DNA of 64,000 bases from Roseateles sp. XES5 (GTDB taxonomy: Bacteria > Pseudomonadota > Alphaproteobacteria > Rhizobiales > Rhizobiaceae): assembly GCF_020535545.1 (NCBI RefSeq), contig NZ_CP084752.1, positions 3,499,501-3,563,500 on the forward strand, written 5' to 3'. Numbering within the stretch: the stretch's first letter is position 1; each line of letters opens with the position of its first letter. The translations under genes were made by a program, and so were the position numbers. Of this stretch, positions 1-64,000 are shown one piece after another. The notes beneath the pieces were generated by a model that saw only the letters and a list, made by a program, of their open reading frames with translations, had not been told where the DNA came from and made no database searches.

Positions 1-571
1 GGTCGAAATGATAGGCGAGGTTCTCCGCCGTCCAGCCCTCGTTGGCGTCGAGGATGATGGCGCTGTCGGGCGCGCCGGCGCGCACGGCGCGGATGCGCGC
101 GGCATCGTCCGCCGTGCCGACCTTCACCTTCAGCAGTGGCCGCCAGGCATTGTCCGCCGCCTGCCGCTGCATCGCCTCCGGCTCACCGAGCGAGAGCGTA
201 TAGGCGGTGGCGAGCTGCTGCGGGGCTTCGTTGTTGACGACCTGCCAGGTCGGCACGCCGGAGAGCTTGGCCTCGAGGTCCCAGAGCGCGCAGTCCAGTG
301 CATTGCGCGCCGCGCCCGCCGGCATTTCCCGGGCAAGGTCCTCGCGGCCCATGCCGTCTTCGATGGCGCCGCGCATTGCCTCGATAGCGGCGAGCACGCC
401 CGGCACCGATTCGCCGTAGCGGGCATAGGGCACGCATTCACCACGGCCGATAAGGCCCGAACCGCCGATCGTGCAGGTCACCACCTCGGCCGTCGTCTTC
501 GCGCCCCGCGAAATGGTGAAGGCCCCGGCAATCGGGAAGCTTTCGGTGATGGCGAGGAGCGTGCGGCGCAT
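1..571 (-). CDS. Dipeptide epimerase (L-Ala-D/L-Glu type), 5' part only
   Basis: Enolase-superfamily enzyme of the muconate-lactonizing subgroup, expected to epimerize the second residue of L-Ala-D-Glu peptides released during murein recycling in the cytoplasm. Seen here are the N-terminal capping domain, with the run ARNALDCALWDLEAKLSG typical of the family, and the start of the barrel with KVKVG and later ILDANEGW, where the lysine and aspartate are the expected catalytic and metal positions. The gene begins at an ATG at 571 and runs off the left edge, so about 190 of roughly 325 residues are visible. It is divergent from the mla operon, 99 bases away. Substrate assignment within the superfamily is inferred from the motifs only. 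Confidence 0.8.
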   Translation of the reverse strand, partial: MRRTLLAITESFPIAGAFTISRGAKTTAEVVTCTIGGSGLIGRGECVPYARYGESVPGVLAAIEAMRGAIEDGMGREDLAREMPAGAARNALDCALWDLEAKLSGVPTWQVVNNEAPQQLATAYTLSLGEPEAMQRQAADNAWRPLLKVKVGTADDAARIRAVRAGAPDSAIILDANEGWTAENLAYHFD

Positions 572-670
572 GGGATCGATCCTGACTGGCCCCGAAATTT
601 TCGAGGCGGGAGGCGGCTTTTGGCCGTTCGTTCGGTGACAGACGGCCGGCGAGCCGGTAAGACAGGGCGC

Positions 671-1858
671 ATGTTGTCCCAAGCACGGGAAGATGCAAGA
701 GACTTGACCGCCCCCGCCAGCCCCACAGCCGAAATCGCGACCGAAAGCCTGCCGGGCAAGGGCGGGGAGATCTGGCGTCTCTCCGGTCACTGGGTGAACA
801 CGACCGCCGTCGCCGCCAGCAAGCGCCTCGCCGAGATTGCCGCCGGCAAGGACGGCCCGCTCGAAATCGATCTCAGCGGCGTGAGCGAGATGGACACGGC
901 CGGCGCGTGGCTGCTGCGCCGGGCGATCACCGAGCGGCAGGCCGGCGGCGCGGATGTCAGCGTTTCCGACCGTGAGGGCGCGCGCTATGCCGATCTCGTC
1001 ACCGCGCTGCCGGAAAAGCTCGCCGAGCCGCGCGAGGAAAAAGGTCCGCCCGTCTCGCGCTTCGAACGCACCTTCGCGCCCATCGGCCGCGTCATGGTGG
1101 ATGTTTGGGACGATGCCGTCGCCGCCATGTTCATCCTCGGTTCGGCGGTGCGCGGCGCGCAATTGAAGCTCGGCCGCCGCAGCGGCGTCTCGCCGGCCGC
1201 CATCGTGCACCAGATCGACCACATGGGCGTGCGCGCCGTGCCGATCATCCTTTTGATGTCCTTCCTCATCGGCGCGATCATCGCTCAGCAGGGCGCGTTC
1301 CAGCTTCGCTATTTCGGCGCGGAAGTCTTCGTCGTCGACCTGGTCGGCATTCTGCAGCTTCGCGAGGTCGGCGTGCTGCTCACCGCCATCATGATCGCCG
1401 GCCGCTCTGGCAGCGCGATCACCGCCGAGATCGGCTCGATGAAGATGCGCGAGGAGATCGACGCCCTGAAGGTCATGGGCCTCAGCCCCATCGGCGTGCT
1501 CGTCTTCCCGCGCCTCGTGGCGCTGACGGTGGCGCTGCCGCTGCTGACGATCCTCGCCAATTTCGCCGCGCTCGGCGGGGCCGCCTTCGTCGCCTGGTCC
1601 TATTCCGGCATCACGCTCGATACGTTCCAGTCGCGCCTGCGCGAAGCCATCGACCTGTCGACGGTGGTCTCCGGCATGATCAAGGCGCCGTTCATGGCGC
1701 TGATCATCGGCATCGTCGCCTCCGTGGAGGGCCTGAAGGTGGGCGGCAGCGCCGAATCGCTCGGCCGCCACGTTACCGCCGCCGTGGTGAAGTCGATCTT
1801 CGTCGTCATCCTTGTCGACGGCCTCTTCGCCATGTTCTACGCCGCAATCGATTTCTAG
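671..1858 (+). CDS. mlaE: MlaB-MlaE fusion: STAS domain plus phospholipid ABC permease
   Basis: Inner-membrane permease of the Mla/Yrb lipid transport system, which moves glycerophospholipids between the inner and outer membranes. Residues about 30-120 form a STAS-like domain (LEIDLSGVSEMDTAGAWLL) corresponding to stand-alone MlaB. Residues about 145-395 are the MlaE permease with several membrane segments and the conserved cytoplasmic stretch GRSGSAITAEIGSMKMREE that docks the ATPase. The start at 671 was chosen because upstream codons overlap the promoter region of the divergent epimerase and lack family similarity. It heads an operon with mlaF two bases downstream, then mlaD and a lipoprotein. 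The STAS fusion is recognized from the sequence; transported substrate is inferred. Confidence 0.9.
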   Translation: MLSQAREDARDLTAPASPTAEIATESLPGKGGEIWRLSGHWVNTTAVAASKRLAEIAAGKDGPLEIDLSGVSEMDTAGAWLLRRAITERQAGGADVSVSDREGARYADLVTALPEKLAEPREEKGPPVSRFERTFAPIGRVMVDVWDDAVAAMFILGSAVRGAQLKLGRRSGVSPAAIVHQIDHMGVRAVPIILLMSFLIGAIIAQQGAFQLRYFGAEVFVVDLVGILQLREVGVLLTAIMIAGRSGSAITAEIGSMKMREEIDALKVMGLSPIGVLVFPRLVALTVALPLLTILANFAALGGAAFVAWSYSGITLDTFQSRLREAIDLSTVVSGMIKAPFMALIIGIVASVEGLKVGGSAESLGRHVTAAVVKSIFVVILVDGLFAMFYAAIDF

Positions 1859-1860
1859 GG

Positions 1861-2652
1861 ATGCAGATGGATTCGGCTTCGGCAAAACAGGATGGGGTTG
1901 TGCTCTCGGTCAAGGATCTGACCGTGGCTTTCGGCAGCAATGTCGTGCTCGACAAGCTCAACCTCGACATCTATCGCGGCGAGATCCTCGGCTTCGTCGG
2001 CGCGTCCGGCACCGGCAAGTCGGTGCTGATGCGCACGGTGCTGCGCCTCCTGCCGCGCCGTTCCGGCAATATCCGCATCTTCGGCACGGATTTCGACAAG
2101 GCCACGGAGGCCGAGCGCCTTGCCCTCGACATGAAGCTCGGCGTGCTCTTCCAGCACGGCGCGCTGTTCTCCTCGCTGACGGTGAAGGAGAACATCCAGG
2201 TGCCGATGCGCGAATATCTCGACCTGCCGCAGGCGATGATGGACGAGCTGGCGCGCCTCAAGATCGAGCTGGTCGGCCTCGCGCCGGAAGCGGCGAACAA
2301 GTTCCCGTCCGAGCTTTCGGGCGGCATGATCAAGCGCGCGGCGCTGGCGCGCGCGCTTGCGCTCGATCCGGCGCTGGTCTTCCTCGACGAGCCGACCTCG
2401 GGTCTCGACCCGATCGGCGCGGCGGAATTCGACGAGCTGATCGCCAAACTGCGCGACACCCTGGGATTGACCGTGTATATGGTGACTCACGACCTCGACA
2501 GCCTGTTTTCGGTGTGCGACCGCATCGCCGTTCTCGGGCAGAAGAGGGTTCTGGTCGAAGGCACGATCGAGGACATGCTGGCCTTTGACGATCCGTGGGT
2601 GCAGTCCTATTTCCGGGGCAAGCGCGCGCGATCGATCGTGCGCAACACGTGA
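1861..2652 (+). CDS. mlaF: Mla phospholipid ABC transporter ATPase
   Basis: Cytoplasmic ATPase that powers the MlaE permease. The 263-residue length is typical of the family. Visible motifs are Walker A GASGTGKS at residues 47-54, the signature LSGGMIKRAALARAL near residue 150 (the GGM form is characteristic of MlaF rather than generic importers), and Walker B VFLDEPTSGLDP followed by the switch histidine in MVTHD. The start ATG lies two bases after the mlaE stop, so the pair is almost certainly translationally coupled. A second in-frame ATG two codons later is an alternative start. Function is secure from motifs and operon position; the direction of lipid transport is not readable from sequence. 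Confidence 0.93.
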   Translation: MQMDSASAKQDGVVLSVKDLTVAFGSNVVLDKLNLDIYRGEILGFVGASGTGKSVLMRTVLRLLPRRSGNIRIFGTDFDKATEAERLALDMKLGVLFQHGALFSSLTVKENIQVPMREYLDLPQAMMDELARLKIELVGLAPEAANKFPSELSGGMIKRAALARALALDPALVFLDEPTSGLDPIGAAEFDELIAKLRDTLGLTVYMVTHDLDSLFSVCDRIAVLGQKRVLVEGTIEDMLAFDDPWVQSYFRGKRARSIVRNT

Positions 2653-2712
2653 AGGATGTCCGGGCGCCGCGCGGCCCCGGCTGTTGGAACTGCGAGCAGG
2701 ATAGCCTGAAGC

Positions 2713-4083
2713 ATGGAAACGAAAGCCAACTACGCCCTCGTCGGCTTCTTCACCGTTCTGGTCATGGCGGCTGCCTTCGTCTTCGTTTACTGGATGTCGC
2801 AATACGGCCGCGGCGGCGAGATGGCGCAACTGGCGATCCGCATTCCAGGCTCGGCCAACGGTCTTTCCGTCGGCTCGCCCGTGCGCTTCAACGGCATTCC
2901 CGTCGGCTCCGTGCGCAGCCTCGCCATCGACAAGAAGGATCCGAAGTTTTCCATTGCGATGACCGAGGTCTCCACCGGCGCGCCGGTCAAGCAGAACACC
3001 CAGGCCGTGCTGGAAGTGCAGGGCCTGACGGGCGCGGCCTATATCGAGCTCGGCGGCGGCAATCCGGCGGATCCGAACATCCTGCGCGAGGCCTTCGACA
3101 ACGAGACCATCGCGACGCTCACGGCCGAGCAGTCGAGCGTGACGAACATCCTGTCCACCGCCGACAAGATCCTCAAGCGCGCCGACACCGCCATCACCGA
3201 TATCCAGGGCTTCGTCGCCGATGCGCGGGGGCCGCTGACCAACACGATCCGCAATGCCGAGCAGTTCTCGGGCTCGCTCGCCCGAAACGGCGAGAATATC
3301 GATGAGTTCCTGCAGAGCGTCGGCGAACTTTCCACCACCTTCAAGAACCTTTCCGGCCGGCTGGATTCGACGCTCGCCTCGGTCGATTCGCTCATCAAGG
3401 CGGTCGATCCGAAAAAGGTCGAGGACTTCGTCGGCAATGTCGACAAGGTCAGCAAGGACATCGCGGACGCGTCCGGCGACGTGAAGGCGACGATGGAAGG
3501 CTTCCGCAAGACCGCCGAGACCTTCGACAGCTTCGGCAAGCGTGCGACCGCCAGCCTCGACAAGGTGGACGGCCTGATCGCCGCCGTCGACCCGCAGAAG
3601 GTCAGCGGCGCCGTGGACAACATCTCCGTCGCTTCGGCCGATGCGCGCAAGGCCATCGCCTCCGTCACGGGCGTTGCCAACCGCATCGGTTCGCGCGAGA
3701 AGGATATCGACCAGATCATCACCGACGTGCAGCAGATGACGGGCAAGCTGAACGCTGCGTCCACCCGTGTCGACGGCGTGCTGGCCAAGCTCGACGGATT
3801 CCTGGGCGAGGGCGATTCCGAATCGCTCTTCGCGGAAGCCAAGGCGACGCTGCAATCGATCAAGCAGGCGGCCGACACGCTGAATGGCCGCATCGGTCCC
3901 ATCGCGGACGGGTTGCAGCGCTTCTCCGGCTCGGGCCTGCGCGATGTCGAGGCGCTCGTCCTGGATACGCGCCGCACGATCCAGAATCTCGACAGCGCGA
4001 TTTCCGGCTTCGAGCGCAATCCGCAGCGCCTGCTCTTCGGCGGCGAGACGGTCAAGCAGTATGACGGCCGCACGCGCCGCTGA
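2713..4083 (+). CDS. mlaD: MCE-domain substrate-binding protein MlaD
   Basis: Periplasmic, membrane-anchored MCE protein that forms the lipid-binding ring of the Mla complex. One N-terminal membrane segment (about residues 8-28, YALVGFFTVLVMAAAFVFVY) is followed by the MCE domain (about 37-115), with the typical GLSVGSPVRFNGIPVG motif. The remaining 330 residues are largely helical and repetitive, with recurring phrases such as DSLIKAVDPKKV and DGLIAAVDPQKV, suggesting a long coiled tube or tether. At 456 residues it is much longer than enterobacterial MlaD (about 180) but normal for alphaproteobacterial MCE proteins. It lies 60 bases after mlaF and before a lipoprotein gene, matching the usual order. 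Confidence 0.92.
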   Translation: METKANYALVGFFTVLVMAAAFVFVYWMSQYGRGGEMAQLAIRIPGSANGLSVGSPVRFNGIPVGSVRSLAIDKKDPKFSIAMTEVSTGAPVKQNTQAVLEVQGLTGAAYIELGGGNPADPNILREAFDNETIATLTAEQSSVTNILSTADKILKRADTAITDIQGFVADARGPLTNTIRNAEQFSGSLARNGENIDEFLQSVGELSTTFKNLSGRLDSTLASVDSLIKAVDPKKVEDFVGNVDKVSKDIADASGDVKATMEGFRKTAETFDSFGKRATASLDKVDGLIAAVDPQKVSGAVDNISVASADARKAIASVTGVANRIGSREKDIDQIITDVQQMTGKLNAASTRVDGVLAKLDGFLGEGDSESLFAEAKATLQSIKQAADTLNGRIGPIADGLQRFSGSGLRDVEALVLDTRRTIQNLDSAISGFERNPQRLLFGGETVKQYDGRTRR

Positions 4084-4217
4084 GGCGCAGGCGGAAAGTG
4101 TGGCGCTATCCCCACAATGGCGAACCCGGATGGTTCGGACACGATTTGTCCGTTCGCGCAGCCGTGACAGCATGCTGTCCCACTGCTACACAGCATGTAT
4201 CAGGGTTCGAGGATGAA

Positions 4218-4835
4218 ATGACGGTATCGGGTATGGAGTTGTTGCGGAGCGGGACTGCGGCACGGGCCGCGCTCGTCGCCGTTCTGGCGGCAACGCTTGC
4301 CGCCTGCGGCAGCGGTCCGGCGAAGAACGATACGTTCAGCCTTTCGGCCGTCACGGCCATCGAGGGACCGGTCGCCAAGAGTCGGCAGATTCTCGTGCCG
4401 CAGCCTTCGGCGCTGAAGGCGCTCGACAGCGAGCAGATCGTCATCCGCCCGTCGCCCTCGGAAATCCAGTATCTCGCCCAGGCGCAATGGAGCGACAGCC
4501 TCAGCAAGATGGTGCAGTCCAAGCTCGTCCAGGCGTTCGAGAACACCGGCCGCATCGGCGGCGTCGGCACGCCGGGGCAGGGACTGGCGATCGACTACCA
4601 GATCGTCACCGATATCCGCTCCTTCGAGGTGCAGACCTCGGGCGCGGACACGGCCGTCGTCGAGATTTCTGCCAAGCTGCTCAACGACCGCAACGGCACG
4701 GTGCGGGCGCAGAAGGTCTTCCGCGCGTCGGTGCCGGTGCGCGGCACGGGCAGCGTTGCCTTCGTGAAGGGGCTGGATGCGGCCTTCGCCACCGTGACGG
4801 CCGATATCGTCGGCTGGACGCTGAAGTCGATCTGA
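4218..4835 (+). CDS. ABC-type transport auxiliary lipoprotein of the Mla system
   Basis: Predicted outer-membrane or periplasmic lipoprotein of the ABC-type transport auxiliary family, the usual fourth partner of alphaproteobacterial Mce/Mla systems. The N-terminus is a lipoprotein signal with lipobox LAAC, cysteine about residue 30. The mature part carries ILVPQPSALKALDSEQIVI and AQWSDSLSKMVQSKLVQAFE, matching the family pattern around the YLAQAQW motif. The start at 4218 is preferred because it follows a GAGGATG purine run; an earlier in-frame start at 4098 would put an unlikely extension before the signal. Its position 134 bases after mlaD suggests it completes the operon. Role in receiving lipid from MlaD is inferred. 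Confidence 0.82.
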   Translation: MTVSGMELLRSGTAARAALVAVLAATLAACGSGPAKNDTFSLSAVTAIEGPVAKSRQILVPQPSALKALDSEQIVIRPSPSEIQYLAQAQWSDSLSKMVQSKLVQAFENTGRIGGVGTPGQGLAIDYQIVTDIRSFEVQTSGADTAVVEISAKLLNDRNGTVRAQKVFRASVPVRGTGSVAFVKGLDAAFATVTADIVGWTLKSI

Positions 4836-4997
4836 TCGGACCGTTCCGTACGGAGCGCGTTTCATTCCGTTGCTGCGACGTTCACTCCGCATGCGGGGCG
4901 AAGGGCAATGGTTGCTTTTCCGTAAAATGTGCTGATTGCGTGACGGGGGAAAACCCTCGTCATCCGTCCGTTCGCCTATATGCAGGGACCGGATGGA

Positions 4998-5025
4998 GGC
5001 ATGCGCCACATCGGCGGCGCATGCC
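4998..5025 (-). terminator. Hairpin after the Tim44-domain gene
   Basis: A perfect 10-bp inverted repeat, GGCATGCGCC with an 8-base loop and GGCGCATGCC, sits just beyond the stop of the minus-strand Tim44 gene and between convergent transcripts. There is no T-run on either side, so intrinsic termination is only a possibility. Confidence 0.4.
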
Positions 5026-5033
5026 TTGGAGCC

Positions 5034-6005
5034 TCAGGCGGCTTCGACGCCTTGGATGGCCGAGACCTTCCAGTCGCCGCCATTGCGGCGCACGAAGGTC
5101 CAGATTTCGACGGCTTCCGTGAGGTTGTCGGGATCGCCGGAGACCACGCGACCGCTCGTGCGGTCCCGCATCACGTCGATGCTCTCGTAGCGCATCGCGA
5201 CCGTGGCATATTCGTCCGTGCCCTCGCGCCAGGCTTCGGCGACATCGCCCTCCACGAGATGGATGTCGCGCACCTCGTTCTTCAGGCCCTGCGTGGCATT
5301 GTCGCCGATTTCCTCGGCGAGATACGACATGGCTTCCGGCGTGGTGATCTGGCGCAGCGTGCGGAAATCCTCGGCGGCATAGGCCGTCTGCAATTCCTTC
5401 AGCATGCCTTCGAACTGGTCGAGGTCCTCTTGCTTGACGCCGATCTCGTCGCCGGATTTCGGCTGGGGTGCAGCCTGCCGGCTGCCGCCGCCGATGCGCG
5501 GGATTTCAAAGTCCGAACCACCGTTCTGGTAGGCGCTGCGCTGGGCGCCCGAGCCGGCATAGGCAGGTGCACCCTTCTGGGCGAACATCCGGCGCAGCAT
5601 CATGAAGAGACCGGCGATCAGCAGGACCTGCAGGATGAGGCCGAGGAAGCCGATGCCGCCGCCGAGCCCATAGCCGAGCAGCATGCCGACGAGACCGCCG
5701 AGCATCAGCCCGCCGAGAAGCCGGCCGCCGAAGCCGTTGAAGAGGCCGGGGCGCGGAGTGTTGGCGGTGGTGTTGCGGCTCGCCGAGGGCTGGGCCGACT
5801 GCTGGCGCGTCATGGTGCGGTCGATGGGCTGGGCGTCCGTCGGCGCGGTGCGCGTGGTCGAGGGCGTGGAGAAGGTGCGGGTGCCGCGGCTGCCGAAGCC
5901 GCCGCCGGCGCGACGGGCTTCCGCCACGTCCACCACCGTCATCATCACCACCAGCGCCATCGCAAGCATTGCCAGCGCGCGGCCAAATCCCTGTATCAAA
6001 ATCAT
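5034..6005 (-). CDS. Tim44-like domain membrane protein
   Basis: Predicted inner-membrane protein of the Tim44-like family, found widely in alphaproteobacteria and related to the mitochondrial import motor subunit Tim44; the bacterial role is not established. The N-terminus (about 1-30) is a signal or anchor ending in VAEARRAGG. A Ser/Thr/Arg-rich linker follows, then a glycine-rich membrane region (about 105-145) and the Tim44-like domain from about residue 185, containing the DQFEGMLKELQTAYAAEDF helix and a C-terminal EIWTFVRR strand. The ATG at 6005 gives 323 residues, normal for the group. It is convergent with the mla operon and followed upstream by the divergent-end giant gene terminator. 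Confidence 0.85.
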   Translation of the reverse strand: MILIQGFGRALAMLAMALVVMMTVVDVAEARRAGGGFGSRGTRTFSTPSTTRTAPTDAQPIDRTMTRQQSAQPSASRNTTANTPRPGLFNGFGGRLLGGLMLGGLVGMLLGYGLGGGIGFLGLILQVLLIAGLFMMLRRMFAQKGAPAYAGSGAQRSAYQNGGSDFEIPRIGGGSRQAAPQPKSGDEIGVKQEDLDQFEGMLKELQTAYAAEDFRTLRQITTPEAMSYLAEEIGDNATQGLKNEVRDIHLVEGDVAEAWREGTDEYATVAMRYESIDVMRDRTSGRVVSGDPDNLTEAVEIWTFVRRNGGDWKVSAIQGVEAA

Positions 6006-6205
6006 ATTTTCCTCTTCCCCATGCGTCGTACGACGGTTCCAACGGCATATAGAGCGTGCGGCGACGGATTTTAAGGTTGCAGCCGTTCAAAAGTGGGTGA
6101 TGGGCGGTGCGCCCGACAGTCATGCCCGAGCATTCTTCACCACTGGGAGAAAGAGGAGCCCCAACTCAAGGCCGCAGATGGCGGCGGCGGGCAGGTGGGG
6201 GCGCC

Positions 6206-6240
6206 AAAAGCAGACGGCCGCCCGATGGGCGGCCGCCGCG
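6206..6240 (-). terminator. Intrinsic terminator of the giant growth-pole gene
   Basis: On the minus strand, 28 bases beyond the stop of the giant coiled-coil gene, an 8-bp perfect stem GGCCGCCC, loop ATC, GGGCGGCC is followed shortly by a short T-run (GCTTTT). This is a plausible rho-independent terminator. Confidence 0.65.
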
Positions 6241-6261
6241 TCATTTCTATAGCAGGTCCGC

Positions 6262-9200
6262 TTAGCTGAAGCGGCCGGCGGCATGGGCCAGCATGGTGTA
6301 GACCTTGCCGGTGTCCGACGTGAGGTAGGTCTGCGTCATCACCTTGTCGCGGTCGTTGCGGGCGACGTCGGCGAGCAGTTTCTCGAAGTCCGAGATATAG
6401 CGGTCGACCGCGGTGCGGAACTCCGGCTCGCGCTCGTACTTGCGCTTGATCTCGTCGAAGGTCTGCTGGCCCTTCAGCGTGTAGAGACGGCGCGTGAAGA
6501 CATCGCGCTCGCCACGCTGGTAGCGCCGCCACAAATCGACCGAGGCATCGTGGTCGATGGCGCGGGCGATATCGACCGACAGCGAGTTGAGCGATTCCAC
6601 CACATGGCGCGGGTTGCGGTTGTCCGCCGGACGGGCGGCCTGGCCTTCGCCGCGCGGCTGGCCGAACTGGGCTTCCTCACGCGAGACGGCGCCGCGCAGG
6701 AGATCGCGCATCCAGCCGCCTTCACCGGCCGTCTTGGCGTCGGTCTCGGCGGGCAGGGGCTGCGCGCGCTGCGGCACGGTGGCCGCTGCCGCGCGTTCGA
6801 GGCCGAGGCTGCCACGCAACGGGGCCGGCTCCTCGCGGCGGGGTTCGACGCGGGTCTGCTGCTGCACCGGCTGGGCCGTCTGAACCACCTGGGCGGTCTG
6901 CACGGCGGCCGGCTGGGCTGTGGGGCGCGAGACTTCCAGCGCGGAGGAAGACTTGCCGATGATGTCGGAAAGATCCTGCAGGGCCTTGATCTGCTCGCTG
7001 ACGGCGCGACGCATCTGGGCGGCGTTTTCCTTGGCTTCTTCCGGCAGGTCGAAGGCGCTGCGCTTCAGTTCGCCGCGGGTCTGGTCGAGCTCCTTGCGGA
7101 TTTCGCTGGCGGCGCGGCGGATTTCCTCCGTTGCGCCGGAGAACTTGCCGATGGCTTCCTCGACGGCTTCGCGCATCGCTTCGCGCATGACCGTCGTGGC
7201 GGCTTCGGACTTCTTGCCGGATTCGCTGAGCAGGCGGTCGACATCCGACAGCGAGGCGCCGACGCTGCCGCGCAGACGGCTGGCCACTTCCTTCGTCCGC
7301 TCTTCGGCGCGGGTGAAGGCGCCTTCGACGGACTGGCCTGCTTCCTCGCCGGCCTTGACCAGCGAGTCGCGCAACGTGGTTGCGGCGGCCTCGGCGCGCT
7401 TCTCGGTTTCGCCGAGGATGCGGCCGACTTCGTTGAAGGAGCTCTGGATGCCGCCGCGCAGATTGCCGGCGATCAGGTTCGAGCGTTCCTCGGCGCGGCT
7501 GAACGCGCCTTCCACCATGCCTTCGAGCGACTGCATGGTCTTCTCGATCTCTTCCGACCGCTGGACGAGGCCGATGGAGAGCGAGCGCAGCGCGTCCTGA
7601 CGCTCTTCCAGCGTCGAGACGAGGTTCGATTGCGCGGCGGCGAGAAGATCGGATGCCTGCGACAGGATCTTGGAGTGATCCTCGAAGCGTCCAACGATGC
7701 CGCCGATCTGTGAGAGCGTGCCGGCGGAAATGTCGGAGAGGCGGTCGACCTTGCCTTCGAGCAGGCGCGAGGTCGTCGCCACCATGTCCGAGGCGCGCTC
7801 GGCGGAGGTGGAGAAGCGCTCGGCCGTGGTCGTCAGGCGGCCGTCGATGGCGCCGAGCGTCTGGCTCGCCGCGTCGACGATGCCGGCGATCGCGCCGTTG
7901 CTTTCCGAAAGGCGGGCGATGAGGCTTTCGACATTGGCCTGCAGGCCGCTTTCGATCTGGCGCATCGCGCCGGCCGCTTCTTCCGTGCGGTTGCTGATGG
8001 CGGCGAGCGTGTCGGCCGTGCGGGCGGAGATCGCGTTGATCAGCGCGGCATTCTCGTTGCGCAGGCGTTCGGCGCTTTCGCGGGCGACGCCGGTGATGCG
8101 CTCGGCAGCTTCGCGGCCAACGGCGGCGTAGTCGTCGATGACCGGACGGGCTTCCTCGTTGATGAGGCGCGACAGCTCTTCCGTGCGGCTTGCCAGCATG
8201 GAGTTGAGCTCACGCGTGCGGTCGTCGAGCGTCGAGCGGATGGAGGCGCCACGCGCTTCCAGGGCCTTTTCGACATCGCCGAGGCCTGCGCGCAGCGACT
8301 GCGCCTGGCTCGCGAGGCGGTTTTCGGTTTCGGCGAAGCGGGCGGCGGCGGAGGTGGTGGTCTCCTCGACGGCGCGGGTGAAGGCTTCGTTGCGGGCCGA
8401 CAGGTTCTCGGCAAAGTCCTCGCCGGTCTTGGCGATGGTCTCGGCGGCGCGCTGCGCCTCGAGGCCCATATCCTGCGCCGCGCGGGAGACCGCGCCACGC
8501 AGCGAGGAGGAGAGGCTTGCGAATTCCTCGCCGGTCTTGGCCAGCGACTGGGCCGAGCGGATCGCTTCGGCGTCCATGTCCTGGGCGGCCTGCGTCACGG
8601 CTTCGCGCAGTGTCTGGGCAAGGCCGGCGGCCTTGCCGTCGATGGTGCGGTTGACGCTGTCGAGGCCGATGGTGAGGGCACGGTCCATCGTGCCGAGGCG
8701 TTCCTCGATGCGGCCGGTCTTCTCGTCGATGGTCGCGGCAATGCGTTCGGCCGCTTCGTTGGATACGCGCTCGATATCGCCGGCGCGGTTCGCCAGCGTG
8801 CCGTCGATGCGCTCGGCGGCTTCGCCGGTGACGCGCAGGATCTGGCCCGCACGTTCGGCGAGGGCGCCGTCGATGCGTTCGGCGGCTTCACCGGTGACGC
8901 GCAGGATCTGGCCCGCGCGTTCGGCAAGGGCGCCGTCGATGCGGGCTGCGGCTTCGCCGGCCACGCGCTCGATCTCGCTGGCGCGGCTTGCAAGCGTACC
9001 GTCGATACGCTCGGCGGCGGCACCGGTGACGCGTTCGATGTCGTTGAGGCGGCCGGAAAGGGCACCCTCGATGCGGTCGGCGGCGTCGGCGCTGACGCGC
9101 TCGATATCGCCGATACGGCCGGAAAGCGCGCCTTCGATACGATCGGCGGCCGAGGCGCTGACGCGCTCGATATCGCCGACGCGGCCGGCAAGAGCCGCGG

Positions 9201-12164
9201 CGATGCGGGCCGTCGTCTCGTCGCCGATGCGGTCGACTTCGGCGATCGGGCGGGAGAGGGCGTCGGAGACGCGCAGCGATACATCGCTGCCGACCCGGTC
9301 GAGATCCGAAAGGCGCTCGGACAGGGTGTCGGAAATACGGGCGGCGGCGGTGTCGACGATGCCGGAGACATTGTCGACGCTGTGCTCGATGCGCGATTCC
9401 AGCTTGCCGAGGTTCTCTTCCAGGCGGCTGCCGGTGGTCTCGAAGCGGCTGGCGACGCTGTCGACCGTCTGCTCCATGCGCGAGCCGAAGAGGGTCGCGG
9501 CGTCGGCGATCTTGGACGAGGTCTCGCCAAGGCGCTCGGCAACGGCGCCGGCGCTTTCACGCAGGCGCTGGTCGAGAAGGAGGCGCTGCCGTCGATGGTG
9601 CGGCGCAGGTTCTCTTCGTGCTGTTCCAGCGACATTTCCAGCATGCCGGCGCTGGCGGCGATCGAGGTGCCGATATTGGTCGCCTGATCGTTCAGCGTTT
9701 CGGTGAGCTGGTTGCTGCCTTCGGAAATCGCCACGTTGATCGCGTTGATGCGGTCGTCCAGCGTGGCGCGGATCTGCTCATGGGTGGAGACGAGCGAGCC
9801 GGCAAGCTGCGAGGCGCGGCCGGAGAGGGCTTCGGCGATCTCGGCGGCGCGGCCGGAGAAGGCGTCGGCGAACTCGGCGGCCTGGCCGTGCAGAACGCCG
9901 CCAAGCTGCTGGCTGCCTTCGGTGAGCACGTTTTCCACGCGGTCTGCGGCGGCATCGATGGCCGTCTGCATGGAGCCGGCGCTGTTGGAGAGCACGGAGG
10001 CAAGGTTCGCGGTGCGGCCGGTGATGACCTCGTCGATCTGGCGGGCGGCGCCGGTCAGCGCGGTCTCCACGCGGTTCGCGGCCGTGCCGACGGACTGCTC
10101 GAGCTGGCTGCCGGTCTCGTTCAGCATGGAGGAGAGGGCGGCGGTGCGCTCGGTCAGTGCGGCGTCGAGGCGGTTGTGGCTGGCTGCGATGGTCGAGGTG
10201 ATCTCGTCGGCGCGTGCGCCGAGGGCGTCTTCCATGCGGGCCTGCGCGGCCTGGATATCGGTGGCGATGGCGGTGCCGCGGTTGTCGAGGGCTTCCGTCA
10301 GGCGGCGCTCGCTGCCGGAAATGCTTTCGGCCAGCGCATCCGCACGGGCGCCAAAACCGCTCTCGATGCGGTTCTGCACGTCGGCAAGGCCGCCGAGCAG
10401 GGCCGCGGACTTGTCCGAAAGGGCCGAGCCGACGCGTTCATGCGCGCCGGTGATGGCCTTGTTGATGGCATCGGCATGGCCGGAAACGGCGCTCTCGAAG
10501 ACTTCCTGGCTGGTGCCGAGGGTCGTCGCCAGTGCGAAGGACTGGTCGGTGAGCGTGTTGCCGAGGCGGTCGATGCTGGTCGTCAGGATGCCGTCGATGG
10601 CTTCGCGGCCGCTGGCGACCGTCTCGTTGATGCGGGCGAGGCTTTCCATCAGCTTGGAGTCGAGCGAGCCGGCGCGCTGGTCGAAAGCCTGGGCGAATTC
10701 CTCCACGCGCTGGTCGAAGGCGCCGGCGATCTGGCCGACGGTCGCCTGCATGCGCTCGTCGAAGAAGCCGGAGCGCAGGTCGAGATCCATGACGGTGTCG
10801 TCGGCGGCGTTCTTGAGGCTCTGGCGGAACTGCGCGCCCTTTTCGTCGAGCGCGGAATTCATCGACTGCAGCACGTGGTCGAGACCGCTGGTCACCGCAT
10901 GCTGGCCGATGGACAGGCTCTCGCTGATCTCGCGGGTGCGGGCGATCAGCGTCTCGTTCAGCTGCTTGGCGCGCTCGTTCAGCGCGGCGTTCAGCTTCTC
11001 GGTGTTGGTGTCGAGCGAGGAGGCGCGGGTCTCGAACTGCTGCAGCAGGTCGCGGCCGCGGGAATCGAGGCTCTGCGTCAGCTGGTCGAGGCGGCTGTCG
11101 AACTCGTTGGCGAGCGCGAGGCCCGAGGAGCTGAGCGTCGACAGCAGGCTGTCGGTGCGGGCGGACAGCATGGCGCCGATCGTCTGCGTCGCGCTGTCGG
11201 ACTTTTCCATCAGCATGGCGGCGCGCGTGTCGAGCATGGAGGCGAAGGCCTCGCCCGAGGTGGCAAGGCGCGCGGTGATGCTGTCGCCGGCGCTGGCCAG
11301 TTCGTCCTTCAGCTGCTCATGGGCGCCGGAGATCGACGAACGGATGCGCTCGGCATGGCTGACGATCGCTTCGCGTTCGGAGCCGAGCTCCTGCACGAGC
11401 GTGCGCACGCGCATTTCATTGTCGGAATAGCTGCGTTCCAGCGCGTTGACTTCCGAATGCACGAGGGTTTCGAGTTCCGTCGCGCGGGCGATGGTGCGCT
11501 CGATGCCTTCGTTCATGGCCGAGACTTCGCGGCGCACGGCCTGGCCGACGGACATGATGCGGTCGGTGGCGACGGTTTCCGGCTCGGAAAGGCGGAGCGC
11601 GACTTCGGCCATCGAGCGGGCGGCGCTGCGCAGCTCATGGGCGCGCGCGATCATGATGGCGAAGGCGAAGAACAGCATGATCGGCATGAGGATCGCGACC
11701 AGCATGCCGATGGCGCCGGGCAGGGCGACGAGGTCGGCGATGGAGCGGATCTGCCAGATCTGCGGGGCGTACAGGAGGTTGGCGACGCCGAGGCCGCCGA
11801 TGATCCAGAGAATGGAGGCGAGGATCGCCATGCGGATCGGACCGCGCGAGGAGCGCATGTCGAGCGACTTGAGGATGGCGGCGGGCGTCTTGCGCGAGGC
11901 GTCGTTGGCGGGGGTGAAGGTCGGGGTCTTGGGCGCCGGTTCGGGCGCGAGATTGCGCGTGGTTTCGCCGGAGGCCGCCTGGTGGGCCGCCTTCTCCTGC
12001 ACCTTGGTCGCGCTGCGGCTTGCCGGTTCGGACACGCGTGCCTCCGAGCTTTCCTTCCGGGGAGGCGTGTCCTGGACCAGATCGTCGAAGTCGATCTTCA
12101 GTGCTTCCTCGAGGGCCTGGAAGGCCTTTTCGTCGATCGACTCGGTGGACTTGTTCGTCGCCAT
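6262..12164 (-). CDS. gpr: Giant coiled-coil growth pole ring protein (GPR/RgsE), interrupted by an apparent 1-base frameshift
   Basis: Member of the large apolipoprotein-like family that includes Agrobacterium GPR and Sinorhizobium RgsE, membrane-anchored proteins forming a ring at the growing pole and required for polar growth. The frame opens at 12164 (preceded by GAGG) and reads about 860 codons with an acidic/Pro-rich head, two membrane segments (about residues 111-131 and 146-172) and a very long Ala/Glu/Arg-rich helical region. It then goes out of frame at 9574-9578. Restoring one base (TTCTC to TTCCTC on the coding strand) joins it to the downstream frame that ends at 6262, giving about 1967 residues, close to the family length. 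Ten 22-residue repeats lie at 8735-9340. The conserved C-terminus is intact. Confidence 0.85.
8735..9340 (-). repeat. Tandem 22-residue (66-bp) repeats inside the growth-pole gene
   Basis: About ten consecutive units follow a pattern like IxGALxxRxxxIxRVxxxAAxR, each exactly 22 residues. Two adjacent units, 8801-8866 and 8867-8932, differ at only about four of 66 bases, indicating a recent duplication. The 22-residue period equals two 11-residue turns of an extended amphipathic or right-handed coiled coil, like apolipoprotein repeats but without the punctuating prolines. Confidence 0.9.
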
Positions 12165-12439
12165 GCGGTTACGCCTCGTTACCATGTCCGGGATCGGGCT
12201 TCATACGCGCTGCCGCTGCTCAGGCGCATTCGAACCGTCCGGTTGGTGGCCGGTCTTGCTGCATACCCTCATGGCAAACAGCGTCCGGGCCCCCGTTCAT
12301 TCCAAATTCGCTCGATAACCCGAAATGGCGGAAGGGTGTATCTCCGCCCACGGCTTATCCACCGGGACTATCCGGTCGTATCGTAGTGACACATTAGCCT
12401 GTATCACACAATTGATTGCCATCTCCCTTCGGCCGAAAC

Positions 12440-12454
12440 TTAACAGGAAGTTAA
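12440..12454 (+). promoter_or_regulatory. CtrA-type binding site TTAA-N7-TTAA
   Basis: TTAACAGGAAGTTAA matches the full CtrA consensus TTAA-N7-TTAA exactly. It lies 276 bases upstream of the gpr start and 206 upstream of the hpt start. A degenerate second copy, TTAA-N7-TTGC, starts at 12512. Occupancy is inferred. Confidence 0.65.
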
Positions 12455-12462
12455 AATCGAGC

Positions 12463-12531
12463 GATTCTGTATCGCAATGGAAAACTTGCGAAAAAGGCGA
12501 ATTTTCAGCCGTTAACCATAGTTTGCGATTC
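12463..12531. promoter_or_regulatory. Pair of GANTC (CcrM) methylation sites
   Basis: GATTC occurs at 12463-12467 and again at 12527-12531, beside the CtrA-type site. GANTC is the CcrM target that couples promoter activity to replication state in Caulobacter and rhizobia. Two copies in 69 bases of promoter DNA is suggestive, not proof. Confidence 0.45.
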
Positions 12532-12659
12532 ATGCCCATTTTGCGCCGTCTTTTAAGCGGATAGGCGCGCCGGCAACGCAGAATGACAGTCCCGCCGCTT
12601 GGGCGTCTGCGTGCATCACAACGAAACAGCGTACCTCGCGTAAAGAAGGATATCGGCAA

Positions 12660-13028
12660 ATGGCAGCGCTCAACATCGCATTCGAGGCGCCCGACAATGC
12701 AGGCGGCATCGCGCCCTCCGGCGCGCGCCCGGTCGATCTGGAACATCTCGCCCGCCAGACGATGGGCGACAAGGCGCTCGGACTGGAAGTGCTGCAGATG
12801 TTCGCCCGGCAGGCCCGCGAGAGCATGCGGGAACTTGCGGCTGCCGAAGGCGCGGCACGCGGCGCCGTCGCCCATCGCCTCAAGGGCTCGGCCCAGTCCG
12901 TCGGCGCCGGCGGTGTCGCCAGGGCGGCAGCGGCGCTGGAGGAAAACCCGGCCGATGCCATCGCCCTGTCGGCCGTGACCGCCGCCGTGGTCGAGGCGGA
13001 AAACTTCATCCTCAAGCTCTGCCGCTGA
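12660..13028 (+). CDS. Stand-alone Hpt phosphotransfer protein
   Basis: Small cytoplasmic histidine phosphotransfer protein that would relay phosphoryl groups between a hybrid kinase and a response regulator. The 122 residues carry a single Hpt domain with the motif AHRLKGSAQSVGA, where His72 is the expected phosphoacceptor and the following lysine and glycine are conserved. The start ATG at 12660 follows AAGGAT. No kinase or regulator gene is adjacent; the partner is unknown. It shares a divergent promoter region, with a CtrA box, with the polar growth gene. It differs from ChpT, which is a larger two-domain HisKA-like dimer, so it should not be equated with the CckA-ChpT relay. Confidence 0.82.
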   Translation: MAALNIAFEAPDNAGGIAPSGARPVDLEHLARQTMGDKALGLEVLQMFARQARESMRELAAAEGAARGAVAHRLKGSAQSVGAGGVARAAAALEENPADAIALSAVTAAVVEAENFILKLCR

Positions 13029-13228
13029 TCGTCGCATCCCGCCGCCCGGATGCTGGCGCGGCGGGCAAAGCCGATGGCGCGCCTGGACCTGCGCGCGCGC
13101 CTCAGCGCGCGCGATGTTGACTGGGGAAGGGATTTGTTGGAAACGTCCGCCGAAAACCGGCGGATCCCGCACCTTCCGCCGGCCAGTCATTCGCCCCTTC
13201 GGGCAGCCCTGAGGATCCGGAAGCCATC

Positions 13229-13549
13229 ATGAGCAAACTCACCATCGTCGCCTTCGACGGCACGCGCCACGAACTGGATGTCGCCAACGGCTCCACGGTC
13301 ATGGAAAATGCCGTGCGCAATTCCGTGCCCGGCATCGAGGCGGAATGCGGCGGCGCCTGCGCCTGCGCGACCTGTCATGTCTATGTCGCCGACGCCTGGA
13401 GCGCCACCGTCGGCTCGCCGGAAGCGATGGAAGAGGACATGCTGGACTTCGCCTACGACGTCCGCCCCACCTCGCGCCTTTCCTGTCAGATCAAGATGTC
13501 GGATGCGCTCGACGGGCTCGTGGTGCACGTGCCGGAACGCCAGGCCTGA
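13229..13549 (+). CDS. Adrenodoxin-type 2Fe-2S ferredoxin
   Basis: Small electron carrier of the vertebrate/adrenodoxin-type ferredoxin family. The cluster ligands follow the pattern C-X5-C-X2-C-X36-C at Cys40, Cys46, Cys49 and Cys86, inside [15 protein letters not shown] and RLSCQIK. The acidic loop [11 protein letters not shown] is typical of the family. At 106 residues it is full length. It precedes, by 24 bases, an FAD protein related to ferredoxin reductases, suggesting a functional pair. It is not the isc-operon Fdx by context, because no isc gene is near. Physiological partner (for example a cytochrome P450 or an oxygenase) cannot be told from sequence. Confidence 0.9.
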
Positions 13550-13573
13550 CATCACCCGCAAACGGAGCGTGAC

Positions 13574-14257
13574 ATGGACGCCGGAGCCGATACCGATGTG
13601 GTCGTGATCGGCGCCGGGCCTGTCGCGCTGTTTTCTGTCTTCCAGCTCGGCCTCTACGGGCTGAAATGCACGCTCGTCGACAGCCTCGACCGTGCGGGCG
13701 GCCAATGCGCCGTGCTCTATCCCGACAAGCCGATCTATGACGTGCCGGGTTTCCCGAAGATCGACGGGCTGGATCTGACTGGCCGGTTGCTGGAGCAGAT
13801 CGCTCCGTTTTCTCCCGTCTTCCACTTCCGCTCCACCGTGACCGGCTTCGCCCAGCAGCCGGACGGGCGCTTCAAGGTGACCTTGTCCGGTGGCGGGCAG
13901 CTCGGCGCCAGCGTTGTCGTCCTCGCAACGGGGCTTGGAACCTTCGTGCCGGGCGAGGGCGAGGCCGCCCTTGAGGCCGGCCCTGCCACGGGCTGGCCGC
14001 TCGACCGCACGAAAGACGCCTTCATCGTCGATCCCGAACGGTTCCAGACCTCGCAGCCCGGCGTCTTCGCCATCGGCGACGCCTGCCATTATCCCGGCAA
14101 GCTCCGGCTGATCCTGTCCGGCTTCCATGAGGCGGCGCTGATGACGCAGGCCATTCGCCGCAACGCATTTCCCGGCGGGCGGACGACACTCGAATATACG
14201 ACCTCTTCTTCACGCCTGAAGAAGAAAATCGAAGGCGCGCTGTCTTCTCAAGAATAG
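13574..14257 (+). CDS. FAD-binding ferredoxin reductase-like protein lacking the NADPH domain
   Basis: Related to thioredoxin-reductase-like ferredoxin/flavodoxin-NADP+ reductases. The FAD Rossmann motif GAGPVALF is at residues 13-20, followed by the family hallmark GGQCAVLYPDKPIYDVPG. The second FAD segment GVFAIGDACHYPGKLRLILSG and the C-terminal YTTSSSRLKKK are also intact. Family members are about 340 residues; this one is 227. The missing block, between LATGLGTFVPGEG and GWPLDRTKDAF, is the NADPH-binding domain with its second GxGxxx motif. The junction is in frame with no stop or shift. It follows the ferredoxin gene by 24 bases. Without NADPH binding its electron donor is unclear; it may take electrons from or give them to the ferredoxin. 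Confidence 0.8.
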   Translation: MDAGADTDVVVIGAGPVALFSVFQLGLYGLKCTLVDSLDRAGGQCAVLYPDKPIYDVPGFPKIDGLDLTGRLLEQIAPFSPVFHFRSTVTGFAQQPDGRFKVTLSGGGQLGASVVVLATGLGTFVPGEGEAALEAGPATGWPLDRTKDAFIVDPERFQTSQPGVFAIGDACHYPGKLRLILSGFHEAALMTQAIRRNAFPGGRTTLEYTTSSSRLKKKIEGALSSQE

Positions 14258-14570
14258 ATGGGCAAAAAAAGAGCCTCGCCGGTCGTTGAAGACGAGCGAG
14301 GCCAGGAGGGCGCATCGCAGGCAGGAGAGGGAGGAGACACCTGCTGCTTCGATTGGGACGCGCCAGGAGAACCTGTTACAGATTGCTTCATGCAACTTCG
14401 GGAAGGAAAATCGTCTTCCCGTTGACTGTTGAAATGAAATTACGATGATTTGCGAATTTGCGCTATCGCTAGAATTCACCAGTTATTTTACGCATGCGGC
14501 ACCGTCCGGCGCTTGAGCCGGTCCGAATCCATTAAAGGATTGTCAGGAAATACATGCCTTGCCGCGCGTC
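14258..14570. other. Intergenic region between the FAD protein and DUF922 gene
   Basis: About 310 bases between convergent genes. The left half holds the candidate minus-strand small RNA and its terminator. The right half (about 14400-14560) is AT-rich, with a small hairpin CCGGCGCTTGAGCCGG near 14506-14521, and no gene was recognized. It would have to contain the small RNA promoter. Confidence 0.6.
14262..14395 (-). ncRNA. Candidate trans-acting small RNA with intrinsic terminator
   Basis: The minus strand of this intergenic region ends in a strong terminator: stem GCCTCGC/GCGAGGC followed by seven Ts at 14264-14270. Just upstream is a pyrimidine-rich, probably single-stranded motif CTCCTCCCTCTCCTG (about 14322-14336), complementary to Shine-Dalgarno sequences. 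Rhizobial sRNA families such as alpha-r8 (MmgR) and alpha-r14 (NfeR1) carry such anti-SD motifs. No convincing reading frame explains the terminator. The 5' end is a guess; a shorter RNA of about 75-80 bases is possible. Family membership is not verified. Confidence 0.5.
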
Positions 14571-15182
14571 TTACTCGGCGCGGTCCTTCAAGCGGTGCAC
14601 CAGCAGGCGCATCATGCGGTCGTTGAAGTTCTTGGATTCGACGCGGTCGAAGCGCGCCTGGTCCGCATCGTGCCTTGCCACCGCATCGGCTGTGGTCCGG
14701 TCGACGCGCGCCTGCATGCGTTCGCAATCGGCTTCAGGGCGCAGGCGCTTCAGCGTGCGCTCCAGGTCGCGGGCGTGGTTGCGCGCGATTTCCGCGTGGC
14801 GTTCCTCATGCCGCTTGATGTCGCTCGACAGCGTATCCCAGATGAGGGCGAGGGAGGCCGTGGCGCGCTTGCGGTTCTTCCAGCGCGGCAGGATGATCTG
14901 GGTGGAGAGCGTCACCTTCGCCTCGCCGACGGCGCAGCGGTTGCCGTGGCGCACATAGGTCACCGAGCCGCCCCACTTGATGCGTGTGGCGCCCGGATGG
15001 CGGGAGCCACTGTGCTTCATCATGGGGCCGCGCTTCGACAGCTCCTCGTCGAGCTCCGCCGCCGTACGGCCACCGACGGAGAAATAGGAGAAACTCTTGG
15101 AGGTGATCGTCTCGGCGCGGGCTGGCTGGACGGCAAGGGTGGCGAGGGCGGCAAAGGCCATCAGGCGAGCGATGGTCGTCAT
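14571..15182 (-). CDS. Secreted DUF922 Zn-dependent protease-like protein
   Basis: Predicted periplasmic protein of the DUF922 family of secreted zinc-dependent proteases. A cleavable signal peptide (about residues 1-23, ending PARAE) precedes the domain. The metal motif HEERH lies at residues 125-129, followed by an acidic/histidine helix. The sequence FSYFSVGGRTAAEL and the TIILPRW-like strand region before the motif match the family layout. The ATG at 15182 gives 203 residues, normal. Substrate is unknown. The gene is divergent from the folate operon, with 146 bases between the two starts. Protease activity is a family inference. Confidence 0.8.
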   Translation of the reverse strand: MTTIARLMAFAALATLAVQPARAETITSKSFSYFSVGGRTAAELDEELSKRGPMMKHSGSRHPGATRIKWGGSVTYVRHGNRCAVGEAKVTLSTQIILPRWKNRKRATASLALIWDTLSSDIKRHEERHAEIARNHARDLERTLKRLRPEADCERMQARVDRTTADAVARHDADQARFDRVESKNFNDRMMRLLVHRLKDRAE

Positions 15183-15328
15183 CTATTCGGCATTCCTTTC
15201 GCCATCGGGTTCCTCCCGATGGTGTGCCGGCCGCAGGGGCCGGTTGAACTTCCCTTAAGCTTGGGGCATAGGCTCGGCGAGCGCAACACCCTATCCGGGG
15301 CACTGGTTAATCGCGGGAGGAAACCGCC

Positions 15329-16201
15329 ATGTTCTCGCCGTTCGATCCCTTCCGCTGGGCGCTTGCCCACGGCCGGCATCTGGAGCTCGGTCCACGCGGC
15401 ATCCTGATGGCGATCGTCAACGTGACGCCCGATTCCTTTTCCGACGGTGGCCGCTTCGACAGCGCTGACGCGGCGGTGGCGGAGGCGATCCTCTGTCTGG
15501 AGCAGGGCGCGGAGATCGTCGATATCGGCGGGGAATCGACGCGGCCCGGGGCCGCACCGGTGACGGCCGCCGAGGAGCAGGACCGTATCCTTCCCGTCAT
15601 CGAGGCGCTTGCCGGCGCGACCGGGGCCATCATCTCCGTCGATACCTATCGTGCGGAGACGGCGCGGCTCGCCGTTGCCGCCGGCGCGCATATCGTCAAC
15701 GATGTGCACGGCCTGCAGCGGGAGCCCGATATCGCCCGCGTGGCGGCGGAAACGGGGGCGGGGCTCTGCATCATGCATACCGGCCGCGACCGCGAGAAAC
15801 GGCCCGACGTCATCGAGGACCAGTATCTCTTCCTCGGCCGTTCGCTGGAGATCGCCCGGAAGGCCGGTGTTGCGCGCGAGGCCATGGTGCTCGATCCCGG
15901 TTTCGGCTTTGCCAAGGACACGGACGAAAATCTCGAACTCATGGCGCGCTTCGGCGAGCTCTACGGTTTCGAACTGCCCATCCTCGCAGGCACCTCGCGC
16001 AAGCGTTTCGTCGGGGCGGTGACAGGCCGGGAGGCGGCGGACCGTGACGTCGGCACGGGCGCGACGACGGCGCTGCTGCGCGTCGCCGGGGCGGCCGTCT
16101 TCCGGGTGCACGATGTCGCAATCAACAGGGATGCGCTTGCCGTCGCGGATGCTATGCTCGCGGCGGGGCGCACGGTGAAGGCGCGCGAAGCGCGCGCCTG
16201 A
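15329..16201 (+). CDS. folP: Dihydropteroate synthase
   Basis: Cytoplasmic enzyme condensing 6-hydroxymethyl-dihydropterin diphosphate with p-aminobenzoate to give dihydropteroate, the target of sulfonamides. Signature motifs are present: NVTPDSFSDGG near residue 32, DIGGESTRPGA near 72, and VDTYRAETA with the later DPGFGFAKD and GTSRKRF segments of the TIM barrel. At 290 residues it is full length. The ATG at 15329 follows GGGAGGAAA. It is the first gene of a folP-folB-folK operon, the standard rhizobial arrangement. Confidence in function is high. Confidence 0.95.
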   Translation: MFSPFDPFRWALAHGRHLELGPRGILMAIVNVTPDSFSDGGRFDSADAAVAEAILCLEQGAEIVDIGGESTRPGAAPVTAAEEQDRILPVIEALAGATGAIISVDTYRAETARLAVAAGAHIVNDVHGLQREPDIARVAAETGAGLCIMHTGRDREKRPDVIEDQYLFLGRSLEIARKAGVAREAMVLDPGFGFAKDTDENLELMARFGELYGFELPILAGTSRKRFVGAVTGREAADRDVGTGATTALLRVAGAAVFRVHDVAINRDALAVADAMLAAGRTVKAREARA

Positions 16202-16222
16202 CAGCCAGCCAGACAGGAACAG

Positions 16223-16594
16223 ATGATGACCACCACCTACACGATCACGCTCAAGAACTGCGCCTTCTTCGCCCGCCACGGCCTTCACGATGCCGAGGAG
16301 TTCCTGGGGCAACGCTTTTTCGTCGATGCGGAACTCGACGTGCGGCCGTTGCGCCCGCTCTCGGACGATTCCATCGATTCGACCGTCGACTACGGCGTCG
16401 CCTTCCAGGAAATCGAGAAGATCGTCACCGGCCAGCGCCGTTATCTCATCGAGGCGCTGGCGCAGGAGATCGCCACCGTGCTTTGCGCCCGCTTCCCGCA
16501 GATTTTCCGCGCCCGCATTACCGTGCGCAAGCCGAATGCGCCGGTGCCCGGCGTCCTGGATTATGTCCAGGTGACGATCGATCATGCCGTCTGA
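16223..16594 (+). CDS. folB: Dihydroneopterin aldolase
   Basis: Cytoplasmic folate enzyme cleaving 7,8-dihydroneopterin to 6-hydroxymethyl-dihydropterin and glycolaldehyde. The family features seen are LKNCAFFARHGLHDAEEFLGQRFFVDAEL at the N-terminus (glutamate and histidine of the active site), the DSTVDYGVAF loop and the conserved lysine in ITVRKPNAPVPG. Its 123 residues are the usual size. Two adjacent ATG codons (16223 and 16226) are possible starts. It lies 21 bases after folP and overlaps folK by 11 bases, indicating coupled translation. Confidence 0.94.
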   Translation: MMTTTYTITLKNCAFFARHGLHDAEEFLGQRFFVDAELDVRPLRPLSDDSIDSTVDYGVAFQEIEKIVTGQRRYLIEALAQEIATVLCARFPQIFRARITVRKPNAPVPGVLDYVQVTIDHAV

Positions 16595-17102
16595 GCCTTT
16601 TCGCCGGGCGACGCTCGGTCTTGGCGGCAATATCGGCGATCCCGTGCGCTCCATGGCCGATGCCTTGCAGGCGCTCGACGCGAGGATGGACTGCCGGGTT
16701 CTTGCCGTGTCGCGGCTCTACCGCACGCCGCCATGGGGCAAGACGGATCAGGACTGGTTCTTCAATGCCTGTGCCTTGATCGAGACCACGCTTGCCCCCG
16801 AAGCGCTGCTCGATACCTGTCTCGGCATCGAGCGTGAGATGAAGCGCGAGCGCAAGGAGCGCTGGGGGCCGCGCACCATCGATATCGACGTTCTGACCTA
16901 TGAGGGTGTGGAGCAGGCCGGCGGCCGGCTGGAACTGCCGCATCCGCGCATGACGGGCCGCGGTTTCGTGCTGATGCCGCTTGCCGATGTGGCGCCTGAC
17001 ATGGACGTAGAGGGACGCACCGTCGAGGACTGGCTCGGCGATGCGGACATTGCGGGCATCGAGCCGGCAGGCGCCGGCTCTGACTGGTGGCAGGTTACTT
17101 GA
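16584..17102 (+). CDS. folK: HPPK, hydroxymethyl-dihydropterin pyrophosphokinase
   Basis: Transfers pyrophosphate from ATP to 6-hydroxymethyl-7,8-dihydropterin, making the substrate of FolP. Diagnostic motifs are GLGGNIGDP at the start, PPWGKTDQDWFFNACALIET, the catalytic core ERWGPRTIDIDVLTY with its two metal aspartates, and LPHPRMTGRGFVLMPLADVAPD. Length 172 is typical. The start at 16584 lies inside the end of folB. The stop overlaps by eight bases the stop end of the convergent minus-strand gene, a tight tail-to-tail arrangement with no room for a separate terminator. Confidence 0.95.
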   Translation: MPSEPFRRATLGLGGNIGDPVRSMADALQALDARMDCRVLAVSRLYRTPPWGKTDQDWFFNACALIETTLAPEALLDTCLGIEREMKRERKERWGPRTIDIDVLTYEGVEQAGGRLELPHPRMTGRGFVLMPLADVAPDMDVEGRTVEDWLGDADIAGIEPAGAGSDWWQVT

Positions 17103-17643
17103 TCGAACCGACGGCGATGTCGTCGAGATTGCGATCGAGCGACAGGCCGATGACCGGCACCATCTTGTTCTCGACCTTCACCGAAATGGTGATGTTCATC
17201 TTGTTGTCGCCTTCGAGGCGCGCGATCATCGCGCCGTTCAGCCGCTGGCGGTTGATGCCGACGACGACCTTGTTGCCGGCGACCTGGCCCGAGGTGATGT
17301 CGAGACCCTTGCCGGCCGCGCCGTCGAGGAACTTGCCCTTGTAGGTGCCGCCCGCCTTGGTGATCAGCGCGGACATCGGCTGCTTGAAGACGCCGACGCG
17401 GCAGAATCCGTCGAGCTGGATGCCGGCATCCTTGGCGACGGCGGTGTCACCCGTCAGGTCGCAGTTGAACTTGGTGCCCTTGTACTTGCCGGCGACGATT
17501 TCGCCCTTGCCCTGCCAGTTGCCCGAGACCTGGTCGAAGAAGGCCCTGTCGCGCGAGCCGGCGGCGGCCGGGACGGCGAAGGTGGTGGCTGCGAGGATGG
17601 CCGCTGCGGAGGCGCGGGCGATCAAAGAGGTGCGCGGGTACAT
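17095..17643 (-). CDS. Secreted protein of unknown function
   Basis: Predicted periplasmic protein, 182 residues, with a clear signal peptide (about residues 1-31, hydrophobic core AAAILAATTFAVPAAAG). The mature part begins RDRAFFDQVSGNWQGKGEIVAGKYKG, followed by several short beta-type segments such as FNCDLTGDTAV and ITSGQVAGNKVVVGINRQRLNG, so a small beta-barrel or lipocalin-like fold is plausible. I do not recognize a named family. The start MYPRTS at 17643 is preferred because the signal peptide begins there. It converges with and overlaps the end of folK by eight bases. Confidence 0.75.
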   Translation of the reverse strand: MYPRTSLIARASAAAILAATTFAVPAAAGSRDRAFFDQVSGNWQGKGEIVAGKYKGTKFNCDLTGDTAVAKDAGIQLDGFCRVGVFKQPMSALITKAGGTYKGKFLDGAAGKGLDITSGQVAGNKVVVGINRQRLNGAMIARLEGDNKMNITISVKVENKMVPVIGLSLDRNLDDIAVGSIK

Positions 17644-17790
17644 GAACGATCCTTGATGGGCGACGGCCATTCGGCCTGCTTTGGTGCGATGAGATTTGCG
17701 CGAAAATGGTTAATGGACGGTTTCCTGCCGTCCTGCTCTCGATCATTTGCCGGGATCGTCGCCCCGGAAAACCGGGGTGTTGCCTTGCGG

Positions 17791-18855
17791 TCACGCCTCG
17801 TCGCGGCGGCCGCCTGCGCTGCCCGGCGTCAGGTCGCCGATGAAATCGCCGATGCCGGGGCGCTTGAGCGCGCGGAAGGGCATCGGACGGCACAGATCCA
17901 TGGCGGCGATGCCGATTCGCGCCGTCATCAGTCCGTTGATGACGCCTTCGCCGAGCCGGGCGGAGAGTTTCGAGGCGAGGCCATGGCCGAGCACCTGCTG
18001 CACGAGGCTGTCGCCCATGGCGATGGAGCCGGTGACGGCGAGGTGGGCGATGACATCGCGCATCAGCCGCACCATGCCGATCTTGCCGGGCCGCCCGCCG
18101 TAGAGCTCGGCCATGGCGCGCACCAGCCGGCTGCTCTCGTAGACGACATAGCCGAGATCGACCAGGGCGCGCGGGCTGACGGCCGTGACAATCGAGACCC
18201 GCTTGGCGGAACCGAGGATCAGCGCGCGTGCCTCGCGGTCGAGCGGCGCCATCAGTTCCCGTTCGGCGAGATCGATGAGATGGGCGGCGTCGATGATCTC
18301 GCCCTCCGTTTCGGCGAGCCGCGCCCGGCCGCGGGCCGTCTGCGGGCGGGCGGCAAGGAGGTGCACGAGGCGGGCGACGGTGGCGCGACCGACCGAAGGG
18401 GTCGGCGACGATGCGGCCTCGGTGACATCCTGCTTGAGGTCCTGCACGGCGGCGAGACGGCGCAGGCCGACGAGTTCGCGCAACACGACGCCGAGAAGGG
18501 CTGCCGCGGCGATGGCGGCGGCGGCAATCGCGAGATAACCGAGCCAGTCGTTGCGGCTGAAGAGATCGCGGATCAGCGCATCGACCCACAGGCCGACGGC
18601 GAGCGAGAGGAGAAGGCCGAGTGCGCCGAAGGCGATGCGGCCGAGCGTAAGGCGGCGCGGGCGGGGCGCCGCGACGGCCGGAACGAGATCCGGCAGGTCG
18701 GCGGTGGTGGCGATGAACGGGTCTTCCGCATCCGGCGTCAGCCGCACGGCCTCGTCGAAGGCGGCGGGCGCGCGGGGCGTGCTGCGCGCGGGGTCCTTCG
18801 CGGCGGCGTCGTCCGGCAGGGAGAAGGCGGCGGGCTTGCGCGGGCGGTCGTTCAT
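17791..18855 (-). CDS. TIGR01620/YcjF-type DUF697 membrane protein
   Basis: Inner-membrane protein of the YcjF/DUF697 group. Two membrane helices (about residues 70-95 and 100-125: FGALGLLLSLAVGLWV and YLAIAAAAIAAAALLGVVL) follow a proline-rich acidic head, and the C-terminal half is the DUF697 domain with GDSLVQQVLGHGLASKLSARLGEGVINGLMTARIG. Length 354 is normal. Its start overlaps by four bases the stop of the upstream YcjX-like NTPase gene, the same pairing as ycjX-ycjF in enterobacteria, where the pair belongs to the phage-shock/sigma32 stress neighbourhood. Molecular function is unknown. Confidence 0.85.
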   Translation of the reverse strand: MNDRPRKPAAFSLPDDAAAKDPARSTPRAPAAFDEAVRLTPDAEDPFIATTADLPDLVPAVAAPRPRRLTLGRIAFGALGLLLSLAVGLWVDALIRDLFSRNDWLGYLAIAAAAIAAAALLGVVLRELVGLRRLAAVQDLKQDVTEAASSPTPSVGRATVARLVHLLAARPQTARGRARLAETEGEIIDAAHLIDLAERELMAPLDREARALILGSAKRVSIVTAVSPRALVDLGYVVYESSRLVRAMAELYGGRPGKIGMVRLMRDVIAHLAVTGSIAMGDSLVQQVLGHGLASKLSARLGEGVINGLMTARIGIAAMDLCRPMPFRALKRPGIGDFIGDLTPGSAGGRRDEA

Positions 18856-20327
18856 GCGAGCCGGTCTCCGATGAGATATTGCAGCGCGCGGTCCAGTCTG
18901 ATGTGCGGCACGGAAAGTTTCAGGCCGCCGCCGGTCTCCTCGATATGCGGCGGGCGGAAGCGCACGAAGTTCAGCAGCGGCGGGGCGTCACCCTCAGAAT
19001 GTGATTCAAGCGCCTCGAAAAGTGAATCCGGATCCTTCGGCAAGTCACCGGGAAATATGGCTGTTTTCCGTTCGCCGTCGAAGGTCTCGCCATTGATCGT
19101 CTCGCCCGCCATCGGCACGCCGACGATGACAGGCAGGTCCTCGCCGCCATGCTTGACGGTCGCCTCGCGGGTGGCGCGCACGGAGGCGAGCGCCATGACC
19201 TCGATGCCGGCGCCGCTCATGCCGATGCGCTCGACGGCGCGTTCGACCAGCCGGCGCGTGATGGCCTCCAGCCGCGGGTGGCTTTCGTGATGCAGGTGGT
19301 CGGCCTTGGTGGCGGCGATGACGATGCGGTCGATACGGCGCGTGACGAAGGAGGACAGGAAGCTGTTCGTGCCGGCGCGGAAGCAGTCGAGCACATCGCC
19401 GAGGGCGCGTTCGAGATCGTGCACGGCCTCCGCGCCGCGATTGATCGCCTGCAGCGCGTCGATGAGCACGATCTGCCGGTCGAGCCGGGCGAAGTGCTCG
19501 CGGAAGAAGGGGCGCACCACGTGGGTCTTGTAGGCCTCGTAGCGGCGCTCCATCATGGCCTGCAGCGAGCCCTTGGCCGGCGCGCCGGTGGCAAGGTTCG
19601 GCAGCGGCGCGAAGGTGAGCGCGGGCGAACCTTCGAGATCACCCGGCATCAGGAACCGGCCGGGCGGCAGGGTGGAAAGCGAGCGCTCGTCGGACTTGCA
19701 TGCCTTCAGATAGGCGGTGAAGGCTTCGGCGAGCGACCGGGCGGTCGCTTCCTCCGCATGGGCCGAGGGATCGACGGTGTTGGAAAGGGCCAGCCAGTCG
19801 CGGGCAAGCTCGGCGCGGATGCCGTTCTGCGCCAGCGTGACGGTGTTTTCGCTGAAGGTGCGGAAATCCTGCGCCAGGAGCGGCAGATCGAGCAGCCATT
19901 CGCCGGGATAGTCGACGATGTCGATAGAGAGTTTTCCCGGCGAGAACAGGCGGCCCCAGCCGGAAGCGCTTTCATAGTCGAGCGTGATGCGCAACTGCGA
20001 GATGGCGCGCGTCGAATCCGGCCAGACACGGTCGGCGACGAGCGCGCGGATATGGTCCTCGTACTGGAAGCGCGGAACGGCGTCGTCCGGCTGCGGCTCC
20101 AGACGGATCTTCGAGACGCGGCCGGAGCGGCCCGCCTCGAACAGCGGCAGGCGGCCGCCGTTCAGGAGATTGTGCACCAGGGAGGAGATGAAGACCGTCT
20201 TGCCGGCGCGCGAAAGGCCCGTCACGCCGAGGCGGATCGACGGATTGACGAGATTGGTGGCGCGGCCGGTCAGCGCGTCGAGCGCGAGCAGGGCTTCGTC
20301 GGTGAAAGTGGTCAGGCTAGGCGGCAA
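18852..20327 (-). CDS. YcjX-family (DUF463) P-loop NTPase
   Basis: Predicted cytoplasmic GTP-binding protein of the YcjX/DUF463 family. The Walker A motif GLSRAGKTVFISSLVHN lies near residue 35, and a switch/Walker B-like DYPGEWLLDLPLL follows near residue 137. A later TKADHLH resembles the nucleotide-specificity motif of GTPases. At 491 residues the length fits. The gene precedes and overlaps by four bases the DUF697 membrane protein gene, so the two are co-expressed; YcjX-like proteins are thought to act in envelope stress with their YcjF partner. Specific function in rhizobia is not known to me. Confidence 0.87.
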   Translation of the reverse strand: MPPSLTTFTDEALLALDALTGRATNLVNPSIRLGVTGLSRAGKTVFISSLVHNLLNGGRLPLFEAGRSGRVSKIRLEPQPDDAVPRFQYEDHIRALVADRVWPDSTRAISQLRITLDYESASGWGRLFSPGKLSIDIVDYPGEWLLDLPLLAQDFRTFSENTVTLAQNGIRAELARDWLALSNTVDPSAHAEEATARSLAEAFTAYLKACKSDERSLSTLPPGRFLMPGDLEGSPALTFAPLPNLATGAPAKGSLQAMMERRYEAYKTHVVRPFFREHFARLDRQIVLIDALQAINRGAEAVHDLERALGDVLDCFRAGTNSFLSSFVTRRIDRIVIAATKADHLHHESHPRLEAITRRLVERAVERIGMSGAGIEVMALASVRATREATVKHGGEDLPVIVGVPMAGETINGETFDGERKTAIFPGDLPKDPDSLFEALESHSEGDAPPLLNFVRFRPPHIEETGGGLKLSVPHIRLDRALQYLIGDRLA

Positions 20328-20396
20328 GGTCTCTTTCCAGCATCGGACGCGATATAGGAACGAAATCCGGCGGGAAAAGAGGCGTCGCCGTCTCTT

Positions 20397-20921
20397 TCAC
20401 CGCGCCGGGCGCGGCGTCATGAAGCCGGCAAGGCAAGCGCCGCCGTAATCCTCGGCCGTCGGGCGCGTGTCGAAATCGAGGATGGCGAGCCCCGCCGTCG
20501 GATACCCGAAGGGGGCGGCCGCCCCCGCGATCTCCTTGCCGACGAGGCGGTGCAGGAATTCCTCGATCATCGGGTTGTGGCCGACGATCATCACCGAGGT
20601 TTCCTGCCGCTCCGCGAAGGCGAGTTCGGCATAGGTGTCGACCGTGCCGGAATAGAGCGAATCGACATAGTCGATCGACAGTTCCTCGCTCACCGTACGG
20701 TGGAAGGGTTCGGCCGTCTGCCGGCAGCGCATGGCCGTGGAGGCGATGATGAGGGCCGGCTTGTAGCCTTGGTCGGCCGCTTCCTCGGCGACCACTTCGG
20801 CCTCGGCAAAACCGTCGTCGTCGAGCGTGCGGTCGAAATCCGACTGGCCGGGCTGCGCCCAGGCGGCGCGGGCGTGGCGAAGGAGATAGAGCCGGAAGGC
20901 CGGCGTGCCGAAAGATGCCAA
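20397..20921 (-). CDS. SixA-type phosphohistidine phosphatase
   Basis: Histidine phosphatase superfamily enzyme, similar to SixA, which dephosphorylates phosphohistidine in signalling or PTS proteins. The catalytic RHA motif sits in LYLLRHARAAWAQPGQ near residue 16 (RHG in most relatives), with DFDRTLDDDGFAEA after it; the second catalytic histidine is in SVMIVGHNPMIEEF. The 174-residue size is standard. It follows the YcjX-like gene end by about 70 bases upstream of that gene on the same strand and may be its own transcript. The physiological substrate is inferred only from family. Confidence 0.85.
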   Translation of the reverse strand: MASFGTPAFRLYLLRHARAAWAQPGQSDFDRTLDDDGFAEAEVVAEEAADQGYKPALIIASTAMRCRQTAEPFHRTVSEELSIDYVDSLYSGTVDTYAELAFAERQETSVMIVGHNPMIEEFLHRLVGKEIAGAAAPFGYPTAGLAILDFDTRPTAEDYGGACLAGFMTPRPAR

Positions 20922-20994
20922 GTCTGTCCTCCATCCGCCCGCGGGCGATCATTCGCACCGCGTCCAGACTTCATGTCTTTCCTGAGGGGAAAGA

Positions 20995-22965
20995 TCAACC
21001 GGTTTTGCGAAGCACCGGGTTCACGATCGTGTCGGACGTCGCCTGATAGGCGAGGGTGTCTTCCAGCTTCTGCGGGCGGGCGAAGTAGTAGCCCTGCATG
21101 ATGCGGCAGCCAAGGCTTCTCAGCGTCGCTACCTGCTCCGCCGTTTCCATGCCCTCGACCACGCAGACGCAGCCGATGTTGCGCGACAGGTCCACGATGG
21201 TCTTGACGATGCTGCGGCTGAGATCGTTCGTGGCGATGTCGACGATGAAGCCGCGATCGATCTTGATCTTGCTGAGCGGCAGCTTGTGCACGTAGCTGAG
21301 GCTGGAATGGCCCGTGCCGAAATCGTCGAGCGCGATGCCGACGCCGCGCTCGGTAAAGCGCTTGAGGTTTTCCGCGGCGAGCGTGAAGTTGCGCAGGACC
21401 GCCGTTTCCGTCACTTCGATGTCCAGCCGTTCCGGGGCGACGCCGCTTTGCGCGATGATCTCCAGCAGCGCGTCGACGGTCTTGTTGGACGTGATGTCCC
21501 GCGTCGAAAGATTGATGGAGAGGCGGATATGATCCGGCCAGGTCGTCGCGGCCGCAAGCGCCTTGCGCAGCAGGACCTCCGTGAGGGGGCCGATGATGCC
21601 GGCGCGTTCGGCGGCGCGGATGAAGACGCCGGGCGACACGGGACCGAGCGTGGGGCTCTCCCAGCGGGCAAGCGCCTCATAGGCGGAAATGCCGTTGGTG
21701 TCGGCGTCGACCATCGGCTGGAAGACGAGATACATTTCCTGTTCCAGGTCGGCGGCGCGCAGCGCCTGCTCGACGCGCCCCTGCTCGTTGATCTCGGCCT
21801 CGTGCTCGGCGGAGAAGACGACGGTCGTGCCGCGAAAATTCTGCTTGGCGAGATAAAGCGCGAAGTCGGCGCGGTCGAAGAGGCGGTCGGCCGTGGCGCC
21901 GGCCTCGCCGAGAATGGCGATGCCGAGCGAGCCGGAGACGCGGGCCGTCTGGCCACTGAGGAGGTAGGGCTCCTGAAGTGCGGCGCAGATATCGTCGCCG
22001 AGGGCGTGCAGGCGCTCCGCGGAGACGGATCCCTCGAAGACGAGGCCGAATTCGTCGCCACCGAGGCGAGCCGGGAACAGGCCGCGATCCGCGAAGGCCG
22101 AAAGCCGCTCGCCGACCTCCACGAGCAGCTTGTCGCCGGTGCTGTGGCCGAAGGTGTCGTTGACCGGCTTGAAGCCGTCGAGATCGATCAGGCCGAGGGC
22201 GAGGCCGGTTCCCTTCGCCTCCGCTTCGCCGATCCGCCGCTCCAGTTCGGCGCGGAACTGGCGGCGGTTCGGCAGGTTGGTCAGGCTGTCGAGATTGGCG
22301 AGCCGGTGGTTCTCGTCGCTCAGCCGCTGCGTTTCCGCCTGCCGCTCCGTCAGTTCCGTCTGGGATTGGATGAGGGCGCGGAAGTCGCGGTAGTAGGTCA
22401 GGAGAATGAAGACCATGGCGACGGTGACGAGCGCGACATTGAGGGCCAGCGCCGTGAAGACCGGATTGCCCGACGTGGCGAAGAAGACCGTGAAGGGGCC
22501 GAGCACGATGCCCGTCAGGGTGAGCGCGGCGGCACGCAGATGCATCAGGCAGAAGATGCAGCCGATCACCGTATTGGCGATATAGAAGGCGACATGGGAC
22601 TGCTGGTAGGCGTCGCCATAGGGGAAGATGCTGAGCGCCCAGGCGCAGAAGCCCGCGCCGAGCAGTGCCGTCAGCCGATGCGTGGACCGCAACCGCTCCA
22701 CGGCTTCCTCCCGCGCATAGCGCTTATGGCGGCTGAACCACCAGTGCACGAGGCGGACCAGGCTCACGACATAGAGCGCGCCGGGAATATAAAGCGTGAG
22801 AAGGGCGGGGGCGGCGTTGAAATGCGTGACCGTCAGGGCGACCGTGTTCGTGACCAGCATGAAGTAGAGCAGCGGCACCTGCTTGGTGAAGGCGGCAAGC
22901 TGCGCTTCGACGAGTGCTTCGTTGTCGGCTTCGATGGAAAGAATAGCCCTGATCTGGCTGAACAT
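20995..22965 (-). CDS. Membrane GGDEF-EAL c-di-GMP enzyme
   Basis: Bifunctional cyclic-di-GMP protein. The N-terminal 180 residues hold about six membrane helices (for example VPLLYFMLVTNTVALTV and ALALNVALVTVAMVFILL), probably a MASE-type sensor. A GGDEF domain with intact LGGDEF follows, lacking an evident RxxD inhibitory site. The C-terminal EAL domain has the EAL signature in SAYEALARW and the DDFGTGHSSLSYV metal loop, so phosphodiesterase activity is plausible. Length is 656. The start at 22965 lies at the left edge of a 340-base divergent region shared with dksA. Which activity dominates cannot be told. Confidence 0.9.
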   Translation of the reverse strand: MFSQIRAILSIEADNEALVEAQLAAFTKQVPLLYFMLVTNTVALTVTHFNAAPALLTLYIPGALYVVSLVRLVHWWFSRHKRYAREEAVERLRSTHRLTALLGAGFCAWALSIFPYGDAYQQSHVAFYIANTVIGCIFCLMHLRAAALTLTGIVLGPFTVFFATSGNPVFTALALNVALVTVAMVFILLTYYRDFRALIQSQTELTERQAETQRLSDENHRLANLDSLTNLPNRRQFRAELERRIGEAEAKGTGLALGLIDLDGFKPVNDTFGHSTGDKLLVEVGERLSAFADRGLFPARLGGDEFGLVFEGSVSAERLHALGDDICAALQEPYLLSGQTARVSGSLGIAILGEAGATADRLFDRADFALYLAKQNFRGTTVVFSAEHEAEINEQGRVEQALRAADLEQEMYLVFQPMVDADTNGISAYEALARWESPTLGPVSPGVFIRAAERAGIIGPLTEVLLRKALAAATTWPDHIRLSINLSTRDITSNKTVDALLEIIAQSGVAPERLDIEVTETAVLRNFTLAAENLKRFTERGVGIALDDFGTGHSSLSYVHKLPLSKIKIDRGFIVDIATNDLSRSIVKTIVDLSRNIGCVCVVEGMETAEQVATLRSLGCRIMQGYYFARPQKLEDTLAYQATSDTIVNPVLRKTG

Positions 22966-23310
22966 GAAATGCGTGCTCCCGGCTCCCGGGGGAAGAAAAG
23001 CACGAGTTGCTAAAATAAATCTGAATCCGTTTTTCCGACAGCCTGGCGAAAGAAAAACGCGCCATCATGCGTTTATAGGTGTGGAGTGTTTTGCCCAGAT
23101 TCCGGGCAGGCATTCGGCGGCTGGCAGGTGCCATCTGGCGCAATTTCGCCGGGCATTTTGCCATCCCCTTGTAATCTTGATGAAATATTAGTCTGGCATG
23201 GTCTAAAATAAAGGCACGCGCGAAAACCGTGGGTAGGTTCCGTCAGGCTTGAATCGCGTTACCCGTGGGGATATACAGCGCGCCTTGAGATGTTCTTCAG
23301 GAGAATCGCG
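22966..23310. other. Divergent promoter region of the GGDEF-EAL gene and dksA
   Basis: About 345 bases without a recognizable gene. It contains an AT-rich stretch near 23000-23050 and another near 23175-23215 (TTGTAATCTTGATGAAATATTAG region), suitable for promoters of the flanking divergent genes. Short open frames here lack a ribosome site and family features. No riboswitch or clear operator was recognized. Confidence 0.5.
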
Positions 23311-23730
23311 TTGAGTGAGAAGATCGATCTTAGCAATTTCGTCCTCGATGAGGGCGAAGAATTCATGAATGTAAACCAGCGGGCTTACTTTCGAGCGAAG
23401 CTGAACGCCTGGAAAAATGACATCCTGCGCGAAGCGCGCGAAACCCTCGATCATCTGGCGGAAGAAAGCGCCAATCACCCGGACCTTGCGGACCGGGCGT
23501 CCTCCGAAACCGACCGTGCCATCGAACTTCGCGCTCGCGACCGCCAGCGCAAGTTGATCTCCAAGATCGATGCGGCGCTCCAGCGCCTCGACGAAGGCAC
23601 CTACGGCTATTGCGAGGAAACCGGCGAACCGATCGGCCTCAAGCGTCTCGACGCTCGTCCGATTGCAACGCTGTCGATCGAGGCGCAGGAGCGCCATGAG
23701 CGTCGGGAAAAGGTGTATCGCGACGAGTAA
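23311..23730 (+). CDS. dksA: DksA RNA polymerase-binding regulator, single-cysteine form
   Basis: Transcription factor that enters the RNA polymerase secondary channel and, with ppGpp, adjusts stable RNA and amino-acid gene expression. Long coiled-coil helices run from about residue 25 to 95 with ASSETDRAIELRARDRQRKLI, where the DxxA-like tip lies. The zinc-finger region YGYCEETGEPIGLKRLDARP has only one of the four classic cysteines, as in other alphaproteobacterial DksA proteins. A TTG start at 23311 is preferred over the ATG at 23290 because AGGAGA lies six bases before it, giving 139 residues. A strong terminator follows. Confidence 0.92.
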   Translation: MSEKIDLSNFVLDEGEEFMNVNQRAYFRAKLNAWKNDILREARETLDHLAEESANHPDLADRASSETDRAIELRARDRQRKLISKIDAALQRLDEGTYGYCEETGEPIGLKRLDARPIATLSIEAQERHERREKVYRDE

Positions 23731-23847
23731 ACGTTTCTTGCGGGTCTGGGGAGATCCGCTGGATGCGGCGACGAGGATCGAACACCGGACTTGTCCGGTG
23801 CCGGTGGTTGTTGAGACTGCCGGTGTCGGGAAGCCCGAGATGTCAAA

Positions 23848-23885
23848 GCCGCTGGGAACACGTCGTTCCCGGCGGCTTTCTCTTT
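23848..23885 (+). terminator. dksA rho-independent terminator
   Basis: A 12-bp stem (GCCGCTGGGAAC, loop ACGTC, GTTCCCGGCGGC, one G-U pair) followed by TTTCTCTTT, about 118 bases after the dksA stop. This is one of the strongest terminator structures in the window. Confidence 0.85.
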
Positions 23886-23916
23886 CGAGGGAAGGACGGG
23901 CTCTTTTGGGGGAACG

Positions 23917-24681
23917 ATGGCGGGCGAGAAGGATGAGGAATGCCTTTCGGGTGGCAATGTCGCGGCGTCGGTGACGCGCGTCGGCAAGACCGTGCGCAAA
24001 CCCGCGACCGTCGCCTCTCCTGCCATTCATGCTTTCCTCGGCCATCTTCGCGCCGCGGGCGTTTCGGAAGCGCCGGCATCCCTCGGTGTCGATGCCGAAG
24101 GACTTCATGTCTATGACTATGTGCCGGGCACGGTCGCCGAGCATCTGCCTGCGATGTCGGAGAGCGAGCTTTGCCGTCTCGGCGGTATCGTGCGCAGGCT
24201 GCACGATGCGGCGGAGACCTTTCAGCCGCCACCGGATGCGGTCTGGAATGTCGCCATTGCGCCCGATGGCGAAGAAATCGTCTGTCATCACGATCTTGCG
24301 CCATGGAACCTCGTGCGCGACGGCGCGCGCTGGGTTTTTATCGATTGGGACGGGGCGGGGCCGGGATCGCGCCTCTGGGATCTCGCCTATGCATTGCGGG
24401 CCTTCGTGCCGTTGGAGGCGGGCGGCGATCCGCAGCGGGACGCGTCACGCCTGCGCGCCATGACCGACGGGTACGGCCTTGCCGGCGACGCGCGACTTCG
24501 GCTGGCGGCGCTGCTGGCGCCACGGGCCGAGGCGATGGCGACCCTGCTGCGCGAAGGCGCACGGACCGGCGCCGAGCCATGGGCGCGGCTTCATGCCGAG
24601 GGACATACGGACTACTGGCAGGCGGCCTGCGACTATATTCGCGCCCATGACAACGTCTGGCGCGCGGCGCTTCATCCCTAG
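23917..24681 (+). CDS. Aminoglycoside phosphotransferase-family kinase-like protein
   Basis: Predicted small-molecule kinase of the APH/choline kinase fold. The catalytic loop is HHDLAPWNLV (aspartate as base, asparagine for metal) near residue 115 and the metal motif is FIDWDGAGPGSRLWDLAY. The N-lobe is short, with no clear phosphate-binding loop, so ATP binding may be unusual. At 254 residues it is near family minimum. No evidence links it to antibiotic resistance; most chromosomal relatives have unknown substrates. The stop codon is the first three bases of a dispersed repeat, and a perfect hairpin lies behind it. Confidence 0.78.
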   Translation: MAGEKDEECLSGGNVAASVTRVGKTVRKPATVASPAIHAFLGHLRAAGVSEAPASLGVDAEGLHVYDYVPGTVAEHLPAMSESELCRLGGIVRRLHDAAETFQPPPDAVWNVAIAPDGEEIVCHHDLAPWNLVRDGARWVFIDWDGAGPGSRLWDLAYALRAFVPLEAGGDPQRDASRLRAMTDGYGLAGDARLRLAALLAPRAEAMATLLREGARTGAEPWARLHAEGHTDYWQAACDYIRAHDNVWRAALHP

Positions 24682-24752
24682 AGTTTGTCAGGAAAAGTGG
24701 GAACCGGTTTTTCCGAAAAGACAAACGAAAACAAAAGAATTTAGAGCATGTC
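24679..24752 (+). repeat. Dispersed intergenic repeat, copy 1
   Basis: A 74-base segment beginning at the phosphotransferase stop codon (TAGAGTTTGTCAGG...) that recurs at 39541-39615 in reverse orientation with one substitution and one single-base gap, 73 of 75 positions alike. It includes the semi-palindromic AACCGGTTTTTCCGAAAA region and ends in AGAGCATGTC. Both copies start exactly at a gene's TAG stop. Confidence 0.9.
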
Positions 24753-24779
24753 AGGTTCAATCTGAACCTGACATGCTCT
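24743..24779. terminator. Perfect 17-bp hairpin at a convergent gene end
   Basis: AGAGCATGTCAGGTTCA, loop ATC, TGAACCTGACATGCTCT: a 17-bp stem without mismatches overlapping the end of repeat copy 1. It lies between convergent genes and could stop or stabilize both transcripts, though it has no T-run. The second repeat copy lacks the right arm. Confidence 0.6.
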
Positions 24780-24850
24780 AGGAGTATTTCCAGCGAAATC
24801 CGGTTCACCGGAAGCGCTCCGGCCTGCTGGTTTGTCGGAGAATGCTCTGT

Positions 24851-25894
24851 TCAGGCCTTGCGGTTTGCGGCGATTTCGCCGAGCAGGCGGGCCATTTCCG
24901 CTTCTGTTTCCTCACGGCTCTTGGCGACGGGCTGGGCCTGTCCGGTCGTTGCGCCCGTATGCGTGGACGTCTGCGCCGCCGTCTGCGTGGGATTGGCGAT
25001 CGGCTGGACGGCAGGGCGCGCCACGCCTGCGGCGGCGGCATTGTTCGCCATTTCCGCTTCGAGGATACGTTCGAACTCGCTGACCAGCGCGGCATTGTCG
25101 GCAACACCGGCAACGGGACCGGCAACAGAGCCGCCAACGGGGCCAGAAACGGGCTTGCCGACCGTCGCGGTCATGACGGGCCGCTGGACGGCTTGGCTGG
25201 TGGTGGCCTGTGCCGTCGCGGCGGTCTGCGGCGACAGCACCCGCTGGCGGTTCTGTTCCAGCATGTCCTCGACGCGGCGCTCGGGCACGCGCTGTTCGCC
25301 GCCCGTCTGCGGCAAGGCCTGGGTTGCGGTCACGGGCTGGGTGACCGTGCGGGCCGGCACGGCGCGGGCAGCGGTATCCTCGTTCTCGTAGAGAACCTTG
25401 CCCATGGCGGAGACGCCTTCAGCGGCGCCGGCCGGGCGGCGTTCGATGGCGGTCGTGGTGGTGGCAGCAGCAGCCGCGCGGGCGACCACCGGCGTTTCGA
25501 CCGTCCGGACCGGTGTTTCCTGCAGCACGGGCGCGGCTTCGGCCCTCTCGGTCTTCTGGACCGGCTTTTCCACCGGCTGGGCGCTTTCGGCCGGCGCCGT
25601 GACGATGCGCGATTCGATGACGATATCCGTCGGACCGCCGATCATGACGAGATGTTCGACGTCGTCGCGGCGCAGGAGCACGAGGCGGCGGCGGGTGTCG
25701 ATGGCGGCGGCATCCAGCACGGCAAGGCGCGGGGTGCGGTTGCGTCCGCCACGAATGAAGGGAGAGGACGGACGACCCCTGATGATCCAGAGCACCAGCG
25801 CAAGGCAGAGCAGACCCAACAGGACCACCGCCGCGGCGATGATGAATTTCGTGCCGTTCTCTGCGAGGATCTCCTGGAACATGGCGTCGGTCAC
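24851..25894 (-). CDS. FliO/MopB-domain membrane protein
   Basis: Single-pass inner-membrane protein whose first 95 residues resemble FliO, an assembly factor for the flagellar export gate. A membrane helix (about 17-39, KFIIAAAVVLLGLLCLALVLWII) is followed by the FliO-like segment RTPRLAVLDAAAIDTRRRLVLLRRDDVEHLVMIGGPTDIVIES. The remaining 250 residues are a low-complexity tail rich in Ala, Thr, Val, Pro and Gln, with a short helical end EFERILEAEMANN. Length is 347, much longer than classic FliO. It is divergent from cckA with about 290 bases between. No flagellar gene is nearby, so its role in motility is inferred from the domain only. Confidence 0.75.
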   Translation of the reverse strand: MTDAMFQEILAENGTKFIIAAAVVLLGLLCLALVLWIIRGRPSSPFIRGGRNRTPRLAVLDAAAIDTRRRLVLLRRDDVEHLVMIGGPTDIVIESRIVTAPAESAQPVEKPVQKTERAEAAPVLQETPVRTVETPVVARAAAAATTTTAIERRPAGAAEGVSAMGKVLYENEDTAARAVPARTVTQPVTATQALPQTGGEQRVPERRVEDMLEQNRQRVLSPQTAATAQATTSQAVQRPVMTATVGKPVSGPVGGSVAGPVAGVADNAALVSEFERILEAEMANNAAAAGVARPAVQPIANPTQTAAQTSTHTGATTGQAQPVAKSREETEAEMARLLGEIAANRKA

Positions 25895-26182
25895 TCCTGT
25901 CGGCCCGTGGCCGCTTCATCCTGATGGCAGCATTTGAAGGCTTTTTGCAGGCTCCTACAAGCGCATCCAGCTTGTTGTCCAGCGCTGCTTGCCACCCAAG
26001 GCATTGCCCATTTAGCGCGCCGGAGGGGAAATGCGACAGTCCGGCCGGGAATATTCCCTGTGAATTCGCGGCTTTGCTTCCCCTCGGCGGCTTTTTGCGC
26101 TTCCCTCTGACGGATAAACATGATTCTGGCATCGGAACCGGGCGAAGCGCGACGACGCACGGCTGTTGCAGACGAGGGATTG

Positions 26183-28789
26183 ATGACGATGAAGCGGCCG
26201 GGCGAGGACAATCTGCCGATCGTGGACCGCGGCGTGCGGCCGGCGGTGGCGCTCCGCGTCGTGCTGCTCGCCATCGTGCTCGCGGCCTCGGCCGGGGCCT
26301 TCATCTTCTTCAAGAACCAACTCGACAACGAAATCGTGCTCGGCGTTCTCGGCGTTCTCGCCATGGCCGGCATCTTCTTCGTCGTCTCCGCGCTGATCGG
26401 CTTCATCGAGATCATGCCGCAGGCCGCGGGCTCGGACCCGCTGGCGCGCTCCTTTCTCGATTCGCATCCCGACGGCACGGTCGTCACCGACCGCAAGGGC
26501 CGCATCGTCTATGCCAATGCCGCCTATGGCGCGCTGACCGGGGCCAAGGGCGATGCCGAAGTCCAGACGCTGGAAACGCTGCTGTCGCGCAACCGCGACG
26601 CCACCGAAGCCGTCTACCGCCTGACGAACGGCCTGCACGAAGGCAAGGAAGGCGCCGAGGAGTTCCGAGTCCAGAAGGCGCTCAACCCTACGGCCGCCGC
26701 CGGTTCCGGCGCGCACTGGTATCGCCTGAAGGCCCGCGTGCTGCCGGGCCGCGAGAAGGACAAGCAGCCGCTCTACATCTGGCAGATTTCCGACATCACC
26801 TCCGAGCGGGACGACCAGGAGCGCTTCTTCAAGGAATTGCAGAACGCCATCGACTATCTCGACCATGCGCCGGCCGGCTTCTTCTCCGCCGGCCGCAAGG
26901 GCGAGATCGTCTATCTCAATGCGACGCTGGCCGAATGGCTCGGCATCGACCTCACCAAGTTCCAGCCGGGCTCGCTGACGGTTGCCGACGTGGTGGCCGG
27001 CGAGGGGCTGGCGCTCATCCAGTCCGTGCAGGCAGAACCCGGTCTCAAGCGCACGGAAACGCTGGATCTCGACCTGCGCAAGACGAACGGCCAGAGCCTG
27101 CCGGTGCGCATCGTACACCGCGTTTCCTCGATGCGCGACGGTGCGCCCGGCGAGAGCCGCACCATCGTTCTCGCGCGCGAGGAGGGCCGGGAGAGCGACC
27201 AGTCCGCCTCCATCGCCTCGATGCGCTTCACGCGCTTCTTCAACAATACGCCGATGGCCATCGCCTCCGTCGACGGCGGCGGCCGCATCCTGCGCACCAA
27301 CGCGCCGTTCCTGAAGCTCTTCTCCGGTGTCGTCTCGCGCGACGATATCGACCGTGGGGCCAAGCTGGAAACCATCGTGCGCGAGACGGATCGGCTGCGC
27401 CTGCAGTCGGCGCTCGACGCGGCCAAGGACCGGCAGGGGGACATTCCGCCGCTCGATTCGCTGCATCCGGGCGATGACGGCCGCCATTTCCGCTTCTATG
27501 TGAACGCCGTCATCGATCAGAGCGACGAGGCGCCGGAAGAGGCGGCCATCGTCTATGCCGTCGAGATCACCGAGCAGAAGGCGCTCGAGACGCAGATGGC
27601 GCAGACCCAGAAGATGAATGCGGTCGGCACGCTCGCCGGCGGCATCGCGCACGACTTCAACAACGTGCTGACGGCGATCCTGCTGTCCTCCGATCATCTC
27701 CTGCTCTCCGCGCGCCCGTCCGATGCGAGCTTCGCCGATCTCATGGAGATCAAGCGCAACGCCAACCGCGCCGCCGTGCTGGTGCGCCAGTTGCTCGCCT
27801 TCTCGCGCAAGCAGACCATGCGTCCGACCGTGCTCAACCTCACCGACGTCATCGGCGACCTGCGCATGCTCGTCGACCGCATGACGGGCACGAATGTGAA
27901 GATCGACGTCGACTACGGCCGGGATCTCTGGCCGGTGAAGACCGACCTCGGCCAGTTCGAGCAGGTGCTGATCAATCTGGCCGTCAATGCGCGCGACGCC
28001 ATGCCCGACGGCGGCACGATCACCTTCCGTACGCGCAATGTCGAGGCGGAGGAGGCTGCGGCGCGCAACCTTCGCGATCTGCCGGCCGGGGACTATGTGG
28101 AAGTCGAGGTTTGCGACCAGGGCACCGGCATTCCGCCCGAGATCATCGACAAGATCTTCGAGCCCTTCTTCACCACCAAGGAGGCGGGCCGCGGCACGGG
28201 CCTGGGCCTGTCCACGGTCTACGGCTTCGTCAAGCAGTCCGGCGGCTACATCTATCTCGATTCCGAAGTGGGCAAGGGCACGACCTTCCGCATCCTCATG
28301 CCGCGCCATATCGAGGAAGCGGTGCCGACGGAAGCCGGGGCCACCGCGCAGGCCACCGGCGAGCAGCGGCCCGCCGCCGTCGCGCAGGTGCCGGAAAAGG
28401 AACCGCGCGACCTGACGGGCGGTTCGGCCGTGGTTCTGCTCGTCGAGGACGAGGAAGCCGTGCGCCGCGGCGGCAAGCGCATGCTGGAAACGCGCGGCTA
28501 CACCGTGCATGAGGCCGGCTCCGGCGTCGAGGCGCTCGACATCATGGAGGAGCTGAACGGCGCGGTCGACATCGTCGTCTCCGACGTCGTGATGCCCGAA
28601 ATGGACGGCCCGTCTCTGCTGCGCGAGCTGCGCAAGACCTATCCGGACATGAAGTTCATCTTCGTCTCCGGTTATGCCGAGGACGCCTTCGCCCGCAACC
28701 TGCCCGCCGACGCCAAGTTCGGTTTCCTGCCGAAGCCGTTCTCGCTGAAGCAGCTTGCCGAAGCCGTCCGGGAAATGCTGGACGCGTGA
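26183..28789 (+). CDS. cckA: Cell-cycle hybrid histidine kinase CckA
   Basis: Membrane hybrid kinase that, through ChpT, controls phosphorylation of CtrA and CpdR and so cell-cycle progression. Two N-terminal membrane helices (about 17-40 and 52-76) precede PAS-type regions. The HisKA motif [15 protein letters not shown] has its histidine near residue 490. The ATPase motifs are [30 protein letters not shown] and [12 protein letters not shown]. The receiver domain has LLVEDEE, phospho-Asp near residue 801 in [12 protein letters not shown], and KPF. The ATG at 26183 follows GAGGGA; an upstream ATG at 26120 is also open. At 868 residues the length is typical of rhizobial CckA. Confidence 0.95.
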
Positions 28790-28794
28790 CGCCG

Positions 28795-29154
28795 TCAGCC
28801 CGGGACCACGCCGCGGCTTGAGACGGAGACCGAATTGCCGTCGGGATCCCTGGCATTGGCGAAGGCATAGTGCGCGGTCTGGTGGATCGGCCCGAAGGCG
28901 AAGCCACGGCCGGCGCTTTCGGCGCAGAATGACGCGACGTCGGCGACTGAGAACACCAGCTTTACCGTGGATTGCCCGATCTTCTGCCCTTTGGCGGCGG
29001 GGTGCAGCATGAGGCTGGCGCCACCGTGCGGATCGATCAGTTCGACGATCCGGTCACCCTCCGCCCGGTGGGCGACGAGCCCGAACAGGCTCGTATAGAA
29101 GCGCTCCGTCGCCTCGACGTCGCGCACATAGAGCAGGATTCGCGTCAGCGGCAT
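28795..29154 (-). CDS. VOC (glyoxalase/bleomycin resistance) family protein
   Basis: Small metalloenzyme-type or binding protein of the vicinal oxygen chelate superfamily. The fold pattern is seen in LTRILLYVRDVEATERFYTSLFGL, the conserved first strand and helix, and in ARDPDGNSVSVSS near the C-terminus, the second half of the paired beta-alpha-beta units. The 119-residue length is one VOC domain. The DPDGN motif without a clear glutamate metal ligand leaves the metal site uncertain. It converges with cckA, the stops being six bases apart. Substrate is unknown. Confidence 0.8.
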   Translation of the reverse strand: MPLTRILLYVRDVEATERFYTSLFGLVAHRAEGDRIVELIDPHGGASLMLHPAAKGQKIGQSTVKLVFSVADVASFCAESAGRGFAFGPIHQTAHYAFANARDPDGNSVSVSSRGVVPG

Positions 29155-29205
29155 GTCGCGCTCCCTGGAGGAAAGCGGCCGACATTCGCCGGCCGCTCCA
29201 TTTAC

Positions 29206-30132
<927 letters not shown>

Positions 30133-30190
30133 GCTGGTTCCTTGGAGAGTCCTGGGAGGAGACGTGCTCGGAATTTTGAGCAAAAAAGTC

Positions 30191-31138
30191 TCATGACAGG
30201 ATTTCGGCCTTCGGCACAAGTGAAAGTGCATTGGCCAGAGCCGCCTGCGACATTTCTTCGGCGACGGCCAGTGGCGAGCGTACGGTGATCGCCGCGGCCG
30301 CCACGCCATGGCGCAGGGCCTCGTCGATCGCGCTGCCGCCCGTCCAGGCGCTGAGAAACCCGGAGGCGAGCGAATCGCCCGCACCGGTGACGTCGCCGAG
30401 CGCTGGAATGTCCGGCGGGATGACGAGTACCGTGCTCTTTTCGTCGAATGCGATCACACCCTTTCCGCCGCGCGTCACCACGCCGGCCGAAAGCCCGGTC
30501 GCGCGCAGCGCCTTCGGCCAGTCGGCCGGATTGTCAGGCGCTTCGCCCGTCAGCGTACGCGCTTCGGCCTCGTTCATGAAGAGAAAGGCGAGGGCGGACA
30601 GGCTTTCGCGGAAGCGCACGACCTTTGCCGGCGAAATGGCGATGCCGGCGATCGGCACGCCGTGGGTTCCGGCGGCCGCGGTCATCGCGGCAAGGGTCTC
30701 GGCGGGCAGGTTCGCGTCCGTCAGGACCAGGCCGGCGGCGCTCATCGCCTCGCGCATCGCCCGCTGCTGCAGGCGGCGCGGCGAGAACAGCCGGTAGAGG
30801 TCCATGTCGGCGAGCGCGATGACGAGATTGCCGTCGCGCTCGATGATCGCGGTATAGCTCGGCGTCGCCCGGTCGAGGAAGGTGAAAGGCGTGTCCTCGA
30901 TGCCCGCCGCATCGGCCGCCGCCGCCACGATGTCGCCGTCGGCATCGCCGCCGCGCGGTGAAACGAGCCGCACCCGGTGGCCGAGCCGCGCCAGGTTGCG
31001 CGCCGCGTTGAACGCGCCGCCGCCCGCCTCCACGAACCAGGAACCCGGGTTGCTGGCGCCCGGCGCCGTCTCGCCGGATATGCGTCCGCGCCTGTCCACA
31101 TGGGCGCCGCCCATCACCAGTATCGTCCTCACGATCAT
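30191..31138 (-). CDS. psuK: Pseudouridine kinase (PfkB family)
   Basis: PfkB-type sugar kinase, expected from operon context to phosphorylate pseudouridine. Typical motifs are the N-terminal GGAHVDRRG and EAGGGAFNAARNLARLGHRVRLVSPRGGD, and the C-terminal anion-hole/base motif DVTGAGDSLASGFL where the aspartate of GAGD is catalytic. Length is 315. The start at 31138 was chosen over one at 31153 because GAAGGAA sits six bases upstream. It is divergent from recA. Substrate identity rests on the adjacent psuG rather than on specificity residues, so another nucleoside or sugar is possible. Confidence 0.88.
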   Translation of the reverse strand: MIVRTILVMGGAHVDRRGRISGETAPGASNPGSWFVEAGGGAFNAARNLARLGHRVRLVSPRGGDADGDIVAAAADAAGIEDTPFTFLDRATPSYTAIIERDGNLVIALADMDLYRLFSPRRLQQRAMREAMSAAGLVLTDANLPAETLAAMTAAAGTHGVPIAGIAISPAKVVRFRESLSALAFLFMNEAEARTLTGEAPDNPADWPKALRATGLSAGVVTRGGKGVIAFDEKSTVLVIPPDIPALGDVTGAGDSLASGFLSAWTGGSAIDEALRHGVAAAAITVRSPLAVAEEMSQAALANALSLVPKAEILS

Positions 31139-31288
31139 CGTCTTCCTTCGCATTCCGCCGGCCGATTCGGGCGCTTCGACCCGTCGCGGCGGCGGCTTTG
31201 TTCCTGTTTCCGCGTCGCTTTTGCCTACCTGAAACGAAAATAGAACACGATCTCGATTCTCAAAGCGATTCAAATGGATGAATGGGCC

Positions 31289-31305
31289 TTGCAGAAAGAG
31301 AACAA
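31289..31305 (+). promoter_or_regulatory. LexA operator of recA (TTG-N11-CAA)
   Basis: TTG at 31289-31291 and CAA at 31303-31305 are separated by exactly 11 bases, the operator form described for Rhizobium etli recA. An overlapping GAAC-N7-GTAC from 31300 partly matches the alphaproteobacterial SOS box. It lies 69 bases before the recA start. Confidence 0.65.
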
Positions 31306-31373
31306 AATGTGTACATAGCTTTCATCGGCGGCTTCGTTGCCTGTCTTGCTTCAATAACCTAAAGGTGGACCAA

Positions 31374-32459
31374 ATGGCACAGAACACTTTGCGGCTCGTA
31401 GAGGATAAAACAGTGGATAAAAGCAAGGCACTCGAAGCGGCTCTCTCCCAGATCGAGCGCTCGTTCGGCAAGGGCTCCATCATGAAGCTCGGTGGCAAGG
31501 ACAGCATCATCGAGGTTGAGACGGTCTCGACGGGGTCGCTCAGCCTCGACGTGGCGCTTGGTATCGGCGGCCTGCCGAAGGGCCGTATCGTCGAAATCTA
31601 TGGTCCGGAAAGCTCGGGCAAGACCACGCTGGCGCTGCAGACGATTTCCGAGTGCCAGAAGAAGGGCGGCATCTGCGCCTTCGTCGACGCGGAACACGCG
31701 CTCGATCCGATCTATGCCCGCAAGCTCGGCGTCGAGCTGGAAAATCTGCTGATCAGCCAGCCCGACACCGGCGAGCAGGCGCTCGAGATCGTGGACGCCC
31801 TGGTGCGCTCCGGCTCGGTGGACCTGATCATCATCGACTCGGTGGCGGCCCTGACGCCCAAGGCCGAACTCGAGGGCGAGATGGGCGACGCACTGCCCGG
31901 CCTGCAGGCCCGCCTGATGAGTCAGGCCCTGCGCAAGCTGACCGCCACCATCAAGAAGACCAACTGCACCGTGGTCTTCATCAACCAGATCCGCATGAAG
32001 ATCGGCGTGATGTTCGGCTCGCCCGAGACCACCACCGGCGGCAATGCCCTGAAGTTCTACGCCTCGGTGCGTCTGGACATCCGCCGCATCGGCTCGATCA
32101 AGAAGGGCGAGGAGGTGATCGGCTCCGAGACCAAGGTCAAGGTCGTCAAGAACAAGGTCTCGCCCCCCTTCAAGACCGCCGAGTTCGACATCCTCTACGG
32201 CGAGGGCATCAGCCGCGAGGGCGAGATCATCGACATGGGCGTGGTGGCCAAGGTGGTGGACAAGTCCGGCGCCTGGTACGCCTACAGCGGCGAGAAGATC
32301 GGCCAGGGCAAGGACAATGCCCGCGAGTTCCTGCGCGAGAACCCCGATATCGCCCGCGAGATCGAGATGACGCTGCGCCAGAATGCCGGCCTGATCGCCG
32401 ACCGCTTCCTCGAGAATGGCGGTCCGGACCCGAACGATGGCGACGACGGCGAACCCTGA
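31374..32459 (+). CDS. recA: Recombinase RecA, with a non-rhizobial central patch
   Basis: DNA strand-exchange protein and LexA co-protease. Walker A GPESSGKT is at residues 77-84, with [12 protein letters not shown] as Walker B and the L2 region [22 protein letters not shown]. Length is 361, typical for rhizobia. The N-terminal 140 residues and the last 35 ([17 protein letters not shown]) read as rhizobial. Between about residues 150 and 325 the sequence ([48 protein letters not shown]) and the near-exclusive CTG leucine codons look betaproteobacterial. The frame stays open across both joints. Function is certain; the mosaic may be recombination or assembly error. Confidence 0.95.
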
Positions 32460-32504
32460 TCGCGCCGGCGCCTTGAGCGCCGCCGCGTAAGCGGAACGGG
32501 AAAA

Positions 32505-32550
32505 CACCGAAACCGGCCTCTTCTTCGCGAAAGGCCGGTTTTTTGGTGTC
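32505..32550 (+). terminator. recA rho-independent terminator
   Basis: Stem AACCGGCCT / AGGCCGGTT with T-run TTTTTT at 32539-32544, extended by outer ACACC/GGTGT pairing. It begins about 45 bases after the recA stop and is a strong intrinsic terminator. Confidence 0.85.
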
Positions 32551-32790
32551 TGGACAGGTGCCGAGGCGGGCGATAAAAGCCTTGGGTTCTCGCGCGCGCC
32601 CCCGGTTTTCGCCGTTCCGCAATTCAGGCGGCAGGCGCGTGCAAATTCGACGGAATTCGCGAATGGATGGCTTGAGAGCCTCCGGGCGGGCACTCCGGCC
32701 GGCGGGGCGGTTTCGTCCTTGCCGAAGGTGACATTGGGTGGATGAGGCGCCGGACTTCGGTGCCGATAATGCTAGGATGAAGGACGCGAT
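32551..32790. other. Intergenic region before alaS
   Basis: About 240 bases after the recA terminator. No gene was recognized; the open frames present have no family or codon support. AATGCTAGGATGAAGGACGC just before the alaS start supplies the ribosome site. No T-box or other leader structure was identified. Confidence 0.5.
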
Positions 32791-35454
<2,664 letters not shown>

Positions 35455-35486
35455 GGCGATCCTTTCCTGATTGAAATCAATGCTGC

Positions 35487-35513
35487 GGCGGGCTCAGGCC
35501 CGCCGTTTCGTTT
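35487..35513 (+). terminator. alaS terminator
   Basis: GGCGGGC, loop TCAG, GCCCGCC followed by GTTTCGTTT, 33 bases after the alaS stop. A seven-bp GC stem with a broken T-run; good intrinsic terminator candidate. Confidence 0.7.
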
Positions 35514-35555
35514 GCGAAGTCTTCAAGGTTTCTGCCTAGCATTCCCGGGCTCGGA

Positions 35556-36785
35556 GTGCGTATTTTGATTGAAGACATCATCAGCATCTCAACCTTGATG
35601 ATCTGCACCTTCCTGTCGACCCTGGTCGTCGGGATTTTCATGTTCCAGGTCTGGTTCACCGACCGGCGCCATGCGGCGGCCGGCTACTGGTGCCTGTCCA
35701 TGTGGGTCGGTGCGCTCTGCACCATTCTCAGCGCGCTTCGCCCGATAGGCTATCCGTTGCTGACGGTCGGCCTCAGCAATGCGCTCGTGGCCCTCGGCTA
35801 TGCGCTGATGTGGGCGGGGTTTCGGGTCTTCGACCGGCGCGCGGTCCATTGGCCGGCGGTGCTGGCCGGGCCTGTCGTCTGGAGCCTTGCCTATCTGTTC
35901 GTGCCGCAGGTTTCCGGTGATGTGAACAACCGTATCATCCTCTCGTCCGTCATCATCACGGCCTATTCGCTCTGGATGGGCATCGACATCTGGCGCGGAC
36001 GGCGCAGCGAACCGCTGCCGTCGCGCACCATGTCTGCGATCTTCTTCCTGACGCACGGCCTCATCTATTCGCTGCGCATTCCCATGGCGGTCATCGCGCC
36101 GGTGCAGCTTGCGCACGGCACGGCCTATTCGCCGTGGTTCGCGCTCTTCTCGTTGGAACTGTTCGCCCATACGATCCTTGCCGCCGTCGCCATGCTGGTG
36201 CTCATCAAGGAACGGGGCGAAGCGCTTTACCGGCAACTTTCGCGTACCGACACGCTGACGGGCATCGCCAATCGCGGCTCCTTCCTCGATGACATGCGCA
36301 TGCACCTGTCCGGCAAGGCCGAGGGCACGCTGATGATTTTCGACCTCGACCGCTTCAAGGCGATCAACGACACCTATGGCCATGTCGCGGGCGATGCGGT
36401 GCTGAAGCGCTTTTCCGCCCGGGTTTCGTCCTGGCTGGAGGAGGGCATGCTGTTCTGCCGCTTCGGCGGGGAGGAGTTTGCCCTCTTCGCGCCGGGTCAC
36501 GGCATCGACCATGCGGAGCGTTTCGCAGAGAGCCTGCGGCGCGAGGTTGCGGCGATGGGCGTTTCGCATGAGGGGCGGGAGATCGGCATTTCCGTCAGCA
36601 TCGGTCTTGCCGATGCCGCGACCTTCGGTACGGATTTCGACCGGCTGCATTCGGCGGCCGACAGCGCGCTCTATGCCGCCAAGGAAGGCGGCCGCAACCG
36701 CGTGATGCGGGCGGCGCCCGCCACCGCGCTCGCTAGCCTTGCCGAACGCATGCGCAAGCCGGCGGCATTGAGCGTAGCCGGCTAA
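35556..36785 (+). CDS. Membrane diguanylate cyclase (GGDEF domain)
   Basis: Makes cyclic-di-GMP from two GTP. The first 210 residues contain about six to seven hydrophobic helices (STLMICTFLSTLVVGIFMF, LLTVGLSNALVALGYALMW, HTILAAVAMLVLI), a membrane sensor of unknown ligand. The C-terminal GGDEF domain has TLTGIANRGSFLDDM, FDLDRFKAINDTYGH and the active-site form FGGEEF, which is catalytically competent in related enzymes. There is no clear RxxD inhibitory site. The given start is a GTG; a TTG at 35565 has better spacing to GGAG and may be the real start. Length is about 409. Confidence 0.88.
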   Translation: MRILIEDIISISTLMICTFLSTLVVGIFMFQVWFTDRRHAAAGYWCLSMWVGALCTILSALRPIGYPLLTVGLSNALVALGYALMWAGFRVFDRRAVHWPAVLAGPVVWSLAYLFVPQVSGDVNNRIILSSVIITAYSLWMGIDIWRGRRSEPLPSRTMSAIFFLTHGLIYSLRIPMAVIAPVQLAHGTAYSPWFALFSLELFAHTILAAVAMLVLIKERGEALYRQLSRTDTLTGIANRGSFLDDMRMHLSGKAEGTLMIFDLDRFKAINDTYGHVAGDAVLKRFSARVSSWLEEGMLFCRFGGEEFALFAPGHGIDHAERFAESLRREVAAMGVSHEGREIGISVSIGLADAATFGTDFDRLHSAADSALYAAKEGGRNRVMRAAPATALASLAERMRKPAALSVAG

Positions 36786-38449
36786 CGATTTGCGATCTCC
36801 GCCAGGGCGGCGTCGACCGTCGGGGGAAATGCGACGCGGGATGCGTGCAGATCGTGCGCCTCGAGCATCCGCCTGAGGTCGGGTTTCAGCCCGGCGATGA
36901 AGACGCGCACGCCGGCCCGCTCCGCCTTGCGCACGAGCCCTTCGATGACGCTGGCGGCGGTCGAATCGAGGAAGGGCACATCGGTGCAATCGAGCACGAA
37001 GTTGCGCCGCCGGTCAGCGATGCGGTCGAGCACCGAACTGACGCTGGCCGCCGCGCCGAAGAAGAAGACGCCGCTGATGCGGTAGACCACGGTATCGGGA
37101 TCGTCCGCCACGACCGGCCGCTCCGGCAGTCCGCTGTCCTCCCCGGCATCCTCGATGGCGCGCACGAGGCGCGGGACGGCTTCCTCGCGAACGGCGACCG
37201 TCTTTCCCATGCGATCGATGAAGAGCACGGCGCCCAGAAGGAAGCCGACGACGATGCCTTCGGTCAGGTCGCGGAAGACGACCAGCAGGAAGGTGACGGC
37301 CAGCACCGCCGCATCGCCCCGCGAGGAGCGCAGGAGCGCGGCGATGGCGGGGCGCTCGACCATGTTGAAGGAGACGACGGCGAGCACGCCGGCAAGCGCG
37401 GCAAGCGGGATATAGCCGGCGAGCGGTGCGGCGACGAGCATGAAGATCAGGAGGAAGGTGGCATGCAGCATGCCGGAGACCGGGCTGGTGGCGCCCGAGC
37501 GCACATTCGTCGCGGTGCGCGCGATGGTGCCGGTCACGCAGATGCCGCCGAACAGCGCCGAGCCGACATTGGCAAAACCCTGGGCGATCAGCTCCATGCT
37601 GGAGCGATGCCGCCGGCCGGTCATGCCATCGGCGACGACAGCCGAGAGCAGCGATTCGATGGCGCCGAGCAGCGCGAAGGCGATGGCGTCCGGCAGGACG
37701 GCGAGCACGAGATCCGGCGAAAAGGACGGAAGCGCGGGCATCGGCAGACTGCGCGGAATGCCGCCGAAGCGGCTGCCGATCGTATCGGCCGGCAGGGAGA
37801 GAAGGGCGGTCGCCGCGGAGGCGACGGCGACCGCGATCAGAAGGTTCGGCCAGGTGGGGCGCAGGCGGCGCAGGACGAGGATGATCGCGATGGTGAGGCC
37901 GGCGACACCGACGGCGGCAGGAGTGACGCTCGCGCGCGCCGCCCAGAGCGCCATCAGCTTTTCGACGATGGGGCCGGGCTCGCGTCCGGCGAGTTTCAGG
38001 CCGAAGAGTTCGCCGATCTGGCTGGCGAAGATGATGACGGCGATGCCCGCCGTGAAGCCGACGGTCACGGGATAGGGAATGAACTTGATGTATTTGCCGA
38101 GCCGCAGATATCCCGCCAGCGCCAGCATGATGCCGGCGAGGAAGGTGGCGAGCAGCAGGCCGTCGACGCCGTGGCGGGCGACCGTTGCCGAGACGAGCAC
38201 GATGAAGGCGCCAGCCGGTCCGCCCACCTGGAAGCGGCTGCCGCCGAGCGCCGAGACCAGGAAACCACCGACGATGGCGGTGTAGAGGCCGCGGTCCGGC
38301 GTGACGCCGGAGGCAATGGCGATCGCCATGGACAGCGGCAGAGCCACGATGGCGACCGTCAAACCGGACAAGGCGTCCGCCCGAAGGCGCGCCGGCCCGT
38401 AACCCTCCGCGAAGACGCTGGCGAGCTTGGGCATCAACGTATCGGTCAT
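36782..38449 (-). CDS. SulP-family anion transporter with STAS domain
   Basis: Inner-membrane secondary transporter of the SLC26/SulP family, likely exchanging or co-transporting sulfate, bicarbonate or other anions. Multiple membrane helices run from residue 25 to 400, with VALPLSMAIAIASGV and PERGLYTAIVGGFL-like segments near the start. The C-terminal cytoplasmic STAS domain (about 430-545) includes FVLDCTDVPFLDSTAASVIEGLV. The start MTDTLMPK at 38449 is preferred; the longer open frame upstream runs into the divergent regulator's promoter. Length 555 is usual. The stop overlaps by four bases the end of the convergent cyclase gene. Substrate cannot be assigned. Confidence 0.88.
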   Translation of the reverse strand: MTDTLMPKLASVFAEGYGPARLRADALSGLTVAIVALPLSMAIAIASGVTPDRGLYTAIVGGFLVSALGGSRFQVGGPAGAFIVLVSATVARHGVDGLLLATFLAGIMLALAGYLRLGKYIKFIPYPVTVGFTAGIAVIIFASQIGELFGLKLAGREPGPIVEKLMALWAARASVTPAAVGVAGLTIAIILVLRRLRPTWPNLLIAVAVASAATALLSLPADTIGSRFGGIPRSLPMPALPSFSPDLVLAVLPDAIAFALLGAIESLLSAVVADGMTGRRHRSSMELIAQGFANVGSALFGGICVTGTIARTATNVRSGATSPVSGMLHATFLLIFMLVAAPLAGYIPLAALAGVLAVVSFNMVERPAIAALLRSSRGDAAVLAVTFLLVVFRDLTEGIVVGFLLGAVLFIDRMGKTVAVREEAVPRLVRAIEDAGEDSGLPERPVVADDPDTVVYRISGVFFFGAAASVSSVLDRIADRRRNFVLDCTDVPFLDSTAASVIEGLVRKAERAGVRVFIAGLKPDLRRMLEAHDLHASRVAFPPTVDAALAEIANR

Positions 38450-38627
38450 GGGCGCCTCGAAAGGCCGGAGGACGGAAGGAGCCCGGCGAATGCATCTCAC
38501 GCCGAGTCGCCCATATTTGCAATGACGGGAGGCAAAGCTCTGCGAAAATTGCAGGGCGCGGCAGAAGCGCAGGATTTGTGAAATCGCCCTGTGCTTGGTT
38601 GAATGCGTTCCGACGAAAGGAAACGGC

Positions 38628-39500
38628 ATGAGTGACAACGAAATCTGGGCCGCCTACGAGAAACGCCTGCTGCGGGTCTCCGCCTATATTTACGAGCATC
38701 TGGACGAGGATCTCGACCTTGACCGGCTGTCGGAAATCGCCTGCCTTTCCGCCCATCACTGGCACCGCGTCTACCGGGCCGTGCACAACGAGACGCTGGC
38801 GACGACCGTGCGCCGGCTTCGTCTGCACCGCGCGGCGGGCGATCTGGTGCGCAGCGAGACCGCCGTCCGGGACATCGCCGCGCGCTGGGGCTACCCCAAC
38901 CTGCAATCCTTCACGCGCGCCTTCGCGGCCTTCTACGGCATGCCGCCTGCGCGCTACCGCAAGGAAGGGTCCCATCGCGCCTTCGAAACCCATTGCGAAA
39001 GGGAGTCCCCCCGCATGTTCGACGTGACCGTCCGTACCCTTCCCGAGCAGACGCTGCTCGGCGTTCCCCATTCCGGGTCCTATATGGGCATCGGCAAGGC
39101 CTTCGAGGCGCTTTACGGCGCCTTGTTTTCCCGCAACATCTTCCAGCCGGACATGCGCATGGTCGGCGTCTTCCTCGACGATCCCGATCTGGTGGCGGAG
39201 GAAAAGCTGCGCTCCTTCGCCTGCGTCACCGCGTCGGGCGACGTGTCGGCGGAAGCGCCGCTTGTGCGCCGTACGCTTGCCGGCGGCGACTACGCTGTCC
39301 TGCGCCACAAGGGGCCCTATGCCAATATGGGGTCGGCCTATCGCTGGCTCTACGGCACCTGGCTTCCGGCGTCCGGCCGCTCGATCCGCGACGAAGTGAT
39401 GTTCGAATCCTATCTCAACAACCCGCGCGAGGTGCCGCCGAACGAACTCGTCACGGAAATCTGCCTGCCGCTCCAGCCGGCGGTCGAAGCGGCGGCCTGA
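38628..39500 (+). CDS. AraC-type regulator with GyrI-like effector domain
   Basis: Transcription regulator of the Rob/SoxS-like class with a C-terminal ligand-binding fold. Residues about 15-105 are two helix-turn-helix units (LDRLSEIACLSAHHWHRVYRAV and VRDIAARWGYPNLQSFTRAFAAFYGMPPARYR). Residues about 135-288 are a GyrI/SOUL-type effector domain with RTLPEQTLLGVPHSGSYMGIG and a C-terminal CLPLQP. Such proteins usually sense hydrophobic or cationic compounds. The ATG at 38628 follows AAAGGAAA. It is divergent from the SulP gene, whose promoter it might control, but no operator was recognized. A GC stem follows the stop. Confidence 0.88.
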   Translation: MSDNEIWAAYEKRLLRVSAYIYEHLDEDLDLDRLSEIACLSAHHWHRVYRAVHNETLATTVRRLRLHRAAGDLVRSETAVRDIAARWGYPNLQSFTRAFAAFYGMPPARYRKEGSHRAFETHCERESPRMFDVTVRTLPEQTLLGVPHSGSYMGIGKAFEALYGALFSRNIFQPDMRMVGVFLDDPDLVAEEKLRSFACVTASGDVSAEAPLVRRTLAGGDYAVLRHKGPYANMGSAYRWLYGTWLPASGRSIRDEVMFESYLNNPREVPPNELVTEICLPLQPAVEAAA

Positions 39501-39507
39501 CGAAAAG

Positions 39508-39527
39508 GGGCGGGTGAAAGCCCGCCC
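39508..39527 (+). terminator. Possible terminator hairpin after the AraC/GyrI gene
   Basis: GGGCGGG, loop TGAAAG, CCCGCCC, seven bases after the regulator stop. There is no T-run, so it is a weak intrinsic terminator, but it could protect the 3' end. Confidence 0.4.
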
Positions 39528-39540
39528 TGCACCGGATGTC

Positions 39541-39615
39541 GACATGCTCTAAATTCTTTTGTTTTCGTTTGTCTTTTCGGGAAAACCGGTTCCCACTTTT
39601 CCCTGACAAACTCTA
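39541..39615 (-). repeat. Dispersed intergenic repeat, copy 2
   Basis: Reverse-oriented counterpart of the repeat at 24679-24752, with one substitution and one extra base. On the minus strand it begins with TAG, which is the stop codon of the glutathione transferase gene, exactly as copy 1 begins with the stop codon of the phosphotransferase gene. It ends at AGAGCATGTC and lacks the long hairpin that follows copy 1. Confidence 0.9.
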
Positions 39616-40248
39616 GGCCTTCATCGCCTGAAGCTGGCGATGCATTTCCTCGTCGTCGATGGCCGTCGCCTTGATATAGGCGGGACGATCCTTGAGCCGG
39701 CCCCAATAGGCCTGGAATTCCGGCCGTGCCTCGAGCGAGCCGAATTGCAGGCCCCAGCTGATATGGGAACCGACATAGACGTCGGCCGCCGTGAAGCGAT
39801 CGCCGGCGATATAGGATTGGCGCGTGACGGCATGGGAGAGCGTGTCCATCACGGATTCGTAGCTGCCGCAGCCGATGCTGCGCTCGCGCTCCTTCGGAAC
39901 CGTCAGGCCGAAGGCCTTCAGCGAGACGGCCATTTCCAGCGGGCCGGCCGCGAAGAACAGCCAGCGATAATAGTCGCCGCGCTGGGCGGTCGGCGGTGCG
40001 AGGTTTGCTTCGGGGAAGGCATCGGCGAGATAGACGCAGATCGCGGCCGCCTCGGTGACAACGGTCGTGCCGTGACGGATGGCGGGCACCTTGCCCATGG
40101 GATTGACCGAGAGATAGTCGGCCGCCTTCATCGAGCCCTCGAAGGTCAGCCATTCCGTGCGGTAAGGGGCGCCGGTTTCCTCCAGCATCCACCGTGCGAT
40201 GCGTCCGCGCGACATCGGGTTGCTGTAAAAGACAAGCTCTTCGGCCAT
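39613..40248 (-). CDS. Glutathione S-transferase family protein
   Basis: Cytoplasmic protein of the GST fold, 211 residues. The thioredoxin-like N-terminal domain contains LVFYSNPMSRGRIARWMLEETG, where the serine is the candidate glutathione-activating residue, and the KVPAIRHG and VTEAAAICVYLAD segments that hold glutathione. The all-helical C-terminal domain has DRFTAADVYVGSHISWG, the N-capping motif of GSTs. The ATG at 40248 follows GGAGG at five bases. Its last codon and stop merge with a dispersed repeat. Substrate is unknown. Confidence 0.87.
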   Translation of the reverse strand: MAEELVFYSNPMSRGRIARWMLEETGAPYRTEWLTFEGSMKAADYLSVNPMGKVPAIRHGTTVVTEAAAICVYLADAFPEANLAPPTAQRGDYYRWLFFAAGPLEMAVSLKAFGLTVPKERERSIGCGSYESVMDTLSHAVTRQSYIAGDRFTAADVYVGSHISWGLQFGSLEARPEFQAYWGRLKDRPAYIKATAIDDEEMHRQLQAMKA

Positions 40249-40341
40249 GGCATCCTCCACTCGGCTGGCGAGGGGGAGAATAGGGCCTGACGGCGCGGCG
40301 GCAAGGGCCGGACGATGTTCCGGCCCTTGCTGCTGTTTTAC

Positions 40342-41604
40342 TCACACCGGCTTGTTGTGCGGCTGGAAGAGCTTTCCGCGCTCGGCGATCAGCACGAAGA
40401 TCAGGCCGATGATCGACAGCGTGAAGAAGCCCGTGACCAGCGGCAGGGCCGTGCCGTTGAAGGACTGGCCGATGATCGCGCCGATGATCGTGCCGCCGGC
40501 CGTGCCCATGAAGCCGAGCACGGAGGAGGCCGTGCCGGCGACGTGGCCGAGCGGTTCCATCGCCAGCGAGTTGAAGTTCGAGCCGATCCAGCCGAACTGG
40601 AACATCGAGAGCGCGAAGAGCACGATGAACAGCGCGAAGGGCAGGTGGCCCGGCCAGAGCAGCGTCAGCAGCATCCAGAGCGTATTGACCGCCAGGAAGC
40701 CCATCAGCGCGCCGTGCGACAGGCGTCGCATGCCGAACCGGCCGACCAGACGGGCATTGACGAAGGACGACAGCGCCATGAAGGCGGCGACGCCCGCGAA
40801 GGCGACCGGGAACCAGACGCCAAGCCCGTAGATGCCGACATAGATCTGCTGCGCGGAGTTGATGAAGCCGAACAGCGCGCCGAAGATGAAGGTGCTGGCG
40901 AGCGTATAGCAGAGGGCCACACGGTCCGTCAGCACGATGCGGAAGCCGGCGAGGACCGAGCGCACCGTGAAGGGACGCACGTCTTCGGGATGCAGCGTTT
41001 CCGGCAGGCGGAAATACATCCAGGCCCAGATGACGGCCGCCATCACCGCCATGAAGACGAAGATGAGATGCCAGTCGCCGAACAGCATGACGACCTGGCC
41101 CGTGCCGGGAGCAAGCACCGGAACGACCATGAAGACCATCATGATCAGCGACATCACCTCGGCCATCGCGCGCCCGCCGAAGATGTCGCGGACGATGGAG
41201 ACGGTGATGACGCGCATGGCGGCCGAGCCGATGCCCTGGATGAAGCGCAGCGCGAGAAGCGCGGCGAAGCTCGGCACGAGGATCGCGCAGAGCGACGACA
41301 CGATATAGATGGCAAGGCCGATGAACATGGGCACGCGGCGGCCGAAGCGGTCGGATACCGGGCCGTAGGCGAGCTGCGCGAAGGCGAAGCCGATCAGGTA
41401 GGCGGAAATGACATATTGCCGATGGTTCTCGTTCTCGACGCCGAGGCTGGCGCCGATCTCCTGGAGACCGGGCAGCATGATGTCGATGGCAAGCGCGTTG
41501 AGCGCCATCAGAAGCGCCATGAGCGCGATGAATTCTATCTTGCCCATGCCTTTGAGGCGCTGGGCCGATTCAGGGGAAAGTCCAGACATATCAATTTGAT
41601 CCAT
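40342..41604 (-). CDS. Bcr/CflA-type MFS drug efflux transporter
   Basis: Inner-membrane proton-coupled exporter of the major facilitator superfamily, drug-resistance (Bcr/CflA) subgroup. Twelve membrane helices fit the 420-residue length. Motifs include the helix 1 IDIMLPGLQEIGASLG region, motif A as YGPVSDRFGRRVPMFIGL between helices 2 and 3, and RFIQGIGSAAMRVI for helix 4 motif B. An alternative start is the methionine at 41589. It follows the glutaredoxin gene and its terminator. Actual export substrates are unknown. Confidence 0.88.
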   Translation of the reverse strand: MDQIDMSGLSPESAQRLKGMGKIEFIALMALLMALNALAIDIMLPGLQEIGASLGVENENHRQYVISAYLIGFAFAQLAYGPVSDRFGRRVPMFIGLAIYIVSSLCAILVPSFAALLALRFIQGIGSAAMRVITVSIVRDIFGGRAMAEVMSLIMMVFMVVPVLAPGTGQVVMLFGDWHLIFVFMAVMAAVIWAWMYFRLPETLHPEDVRPFTVRSVLAGFRIVLTDRVALCYTLASTFIFGALFGFINSAQQIYVGIYGLGVWFPVAFAGVAAFMALSSFVNARLVGRFGMRRLSHGALMGFLAVNTLWMLLTLLWPGHLPFALFIVLFALSMFQFGWIGSNFNSLAMEPLGHVAGTASSVLGFMGTAGGTIIGAIIGQSFNGTALPLVTGFFTLSIIGLIFVLIAERGKLFQPHNKPV

Positions 41605-41613
41605 GAAAGAGAT

Positions 41614-41639
41614 AAGGCGCCGCTGTTATGCGGCGCCTT
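41614..41639 (-). terminator. grxD terminator
   Basis: Ten-bp perfect stem AAGGCGCCGC / GCGGCGCCTT with a six-base loop, followed on the minus strand by ATCTCTTTC. It lies 33 bases beyond the glutaredoxin stop and just before the MFS gene, so the two are probably separate transcripts. Confidence 0.7.
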
Positions 41640-41671
41640 TGAAAAGCTTGCCGGCCGGGGACCGTGAAGCG

Positions 41672-42007
41672 TCAGGCAGCGCCCTTGACCGTAATACCCT
41701 GTCCCTCAAGATGGGACTGCAATTCGCCCGACTGGAACATCTCGCGCACGATGTCGCAACCGCCGACGAACTCACCCTTCACGTAAAGCTGCGGGATGGT
41801 CGGCCAGTTGGAATAGTCCTTGATGCCCTGGCGGATGTCGGCGTCGGCGAGCACGTTGATGCCCTTGTAGTCCACACCCACGTAGTCGAGGATCTGCACG
41901 ACCTGACCGGAGAACCCACACTGCGGGAATTCCGGCGTGCCCTTCATGAAGAGGACGACGTCGTTGGTCTTCACTTCGTTGGCGATGAAATCGTGGATGC
42001 CGCTCAT
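41672..42007 (-). CDS. grxD: Monothiol CGFS glutaredoxin
   Basis: Grx4-type glutaredoxin that binds a bridging 2Fe-2S cluster with glutathione and works with BolA in Fe-S trafficking and iron sensing. The CGFS active site is in [16 protein letters not shown] near residue 30. Glutathione-binding segments [21 protein letters not shown] are intact. The 111-residue size is standard. The start MSGIHDF at 42007 is chosen by family alignment. BolA is encoded three genes upstream on the same strand, consistent with a functional BolA-Grx pair. Two small genes of unknown function lie between them. Confidence 0.94.
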
Positions 42008-42126
42008 ATCCGTATTCCCTAGCAAATCGGCTTCAAGGACCGATGCGATGAACCATGCGCCCTAGATAACAACCTCGGGTGACAAATGCCAGAAGTCCCT
42101 TGGAAAAAATGCAAGGGGTAACCTTA

Positions 42127-42567
42127 TCATTTCAAGGGTGTTGCGCGGGTACCGCGCAGGCGGTGCGCCGTCAGCCAATAGACGAAACCACCGGCAAGGC
42201 CGCCGGCAACCGCGATGAAGGCGAAGCTGTCCGTCAGCAACAGGTTCTCGGATGCCACGAATCCGTCGAAAAGCGCCAGCGACAGGATGCTGTCCAGCCC
42301 GCCGGCAAGAATGAAGAAGACCGGGTTTTGAAAGCCGAGATACCGCGCGGCGAGGACGGTGGCGATGAAGCCCGGGAGCGCGCACACGAAGGTATAGACG
42401 CAGCCGATGATCAGAAAGGACGGCAGGTACTCGTCACTGCCGGTGCTCAGCCCGGCAAAGAGCGCGTTCACGACAAGGGAGGCCGTCACGACGGCCAGGA
42501 GATAGCCGCCGCCGATGCGCAGGAAGCCTGGGTGAAGGCTGCGGGCAGGCGTTGTCTCTTCGGTCAC
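42127..42567 (-). CDS. Small four-helix membrane protein of unknown function
   Basis: Predicted inner-membrane protein, 146 residues, with four hydrophobic segments: YLLAVVTASLVVNALFAGL, LPSFLIIGCVYTFVCALPGFIATVL, PVFFILAGGLDSILSLALF and SFAFIAVAGGLAGGFVYWL. No catalytic motif was seen and I do not recognize a named family. It lies 22 bases downstream of a basic protein gene and 119 bases upstream of the glutaredoxin gene, all on the minus strand. Co-transcription with bolA is plausible because the first two intervals are very short. Confidence 0.7.
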   Translation of the reverse strand: MTEETTPARSLHPGFLRIGGGYLLAVVTASLVVNALFAGLSTGSDEYLPSFLIIGCVYTFVCALPGFIATVLAARYLGFQNPVFFILAGGLDSILSLALFDGFVASENLLLTDSFAFIAVAGGLAGGFVYWLTAHRLRGTRATPLK

Positions 42568-42589
42568 GTCGCGGCCCGTTCCCGGTCGC

Positions 42590-42850
42590 TCAGCGGCTGC
42601 GCTGGCGCGAACGGCTTGCCGTCGTGCGACGACGGCTCACCTGCTTGCGCGGACGCTTCGCCGTCTTCTTCGCCGGCTTCAGCGCGGCCTCGATGATATC
42701 GCCGAGGATGCCGCCGGAGGCCTTCTTGCGCGTCGTCGTCTTGCGGCGCGTGCGCTTGGTGGTGGTCTTGCGCACGCCGGTCTTCTTCAGCACCTCCTTG
42801 AGGGCTGCGTCGACCACGCCGGAGACGAGTTCGTTGAGCAGGCCGGACAT
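42590..42850 (-). CDS. Short highly basic protein of unknown function
   Basis: An 86-residue protein with an unusual layout. An amphipathic N-terminal helix MSGLLNELVSGVVDAALKEV leads into a basic Thr/Lys/Arg tract (KTTTKRTRRKTTTRKK). A second helix GGILGDIIEAALKPAKK is followed by a basic tail ending SRSRQRSR. The basic tracts resemble histone H1-like or nucleic-acid-binding tails. No named family was recognized. It begins six bases after the bolA stop and ends 22 bases before a membrane protein gene, so it is probably in an operon with bolA. Binding to DNA or RNA is a guess. Confidence 0.7.
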   Translation of the reverse strand: MSGLLNELVSGVVDAALKEVLKKTGVRKTTTKRTRRKTTTRKKASGGILGDIIEAALKPAKKTAKRPRKQVSRRRTTASRSRQRSR

Positions 42851-42856
42851 GACAGG

Positions 42857-43090
42857 TCAGTCCGGCGCGGAGGTCTGCAGGGCGAGGGCATGCAGGACGC
42901 CACCCATGTTGCCCTTCAGCGCTTCATAGACCATCTGATGCTGCTGCACCCGGCTCTTGCCGCGGAAGCTCTCCGCGACCACCTCGGCTGCATAATGATC
43001 GCCGTCGCCGGCAAGGTCGCGGATCGTCACCTTGGCGTCCGGAATGCCTTGCTTGATGAGTGTTTCGATGTCGCCGGCGCTCATTGCCAC
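42857..43090 (-). CDS. bolA: BolA family protein
   Basis: Small Fe-S-linked regulator that pairs with monothiol glutaredoxins; in rhizobia such proteins influence iron and stress responses. The KH-like fold is visible in DAKVTIRDLAGDGDHYAAEVVAESF, with the RVQQHQMVYEAL segment containing the histidine used for cluster coordination, and the C-terminal GGVLHALALQT. A GTG start at 43090 is chosen because GGAGA lies seven bases before it; the ATG at 43084 is an alternative. The length is 77. grxD lies downstream on the same strand. Confidence 0.93.
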   Translation of the reverse strand: MAMSAGDIETLIKQGIPDAKVTIRDLAGDGDHYAAEVVAESFRGKSRVQQHQMVYEALKGNMGGVLHALALQTSAPD

Positions 43091-43421
43091 GGTGAAGTCT
43101 CCGATTCCGTTATTGCCCGTGCAGGATAGTGGCGAACATCCGGAAAGGTCAATCGCAGAGGTCGAGGTTCCCCGTCTTCTGCAATCGCGCAGAATCACGC
43201 TGCGTCATCGCCGATTGAGTTCGCACCGCTCTACGCCATGGCCTCCGCAACAGGGAGACTGGAAATGCACAACAGGCAAACCGTGCATCGCGGCGCGCCG
43301 CATCCCGCCCGCTCAAAAGGAAGCGGGCCCATCGTTCCGTAGAACCACGAGCCCGCCCGATGCCTTGCGTCAATCGTTCCGATCAGGCGTTCCGATCAGG
43401 CGTTCCGATCAGGCGGCCCGA
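43091..43421. other. Region between purL and bolA
   Basis: About 330 bases with no convincing gene. It contains the 13-bp tandem repeat beside the purL stop and a GCCCGCT/AGCGGGC stem near 43308-43329 that could serve as the purL terminator, though without a T-run. The bolA promoter must lie in the left part, near 43100-43200. Confidence 0.5.
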
Positions 43422-43426
43422 TCAGG
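43375..43426 (-). repeat. 13-bp tandem repeat overlapping the purL stop
   Basis: Four head-to-tail copies of a 13-base unit read on the plus strand as CGTTCCGATCAGG: three exact copies at 43375-43413 and one variant, CGGCCCGATCAGG, at 43414-43426. The variant copy contains the purL stop codon. The pattern suggests slippage duplication of the gene's last bases. Confidence 0.9.
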
Positions 43427-45641
43427 CAGCCTTGCCGTCCATGAATTCCGGGAACCAGGCTTCATGGGCCGTCTTCAGGCTGGCAACCGGCAGCGAGAAG
43501 AGGTCGCCGACGGACAGCGCGTCGCCGCCGACCGTGCCGAGACGGCGGAACGGTACGCCCGCGCCTTCCGCATTGGCCGAGACGAAGTTGGCGAGATCGG
43601 CCGGAACGGCGATCACGTAACGGGCCTGGTCTTCACCAAAGAGCAGCGCATGGGCCGGGGCGTTCGCCTCGGAGAGATCGACCGTCGCGCCCTTGCCGGA
43701 GGACATCGCCATTTCCGCCAGGGCGACGGCAAGGCCGCCGGAGGAAATGTCGTGGCAGGCCGTGACCTGGCCGTTGCGGATGGCCGAGCGCACGAAATCG
43801 CCGTTGCGGCGTTCGGCATGCAGGTCGACCTCGGGGGCCGGGCCGTCGATCTTGCCGACGACATCGCGCAGGTAGACGGACTGGCCGAGATGGCTGCCGT
43901 CCGTGCCGATCAGGAGCAGGTGGTCGCCGTCCTTCGCGCCACCGATCTTGGCCATGGCGGACCAGTCGGGCAGGAGGCCGACGCCGGCAATGGTCGGGGT
44001 CGGCAGGATCGCGATGCCGTTGGTCTCGTTGTAGAGCGAGACGTTGCCGGAGACGATCGGGAAGTCGAGCGCGCGGCAGGCTTCGCCGATGCCCTGGATG
44101 GCCTTGACGAACTGGCCCATGATCTCGGGCTTTTCCGGGTTGCCGAAGTTCAGGTTGTCGGTGGAGGCGAGCGGCTCGGCGCCGGTCGCCGTGATGTTGC
44201 GCCAGCATTCGGCGACGGCCTGCTTGCCGCCCTCGAAGGGATCGGCCTCGACATAACGCGGCGTCACGTCGGAGGAGAAGGCGAGCGCCTTGGTGGCGTG
44301 CCCCTCGACGCGCACGACGCCGGCGTCGCCGCCGGGGATCTGCAGCGAATTGCCCTGGATGAGCGTGTCGTACTGCTCATAGACCCAGCGGCGGCTCGAC
44401 TGGTTCGGCGAGCCGACGAGCTTCAGCACGGCCTCGGCGTAATCGGCAGGCTCGGCAACGAGATTGGCCGGCAGCGGGGCGGGCTTGCCCGGCTCGCGCC
44501 AGGGGCGGTCGTATTCGGGGGCTTCGTCGCCCAGTTCCTTGATCGGCAGGTTCGCGACTTCCTCGCCCTGGTGCAGGATGCGGAAGCGCAGGTCGTCGGT
44601 GGTCTTGCCGACGATGGCGAAGTCGAGGCCCCACTTGACGAAGATCGCCTTGGCCTCGCCTTCCTTCTCCGGCTTCAGCACCATGAGCATGCGCTCCTGG
44701 CTTTCCGACAGCATCATTTCGTAGGCGGTCATCTGCTCTTCGCGGACCGGCACGAGATCGAGGTTCAATTCGATGCCGAGATCGCCCTTGGCGCCCATTT
44801 CGACGGCCGAGCAGGTGAGACCGGCCGCGCCCATGTCCTGGATGGCGATGACCGCGCCGGTCTGCATCAGTTCCAGGCAGGCTTCCAGCAGGCACTTTTC
44901 GGTGAAGGGGTCGCCGACTTGGACGGTCGGACGCTTTTCCTCGATGGATTCGTCGAATTCGGCCGAGGCCATGGTCGCGCCGCCGACGCCGTCACGGCCG
45001 GTCTTGGCACCGAGATAGACGACGGGCAGGCCGAGGCCTTCGGCCTTGGAATAGAAGATCGCGTCGGACTTGGCGAGGCCGGCCGCAAAGGCGTTGACGA
45101 GGATATTGCCGTTGTAGCGCTGGTCGAATTCCACTTCGCCGCCGACGGTCGGCACGCCGAAGGAATTGCCGTAGCCGCCGACGCCGGCGACGACGCCGGA
45201 GACGAGGTGGCGGGTCTTCGGATGATCCGGTTCGCCGAAGCGCAGCGCGTTCATCGCCGCGACCGGGCGGGCGCCCATGGTGAAGACGTCGCGCAGGATG
45301 CCGCCGACGCCGGTCGCCGCGCCCTGGTAGGGCTCGATATAGGACGGGTGGTTGTGGCTCTCCATCTTGAAGACGACGCAGTCGCCGTCATCGATATCCA
45401 CCACGCCGGCATTTTCGCCGGGACCCTGGATGACGCGCGGCCCCTTGGTTGGCAGCGTGCGCAGCCACCGCTTGGAGGACTTGTACGAGCAGTGCTCGTT
45501 CCACATGGCCGAGAAGATGCCAAGTTCCGTGAAGGTCGGCTCGCGGCCGATCAGCGAGAGGATGCGGTCGTATTCATCCGGCTTCAGCCCGTGGGCGGCA
45601 ATCAGCTCCGGGGTGATCGGGCGGGTGTTTGAGATGGTCAT
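43422..45641 (-). CDS. purL: Phosphoribosylformylglycinamidine synthase subunit PurL
   Basis: Synthetase subunit of FGAM synthase (step four of de novo purine synthesis), turning FGAR, ATP and ammonia into FGAM. It is the small 739-residue form that needs separate PurQ and PurS. Diagnostic stretches are [40 protein letters not shown], and two pseudo-symmetric ATP-binding halves, the second with [25 protein letters not shown]. The C-terminus [14 protein letters not shown] is complete. purQ, purS and purC lie 2-4 kb upstream on the same strand, separated by the MocR locus. The stop lies inside a tandem 13-bp repeat. Confidence 0.96.
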
Positions 45642-45743
45642 CGTCGCTCGTCTTGTCGTGGAGGGCAGGATTGCGGTCTCTTTAGCCTATGCTGCTTTGC
45701 AGTGCGACAGGAAAATGTCCGCCAGCCACAGGGAGAGCGGCTT

Positions 45744-47165
45744 TCAGGCCGGGCTGTCATAGCCCGTCGGGCCATGTTCCAGCAGGCGGCGCAGCCGCAC
45801 GAGGCCGTTGACGACCTCCGTCCGGCTCTCCGGCGAGGAAAGGCCGATGCGCACCCGGTGGAACGTCTTCTCCGAGCGCCCGGCCTTGAACTCGTCCTCG
45901 TCGTCGATGAGGATGTCCTCGGCGAAGGCCGCCTGCCGGAAGGTGCCGGAAAGCCAGGGATCCGGCAGCTTCAGCCAGAGGAAGGGCACGCGCGGATGCG
46001 CGTTGAATTCCAGCCCCGCGAAGATTTCGCGGGCATGGGCCTCGCGGGCGCTGACTTCCTCGGAAACCTTCGTGCGGATCGCATCCGCCGTGCCCGACAG
46101 GACGAGCCGGGCGCCGACCTCGGCGAGCAGGTAGGGCAGGCCGCCGCTCACCATCTTGTGGGCGATGCGCACGCGCTGGGCGAGATGTGGCGGGCAGGCG
46201 ATCCAGCCGCCGCGCACGCCGGCCGCAACGCTCTTCGACAGGCCGCCGACGAGGAAGGTGCGATCGGGGGCGATTTCGGCCAGCAGCGGAATGCCCGTCT
46301 CCATCGTGCCGCCATAGAGATTGTCCTCGATGAGGAAGACATTGTGCCGCCGTGCGATGGCGGCAATCGCCCGGCGGCGCTCCTCCGGCATGACGGAAAG
46401 GGTCGGGTTCTGGCCCGCGGTCATCAGGAAGGCGAGCTTGGGATGCTGCTGCACGCAGACCCGCTCGAAATCGTCGGGGACGATGCCGTCGGCATCCGAC
46501 TCGACGAGCACCGTCTGGCGGCCGATCAGCGTCGTGCCGCGGCTCACCTGCGAATAGGTGACGTGCTCGAAGACGATGCGGTCGCCGGGCGAGGTGATGA
46601 CCGAGACGGCGGCGATGACGGCGGCATGGGCGCCGAGCGTCGGCACGATGCTTTCGAGGGCTGGCTGCCAATCGCCCTGGCGCAGCCAGCGCCGGCCGGC
46701 CTCCAGCCATTGCGGCGGGAAATTGCGGGTGTAGCTGGCGATCTCGTTCGGCTGTTCGCGGCAGAGCGCCGAGACGAGGTCGGTGATCGCCGAGGATTGC
46801 CCGACATCGGTGGCGGCGGTCGTATCGAAGCGCAGCTTGCCGGGCGGCGCATGGGCGGCGCGGGTGCCGACCAGTCGGGCGCTGACGGGATCGACGGAGG
46901 CGGGGTGCTCTCCTTCCGGCGGCGAGCCGAGCACATAGGTGCCGCGCCCTACCTCGCCGCTGACGAGGCCGCGTTCGCGCACCATCGTATAGGCGCGGCT
47001 GACCGTGCCGATCGTCACACCGACATCGTAGGCAAGGTTGCGCTGCGGCGGCAGCTTGCTGCCGGCGGCGAGCGCGCCGGCGCTGATCGCCTGCTCGATC
47101 TGGTCGGCGATGCGAACATAGAGCGGGCCATCGGAGGCCTGAAGGTCGGGGAGCCAATTTGTCAT
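45744..47165 (-). CDS. MocR-type regulator (GntR HTH plus aminotransferase domain)
   Basis: Transcription regulator of the MocR/PdxR class. Residues about 12-75 are a winged helix (YVRIADQIEQAISAGALAAGSKLPPQRNLAYDVGVTIGTVSRAYTMV). The remaining 390 residues resemble fold-type I aminotransferases and bind PLP through the lysine in VGGLSKSVAAGVRGGW. Such proteins often sense PLP or amino compounds. The ATG at 47165 overlaps one copy of an 11-base direct repeat in the divergent promoter. It is transcribed away from a DUF1127 gene, which it may control. Length 473 is usual. Effector is unknown. Confidence 0.9.
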   Translation of the reverse strand: MTNWLPDLQASDGPLYVRIADQIEQAISAGALAAGSKLPPQRNLAYDVGVTIGTVSRAYTMVRERGLVSGEVGRGTYVLGSPPEGEHPASVDPVSARLVGTRAAHAPPGKLRFDTTAATDVGQSSAITDLVSALCREQPNEIASYTRNFPPQWLEAGRRWLRQGDWQPALESIVPTLGAHAAVIAAVSVITSPGDRIVFEHVTYSQVSRGTTLIGRQTVLVESDADGIVPDDFERVCVQQHPKLAFLMTAGQNPTLSVMPEERRRAIAAIARRHNVFLIEDNLYGGTMETGIPLLAEIAPDRTFLVGGLSKSVAAGVRGGWIACPPHLAQRVRIAHKMVSGGLPYLLAEVGARLVLSGTADAIRTKVSEEVSAREAHAREIFAGLEFNAHPRVPFLWLKLPDPWLSGTFRQAAFAEDILIDDEDEFKAGRSEKTFHRVRIGLSSPESRTEVVNGLVRLRRLLEHGPTGYDSPA

Positions 47166-47246
47166 GGTGGCAATTCTTACATTGCACCATTCTGGGAGTC
47201 AATTATTCCATGAATGCACCGATTGTCACGCTCCCGGTGGCAATTC
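47166..47246. promoter_or_regulatory. Direct-repeat operator candidate between mocR-type gene and DUF1127 gene
   Basis: GGTGGCAATTC occurs at 47166-47176 and again at 47236-47246, 70 bases apart in the same orientation. A second related pair, ATTGCACCATT at 47181 and AATGCACCGATT at 47213, lies between them. MocR-type regulators typically bind direct repeats in divergent promoters, so this is a candidate autoregulatory operator. Confidence 0.45.
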
Positions 47247-47259
47247 AGGAGAAAAGATC

Positions 47260-47484
47260 ATGGCAATTGATACAATATTCGCTCCTGCCGCGCCGAAGGG
47301 CGGGGCAAGTCTCAAGGCAATCACCCTGCGTGGATGGCGCGCCCTTCGCGCGTGGTCCGTCCTGCGGCAGACGCGCCGCAGTCTGCTCGATCTCACAGAC
47401 GAGCAGCTTCTCGACATCGGCATCAGTCGCGGCGAGGCGCGCCGGGAAGTGAGCAAGTCCTTCTATTGGGACGTGAACGCCTGA
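47260..47484 (+). CDS. DUF1127 small protein
   Basis: A 74-residue basic protein ending in the DUF1127 domain: RAWSVLRQTRRSLLDLTDEQLLDIGISRGEARREVSKSFYWD. Small DUF1127 proteins of rhizobia and Agrobacterium have been linked to phosphate and carbon metabolism and RNA-related phenotypes; the biochemical role is unsettled. The start MAIDTIF at 47260 follows AGGAGA and is preferred over an upstream ATG at 47164 that overlaps the mocR-type start. It is divergent from the MocR-type regulator. Confidence 0.85.
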   Translation: MAIDTIFAPAAPKGGASLKAITLRGWRALRAWSVLRQTRRSLLDLTDEQLLDIGISRGEARREVSKSFYWDVNA

Positions 47485-47490
47485 GGCGTC

Positions 47491-47883
47491 TCAGCAACCC
47501 TTGCCGCCGGCCGCCCAACGCTTGACGTCGGTGGCGATGCGTGCGCCGACGGGTTCGCTCATCATCGGGCCGAAGGCGTCGAGCTTCGCCGGGCTGCCTT
47601 CCGCCTGCACGACGAGCAGCGGGCGCGATTCCGGCGAATTGCGGTGCACGACGAGAATGCGCGGCCGGCCGGAGAAGGAATTGAGTTCCGGCGCGAGGCG
47701 ATAGGCCTTGAAGGCGGGATCGCCCGACTTGAACCAGCAGCTGTTCGCCCCGAGCGCGATGCGCTCCATGGTCGGCAGCGCGCCGCCATTGGCCTTCGGC
47801 GCGGGCGTCTTCGTCTGGCAGGCGGCCAGTGCCGCGGCGATGGCGAGCGGCAGGAGAAGCCTGGCGGAAAGGAGAGGGCGCAT
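47491..47883 (-). CDS. Small putative lipoprotein
   Basis: Predicted lipoprotein of 130 residues. The start MRPLLSARLLLPLAIAAALAAC at 47883 gives a lipoprotein signal with lipobox LAAC; a longer open frame begins at 47907 but adds a poor leader. The mature protein has NSCWFKSGDPAFKAYRLAPELNSFSGRPRILVV and a C-terminal cysteine, suggesting a disulfide with the earlier cysteine. I do not recognize a named family. It converges with the DUF1127 gene, six bases between stops, and lies downstream of purQ beyond a hairpin. Confidence 0.72.
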   Translation of the reverse strand: MRPLLSARLLLPLAIAAALAACQTKTPAPKANGGALPTMERIALGANSCWFKSGDPAFKAYRLAPELNSFSGRPRILVVHRNSPESRPLLVVQAEGSPAKLDAFGPMMSEPVGARIATDVKRWAAGGKGC

Positions 47884-47941
47884 GGAAAGCCTTTCGGGGA
47901 TGGACATGCGCCCTTGATAGCAAGGGCCGGTTAAGAGAGCC

Positions 47942-47968
47942 TGACGAAACCCCGCGGGGTTTCGTTCA
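47942..47968 (-). terminator. purQ terminator candidate
   Basis: CGAAACCCCGCGGGGTTTCG at 47945-47964 is a perfect 20-base palindrome just past the purQ stop. The stem would lose a few central pairs to form a loop. No strong T-run follows on the minus strand, so it is moderate evidence for termination. Confidence 0.55.
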
Positions 47969-47973
47969 CACCC

Positions 47974-48645
47974 TCACGCAGCGATGACGTCGAGCACCGA
48001 GGCGAAGAGGCCGCGGCCGTCGGAACCGCCATGGGCGGCCTCGATGAGGTTTTCCGGATGCGGCATCAGGCCGAGCACGTTGCCCTTGGCGTTCATCACG
48101 CCGGCAATGTCGTTGAGCGAGCCGTTCGGGTTGGTGCCTTCGGCATAGCGGAAGACGACCTGTCCGTTGCCTTCGATGGCGGCGAGCGTCTCGGCGTCGG
48201 CGAAGAAGTTGCCGTCGTGGTGGGCGACCGGGCAGCGGATGATCTGGCCCTTGTCATAGGCGCGGGTGAAATCGGTCTCGGCATTCGCCACTTCCAGCTT
48301 CACTTCGCGGCAGACGAATTTCAGCGAGGCGTTGCGCATCAGCGCGCCCGGCAGCAGGCCGGCTTCGAGCAGGATCTGGAAGCCGTTGCACACGCCGAGA
48401 ACCTTCACGCCGGCTTCCGCCTTCGCCTTGATGGCCTGCATGACCGGCATGCGGGCGGCAATCGCGCCGCAACGCAGGTAGTCGCCGTAGGAGAAGCCGC
48501 CGGGAATGACGATGAGGTCGACATCCGGCAGGTCCGTTTCCGTCTGCCAGACGGTAACCGGCGCCTGGCCGGAAATCTTGGTCAGCGCCGCGATCATGTC
48601 GCGGTCGCGGTTGAGGCCTGGAAGTTGGACGACGGCGGACTTCAT
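47974..48645 (-). CDS. purQ: Phosphoribosylformylglycinamidine synthase subunit PurQ
   Basis: Glutaminase subunit that supplies ammonia to PurL. A class I glutamine amidotransferase: the nucleophile is Cys86 in [17 protein letters not shown], and the partner residues are in [11 protein letters not shown] near the C-terminus. The N-terminal [13 protein letters not shown] is characteristic. At 223 residues it is full length. It is preceded by a small open frame whose stop overlaps its ATG (ATGA), and by purS and purC further upstream on the same strand. Confidence 0.96.
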
Positions 48646-48800
48646 GGGTGTGGTTCAAACCTTGCCTGTGCCTCGGCGAATTCACGCGGTTCGAGGCGGT
48701 TTTCGATACGGTCGAGGCGCCGGTCCACGCGATCCAGGCGCAAACAGATGGGAGGAACGTTCTGCCGGACCGTCACGATCGCTGCGCGCATCATGATCAT
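48642..48800 (-). CDS. Possible small coiled-coil protein between purS and purQ
   Basis: A 52-codon frame beginning [15 protein letters not shown] and containing the heptad-like run [20 protein letters not shown], a credible short coiled coil. Its stop overlaps the purQ start as ATGA, a typical coupling arrangement. Against it: no Shine-Dalgarno sequence is visible before the ATG, the frame is open further upstream without support, and comparable clusters often have purS directly followed by purQ. It may be a real leader protein or chance. Confidence 0.4.
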
Positions 48801-48910
48801 GTCGCTGCGAAGATGGGAAAGTCCGCTATGCCCGTTCGGGCATGGAGGCTTGCCGGCACTTCCAAGAGCAGTTCGCTCGTCACCCCTGCCATTGTCGATC
48901 TCCCCAGCCG

Positions 48911-49153
48911 TCAGGCGAGGGCGATCGTGTAGTTCTCGATTACCGTGTTGGCCAGAAGCTTCTCGCACATGGCCTTGAGGTCGGCTTCCGCCTTGGCGCG
49001 GTCGGCGGTCTGGACTTCGAGGTCGAAGACCTTGCCCTGGCGGACCTGGCCGACGCCGTCGAAACCGAGGCTGCCGAGAGCGCCTTCGATGGCCTTGCCC
49101 TGCGGGTCGAGAACACCGTTCTTGAGCGTAACCGTTACGCGTGCCTTGATCAT
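48911..49153 (-). CDS. purS: Phosphoribosylformylglycinamidine synthase subunit PurS
   Basis: Small structural subunit that links PurL and PurQ in the FGAM synthase complex. The sequence MIKARVTVTLKNGVLDPQGKAI, GFDGVGQVRQGKVFDLEV and the C-terminal CEKLLANTVIENY are typical. At 80 residues it is the expected size. The start at 49153 follows GGAACGGAAAGAC. It lies 28 bases downstream of purC, so both are in one operon. Confidence 0.95.
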   Translation of the reverse strand: MIKARVTVTLKNGVLDPQGKAIEGALGSLGFDGVGQVRQGKVFDLEVQTADRAKAEADLKAMCEKLLANTVIENYTIALA

Positions 49154-49181
49154 GTCTTTCCGTTCCATCCTTGGGAGCGTG

Positions 49182-49946
49182 TTACTTCACCAGAACCGGG
49201 CCGGTGCCGCGCACGGGCTCGTTCTCGTTGATGATGCCGAGACGGCGGGCCACTTCCTGATAGGCTTCCAGAAGCCCGCCGAGATCGCGGCGGAAGCGGT
49301 CCTTGTCCATCTTCTCCTGGGTGGCGATGTCCCAGAGGCGGCAGCTGTCGGGCGAGATCTCGTCGGCGATGATGATGCGCATCATGTCGCCTTCAAAGAG
49401 GCGGCCGCATTCGATCTTGAAATCGACGAGCTGGATGCCGACGCCGAGGAAGAGGCCGGAGAGGAAGTCGTTGACGCGGATGGCAAGCGCCATGATGTCG
49501 TCGAGTTCCTGCGGGCTCGCCCAGCCGAAGGCCGTGATGTGCTCCTCGGAGACCATCGGGTCCTCGAGCGCGTCGGCCTTGAAATAGAATTCGATGATCG
49601 AGCGCGGCAGAACGGTGCCTTCCTCGATGCCGAGGCGCTTCGACAGCGAGCCGGCGGCGACGTTGCGCACGACCACCTCGAGCGGGATGATCTCGACTTC
49701 CTTGATCAGCTGCTCACGCATGTTGAGGCGGCGGATGAAGTGGGTCGGGATGCCCATCTTGTTGAGCTGCGTGAAGAGGTATTCGGAAATGCGGTTGTTC
49801 AGAACGCCCTTTCCGTCGATGACATCGTGCTTCTTCTTGTTGAAGGCGGTGGCGTCGTCCTTGAAGAACTGGATCAGCGTGCCCGGCTCGGGACCCTCAT
49901 AGAGAATCTTGGCCTTGCCTTCGTAGATACGGCGGCGACGGTTCAT
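49182..49946 (-). CDS. purC: SAICAR synthase
   Basis: Phosphoribosylaminoimidazole-succinocarboxamide synthase, joining CAIR and aspartate with ATP. Hallmarks are [33 protein letters not shown] at the N-terminus, [13 protein letters not shown] [19 protein letters not shown], and the nucleotide-binding [10 protein letters not shown] and [14 protein letters not shown] segments. The 254-residue length is usual. The ATG at 49946 was chosen by family start. It heads the purC-purS-purQ operon and is divergent from the ATPase inhibitor gene. Confidence 0.96.
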
Positions 49947-50170
49947 GGATTTTTCTCTTTGTTGGCGCGCTTGGGTCGCGCAGGTGTCATTTGTTTCCGG
50001 CTCCATAAACGAAATGCCGCAGTTTAACAATCGGCGTTCCGCCCGATCCCCCGTTTTCCGGCCTTTGCGTGCCGGAGCAGGCGCTCACGAAAGTTCGCAT
50101 TGCACTTTTCCGTCCGTTTTGATTTATGGGCTCTGAACCCAACGGGAAAGAGAATCTACGGGAGCCATAG

Positions 50171-50491
50171 ATGAGCAGCATGCAGGATCGGGAAAAGGCC
50201 TTCGAGGCCAAGTTCGCTCTGGACGAGGAGCTGCGCTTCAAGGCCGAGGCACGCCGCAACAAGCTGGTGGGCCTGTGGGCCGCCGGCCTGCTCGGCAAGA
50301 CGGGCGATGCAGCGGATGCCTATGCCAAGGACGTCGTCGCCGCCGATTTCGAGGAAGTCGGCCATGAAGACGTCGTGCGCAAGGTCAAGGCCGATTTCGA
50401 CGCTGGCGGCGTTGTCCGCAGCGAAGACGAGATCCGCGTGCAGATGATCGAACTGCTGGCCGTCGCCGTCTCGCAGGTCGAAGCCGGCTGA
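50171..50491 (+). CDS. F-ATPase zeta-type inhibitor (DUF1476)
   Basis: Small soluble protein of the DUF1476 family, shown in Paracoccus and relatives to be the zeta subunit that inhibits ATP hydrolysis by the F1 motor. The sequence REKAFEAKFALDEELRFKAEARRNKLVGLWAAGLLG is the conserved N-terminal inhibitory region, followed by a four-helix bundle with ADFEEVGHEDVVRKV. Its 106 residues match. It is alphaproteobacteria-specific, which supports the assignment of the window. It ends at a strong terminator shared with the convergent c-di-GMP gene. Confidence 0.93.
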   Translation: MSSMQDREKAFEAKFALDEELRFKAEARRNKLVGLWAAGLLGKTGDAADAYAKDVVAADFEEVGHEDVVRKVKADFDAGGVVRSEDEIRVQMIELLAVAVSQVEAG

Positions 50492-50516
50492 TCGACGGCG
50501 CGATAGCGCATTTTCA

Positions 50517-50546
50517 AGGCCGCCCGGTCCTGCCGGGCGGCTTTTT
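50517..50546 (+). terminator. Terminator after the ATPase inhibitor gene
   Basis: Nine-bp perfect stem GCCGCCCGG, loop TCCTG, CCGGGCGGC, then TTTTT. It is an intrinsic terminator for the plus strand and lies six bases from the convergent gene's stop. Confidence 0.85.
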
Positions 50547-50551
50547 CGTTT

Positions 50552-53140
50552 CTACCGGGTGACGGCGCGGCGGATTTCGTTCTGGAGGTCCCGCACGTTG
50601 CCGGCCTGGGCGCGCCATTCCCCACGCTTGACGAAATCGGGAATTGCGGCCGCCGGCATGGGGCGGGCAAGAGCGTAGCCCTGGAGGATATCGCAGCCGA
50701 GGTCGCGCATGATGGCGACGTGCGAGGGCGTTTCCACGCCTTCCGCGACCACCTCGATGTTCAGTGACCGGCCGATTTCCACGATGGTGCCGACGAGCTT
50801 GCGCTGGCCGGGCGAGCGGCTGACGGGCTTGACGAGCTGCCGGTCGATCTTGAGGCGTCGGGGGCTCAGCTTCATCAGGCTGACGATGGAGGCATGGCCG
50901 GTGCCGAAATCGTCGATCTCGATGTCGATGCCGAGCTTGCGCATCTCGGCGAGGTTTTCCAGCACCGTGCGGTCGCAGTCGTCGAGGAAGATGGATTCCA
51001 GCAATTCGAAGGAGAGCGACTGCGGCTTGATGTCCAGCGTGCGCAGGGAGTGGCCGAGGTCCGGGTCGTGCAGGCGCTTGGACGAGACGTTGGCCGAAAT
51101 CTTCCCGATGCCGAGCCCCTGGTCCTGCCAGAGGGCGAAATCGGCGAGGGACTTTTCCAGCACGATCCGGTCGATCATCGCCACGCAATCGAGGTCTTCG
51201 GCGATCTTGAGGAAGGTGTCGGGCGTGAGAATGCCGCGGGTTGGATGATCCCAGCGCGCCAGCGTCTCGACGCCGACGATGTCGAGCGTGCGGGCGCAGA
51301 ACTGCGGCTGGTACCAGGGCAGGAAGCGGCGCTGCTCGATGCCGGAGAGGATGTCGTCGGCGGTCTGCTTGTTGACGATGATCTGCGCCTGGAAATCGCT
51401 GGTGAAGAATTCGTGCCGGCTGCGGCCACGGTTCTTGGCGCGGTAGAGGGCAAGGTCCGCGTTGACGAGCAGTTGCTTGGCGTCGATGGCCGCGCCCGAC
51501 TGGCTGGCGATGCCGACGCTGGCGCCGAAGCGACAGACATGGCCGTTGAAGGTGACGGGCTTGCGCATGGCCTCCACGATGGCTTCGGCCAGCGTGGAAA
51601 GATTGCGCCCGCCGGAGCCTGCGGGAAGGAACACGAATTCGTCGCCGCCGATGCGCGCGACGAAATCGCCGGGCGCCGCCAGCGTGGTCAGCACCTGCGC
51701 GGCATGGACCAGCATCTGGTCGCCGGCAAGATGGCCGAGCGTGTCGTTGATCTCCTTGAAGCGGTCGAGGTCGATATGGAGCACGGCAAGGCGCGTGCCG
51801 GCCTGCTGGGCCGCGTCGGCTTCCTTTTCGATGGTGGCGTCGAGATAGCGCCGGTTCGGCAGGCCCGTCAGGTGATCGTGCAGCGCGGTGTATTCGATGC
51901 GCGCCCGGGCGGCTTCCAGTTCGTCGCTGCGCGCCTCGGCGAGTTCCTTGGCGCGCTTCAGTTCCTCCTGCAGCCGCACGTCGTCCGTCACGTCCCAGTT
52001 CGCGCCGATGAGGCGGGGGGCGCCGGTCGTGTCGACATAATGGGCGGCGCGGCCGCGGATATGGCGGATTTCGCCATCGCCGCGCACGATGCGGAATTCG
52101 TTGGCGAAGTCCTGGCCGCGGAAGATGCCGTCGCTGACCCGCGCCGAGGCCATGCGCCGGTCCGCCGGGTGAAGCGCGCGCTCCCAGGTGCTGGCGTTGG
52201 GCTCTTCCGTCAGGCCGTACATCTCGATCATGCGGTCGTCCCAGCGCACGTCGGTGGTGCGCAGGTTGACGTCGAAGACGCCGATGCGAGAGACGTCGAG
52301 CGCCAGTTCCAGCCGGCGGGAGATCTGTGCAAGCTGCTCTTCGGCTTCCTTGCGTTCGGTGATGTCGGTGTCGGTGCCGGCGATGCGCACCGGCTTGCCG
52401 TCCGCGCCGTATTCCACCACGGCGCCGCGGCTCTCGATCCAGATCCAGCGCCCGTCCTTGTGGCGTTCGCGATAGCTGAAGACGTTGAAGGCGGCTTCGC
52501 CGCTTTCCTGCTTGGCGATCTGCAGCAGCACATGGGCGCGGTCGTCCGGGTGCACCGTCTGGATCCAGCTTTCGAGCGAGGCCTCGATGGGGTCGTTCGG
52601 CTGCAGGCCGCGGATTGCGCGCCACTGGCGGGAGTAGAAGAGGTCGCCATGCGCAAAATCATGGTCCCAGACGCCCTGGCCGGCGGATTCCAGCGCATGG
52701 TTCCAGCGGCTTTCCCGCTCGGCGAGGTCCAGCGCATTGCGCTTGCGCTCGTCGATGTCGATGGTCTGGACGATCAGGGCGGGCGTGTCGTCCTCACCCG
52801 GCAGGGCGGGCGGGGCGATGAAGGAGGCGAGCACCCAGATGTCGTCGCCGTTCGGTCGCTGCAGGCGGATTTCCCACGGCGCCTCTTCCGCCATGGTCGC
52901 GCCGAGGGCGAAGGCGAGGATGGGGCGATCCTTGGGTGAGACGCAGGCCTCGAAAGTCGAAAGCTGCGCGCGCGAGGCGATGCCGAGGGATTTGAGGAAG
53001 GTGGTGTTGGCGTCGGTGATGCGGCCTTCCGCATCGAGGGCGACAAAGCCGAAACCGGAGCGCGCAAACAGGCGGCGATAGAACGGCTCCCGGTCCGCTT
53101 CTCGCACGGCAGTAGAGGTCGAACCGGACGGTTTGGCCAT
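50552..53140 (-). CDS. PAS-GGDEF-EAL c-di-GMP signalling protein
   Basis: Soluble sensor-enzyme with no membrane helices. Three PAS/PAC-like regions fill residues 1-400 (LDAEGRITDANTTFLKSLG, RWIWIESRGAVVEYGADGKPVRIAGTDTDITERKEAEE and a third). The GGDEF domain has TGLPNRRYLDATIEKE and IGGDEF intact. The EAL domain carries VETLARWDHP, so the signature is ETL rather than EAL, with the catalytic glutamate present, plus DDFGTGHASIVSL. Both activities are possible. The start MAKPSGS at 53140 gives 862 residues. It converges with the ATPase inhibitor gene at a shared terminator. Confidence 0.9.
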   Translation of the reverse strand: MAKPSGSTSTAVREADREPFYRRLFARSGFGFVALDAEGRITDANTTFLKSLGIASRAQLSTFEACVSPKDRPILAFALGATMAEEAPWEIRLQRPNGDDIWVLASFIAPPALPGEDDTPALIVQTIDIDERKRNALDLAERESRWNHALESAGQGVWDHDFAHGDLFYSRQWRAIRGLQPNDPIEASLESWIQTVHPDDRAHVLLQIAKQESGEAAFNVFSYRERHKDGRWIWIESRGAVVEYGADGKPVRIAGTDTDITERKEAEEQLAQISRRLELALDVSRIGVFDVNLRTTDVRWDDRMIEMYGLTEEPNASTWERALHPADRRMASARVSDGIFRGQDFANEFRIVRGDGEIRHIRGRAAHYVDTTGAPRLIGANWDVTDDVRLQEELKRAKELAEARSDELEAARARIEYTALHDHLTGLPNRRYLDATIEKEADAAQQAGTRLAVLHIDLDRFKEINDTLGHLAGDQMLVHAAQVLTTLAAPGDFVARIGGDEFVFLPAGSGGRNLSTLAEAIVEAMRKPVTFNGHVCRFGASVGIASQSGAAIDAKQLLVNADLALYRAKNRGRSRHEFFTSDFQAQIIVNKQTADDILSGIEQRRFLPWYQPQFCARTLDIVGVETLARWDHPTRGILTPDTFLKIAEDLDCVAMIDRIVLEKSLADFALWQDQGLGIGKISANVSSKRLHDPDLGHSLRTLDIKPQSLSFELLESIFLDDCDRTVLENLAEMRKLGIDIEIDDFGTGHASIVSLMKLSPRRLKIDRQLVKPVSRSPGQRKLVGTIVEIGRSLNIEVVAEGVETPSHVAIMRDLGCDILQGYALARPMPAAAIPDFVKRGEWRAQAGNVRDLQNEIRRAVTR

Positions 53141-53226
53141 GAAACGCGGCGCCTGCAATGAACACAATCGTCTCAGCGTGCCGGATTTCTATGAAATTCC
53201 TCTTAATGAGGAACCTCAGGCGTCGC

Positions 53227-53787
53227 TCAGTCCGGTGCCTTCAGCTTGCCGAGGAACTGGGCGAAGACCATCGTGCCCTCCGGCCAGGGGCCGTGGCCGG
53301 ATTCGGCATTAATATGTCCGGCTTCGCCGGCGTCCAGCATCAACGCCCCCCAGGCGGCGGCCATGTCGTCCGCATGTTCGTAGGTGCCGAAGGGATCGTT
53401 GCGGCTGGCGACGACGAGGGAGGGGAAGGGCAGCGGATCGCGCGGATAGGGGCCGAAGGTCATCAGATGCTTCGGGCGGATCTCCGGGTTGGCGACATCG
53501 GGCGGCGAAACGAGAAAGGCGCCGGCGACCTTGTTGCCGAGATGCGGCGCGGCATGGATGGCCGCCGCGACGCCCAGCGAATGGGCGACGAGCACCACGG
53601 GCTTGGTCGCGGCCGCGACCTCGTCGATCACGCGCTGCACCCAGTCCTCGCGCACGGGCTTCGTCCATTCCGCCTGCTCCACGCGGCGCGCCGAGGCGAG
53701 CTTGGACTGCCAGCGGGTCTGCCAGTGGTCGGGGCCGGAATTGGTGTAGCCGGGGACGATGAGGATTTCTGCTTCTGACGCTTTCAT
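53227..53787 (-). CDS. RBBP9/YdeN-type alpha/beta hydrolase
   Basis: Small serine hydrolase of the RBBP9/YdeN family. The sequence ILIVPGYTNSGPDHWQTRWQSKL is the family N-terminus, the nucleophile lies in VLVAHSLGVAAAIH (GxSxG variant AHSLG), the acid in VVASRNDPFGTYEHA and the histidine in SGHGPWPEG. Length is 186. The start at 53787 was chosen by family match to MKASEAEILIVPGY. Substrate is unknown; some relatives act on lipids or esters. It lies 87 bases upstream, on the same strand, of the c-di-GMP gene start. Confidence 0.87.
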   Translation of the reverse strand: MKASEAEILIVPGYTNSGPDHWQTRWQSKLASARRVEQAEWTKPVREDWVQRVIDEVAAATKPVVLVAHSLGVAAAIHAAPHLGNKVAGAFLVSPPDVANPEIRPKHLMTFGPYPRDPLPFPSLVVASRNDPFGTYEHADDMAAAWGALMLDAGEAGHINAESGHGPWPEGTMVFAQFLGKLKAPD

Positions 53788-53959
53788 GCGCCGGCATGTG
53801 CGTTCACGAAGTCCTGAAGTCAAGAGGGTGGGACAAATCGGCGCGAAAGGCGTATGATTCCCCGTCTTTCAATGCCTATCCACGGCCCGCCGTGGCGGCG
53901 GACAATCGCCCCCCACACGCGCGCCGTGACGGTTCTGGAACCGGCAAGGAGAAAGCGTC

Positions 53960-54760
53960 ATGGCGACTTTTCATGTGATGGCAGGCCCCGATGACATGGT
54001 GGCCCGCCCGGCGATCCGGCGGATCGGCCTTTCCGACGTGTGGGATGCGCTCGCCCTCGGCTTCGAGGACTTTCGCGCCAAACCGTCCCACTACGTGTTT
54101 CTCAGCCTCATCTACCCGGTCGCGGGCGCCGTGCTCGTCACCTGGAGCTCCGGGGCGAACATGTTGCCGCTGATCTTTCCGCTGATCGCCGGCTTCGCGC
54201 TGCTCGGTCCATTCTTCGCCCTCGGCCTCTACGAGATCAGCCGGCGGCGCGAGCGCGGCATGGATGCGTCCTGGCGGCACGCGCTGGAGGTGCGCCATTC
54301 GCCGGCGCTGCCCTCCATCCTCGCGGTCGGGGCCATGCTGATGGCGCTGTTCGTCGCCTGGCTCGTCTTCGCCCAGACGCTCTATACCAGCCTCTTCGGG
54401 GCGGAGCCGCCGCAGTCGCTGGCGCTTTTCATCGCCGGCATCTTCAGTTCGGAAAACGGTCTGCTGCTGATGCTGGCGGGCAATGCCATCGGCTTCTGCT
54501 TCGCGCTCGTCGTGCTGGCGACGACGGTCGTCGCCTTCCCGATGCTGCTCGACCGGGATGTCGGCGCCGTTGCCGCCATCGAGACATCGCTGCGCGCCAC
54601 GTTGATCAATCCGCTGCCGATCGCCTGCTGGGGCCTCATCGTCGCGGCATTGCTGATCGTCGGCACCATTCCGATCTTCGTCGGCCTTGCCGTGATCATG
54701 CCGATTCTCGGCCATGCAACATGGCATCTCTACCGCAAGCTCGTCGTCGACGCGCGGTGA
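53960..54760 (+). CDS. DUF2189 multi-pass membrane protein
   Basis: Inner-membrane protein of the DUF2189 family, function unknown. The N-terminal motif PAIRRIGLSDVWDALALGFEDFRAKPSHYVFL is characteristic. About six hydrophobic helices follow, for example LPLIFPLIAGFALLGPFFAL, LAVGAMLMALFVAWLVF and LIVAALLIVGTIPIFVGLAV. The length is 266. The ATG at 53960 follows AAGGAGAAAG. It is divergent from the hydrolase gene. Relatives often sit near respiratory or cytochrome genes, but none is here. Confidence 0.85.
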   Translation: MATFHVMAGPDDMVARPAIRRIGLSDVWDALALGFEDFRAKPSHYVFLSLIYPVAGAVLVTWSSGANMLPLIFPLIAGFALLGPFFALGLYEISRRRERGMDASWRHALEVRHSPALPSILAVGAMLMALFVAWLVFAQTLYTSLFGAEPPQSLALFIAGIFSSENGLLLMLAGNAIGFCFALVVLATTVVAFPMLLDRDVGAVAAIETSLRATLINPLPIACWGLIVAALLIVGTIPIFVGLAVIMPILGHATWHLYRKLVVDAR

Positions 54761-54853
54761 TCGGTTCCGCGGGCGGCGCGCGCCGGGAGGAAGGCGCAGG
54801 ACCGCCCGTCAGAGGGGAGCGATGGCGCCACTGGCGCCATCGCCGCCATCCCA

Positions 54854-55090
54854 TTACTTCGCCAGCGGGTAGCACTTGTCGGTGGAGAAGGCGCCGTCCT
54901 TGAAGCTCATCTGGCAGATGATCACCGTGTTGTCCTTCTCGAGGAACACGGCATAGCTTTCGGAAACCGGCGACACGTTGATGATGTCGTAGTCGGCCTT
55001 CAGCAGTTCGACGATGGATTGCGGTGTTTGCGCCTCGGCCGTTCCGGCAAGGGATACGGCGGCAAGAAGGGCGGCAGCAAGGAACCTCAT
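54854..55090 (-). CDS. Small secreted protein of unknown function
   Basis: A 78-residue predicted periplasmic protein: signal peptide about residues 1-21 (MRFLAAALLAAVSLAGTAEA), mature part PQSIVELLKADYDIINVSPVSESYAVFLEKDN with two cysteines (ICQMSF and KCYPL) that could pair. No named family was recognized. The start at 55090 was chosen because the signal begins there. It lies between convergent DUF2189 and, upstream on the same strand, purB. Confidence 0.75.
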   Translation of the reverse strand: MRFLAAALLAAVSLAGTAEAQTPQSIVELLKADYDIINVSPVSESYAVFLEKDNTVIICQMSFKDGAFSTDKCYPLAK

Positions 55091-55202
55091 GTTCGACCTC
55101 CGGCAAGGCGTGCGGCATTGCACGCAAGGCAAAGTCTAGTCGGAGGCGGAGGCCGGCGAAAGGGTTTCGCCGGCCAATTCTGGTATCGATCGAATGTATC
55201 GA

Positions 55203-56510
<1,308 letters not shown>

Positions 56511-56573
56511 CGGCTCCAGGCTTTCTCTCAGAGGTGGGAATTGCCGCCGCTTTAGCAAAGATGGCCGGCAAGC

Positions 56574-57089
56574 TCAACGCATGGACTTGGCAAGCCACAA
56601 ACTGACGCCGGCCAGCACCGGCAGGCCGGCGGGCAGATAGAGGCCAAGACCCATGACGAGAAACTGGTAGGCGGCGCCCGCCGAGGTGAAGAGGAATTGC
56701 AGCAGCCAGATGCGCGTGCCGAAGGGCTGGTGCCATTGCGCGTAGAACAGCCGGTAGTCCATGGCGAAGACGAAGGCCGTGAGCGTCACGGTGCCGAGGC
56801 TGAGCAGGACGAAATGGGCGGCGAAGCGGGTCTCTATGCCGCGACGGCGCGTGAGGAGCCGCGCGGCCGGCAGGGCGCAGAGCCAGGCGAGGACACCGCC
56901 GGTGCAGTAGACGGCGAGGATTTTCTCGAGATGGAAGGATTGCGTGCGGCCTTGCGCCCAGAGCGAGACGAAGGCGCAGGCCGCCATGAGAAGGCCCCAG
57001 CCTGCCGCGCCGCCGAGAAAAAGCGGCAGGGCCGGCAGGATGGGCGCTTGCCTGCCGTCCGGCACCGCGCCGCCCGCAGTCATGCCCAT
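56574..57089 (-). CDS. Membrane protein of unknown function
   Basis: Predicted inner-membrane protein, 171 residues, with four hydrophobic segments (ILPALPLFLGGAAGWGLLMAACAFVSL, ILAVYCTGGVLAWLCALPAA, FVLLSLGTVTLTAFVFAM and FLVMGLGLYLPAGLPVLAGVSL). It begins one base after the stop of the DUF2259 gene, so it is probably co-transcribed with rpe and that gene. No named family or catalytic motif was recognized. A second ATG at 57083 is an alternative start. Confidence 0.7.
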   Translation of the reverse strand: MGMTAGGAVPDGRQAPILPALPLFLGGAAGWGLLMAACAFVSLWAQGRTQSFHLEKILAVYCTGGVLAWLCALPAARLLTRRRGIETRFAAHFVLLSLGTVTLTAFVFAMDYRLFYAQWHQPFGTRIWLLQFLFTSAGAAYQFLVMGLGLYLPAGLPVLAGVSLWLAKSMR

Positions 57090-57090
57090 G

Positions 57091-57822
57091 TCAGGGCCGG
57101 AAGGGCACGGCGATCCAGCGGCCGTCCGCACCCTCGAAGCCGAAGCTGCGCACCAGGACCAGCGCGACATGGACCGGATCGGCACCGAGCGGGTTGAAGG
57201 TCACGGCGCCGGAAATCTGGTAGGAGAGCGGGCAGTTGCGGCTTTCCGGCACGCGCTTGTCCTCATGGAGGAGCGTATCCGCCGCCGCGCCGTCACGCTT
57301 GACGAGCTTCAGGCGAAAGCCCTTGCCGCCCTCGGGCGTGATGTCCCGGCACTTGTCCGAAAGATCCAGCGCGATCTCGTCGAGCGCCAGCGCATAGCTG
57401 CCGCCCGGCACCGGCTCGACGGCGTGCTGGAGATATTCGATGCGCTTGCGGTCCGCGCCGACTTCGCCCATCGGGTTGAAAGCGGCGAGCACACCGGGAT
57501 TGGCGAGCACCTTGTGCTTGTCGAACAGCGCCTTCGCCTTGCCGAAGCTGTCGGCCCGGGCCTTGTCCAGGCCCGCATCCTCGCTGTCGATGCGCACGCG
57601 GATCGGCGTGCCGGCGAGATAGGCGTCCTTTTCCGTGTCGATGAAATAGACGGTGGAATAGGGGAAGCCGGAGCCGTCCTGGACGCCGAATTCCTCGAAG
57701 GCGTAGACCTTGCCGTCCGGCGAGAAGCCGAGGGACTGGAAGGTCGAAAAATCGCCCGCCGAGGCGCCCGCCGTTGCCAGGAAGGACGCCGCAAGGGCGA
57801 TTGCCGCTGTCCGCACGTTCAT
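57091..57822 (-). CDS. DUF2259 secreted protein
   Basis: Predicted periplasmic protein of the DUF2259 family (243 residues), function unknown. A signal peptide spans about residues 1-23 (IALAASFLATAGASAG). The mature part starts FSTFQSLGFSPDGKVYAFEEFGVQDGSGFPYSTVYFIDTEKD, a conserved, WD- or beta-propeller-like start, and contains two cysteines (SDKCRDI, SRNCPLS). Its ATG shares a base with the stop codon of rpe, so translation is coupled. It is followed directly by a membrane protein gene. Confidence 0.85.
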   Translation of the reverse strand: MNVRTAAIALAASFLATAGASAGDFSTFQSLGFSPDGKVYAFEEFGVQDGSGFPYSTVYFIDTEKDAYLAGTPIRVRIDSEDAGLDKARADSFGKAKALFDKHKVLANPGVLAAFNPMGEVGADRKRIEYLQHAVEPVPGGSYALALDEIALDLSDKCRDITPEGGKGFRLKLVKRDGAAADTLLHEDKRVPESRNCPLSYQISGAVTFNPLGADPVHVALVLVRSFGFEGADGRWIAVPFRP

Positions 57823-58499
57823 CAGGCCCGCGCTCCCTCCGCATTGCTGCGCAGAGTGTCGATGGTTTTGCGATAGGCGTCAACATGGCCGCCGCCGAAG
57901 ATGGCCGAGCCCGCGACGAAGACATTCGCGCCGGCCGCTGCCGGCATGGCGATCGTGTCGATGGCGATGCCGCCGTCGACCTCGATCTCGATCGGCCGGT
58001 CGCCGATCATGGACCGCACGCGGCGGATCTTTTCCTGCATGGCCGGAATGAACTTCTGGCCGCCGAAGCCGGGATTGACGGTCATGATGAGGACGAGGTC
58101 GATCTTGTCGAGCAGGTAGTCGAGCACGCTTTCCGAGGTGGCCGGGTTGAGCGACACGCCGGCGCGCTTGCCGAGCGCGCGGATCGCCTGCAGCGAGCGG
58201 TCGAGATGCGGGCCTGCCTCGGCATGCACGGTGATGCCGTCGCAGCCGGCCTTGGCGAAGGCTTCGAGATAGGGATCGGCCGGCGAAATCATCAGGTGGC
58301 AGTCGAAGAAGGCGTCGGTATGCGGGCGCAGCGCCTTGATGACATCAGGGCCATAGGAAATGTTCGGCACGAAATGGCCGTCCATGATGTCGAGGTGGAT
58401 CCAGTCCGCCCCGGCCGCGACGACGTCGCGCACTTCCTGGCCGAGCTTGGAATAGTCCGAGGCGAGGATGGAGGGCGCGATCCGGATGGGATGGGTCAT
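57822..58499 (-). CDS. rpe: Ribulose-phosphate 3-epimerase
   Basis: Interconverts ribulose 5-phosphate and xylulose 5-phosphate in the pentose phosphate pathway. The TIM-barrel motifs are complete: [32 protein letters not shown] (metal and catalytic aspartate), [34 protein letters not shown] and [11 protein letters not shown]. Length is 225. The start at 58499 follows GGAGCCTGAC. It is followed, with a one-base overlap, by a DUF2259 gene. No Calvin-cycle genes are near, so it is likely the housekeeping copy. Confidence 0.96.
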
Positions 58500-58565
58500 G
58501 TCAGGCTCCGTGGGAAAAATCTGGCGTGGCCTTACCATTCCCGCAAGGGAGGAACAACGGGCGAT

Positions 58566-59570
58566 TTAGCGCGTAGACCAGCTCGGCAGCGCATCGCCCG
58601 GCATGGCCCTGGCATCGTGCACGCCGCGCGCGATGGCGCGGGCCATGGTGGCGGCGGCGCTGGCGCAAAGGGCGATGAAATCCTCCGGCGCCGGCGTCCG
58701 GCCGCTCGCACCCGTGGCGAGCGCGAAGACGAGATCGCCATCGAGCGGCGTGTGCGCCGGCCAGAGGGCGCGGGCAAAACCGTCATGGGCGGCAATGGCG
58801 AGGCGCTTGGCCTCGGCCTTGCTCAGTACCGCATCGGTGGCGATGACGGCGATGGTGGTGTTTTCCGTGCCGGTCGGCCGCGCGGAGAGTTTCGTGCGCG
58901 GCAGGCGGGCGTCCGCCGGGAAGGGCGCGGGCAGACCGAGGCCGCCGAATTCGTCGTCTTCCTCGAAGGGCGCGGCCCAGAAATGCGGCGTGTCGCCCAC
59001 CGTCGCCGAGCCGAGCGCATTGACCGCGACCAGCGCGCCGACTGTAAAACCGTTGTCGAGAACGCTGGAGGCCGAGCCGAGGCCGCCCTTGAAGGTGGCG
59101 GTGAGCGCGCCGGTGCCGGCCCCGACGCTGCCGGTCTCGAAGTCCGCGCCGGCATCCGCCAGCGCCGCGTAACCGAACTCGCGGTAGGGCGGGTAGCGGC
59201 CCCAGTCCTTGTCGCCGCCGTTCATCAGGTCGAAGAGGATGGCGGCGGGAACGATGGGCACGCGGTGGGGGCCGACGGCAAAGCCGCGCCCCGCCTCGCG
59301 CAGGCCCGCCTGCACGCCGGAGGCCGCATCCAGCCCGAAGGCCGAGCCGCCCGAGAGCACCACGGCATCGACCGTCTGCACCGTATTGTGCGGCTCCAGC
59401 AGGTCCGTCTCTCGCGTGCCGGGCGCCCCGCCCAGCACCTGCACCGCCGCGGTCGCCGGCGTCTCGCACAGGACCACCGTCACGCCGGAGCGAAGGGCGT
59501 GGTCCGTGGCATTGCCGACCGCAAGGCCGGCCACGTCGGTGAGAAGATTTTTCGGGCCGGGCCTGGTCAT
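58566..59570 (-). CDS. P1-family (DmpA-type) peptidase
   Basis: N-terminal nucleophile hydrolase related to DmpA aminopeptidases and beta-aminopeptidases. The protein starts with LTDVAGLAVGNATD and has SGGSAFGLDAASGVQAGL, both family hallmarks. The autoproteolytic site is probably before a Thr in GTENTTIAVIATDA, generating the mature nucleophile. Length is 334. The start at 59570 overlaps by four bases the stop of the ABC binding protein, so the two are co-expressed. Substrates are unknown. Confidence 0.87.
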   Translation of the reverse strand: MTRPGPKNLLTDVAGLAVGNATDHALRSGVTVVLCETPATAAVQVLGGAPGTRETDLLEPHNTVQTVDAVVLSGGSAFGLDAASGVQAGLREAGRGFAVGPHRVPIVPAAILFDLMNGGDKDWGRYPPYREFGYAALADAGADFETGSVGAGTGALTATFKGGLGSASSVLDNGFTVGALVAVNALGSATVGDTPHFWAAPFEEDDEFGGLGLPAPFPADARLPRTKLSARPTGTENTTIAVIATDAVLSKAEAKRLAIAAHDGFARALWPAHTPLDGDLVFALATGASGRTPAPEDFIALCASAAATMARAIARGVHDARAMPGDALPSWSTR

Positions 59571-60745
59571 TCGCCTTCCGCCGTGGTTTCGGCCGGCACG
59601 AACGCGCCGGCGCGCCAGACGAGCAGGCGGTAGGGGTTTTCGCCAAGCTCGTGGTCGGCTCCGAAAGCGACCGGGCCGATGGCCGTGGCGAAGCTTGCGC
59701 CGGCAAGCGCGTCCGCAAGATCGCCGCCCTTGGCCGCGGCGGCGGTCAGCGCCGTCACCGCCGCATGGGCGGGCAGCACGTAGCCTTCCGCCACGATTTG
59801 CTTTTCCTTCATCGCCGCGGCGGTGGCTTGCCCCTCCGCCAGCGTCTGGTAGTCGGGCAGGGCGATGGCCTCCACGCCCTCGGTCATCGGCACCTGCGGA
59901 TCGGCGCCCATCAGCGCCTCGCCGCCGATGAGGCCAAGCGGCAGCTTCTCTGCCCTGGCGTCGCGCGCGATGATGGCGGCGTCGGTGCGATCGCCGCCGA
60001 CGAAGACCCGCGTCGCGCCCGTCTTGGCAAGACGGCGGACGAGGGACAATTGCTGCTCCTGTGCCGGGCGGAACGTGTCGACGAAGGCGGCCTTCATGCC
60101 GACCTCCTCCAGTCGCAGCCGCACCGTCTCCACCAGTTCGCGCGCGTGGATCGTGCCGTCGTCGATAAGGGCGAAGGGTTCTGATTTCCAGTCGCGGGTG
60201 ATGACCTCTACCGCCTTGTCGGCCTCGGCCTTCGGCCCGGGGGCGAGGCGGAAGAGCGGCCATTTCTTCTTCAGCGCGTCTTCCATCAGGATGCCTGAGC
60301 GCACGGATAGCGTGATCGCCGGCACCTTCGCCTCGGCGAGCGCCGGCAGGGCGGCGGCAAGTCCCTCCGTGCAAAGGAAGCCGATCGCGGCGGTGGCGTC
60401 GGCGGCAAGGATCTCCTTGGCGATGCCTTCGCCATCGGTCTCGTCGCAGGCTTCTGCGATCTCCACCACCGTGTCGCCGTTCGCATCGGCCGCAAAACGC
60501 GCGCCGTCGCGCACCTGCTGGCCGAGAATGGCAAGCGGACCCTCCTTCGGCGCGACGACGGCGAAGGTGAGGCCAGCGGCCGCCGCCGGGGAGGCGGCAA
60601 GGATCAGGGCAATTCCGGCAAGCGCCCGCAAAGGTCTCGCGTTCGCAATCGGGTAAAAACCATCGGCGGAAACGTTTTCGCGTTTCGCAGAAAGGCGGTC
60701 ACGCTTCAGGGCGCCGAAGAGGCTGACAGTAAGGGCGGTCTTCAT
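59567..60745 (-). CDS. Branched-chain amino acid-type ABC substrate-binding protein
   Basis: Periplasmic binding protein of the leucine-binding (type 1) fold. A hydrophobic signal core ALAGIALILAASPAAAA ends near residue 58; the ATG at 60745 therefore gives an unusually long leader, and a TTG about 40 codons downstream (PLRALAG) is an alternative start. The mature domain shows FAVVAPKEGPLAILGQQVRDGARFAADANGD, CTEGLAAALPALAEAKVPAITL, and VFVGGDRTDAAIIARDA. No permease or ATPase genes are adjacent, so it may be an orphan sensor. It overlaps the P1 peptidase gene. Ligand is unknown. Confidence 0.82.
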   Translation of the reverse strand: MKTALTVSLFGALKRDRLSAKRENVSADGFYPIANARPLRALAGIALILAASPAAAAGLTFAVVAPKEGPLAILGQQVRDGARFAADANGDTVVEIAEACDETDGEGIAKEILAADATAAIGFLCTEGLAAALPALAEAKVPAITLSVRSGILMEDALKKKWPLFRLAPGPKAEADKAVEVITRDWKSEPFALIDDGTIHARELVETVRLRLEEVGMKAAFVDTFRPAQEQQLSLVRRLAKTGATRVFVGGDRTDAAIIARDARAEKLPLGLIGGEALMGADPQVPMTEGVEAIALPDYQTLAEGQATAAAMKEKQIVAEGYVLPAHAAVTALTAAAAKGGDLADALAGASFATAIGPVAFGADHELGENPYRLLVWRAGAFVPAETTAEGE

Positions 60746-60916
60746 GTTCAATCCATGGATCGCGATCAGGCCCTTTGTAAGGATCGGGCTTCGGGCGTCA
60801 AAGAGAATTCTCTTCACCAAATCGCCTTTGTCTCTGGCAGGACAGGAAAATTCGACTTCGGGGGTTACATTTTTCTTCACTTTCGCCATGTATCTGATGT
60901 GACAAAGGAGAATGCC

Positions 60917-61414
60917 GTGTTGGACAGATTGTTGGTGGATGCTTCGCTCTACCGCGATGCCATGAGCCGCTATGCCGGCCATGTGCAGATCGTGACGACC
61001 GCACATGAGGGCGAAAAGCGCGGCGTGACGATCACCGCCGCCTGCTCGGTGTCGGACAATCCGGCCATGGTGCTCGCCTGCGTCAATGCTTCCAATCCGA
61101 AGAACGCGATTTTCGAGAAGAGCGGCCGCTTCGCGCTGAACACGCTCGCCGCCGACCAGATCGACCTTGCCAATGCCTTTTCCGGCCGCGACCCGTCGCT
61201 GACGGCGGAGGAGCGCTTCGCCATGGGCGACTGGCAGGACCTGGTGACGGGCGCGCCCGTGCTCAAGGGCGCGCTTGCCGCCTTCGATTGCCGCCTTGTC
61301 GAGTTCAAGGTCATGGCGACGCATATGGTGCTGATCGGCGAGGTGATGGGCGTGTCCATCGGCGAGCACAGGCCGGCGCTTGTCTATATGGACCGGGGCT
61401 ACCGCACGCTATAA
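60917..61414 (+). CDS. Flavin reductase family protein
   Basis: FMN-binding reductase-like protein of the HpaC/RutF class, which supplies reduced flavin to monooxygenases. The fold motif YRDAMSRYAGHVQIVTTAHEGEKRGVTITAACSVSDNPAMVLACVNASNPKNAIFEKSGRFALNTLA is typical, broken here across the N- and flavin-binding strands. A GTG start at 60917 is used because AAGGAG sits six bases upstream; an ATG further upstream at 60755 lacks a ribosome site. Length is 165. No two-component oxygenase is next to it. It precedes the moxR-coxE-xdhC cluster by 27 bases. Confidence 0.88.
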   Translation: MLDRLLVDASLYRDAMSRYAGHVQIVTTAHEGEKRGVTITAACSVSDNPAMVLACVNASNPKNAIFEKSGRFALNTLAADQIDLANAFSGRDPSLTAEERFAMGDWQDLVTGAPVLKGALAAFDCRLVEFKVMATHMVLIGEVMGVSIGEHRPALVYMDRGYRTL

Positions 61415-61441
61415 GTTCACCTCCGGGACTGGAGGAACGGC

Positions 61442-62362
61442 GTGGCCTATCAAAGCGGACAACTCCCGCAATCGATCGATGAAACCGTCGAAATGCTGTC
61501 GTCCGGCAACTATCTTGCCGGGCGTTCGCTGGGCACCGTGGTCTTTCTGGCCCTGCGCCTGGGCCGGCCGCTGTTTCTGGAGGGCGAGCCCGGCACCGGC
61601 AAGACCGAGCTGGCCAAGGCCCTGGCCGGCCTGCTGGACCGGCCCCTGATCCGCCTGCAGTGCTACGAGGGCCTGGACCTGGCGGCCGCCGCCTATGAGT
61701 GGAACTACGCGCGCCAGATGGTGGAGATCAAGCTGGCCCAGGGGCAGGAGAGCCGGGAGGCGCTGGCGCGCGAGCTCTTCTCGCGCCGCTTCCTGATTGC
61801 GCGGCCTTTGCTGCAGGCGATCGACCCGCCGGACGGCCGCGCGCCCGTGCTGCTGATCGATGAGCTGGACCGTGCGGACGAGCCCTTCGAGGCTTATCTG
61901 CTGGAGCTGCTCTCGGACTTCCAGCTCAGCATTCCCGAGCTGGGCGTGATCCGCGCGGCCGAGCCGCCCCTGGTGCTGCTCACCAGCAACCGCACGCGCG
62001 AGGTGCATGACGCCGTCAAGCGCCGCTGCCTCTACCACTGGCTGGATTTTCCGGACGCGGCGCGCGAGCTGGAGATCCTGCGCCGCAAGGTGCCCGGCTG
62101 CAACGAGACGCTGTCGTGGCAGATCGTCGACTATGTACAGCAACTGCGCAAGCGCGACCTCTTCAAGAATCCCGGCGTCGCCGAAACCATCGACTGGGCG
62201 ACGGCGCTGACGGAACTCGACCGCGTGGCGCTGGATCCGGAAACCGTCTCCGACACGCTCGGCACGCTGCTGAAGTATCAGGACGACATTGCCCGCATCG
62301 AGGGCGCGGAGGGTCGCAAGCTGCTCGACGACGTGAAGGCCGGGCTGGCGGCGGCGGGCTGA
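61442..62362 (+). CDS. MoxR-family AAA ATPase (CoxD-like), mosaic
   Basis: AAA+ chaperone ATPase of the MoxR group, used with CoxE-type VWA proteins to mature molybdenum hydroxylases. Walker A GEPGTGKTE near residue 46, the Walker B region VLLIDELDRAD and the sensor TSNRTREVHDAVKRRC are intact. A GTG start at 61442 follows GGAGGAACGGC. Length is 306. Residues about 33-225 use CTG for about 35 of 41 leucines and read like betaproteobacterial MoxR (GRPLFLEGEPGTGKTELAKA), while both ends (ETIDWATALTELDRVAL) are rhizobial. coxE follows four bases after the stop. Confidence 0.9.
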   Translation: MAYQSGQLPQSIDETVEMLSSGNYLAGRSLGTVVFLALRLGRPLFLEGEPGTGKTELAKALAGLLDRPLIRLQCYEGLDLAAAAYEWNYARQMVEIKLAQGQESREALARELFSRRFLIARPLLQAIDPPDGRAPVLLIDELDRADEPFEAYLLELLSDFQLSIPELGVIRAAEPPLVLLTSNRTREVHDAVKRRCLYHWLDFPDAARELEILRRKVPGCNETLSWQIVDYVQQLRKRDLFKNPGVAETIDWATALTELDRVALDPETVSDTLGTLLKYQDDIARIEGAEGRKLLDDVKAGLAAAG

Positions 62363-62365
62363 GCG

Positions 62366-63604
62366 ATGGCGGCGGCGATGGACAGCAAGGGGCCTGATGC
62401 CGCGACGGACGGGCGGCTTGCCGACAATATCGTGCATTTCGCCCGCGTGCTGCGCAAGGCCGGGCTGCGCCTCGGCCCCGCCTCCGTGACGGATGCGATC
62501 GAGGCGGTGCAGGCCATCGGCATCGGTGAGCGCGAGGAATTCTACACCGCGCTCTATGCGACGCTCGTCAAGCGCCACGAGGATACCGAAGTCTTCGACG
62601 AGGCCTTTCGCCTCTTCTGGCGCAGCCGCGATCTCGTCGGCAAGATGATTGCGCTGATGTCGCCGGTCGTGCGGCGGCAGGAGGAGCACGAGAAGCGCAA
62701 GGCGGGGGAGACGCGCGTCTCCGATGCGCTGTTCGGCGAGCGGGAAGATCGCCGCCCCCTGCGCGAGGAGCCTGAAATAGAGATCGACGCCCGCTTCACC
62801 GTCTCGGGCAGCGAGCGCCTGCGCAAGACCGATTTCGCACAGATGACCGTTGCCGAACTCGCTGCCGCCAAGCGGGCCATCGCCAATCTCGTCCTGCCGG
62901 TGGACGAGGTGCGCACGCGCCGCTTCCGCCGCAGCAACCGGCCCGTCGCCATCGACGCCCGCGCCACCATGCGCCAGGCCATGCGCACCGGCGGCGCACT
63001 GATCCTGCCGCGCCACCGCGCGCCGAGGACCGTGCACCCGCCGCTCGTCGTGCTGGCCGATATCTCGGGCTCGATGAGCCAGTACACACGCATCTTCCTG
63101 CATTTCCTGCATGCGCTGGGCGGACATCGCCGCCGCGTGCATGCCTTCCTGTTCGGCACGCGCCTCACCAATGTCACCCGCCAGATGCGCCATCGCGATC
63201 CGGACCTTGCCGTGGAGGCCTGCGGCGAGGCGGTCAGCGACTGGTCGGGCGGCACGCGCATCGGCGAGACGCTGCGCGATTTCAACCGGCTCTGGTCGCG
63301 CCGTGTGCTGGGGCAGGGCGCCGTCGTGCTGCTTATCACCGATGGGTTGGAGCGCGAGGGCATCGACCTGCTCGATACGGAAATGGACCGGCTGCATCGC
63401 TCCTGCCGGCAGCTCATCTGGCTCAATCCGCTGTTGCGCTTCGAGGGCTTCGAGGCGCGGGCGCGGGGCGTGCGGGCGATGCTGCCGCATGTCGATGCGC
63501 TGCGGCCGGTGCACAATCTGGAGGCCATGGCGGATCTCGTGGCGGCGCTTTCCGGCGAAGCACGGCGCGGCGGCGACCCGCGGCGCGTCCTGCCGGCGGC
63601 ATGA
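62366..63604 (+). CDS. CoxE-type VWA domain protein
   Basis: VWA protein of the CoxE family that acts with MoxR ATPases in assembling molybdenum or CO-dehydrogenase-type enzymes. The N-terminal part is helical and charged. The VWA domain begins near residue 225 with VVLADISGSMSQYTRIFLHFLHAL, an intact MIDAS motif (DxSxS), followed by FGTRLTNVTRQMR and the metal residue region SGGTRIGETL, then VVLLITDGLE. Length is 412. It begins four bases after moxR and is followed by xdhC, an operon known in Mo-hydroxylase maturation clusters. Confidence 0.9.
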   Translation: MAAAMDSKGPDAATDGRLADNIVHFARVLRKAGLRLGPASVTDAIEAVQAIGIGEREEFYTALYATLVKRHEDTEVFDEAFRLFWRSRDLVGKMIALMSPVVRRQEEHEKRKAGETRVSDALFGEREDRRPLREEPEIEIDARFTVSGSERLRKTDFAQMTVAELAAAKRAIANLVLPVDEVRTRRFRRSNRPVAIDARATMRQAMRTGGALILPRHRAPRTVHPPLVVLADISGSMSQYTRIFLHFLHALGGHRRRVHAFLFGTRLTNVTRQMRHRDPDLAVEACGEAVSDWSGGTRIGETLRDFNRLWSRRVLGQGAVVLLITDGLEREGIDLLDTEMDRLHRSCRQLIWLNPLLRFEGFEARARGVRAMLPHVDALRPVHNLEAMADLVAALSGEARRGGDPRRVLPAA

Positions 63605-63614
63605 GGAGGAGAGG

Positions 63615-63941
63615 ATGGAGACGAAGGACGTGCTCGACCCGCTGACCATCGCGGAGCGCTGGATGGACGACGGACGCATGGTGGCGCTCGCCACCGTGAT
63701 CGAGACCTGGGGCTCGGCGCCGCGCCCGGTCGGCAGCCACCTGGTCATCGACGGCGAGGGCAATTTCCATGGCTCCGTCTCGGGCGGCTGCGTGGAGGGC
63801 GCCGTCATCGGCGAGGCGATGGAGGTGATCGGCGACGGCGAACCGCGTCTCCTGGAATTCGGCGTTGCCGACGAGACGGCCTGGCGCGTCGGCCTTTCCT
63901 GCGGCGGGCGCATCCGCGTCTATGTGGAGCGGCTCGGCTGA
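63615..63941 (+). CDS. XdhC-type maturation protein, N-terminal domain
   Basis: Short protein of 108 residues matching the first (CoxI/XdhC N-terminal) domain of molybdenum-enzyme maturation factors that insert sulfurated Mo cofactor. The conserved segment LATVIETWGSAPRPVGSHLVIDGEGNFHGSVSGGCVEGAVI contains the family cysteine SGGCVE. The ATG at 63615 follows GAGGAGAGG. Its stop overlaps the start of the next gene, which likely carries the Rossmann-like second half; together they form the two-part XdhC seen in several rhizobia. Confidence 0.88.
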   Translation: METKDVLDPLTIAERWMDDGRMVALATVIETWGSAPRPVGSHLVIDGEGNFHGSVSGGCVEGAVIGEAMEVIGDGEPRLLEFGVADETAWRVGLSCGGRIRVYVERLG

Positions 63942-64000
63942 TGGATCCCTACCTGCTGCGCAAACTGAACCGGGAGCGCGCCGCCCGCCGCGCCGTCCTT
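63941..64000 (+). CDS. Probable XdhC Rossmann-domain protein, start only
   Basis: Only the first 20 codons are present before the window ends (MDPYLLRKLNRERAARRAVL). The start ATG shares a base with the stop of the XdhC N-terminal gene (TGATG), so translation is coupled. A charged, basic N-terminal helix followed by a hydrophobic strand fits the second, Rossmann-like, XdhC subunit that usually follows, but the fragment is too short to be certain. Confidence 0.55.
   Translation, partial: MDPYLLRKLNRERAARRAVL

Follow-up and report, generated by a model that had tools for sequence, protein, structure and literature searches.

The recA gene in the stretch of DNA analysed here (the window, 64 kb) is a hybrid: its two ends are those of Shinella, whereas its central segment is foreign, betaproteobacterial and of a Roseateles type. 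Patches of the same donor type, about 80-1460 bp long and sharing 93-99% of their bases with a Roseateles-type genome (in the rRNA as much as 100%), lie in many other core genes of the contig, so that the hybrid recA is not a special event of that gene. It is probable (about 0.83) that the foreign recA segment is a sequencing or assembly artefact, in which the Shinella consensus was overwritten by Roseateles reads at conserved places, and it is nearly certain that an artefact of some kind, arising in sequencing or assembly, is at work rather than a natural hybrid. The contig (C1, 4,026,671 bp), which to judge from its sequence is a Shinella chromosome, belongs to a 5.81-Mb genome of six contigs with a listed completeness of 100% and a listed contamination of 0.15%. 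The genus has 20 other species in the comparison set (G001-G020), referred to below as congeners.

The foreign tract of recA

The features of the window on which the analysis rests are as follows.

31374..32459, + strand: recA coding sequence with Shinella 5′ and 3′ parts (TIGR02012 score; the parts outside the tract match the 20 congeners)
31746..32362, + strand: Roseateles-type tract inside recA, 617 bp (two-state segmentation)
32791..35454, + strand: coding sequence presumed from its sequence to be alaS, Shinella-like apart from the patch below
32855..33099, + strand: second Roseateles-type patch, in the 5′ part of alaS, 245 bp (segmentation and identity)

The recA product has 361 residues and scores 566.8 bits against the RecA equivalog family TIGR02012 (cut-off 325.3), which places it in that family. 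A search of the genome found no second recA, the sole other match being weak (28%), and a second copy is thereby ruled out as the source of the tract. Nucleotide identity to the 20 congeners is 0.879-0.938 over the first 372 bp of the gene (31374-31745) and 0.798-0.947 over the last 94 bp (32363-32456), but only 0.733-0.796 over 31746-32362. The corresponding values for two Roseateles-type genomes, G259 and G336, are 0.65 over the first part, 0.95 over the tract and, from just 58 aligned bases, 0.43 over the last. A sequence-only reading of this DNA had called the ends of the gene rhizobial and its middle betaproteobacterial; these identities bear it out and narrow the source to a Roseateles type, and all three peptides that it quoted fall within the foreign tract. 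The tract that it placed at 31800-32350 is real, although slightly narrower than the segmented one. Base-level informative sites put the start at about 31746-31755 and the end at about 32349-32362, the informative donor sites running from 31755 to 32349. When one relative of each kind is compared, the tract holds 126 donor-only and 19 Shinella-only sites, and base by base the switch in identity is abrupt at both ends of the tract; two lone donor-matching sites lie upstream of it, at 31562 and 31601.

The protein gives the same picture. The longest exact run that this RecA has in common with P0008 (RecA, Roseateles sp.) and P0009 comprises 207 consecutive residues (125-331), and among the matches listed for residues 140-335 the best named ones are Roseateles and other Burkholderiales, with stray names as exceptions (e.g., one Methylotenera and one Phreatobacter MAG). 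None of the 20 congeners carries the segment, over which they are 70-74% identical to this gene in amino acids and 73-80% in nucleotides; the two congener pairs measured are 93% (L002-L010) and 98% (L002-L003) identical to each other over it. The cluster to which this RecA belongs (P0007) has a single member sequence on a single contig, the present one. Six further RecA-like proteins (P0001-P0006; 311-459 residues), each with one member on one contig, have an internally repeated core or tail and look like the products of duplicated or mis-assembled recA genes.

Codon usage had also been offered as a sign of foreign origin. The count of 13 CTG to 3 CTC leucine codons is exact for 31746-32362 and becomes 11 to 2 over 31800-32350, the latter being also the count in each of two donor loci (L155 and L156). 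As an argument, however, it is weak by itself, because the congeners are CTG-leaning too (8-10 CTG to 4-6 CTC in the three counted).

The donor itself appears to lie outside the set compared. The 16 genomes of the genus of Roseateles aquatilis (G065) reach at best 92% over 31722-32367, and 399 genomes drawn evenly from the larger family of G065 reach at best 94% over the recA segment (G336 and G259); the three genomes of the genus of G259 and G336 gave no better match to it. The closest donor DNA compared is 95% identical in the tract, not 99-100%. With G259 and G336 taken as joint donors, seven sites of the tract have the majority Shinella base and three a minority Shinella base, and such residual sites fit a donor outside the compared set. 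Each of the 16 patches segmented on the contig is 93-99% identical to G259, and the foreign part of the 16S rRNA gene is 96-100% identical to it per 100 bases; the patches point to one kind of donor, of Roseateles type.

Mobile elements were considered as sources and rejected. The best phage match to 31800-32360 reaches 77.9%, far below the 95% of the Roseateles-type genomes, and the best plasmid match to the whole of recA, also below that level, is from a Shinella relative (84.4%). Recorded in passing, the phage match lies at 1296-1848 of a 27-kb record (OQ572410.1, Pseudomonas phage Y8), a stretch that may be bacterial DNA within a phage record; the other phage matches listed are at or below 72.7%. 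Four Variovorax “plasmids” of about 0.8 Mb (NZ_LR594667.1, NZ_LR594660.1, NZ_LR594672.1 and NZ_LR594690.1) have an annotated recA, and in the search with the whole gene the Variovorax recA-bearing plasmid records gave 78.5-78.8% over query bases 90-972.

Patches in other genes of the contig

The gene after recA, which we take to be alaS, holds a second patch 0.5 kb downstream of the recA tract, one that the sequence-only reading does not mention. This patch is 99.2% identical to G259 compared with 80% to Shinella G003, with 50 donor-only and two Shinella-only sites. In the comparison by 100-base windows, the 64-kb window was set against Shinella over its whole length and against Roseateles at recA alone. 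A direct Roseateles search covered 26001-46000 (20 of the 64 kb), and there the remaining matches of at least 250 bases are 66-75% identical, as expected of ordinary homologues. In 40-base blocks, a stretch of about 90 bp at 28156-28246 matches two Roseateles loci at 90-93% and four Shinella relatives at 80-90%; it could be a small patch or simply a conserved motif.

Roseateles-type patches are also present in rpoB, rpoC, fusA, tuf, rpsL, atpD and the 16S rRNA gene of the same contig. Three of these loci (rpoB, 16S and atpD) were picked as controls for their conservation, and all three are patched. The rpoB product has a family score of 1884, compared with 1938 and 1940 in two congeners, and in a block comparison of the gene (middle rows of the table, the first and last being non-aligning ORF ends) Shinella-like blocks of 93-99% identity alternate with Roseateles-like blocks of 92-100%. 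Around rpoB (C1:10001-65000), 40 of 550 hundred-base windows favour Roseateles, with a margin of over 5 points and an identity above 88%. Of the 55 kb fetched, 2.3 kb at the start and 17.5 kb at the end had no counterpart for comparison, so that about 35 kb was effectively tested; two-state segmentation found 12 patches there, of 81-1463 bp and 5109 bp in total, three of which lie in rpoB or reach into it. At atpD, a patch of 992 bp matches G259 at 98% and Shinella G003 at 78%; another, of 153 bp, lies at the edge of the locus fetched. Scored in 60-bp windows, donor-type sequence makes up 32/66 windows in rpoB, 19/70 in rpoC, 3/5 in rpsL, 9/35 in fusA, 10/18 in tuf, 16/25 in atpD, 10/19 in recA and 4/43 in alaS, as well as 1/7 in a 143-residue protein near rpoB (presumably RplK) and 1/4 in a probable shadow ORF; unlike rpoB, the genes rpoC, rpsL, fusA and tuf are presumed from gene order and length. 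The recA, alaS and rpoB operon regions are still collinear with Shinella, and the less conserved sequence between patches is Shinella.

The rRNA is affected likewise. The one 16S gene found in this genome (L214, C1:1708327-1712829) is a Shinella/Roseateles hybrid: in 13 windows of 100 bases (L214:1501-2800) the identity is 96-100% with G259 as against 64-90% with Shinella PSBB067, whereas Shinella sequence makes up the opposite end of the gene and most of the spacer. Past the spacer, another 300 bp that by position belong to the 23S gene are 100% Roseateles, and the 23S is probably patched too. PSBB067 served as the Shinella reference because a search of G002 and G003 with RF00177 returned no 16S rRNA, though the listed completeness of these genomes is 100% and 99%; on the PSBB067 replicon the same rRNA query found three places, compared with the one 16S gene here.

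Patching, local similarity and the joints

The frequency of patches rises with the local similarity of Shinella and Roseateles. This was tabulated over 480 codon-aligned 60-bp windows from 33 ORF triples (this genome, Shinella and Roseateles), kept as reciprocal best pairs when the alignment took in at least 60% of their length and scored above 0.7 bits per residue, one triple (a 96-residue antisense ORF) being probably a shadow. By identity between the two genera, the donor-type windows are 1/64 below 0.50, 3/103 at 0.50-0.60, 1/67 at 0.60-0.65, 10/61 at 0.65-0.70, 23/66 at 0.70-0.75, 21/53 at 0.75-0.80, 23/34 at 0.80-0.85, 16/22 at 0.85-0.90 and 7/10 at 0.90 or more; that is, 5/234 below 65% identity as against 46/66 at 80% or above. 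Random transfer would predict a weak dependence on local similarity, and the strong dependence seen thus speaks against random transfers. Ten of the 33 triples contain donor-type windows and 23 do not. The latter are for the most part less well conserved; two short ones, of 122 and 102 residues, nevertheless have 75% and 74% amino acid identity between Shinella and Roseateles, compared with 70% for recA.

The patch edges agree with this dependence. At all 30 edges of 15 of the 16 segmented patches (the 153-bp patch at the edge of the atpD locus being left out) the similarity of the two genomes is higher within the patch than beyond it, a comparison that serves as support only, since unaligned Roseateles positions count as mismatches and lower the outside values. 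With G003 and G259, one relative of each kind, standing in for the true parents, the stretch of three-way identity at a joint measures 3-18 bp at 28 of the 30 edges; the two exceptions measure 29 and 44 bp. Lengths of 3-18 bp are short both for the k-mers or overlaps usual in assembly and for efficient RecA-dependent exchange. The recA tract, with its sharp ends inside a native gene, has the form of a mosaic gene; such an event, however, would be expected at one or a few loci and untied to alignability, and here patching follows alignability in many genes.

Origin of the patches and comparison with known systems

The favoured explanation supposes that the sequenced DNA contained both Shinella and Roseateles, as a mixed culture or a metagenome. 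Roseateles reads would have been recruited to the Shinella contig solely at places where the genomes resemble each other closely enough for an alignment, and would there have outvoted the Shinella reads in consensus calling, correction or polishing. The true recA of the Shinella strain would then probably have ordinary Shinella sequence across 31746-32362. The earlier remark that the reading frame is kept and that both joints lie in conserved sequence holds for the recA tract, and the frame would be kept because one correct homologous coding sequence has been replaced by another. Several observations count against an artefact. The assembly looks good by its contig number, completeness and contamination; the nearest donor DNA compared falls short of identity in the recA tract; and overwriting is incomplete, in that 52 of the 119 windows of at least 75% identity are not donor-type (49 Shinella-type and three undecided) and 23 of the 33 triples, the two short conserved ones among them, have no donor-type window. 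In addition, similarity-dependent patching is expected, in some form, of homologous recombination also.

Natural recombination at many loci would have a Shinella strain take up Roseateles DNA and replace short homologous tracts in many core genes. The in-frame recA tract agrees with this, as do the position of tracts in conserved sequence and their greater frequency where the genomes are alike, and bacteria of the two kinds could share habitats. It is nevertheless very unlikely, for it needs some 18 separate replacements (the 16 segmented and two in the rRNA) between genomes 76-84% alike inside the tracts, with tracts down to 81 bp and joints mostly as short as those above; it has rRNA, RNA polymerase and translation genes hit at once, and the recA tract occurs in none of the 20 congeners. 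Were it true, a natural fine mosaic of dozens of short in-frame tracts, taken from one betaproteobacterial donor into recA and the genes for rRNA, RNA polymerase, elongation factors and ATP synthase, would mean that genome-wide homologous exchange is possible between distant groups at 16-24% divergence. Exchange confined to recA in a single event, for which the one crisp tract and one donor type might be cited, is contradicted by the same-donor patches in alaS, rpoB, rpoC, fusA, tuf, rpsL, atpD and the rRNA, and its likelihood is negligible. The same can be said of ordinary rhizobial variation mistaken for foreign sequence. RecA is a conserved protein, parts of which are common even to that of E. 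coli, but close rhizobial relatives with the same residues were looked for and the 20 congeners yielded none, all of them being 73-80% identical to this gene over the segment.

Rather improbable, and itself an artefact, is a chimera of the assembly graph, whose path would have crossed between Shinella and Roseateles at k-mers common to both, leaving whole read-supported pieces in alternation. Sharply bounded blocks that alternate, with their joints in conserved sequence, are what this would produce, but the joints are short at 28 of 30 edges with a maximum of 44 bp (a value that may be different for the true parents), and the path would have had to come back, time and again, to the genome that it had left 81-1463 bp earlier. 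The sequence-only reading had left the choice between a recombination event in the recombinase gene and a chimeric assembly. With patches in many genes the former is not supported; the latter is, and we infer that its form is a consensus overwritten at conserved places and not two contigs misjoined.

As biology, the hybrid recA is not to be put forward as a case of transfer between distantly related bacteria. The 16S, rpoB, recA and atpD sequences are commonly used for identification and for trees, and in a genome whose listed completeness and contamination raise no concern all four are part Roseateles, which is a warning about data quality. Replacement within genes would be expected to escape marker-gene counts and the classification of whole genes or contigs. 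The frequency of foreign patches as a function of local similarity to one contaminant provides a simple test that is applicable to other public genomes.

Among the matches listed from open-licence literature, searched by topic (mosaic or hybrid recA; contamination through consensus or polishing; enrichments with Shinella and Pelomonas; genome chimerism), the titles and openings of abstracts did not describe the artefact in this form. Chimeric contamination is described as sequences of different organisms in one contig, arising through a contaminated specimen or confounded assembly (PMC10978663). The present contig likewise holds sequences of different organisms, but where that description has foreign sequence joined to a contig, the contig analysed here has had homologous stretches of many core genes exchanged in place. 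A GUNC-based survey of GTDB genomes for contamination reportedly discarded, from every bacterial genome flagged, the half that was most contaminated (PMC11261887). In Vibrio parahaemolyticus 090-96, a hybrid recA is reported to have arisen when an insertion of about 30 kb, bringing in a complete second recA, interrupted the native gene (PMC4334540). In both cases recA is read as fragments of different species origin, two in that strain, but the present genome has no insertion and one recA, with an in-frame replacement of 617 bp. Mosaic Campylobacter alleles are reportedly ascribed to introgression between two closely related species (PMC3139442). The patchwork alleles are alike, whereas the present donor and recipient are only distantly related, and within a single genome the patches track conservation across many genes.
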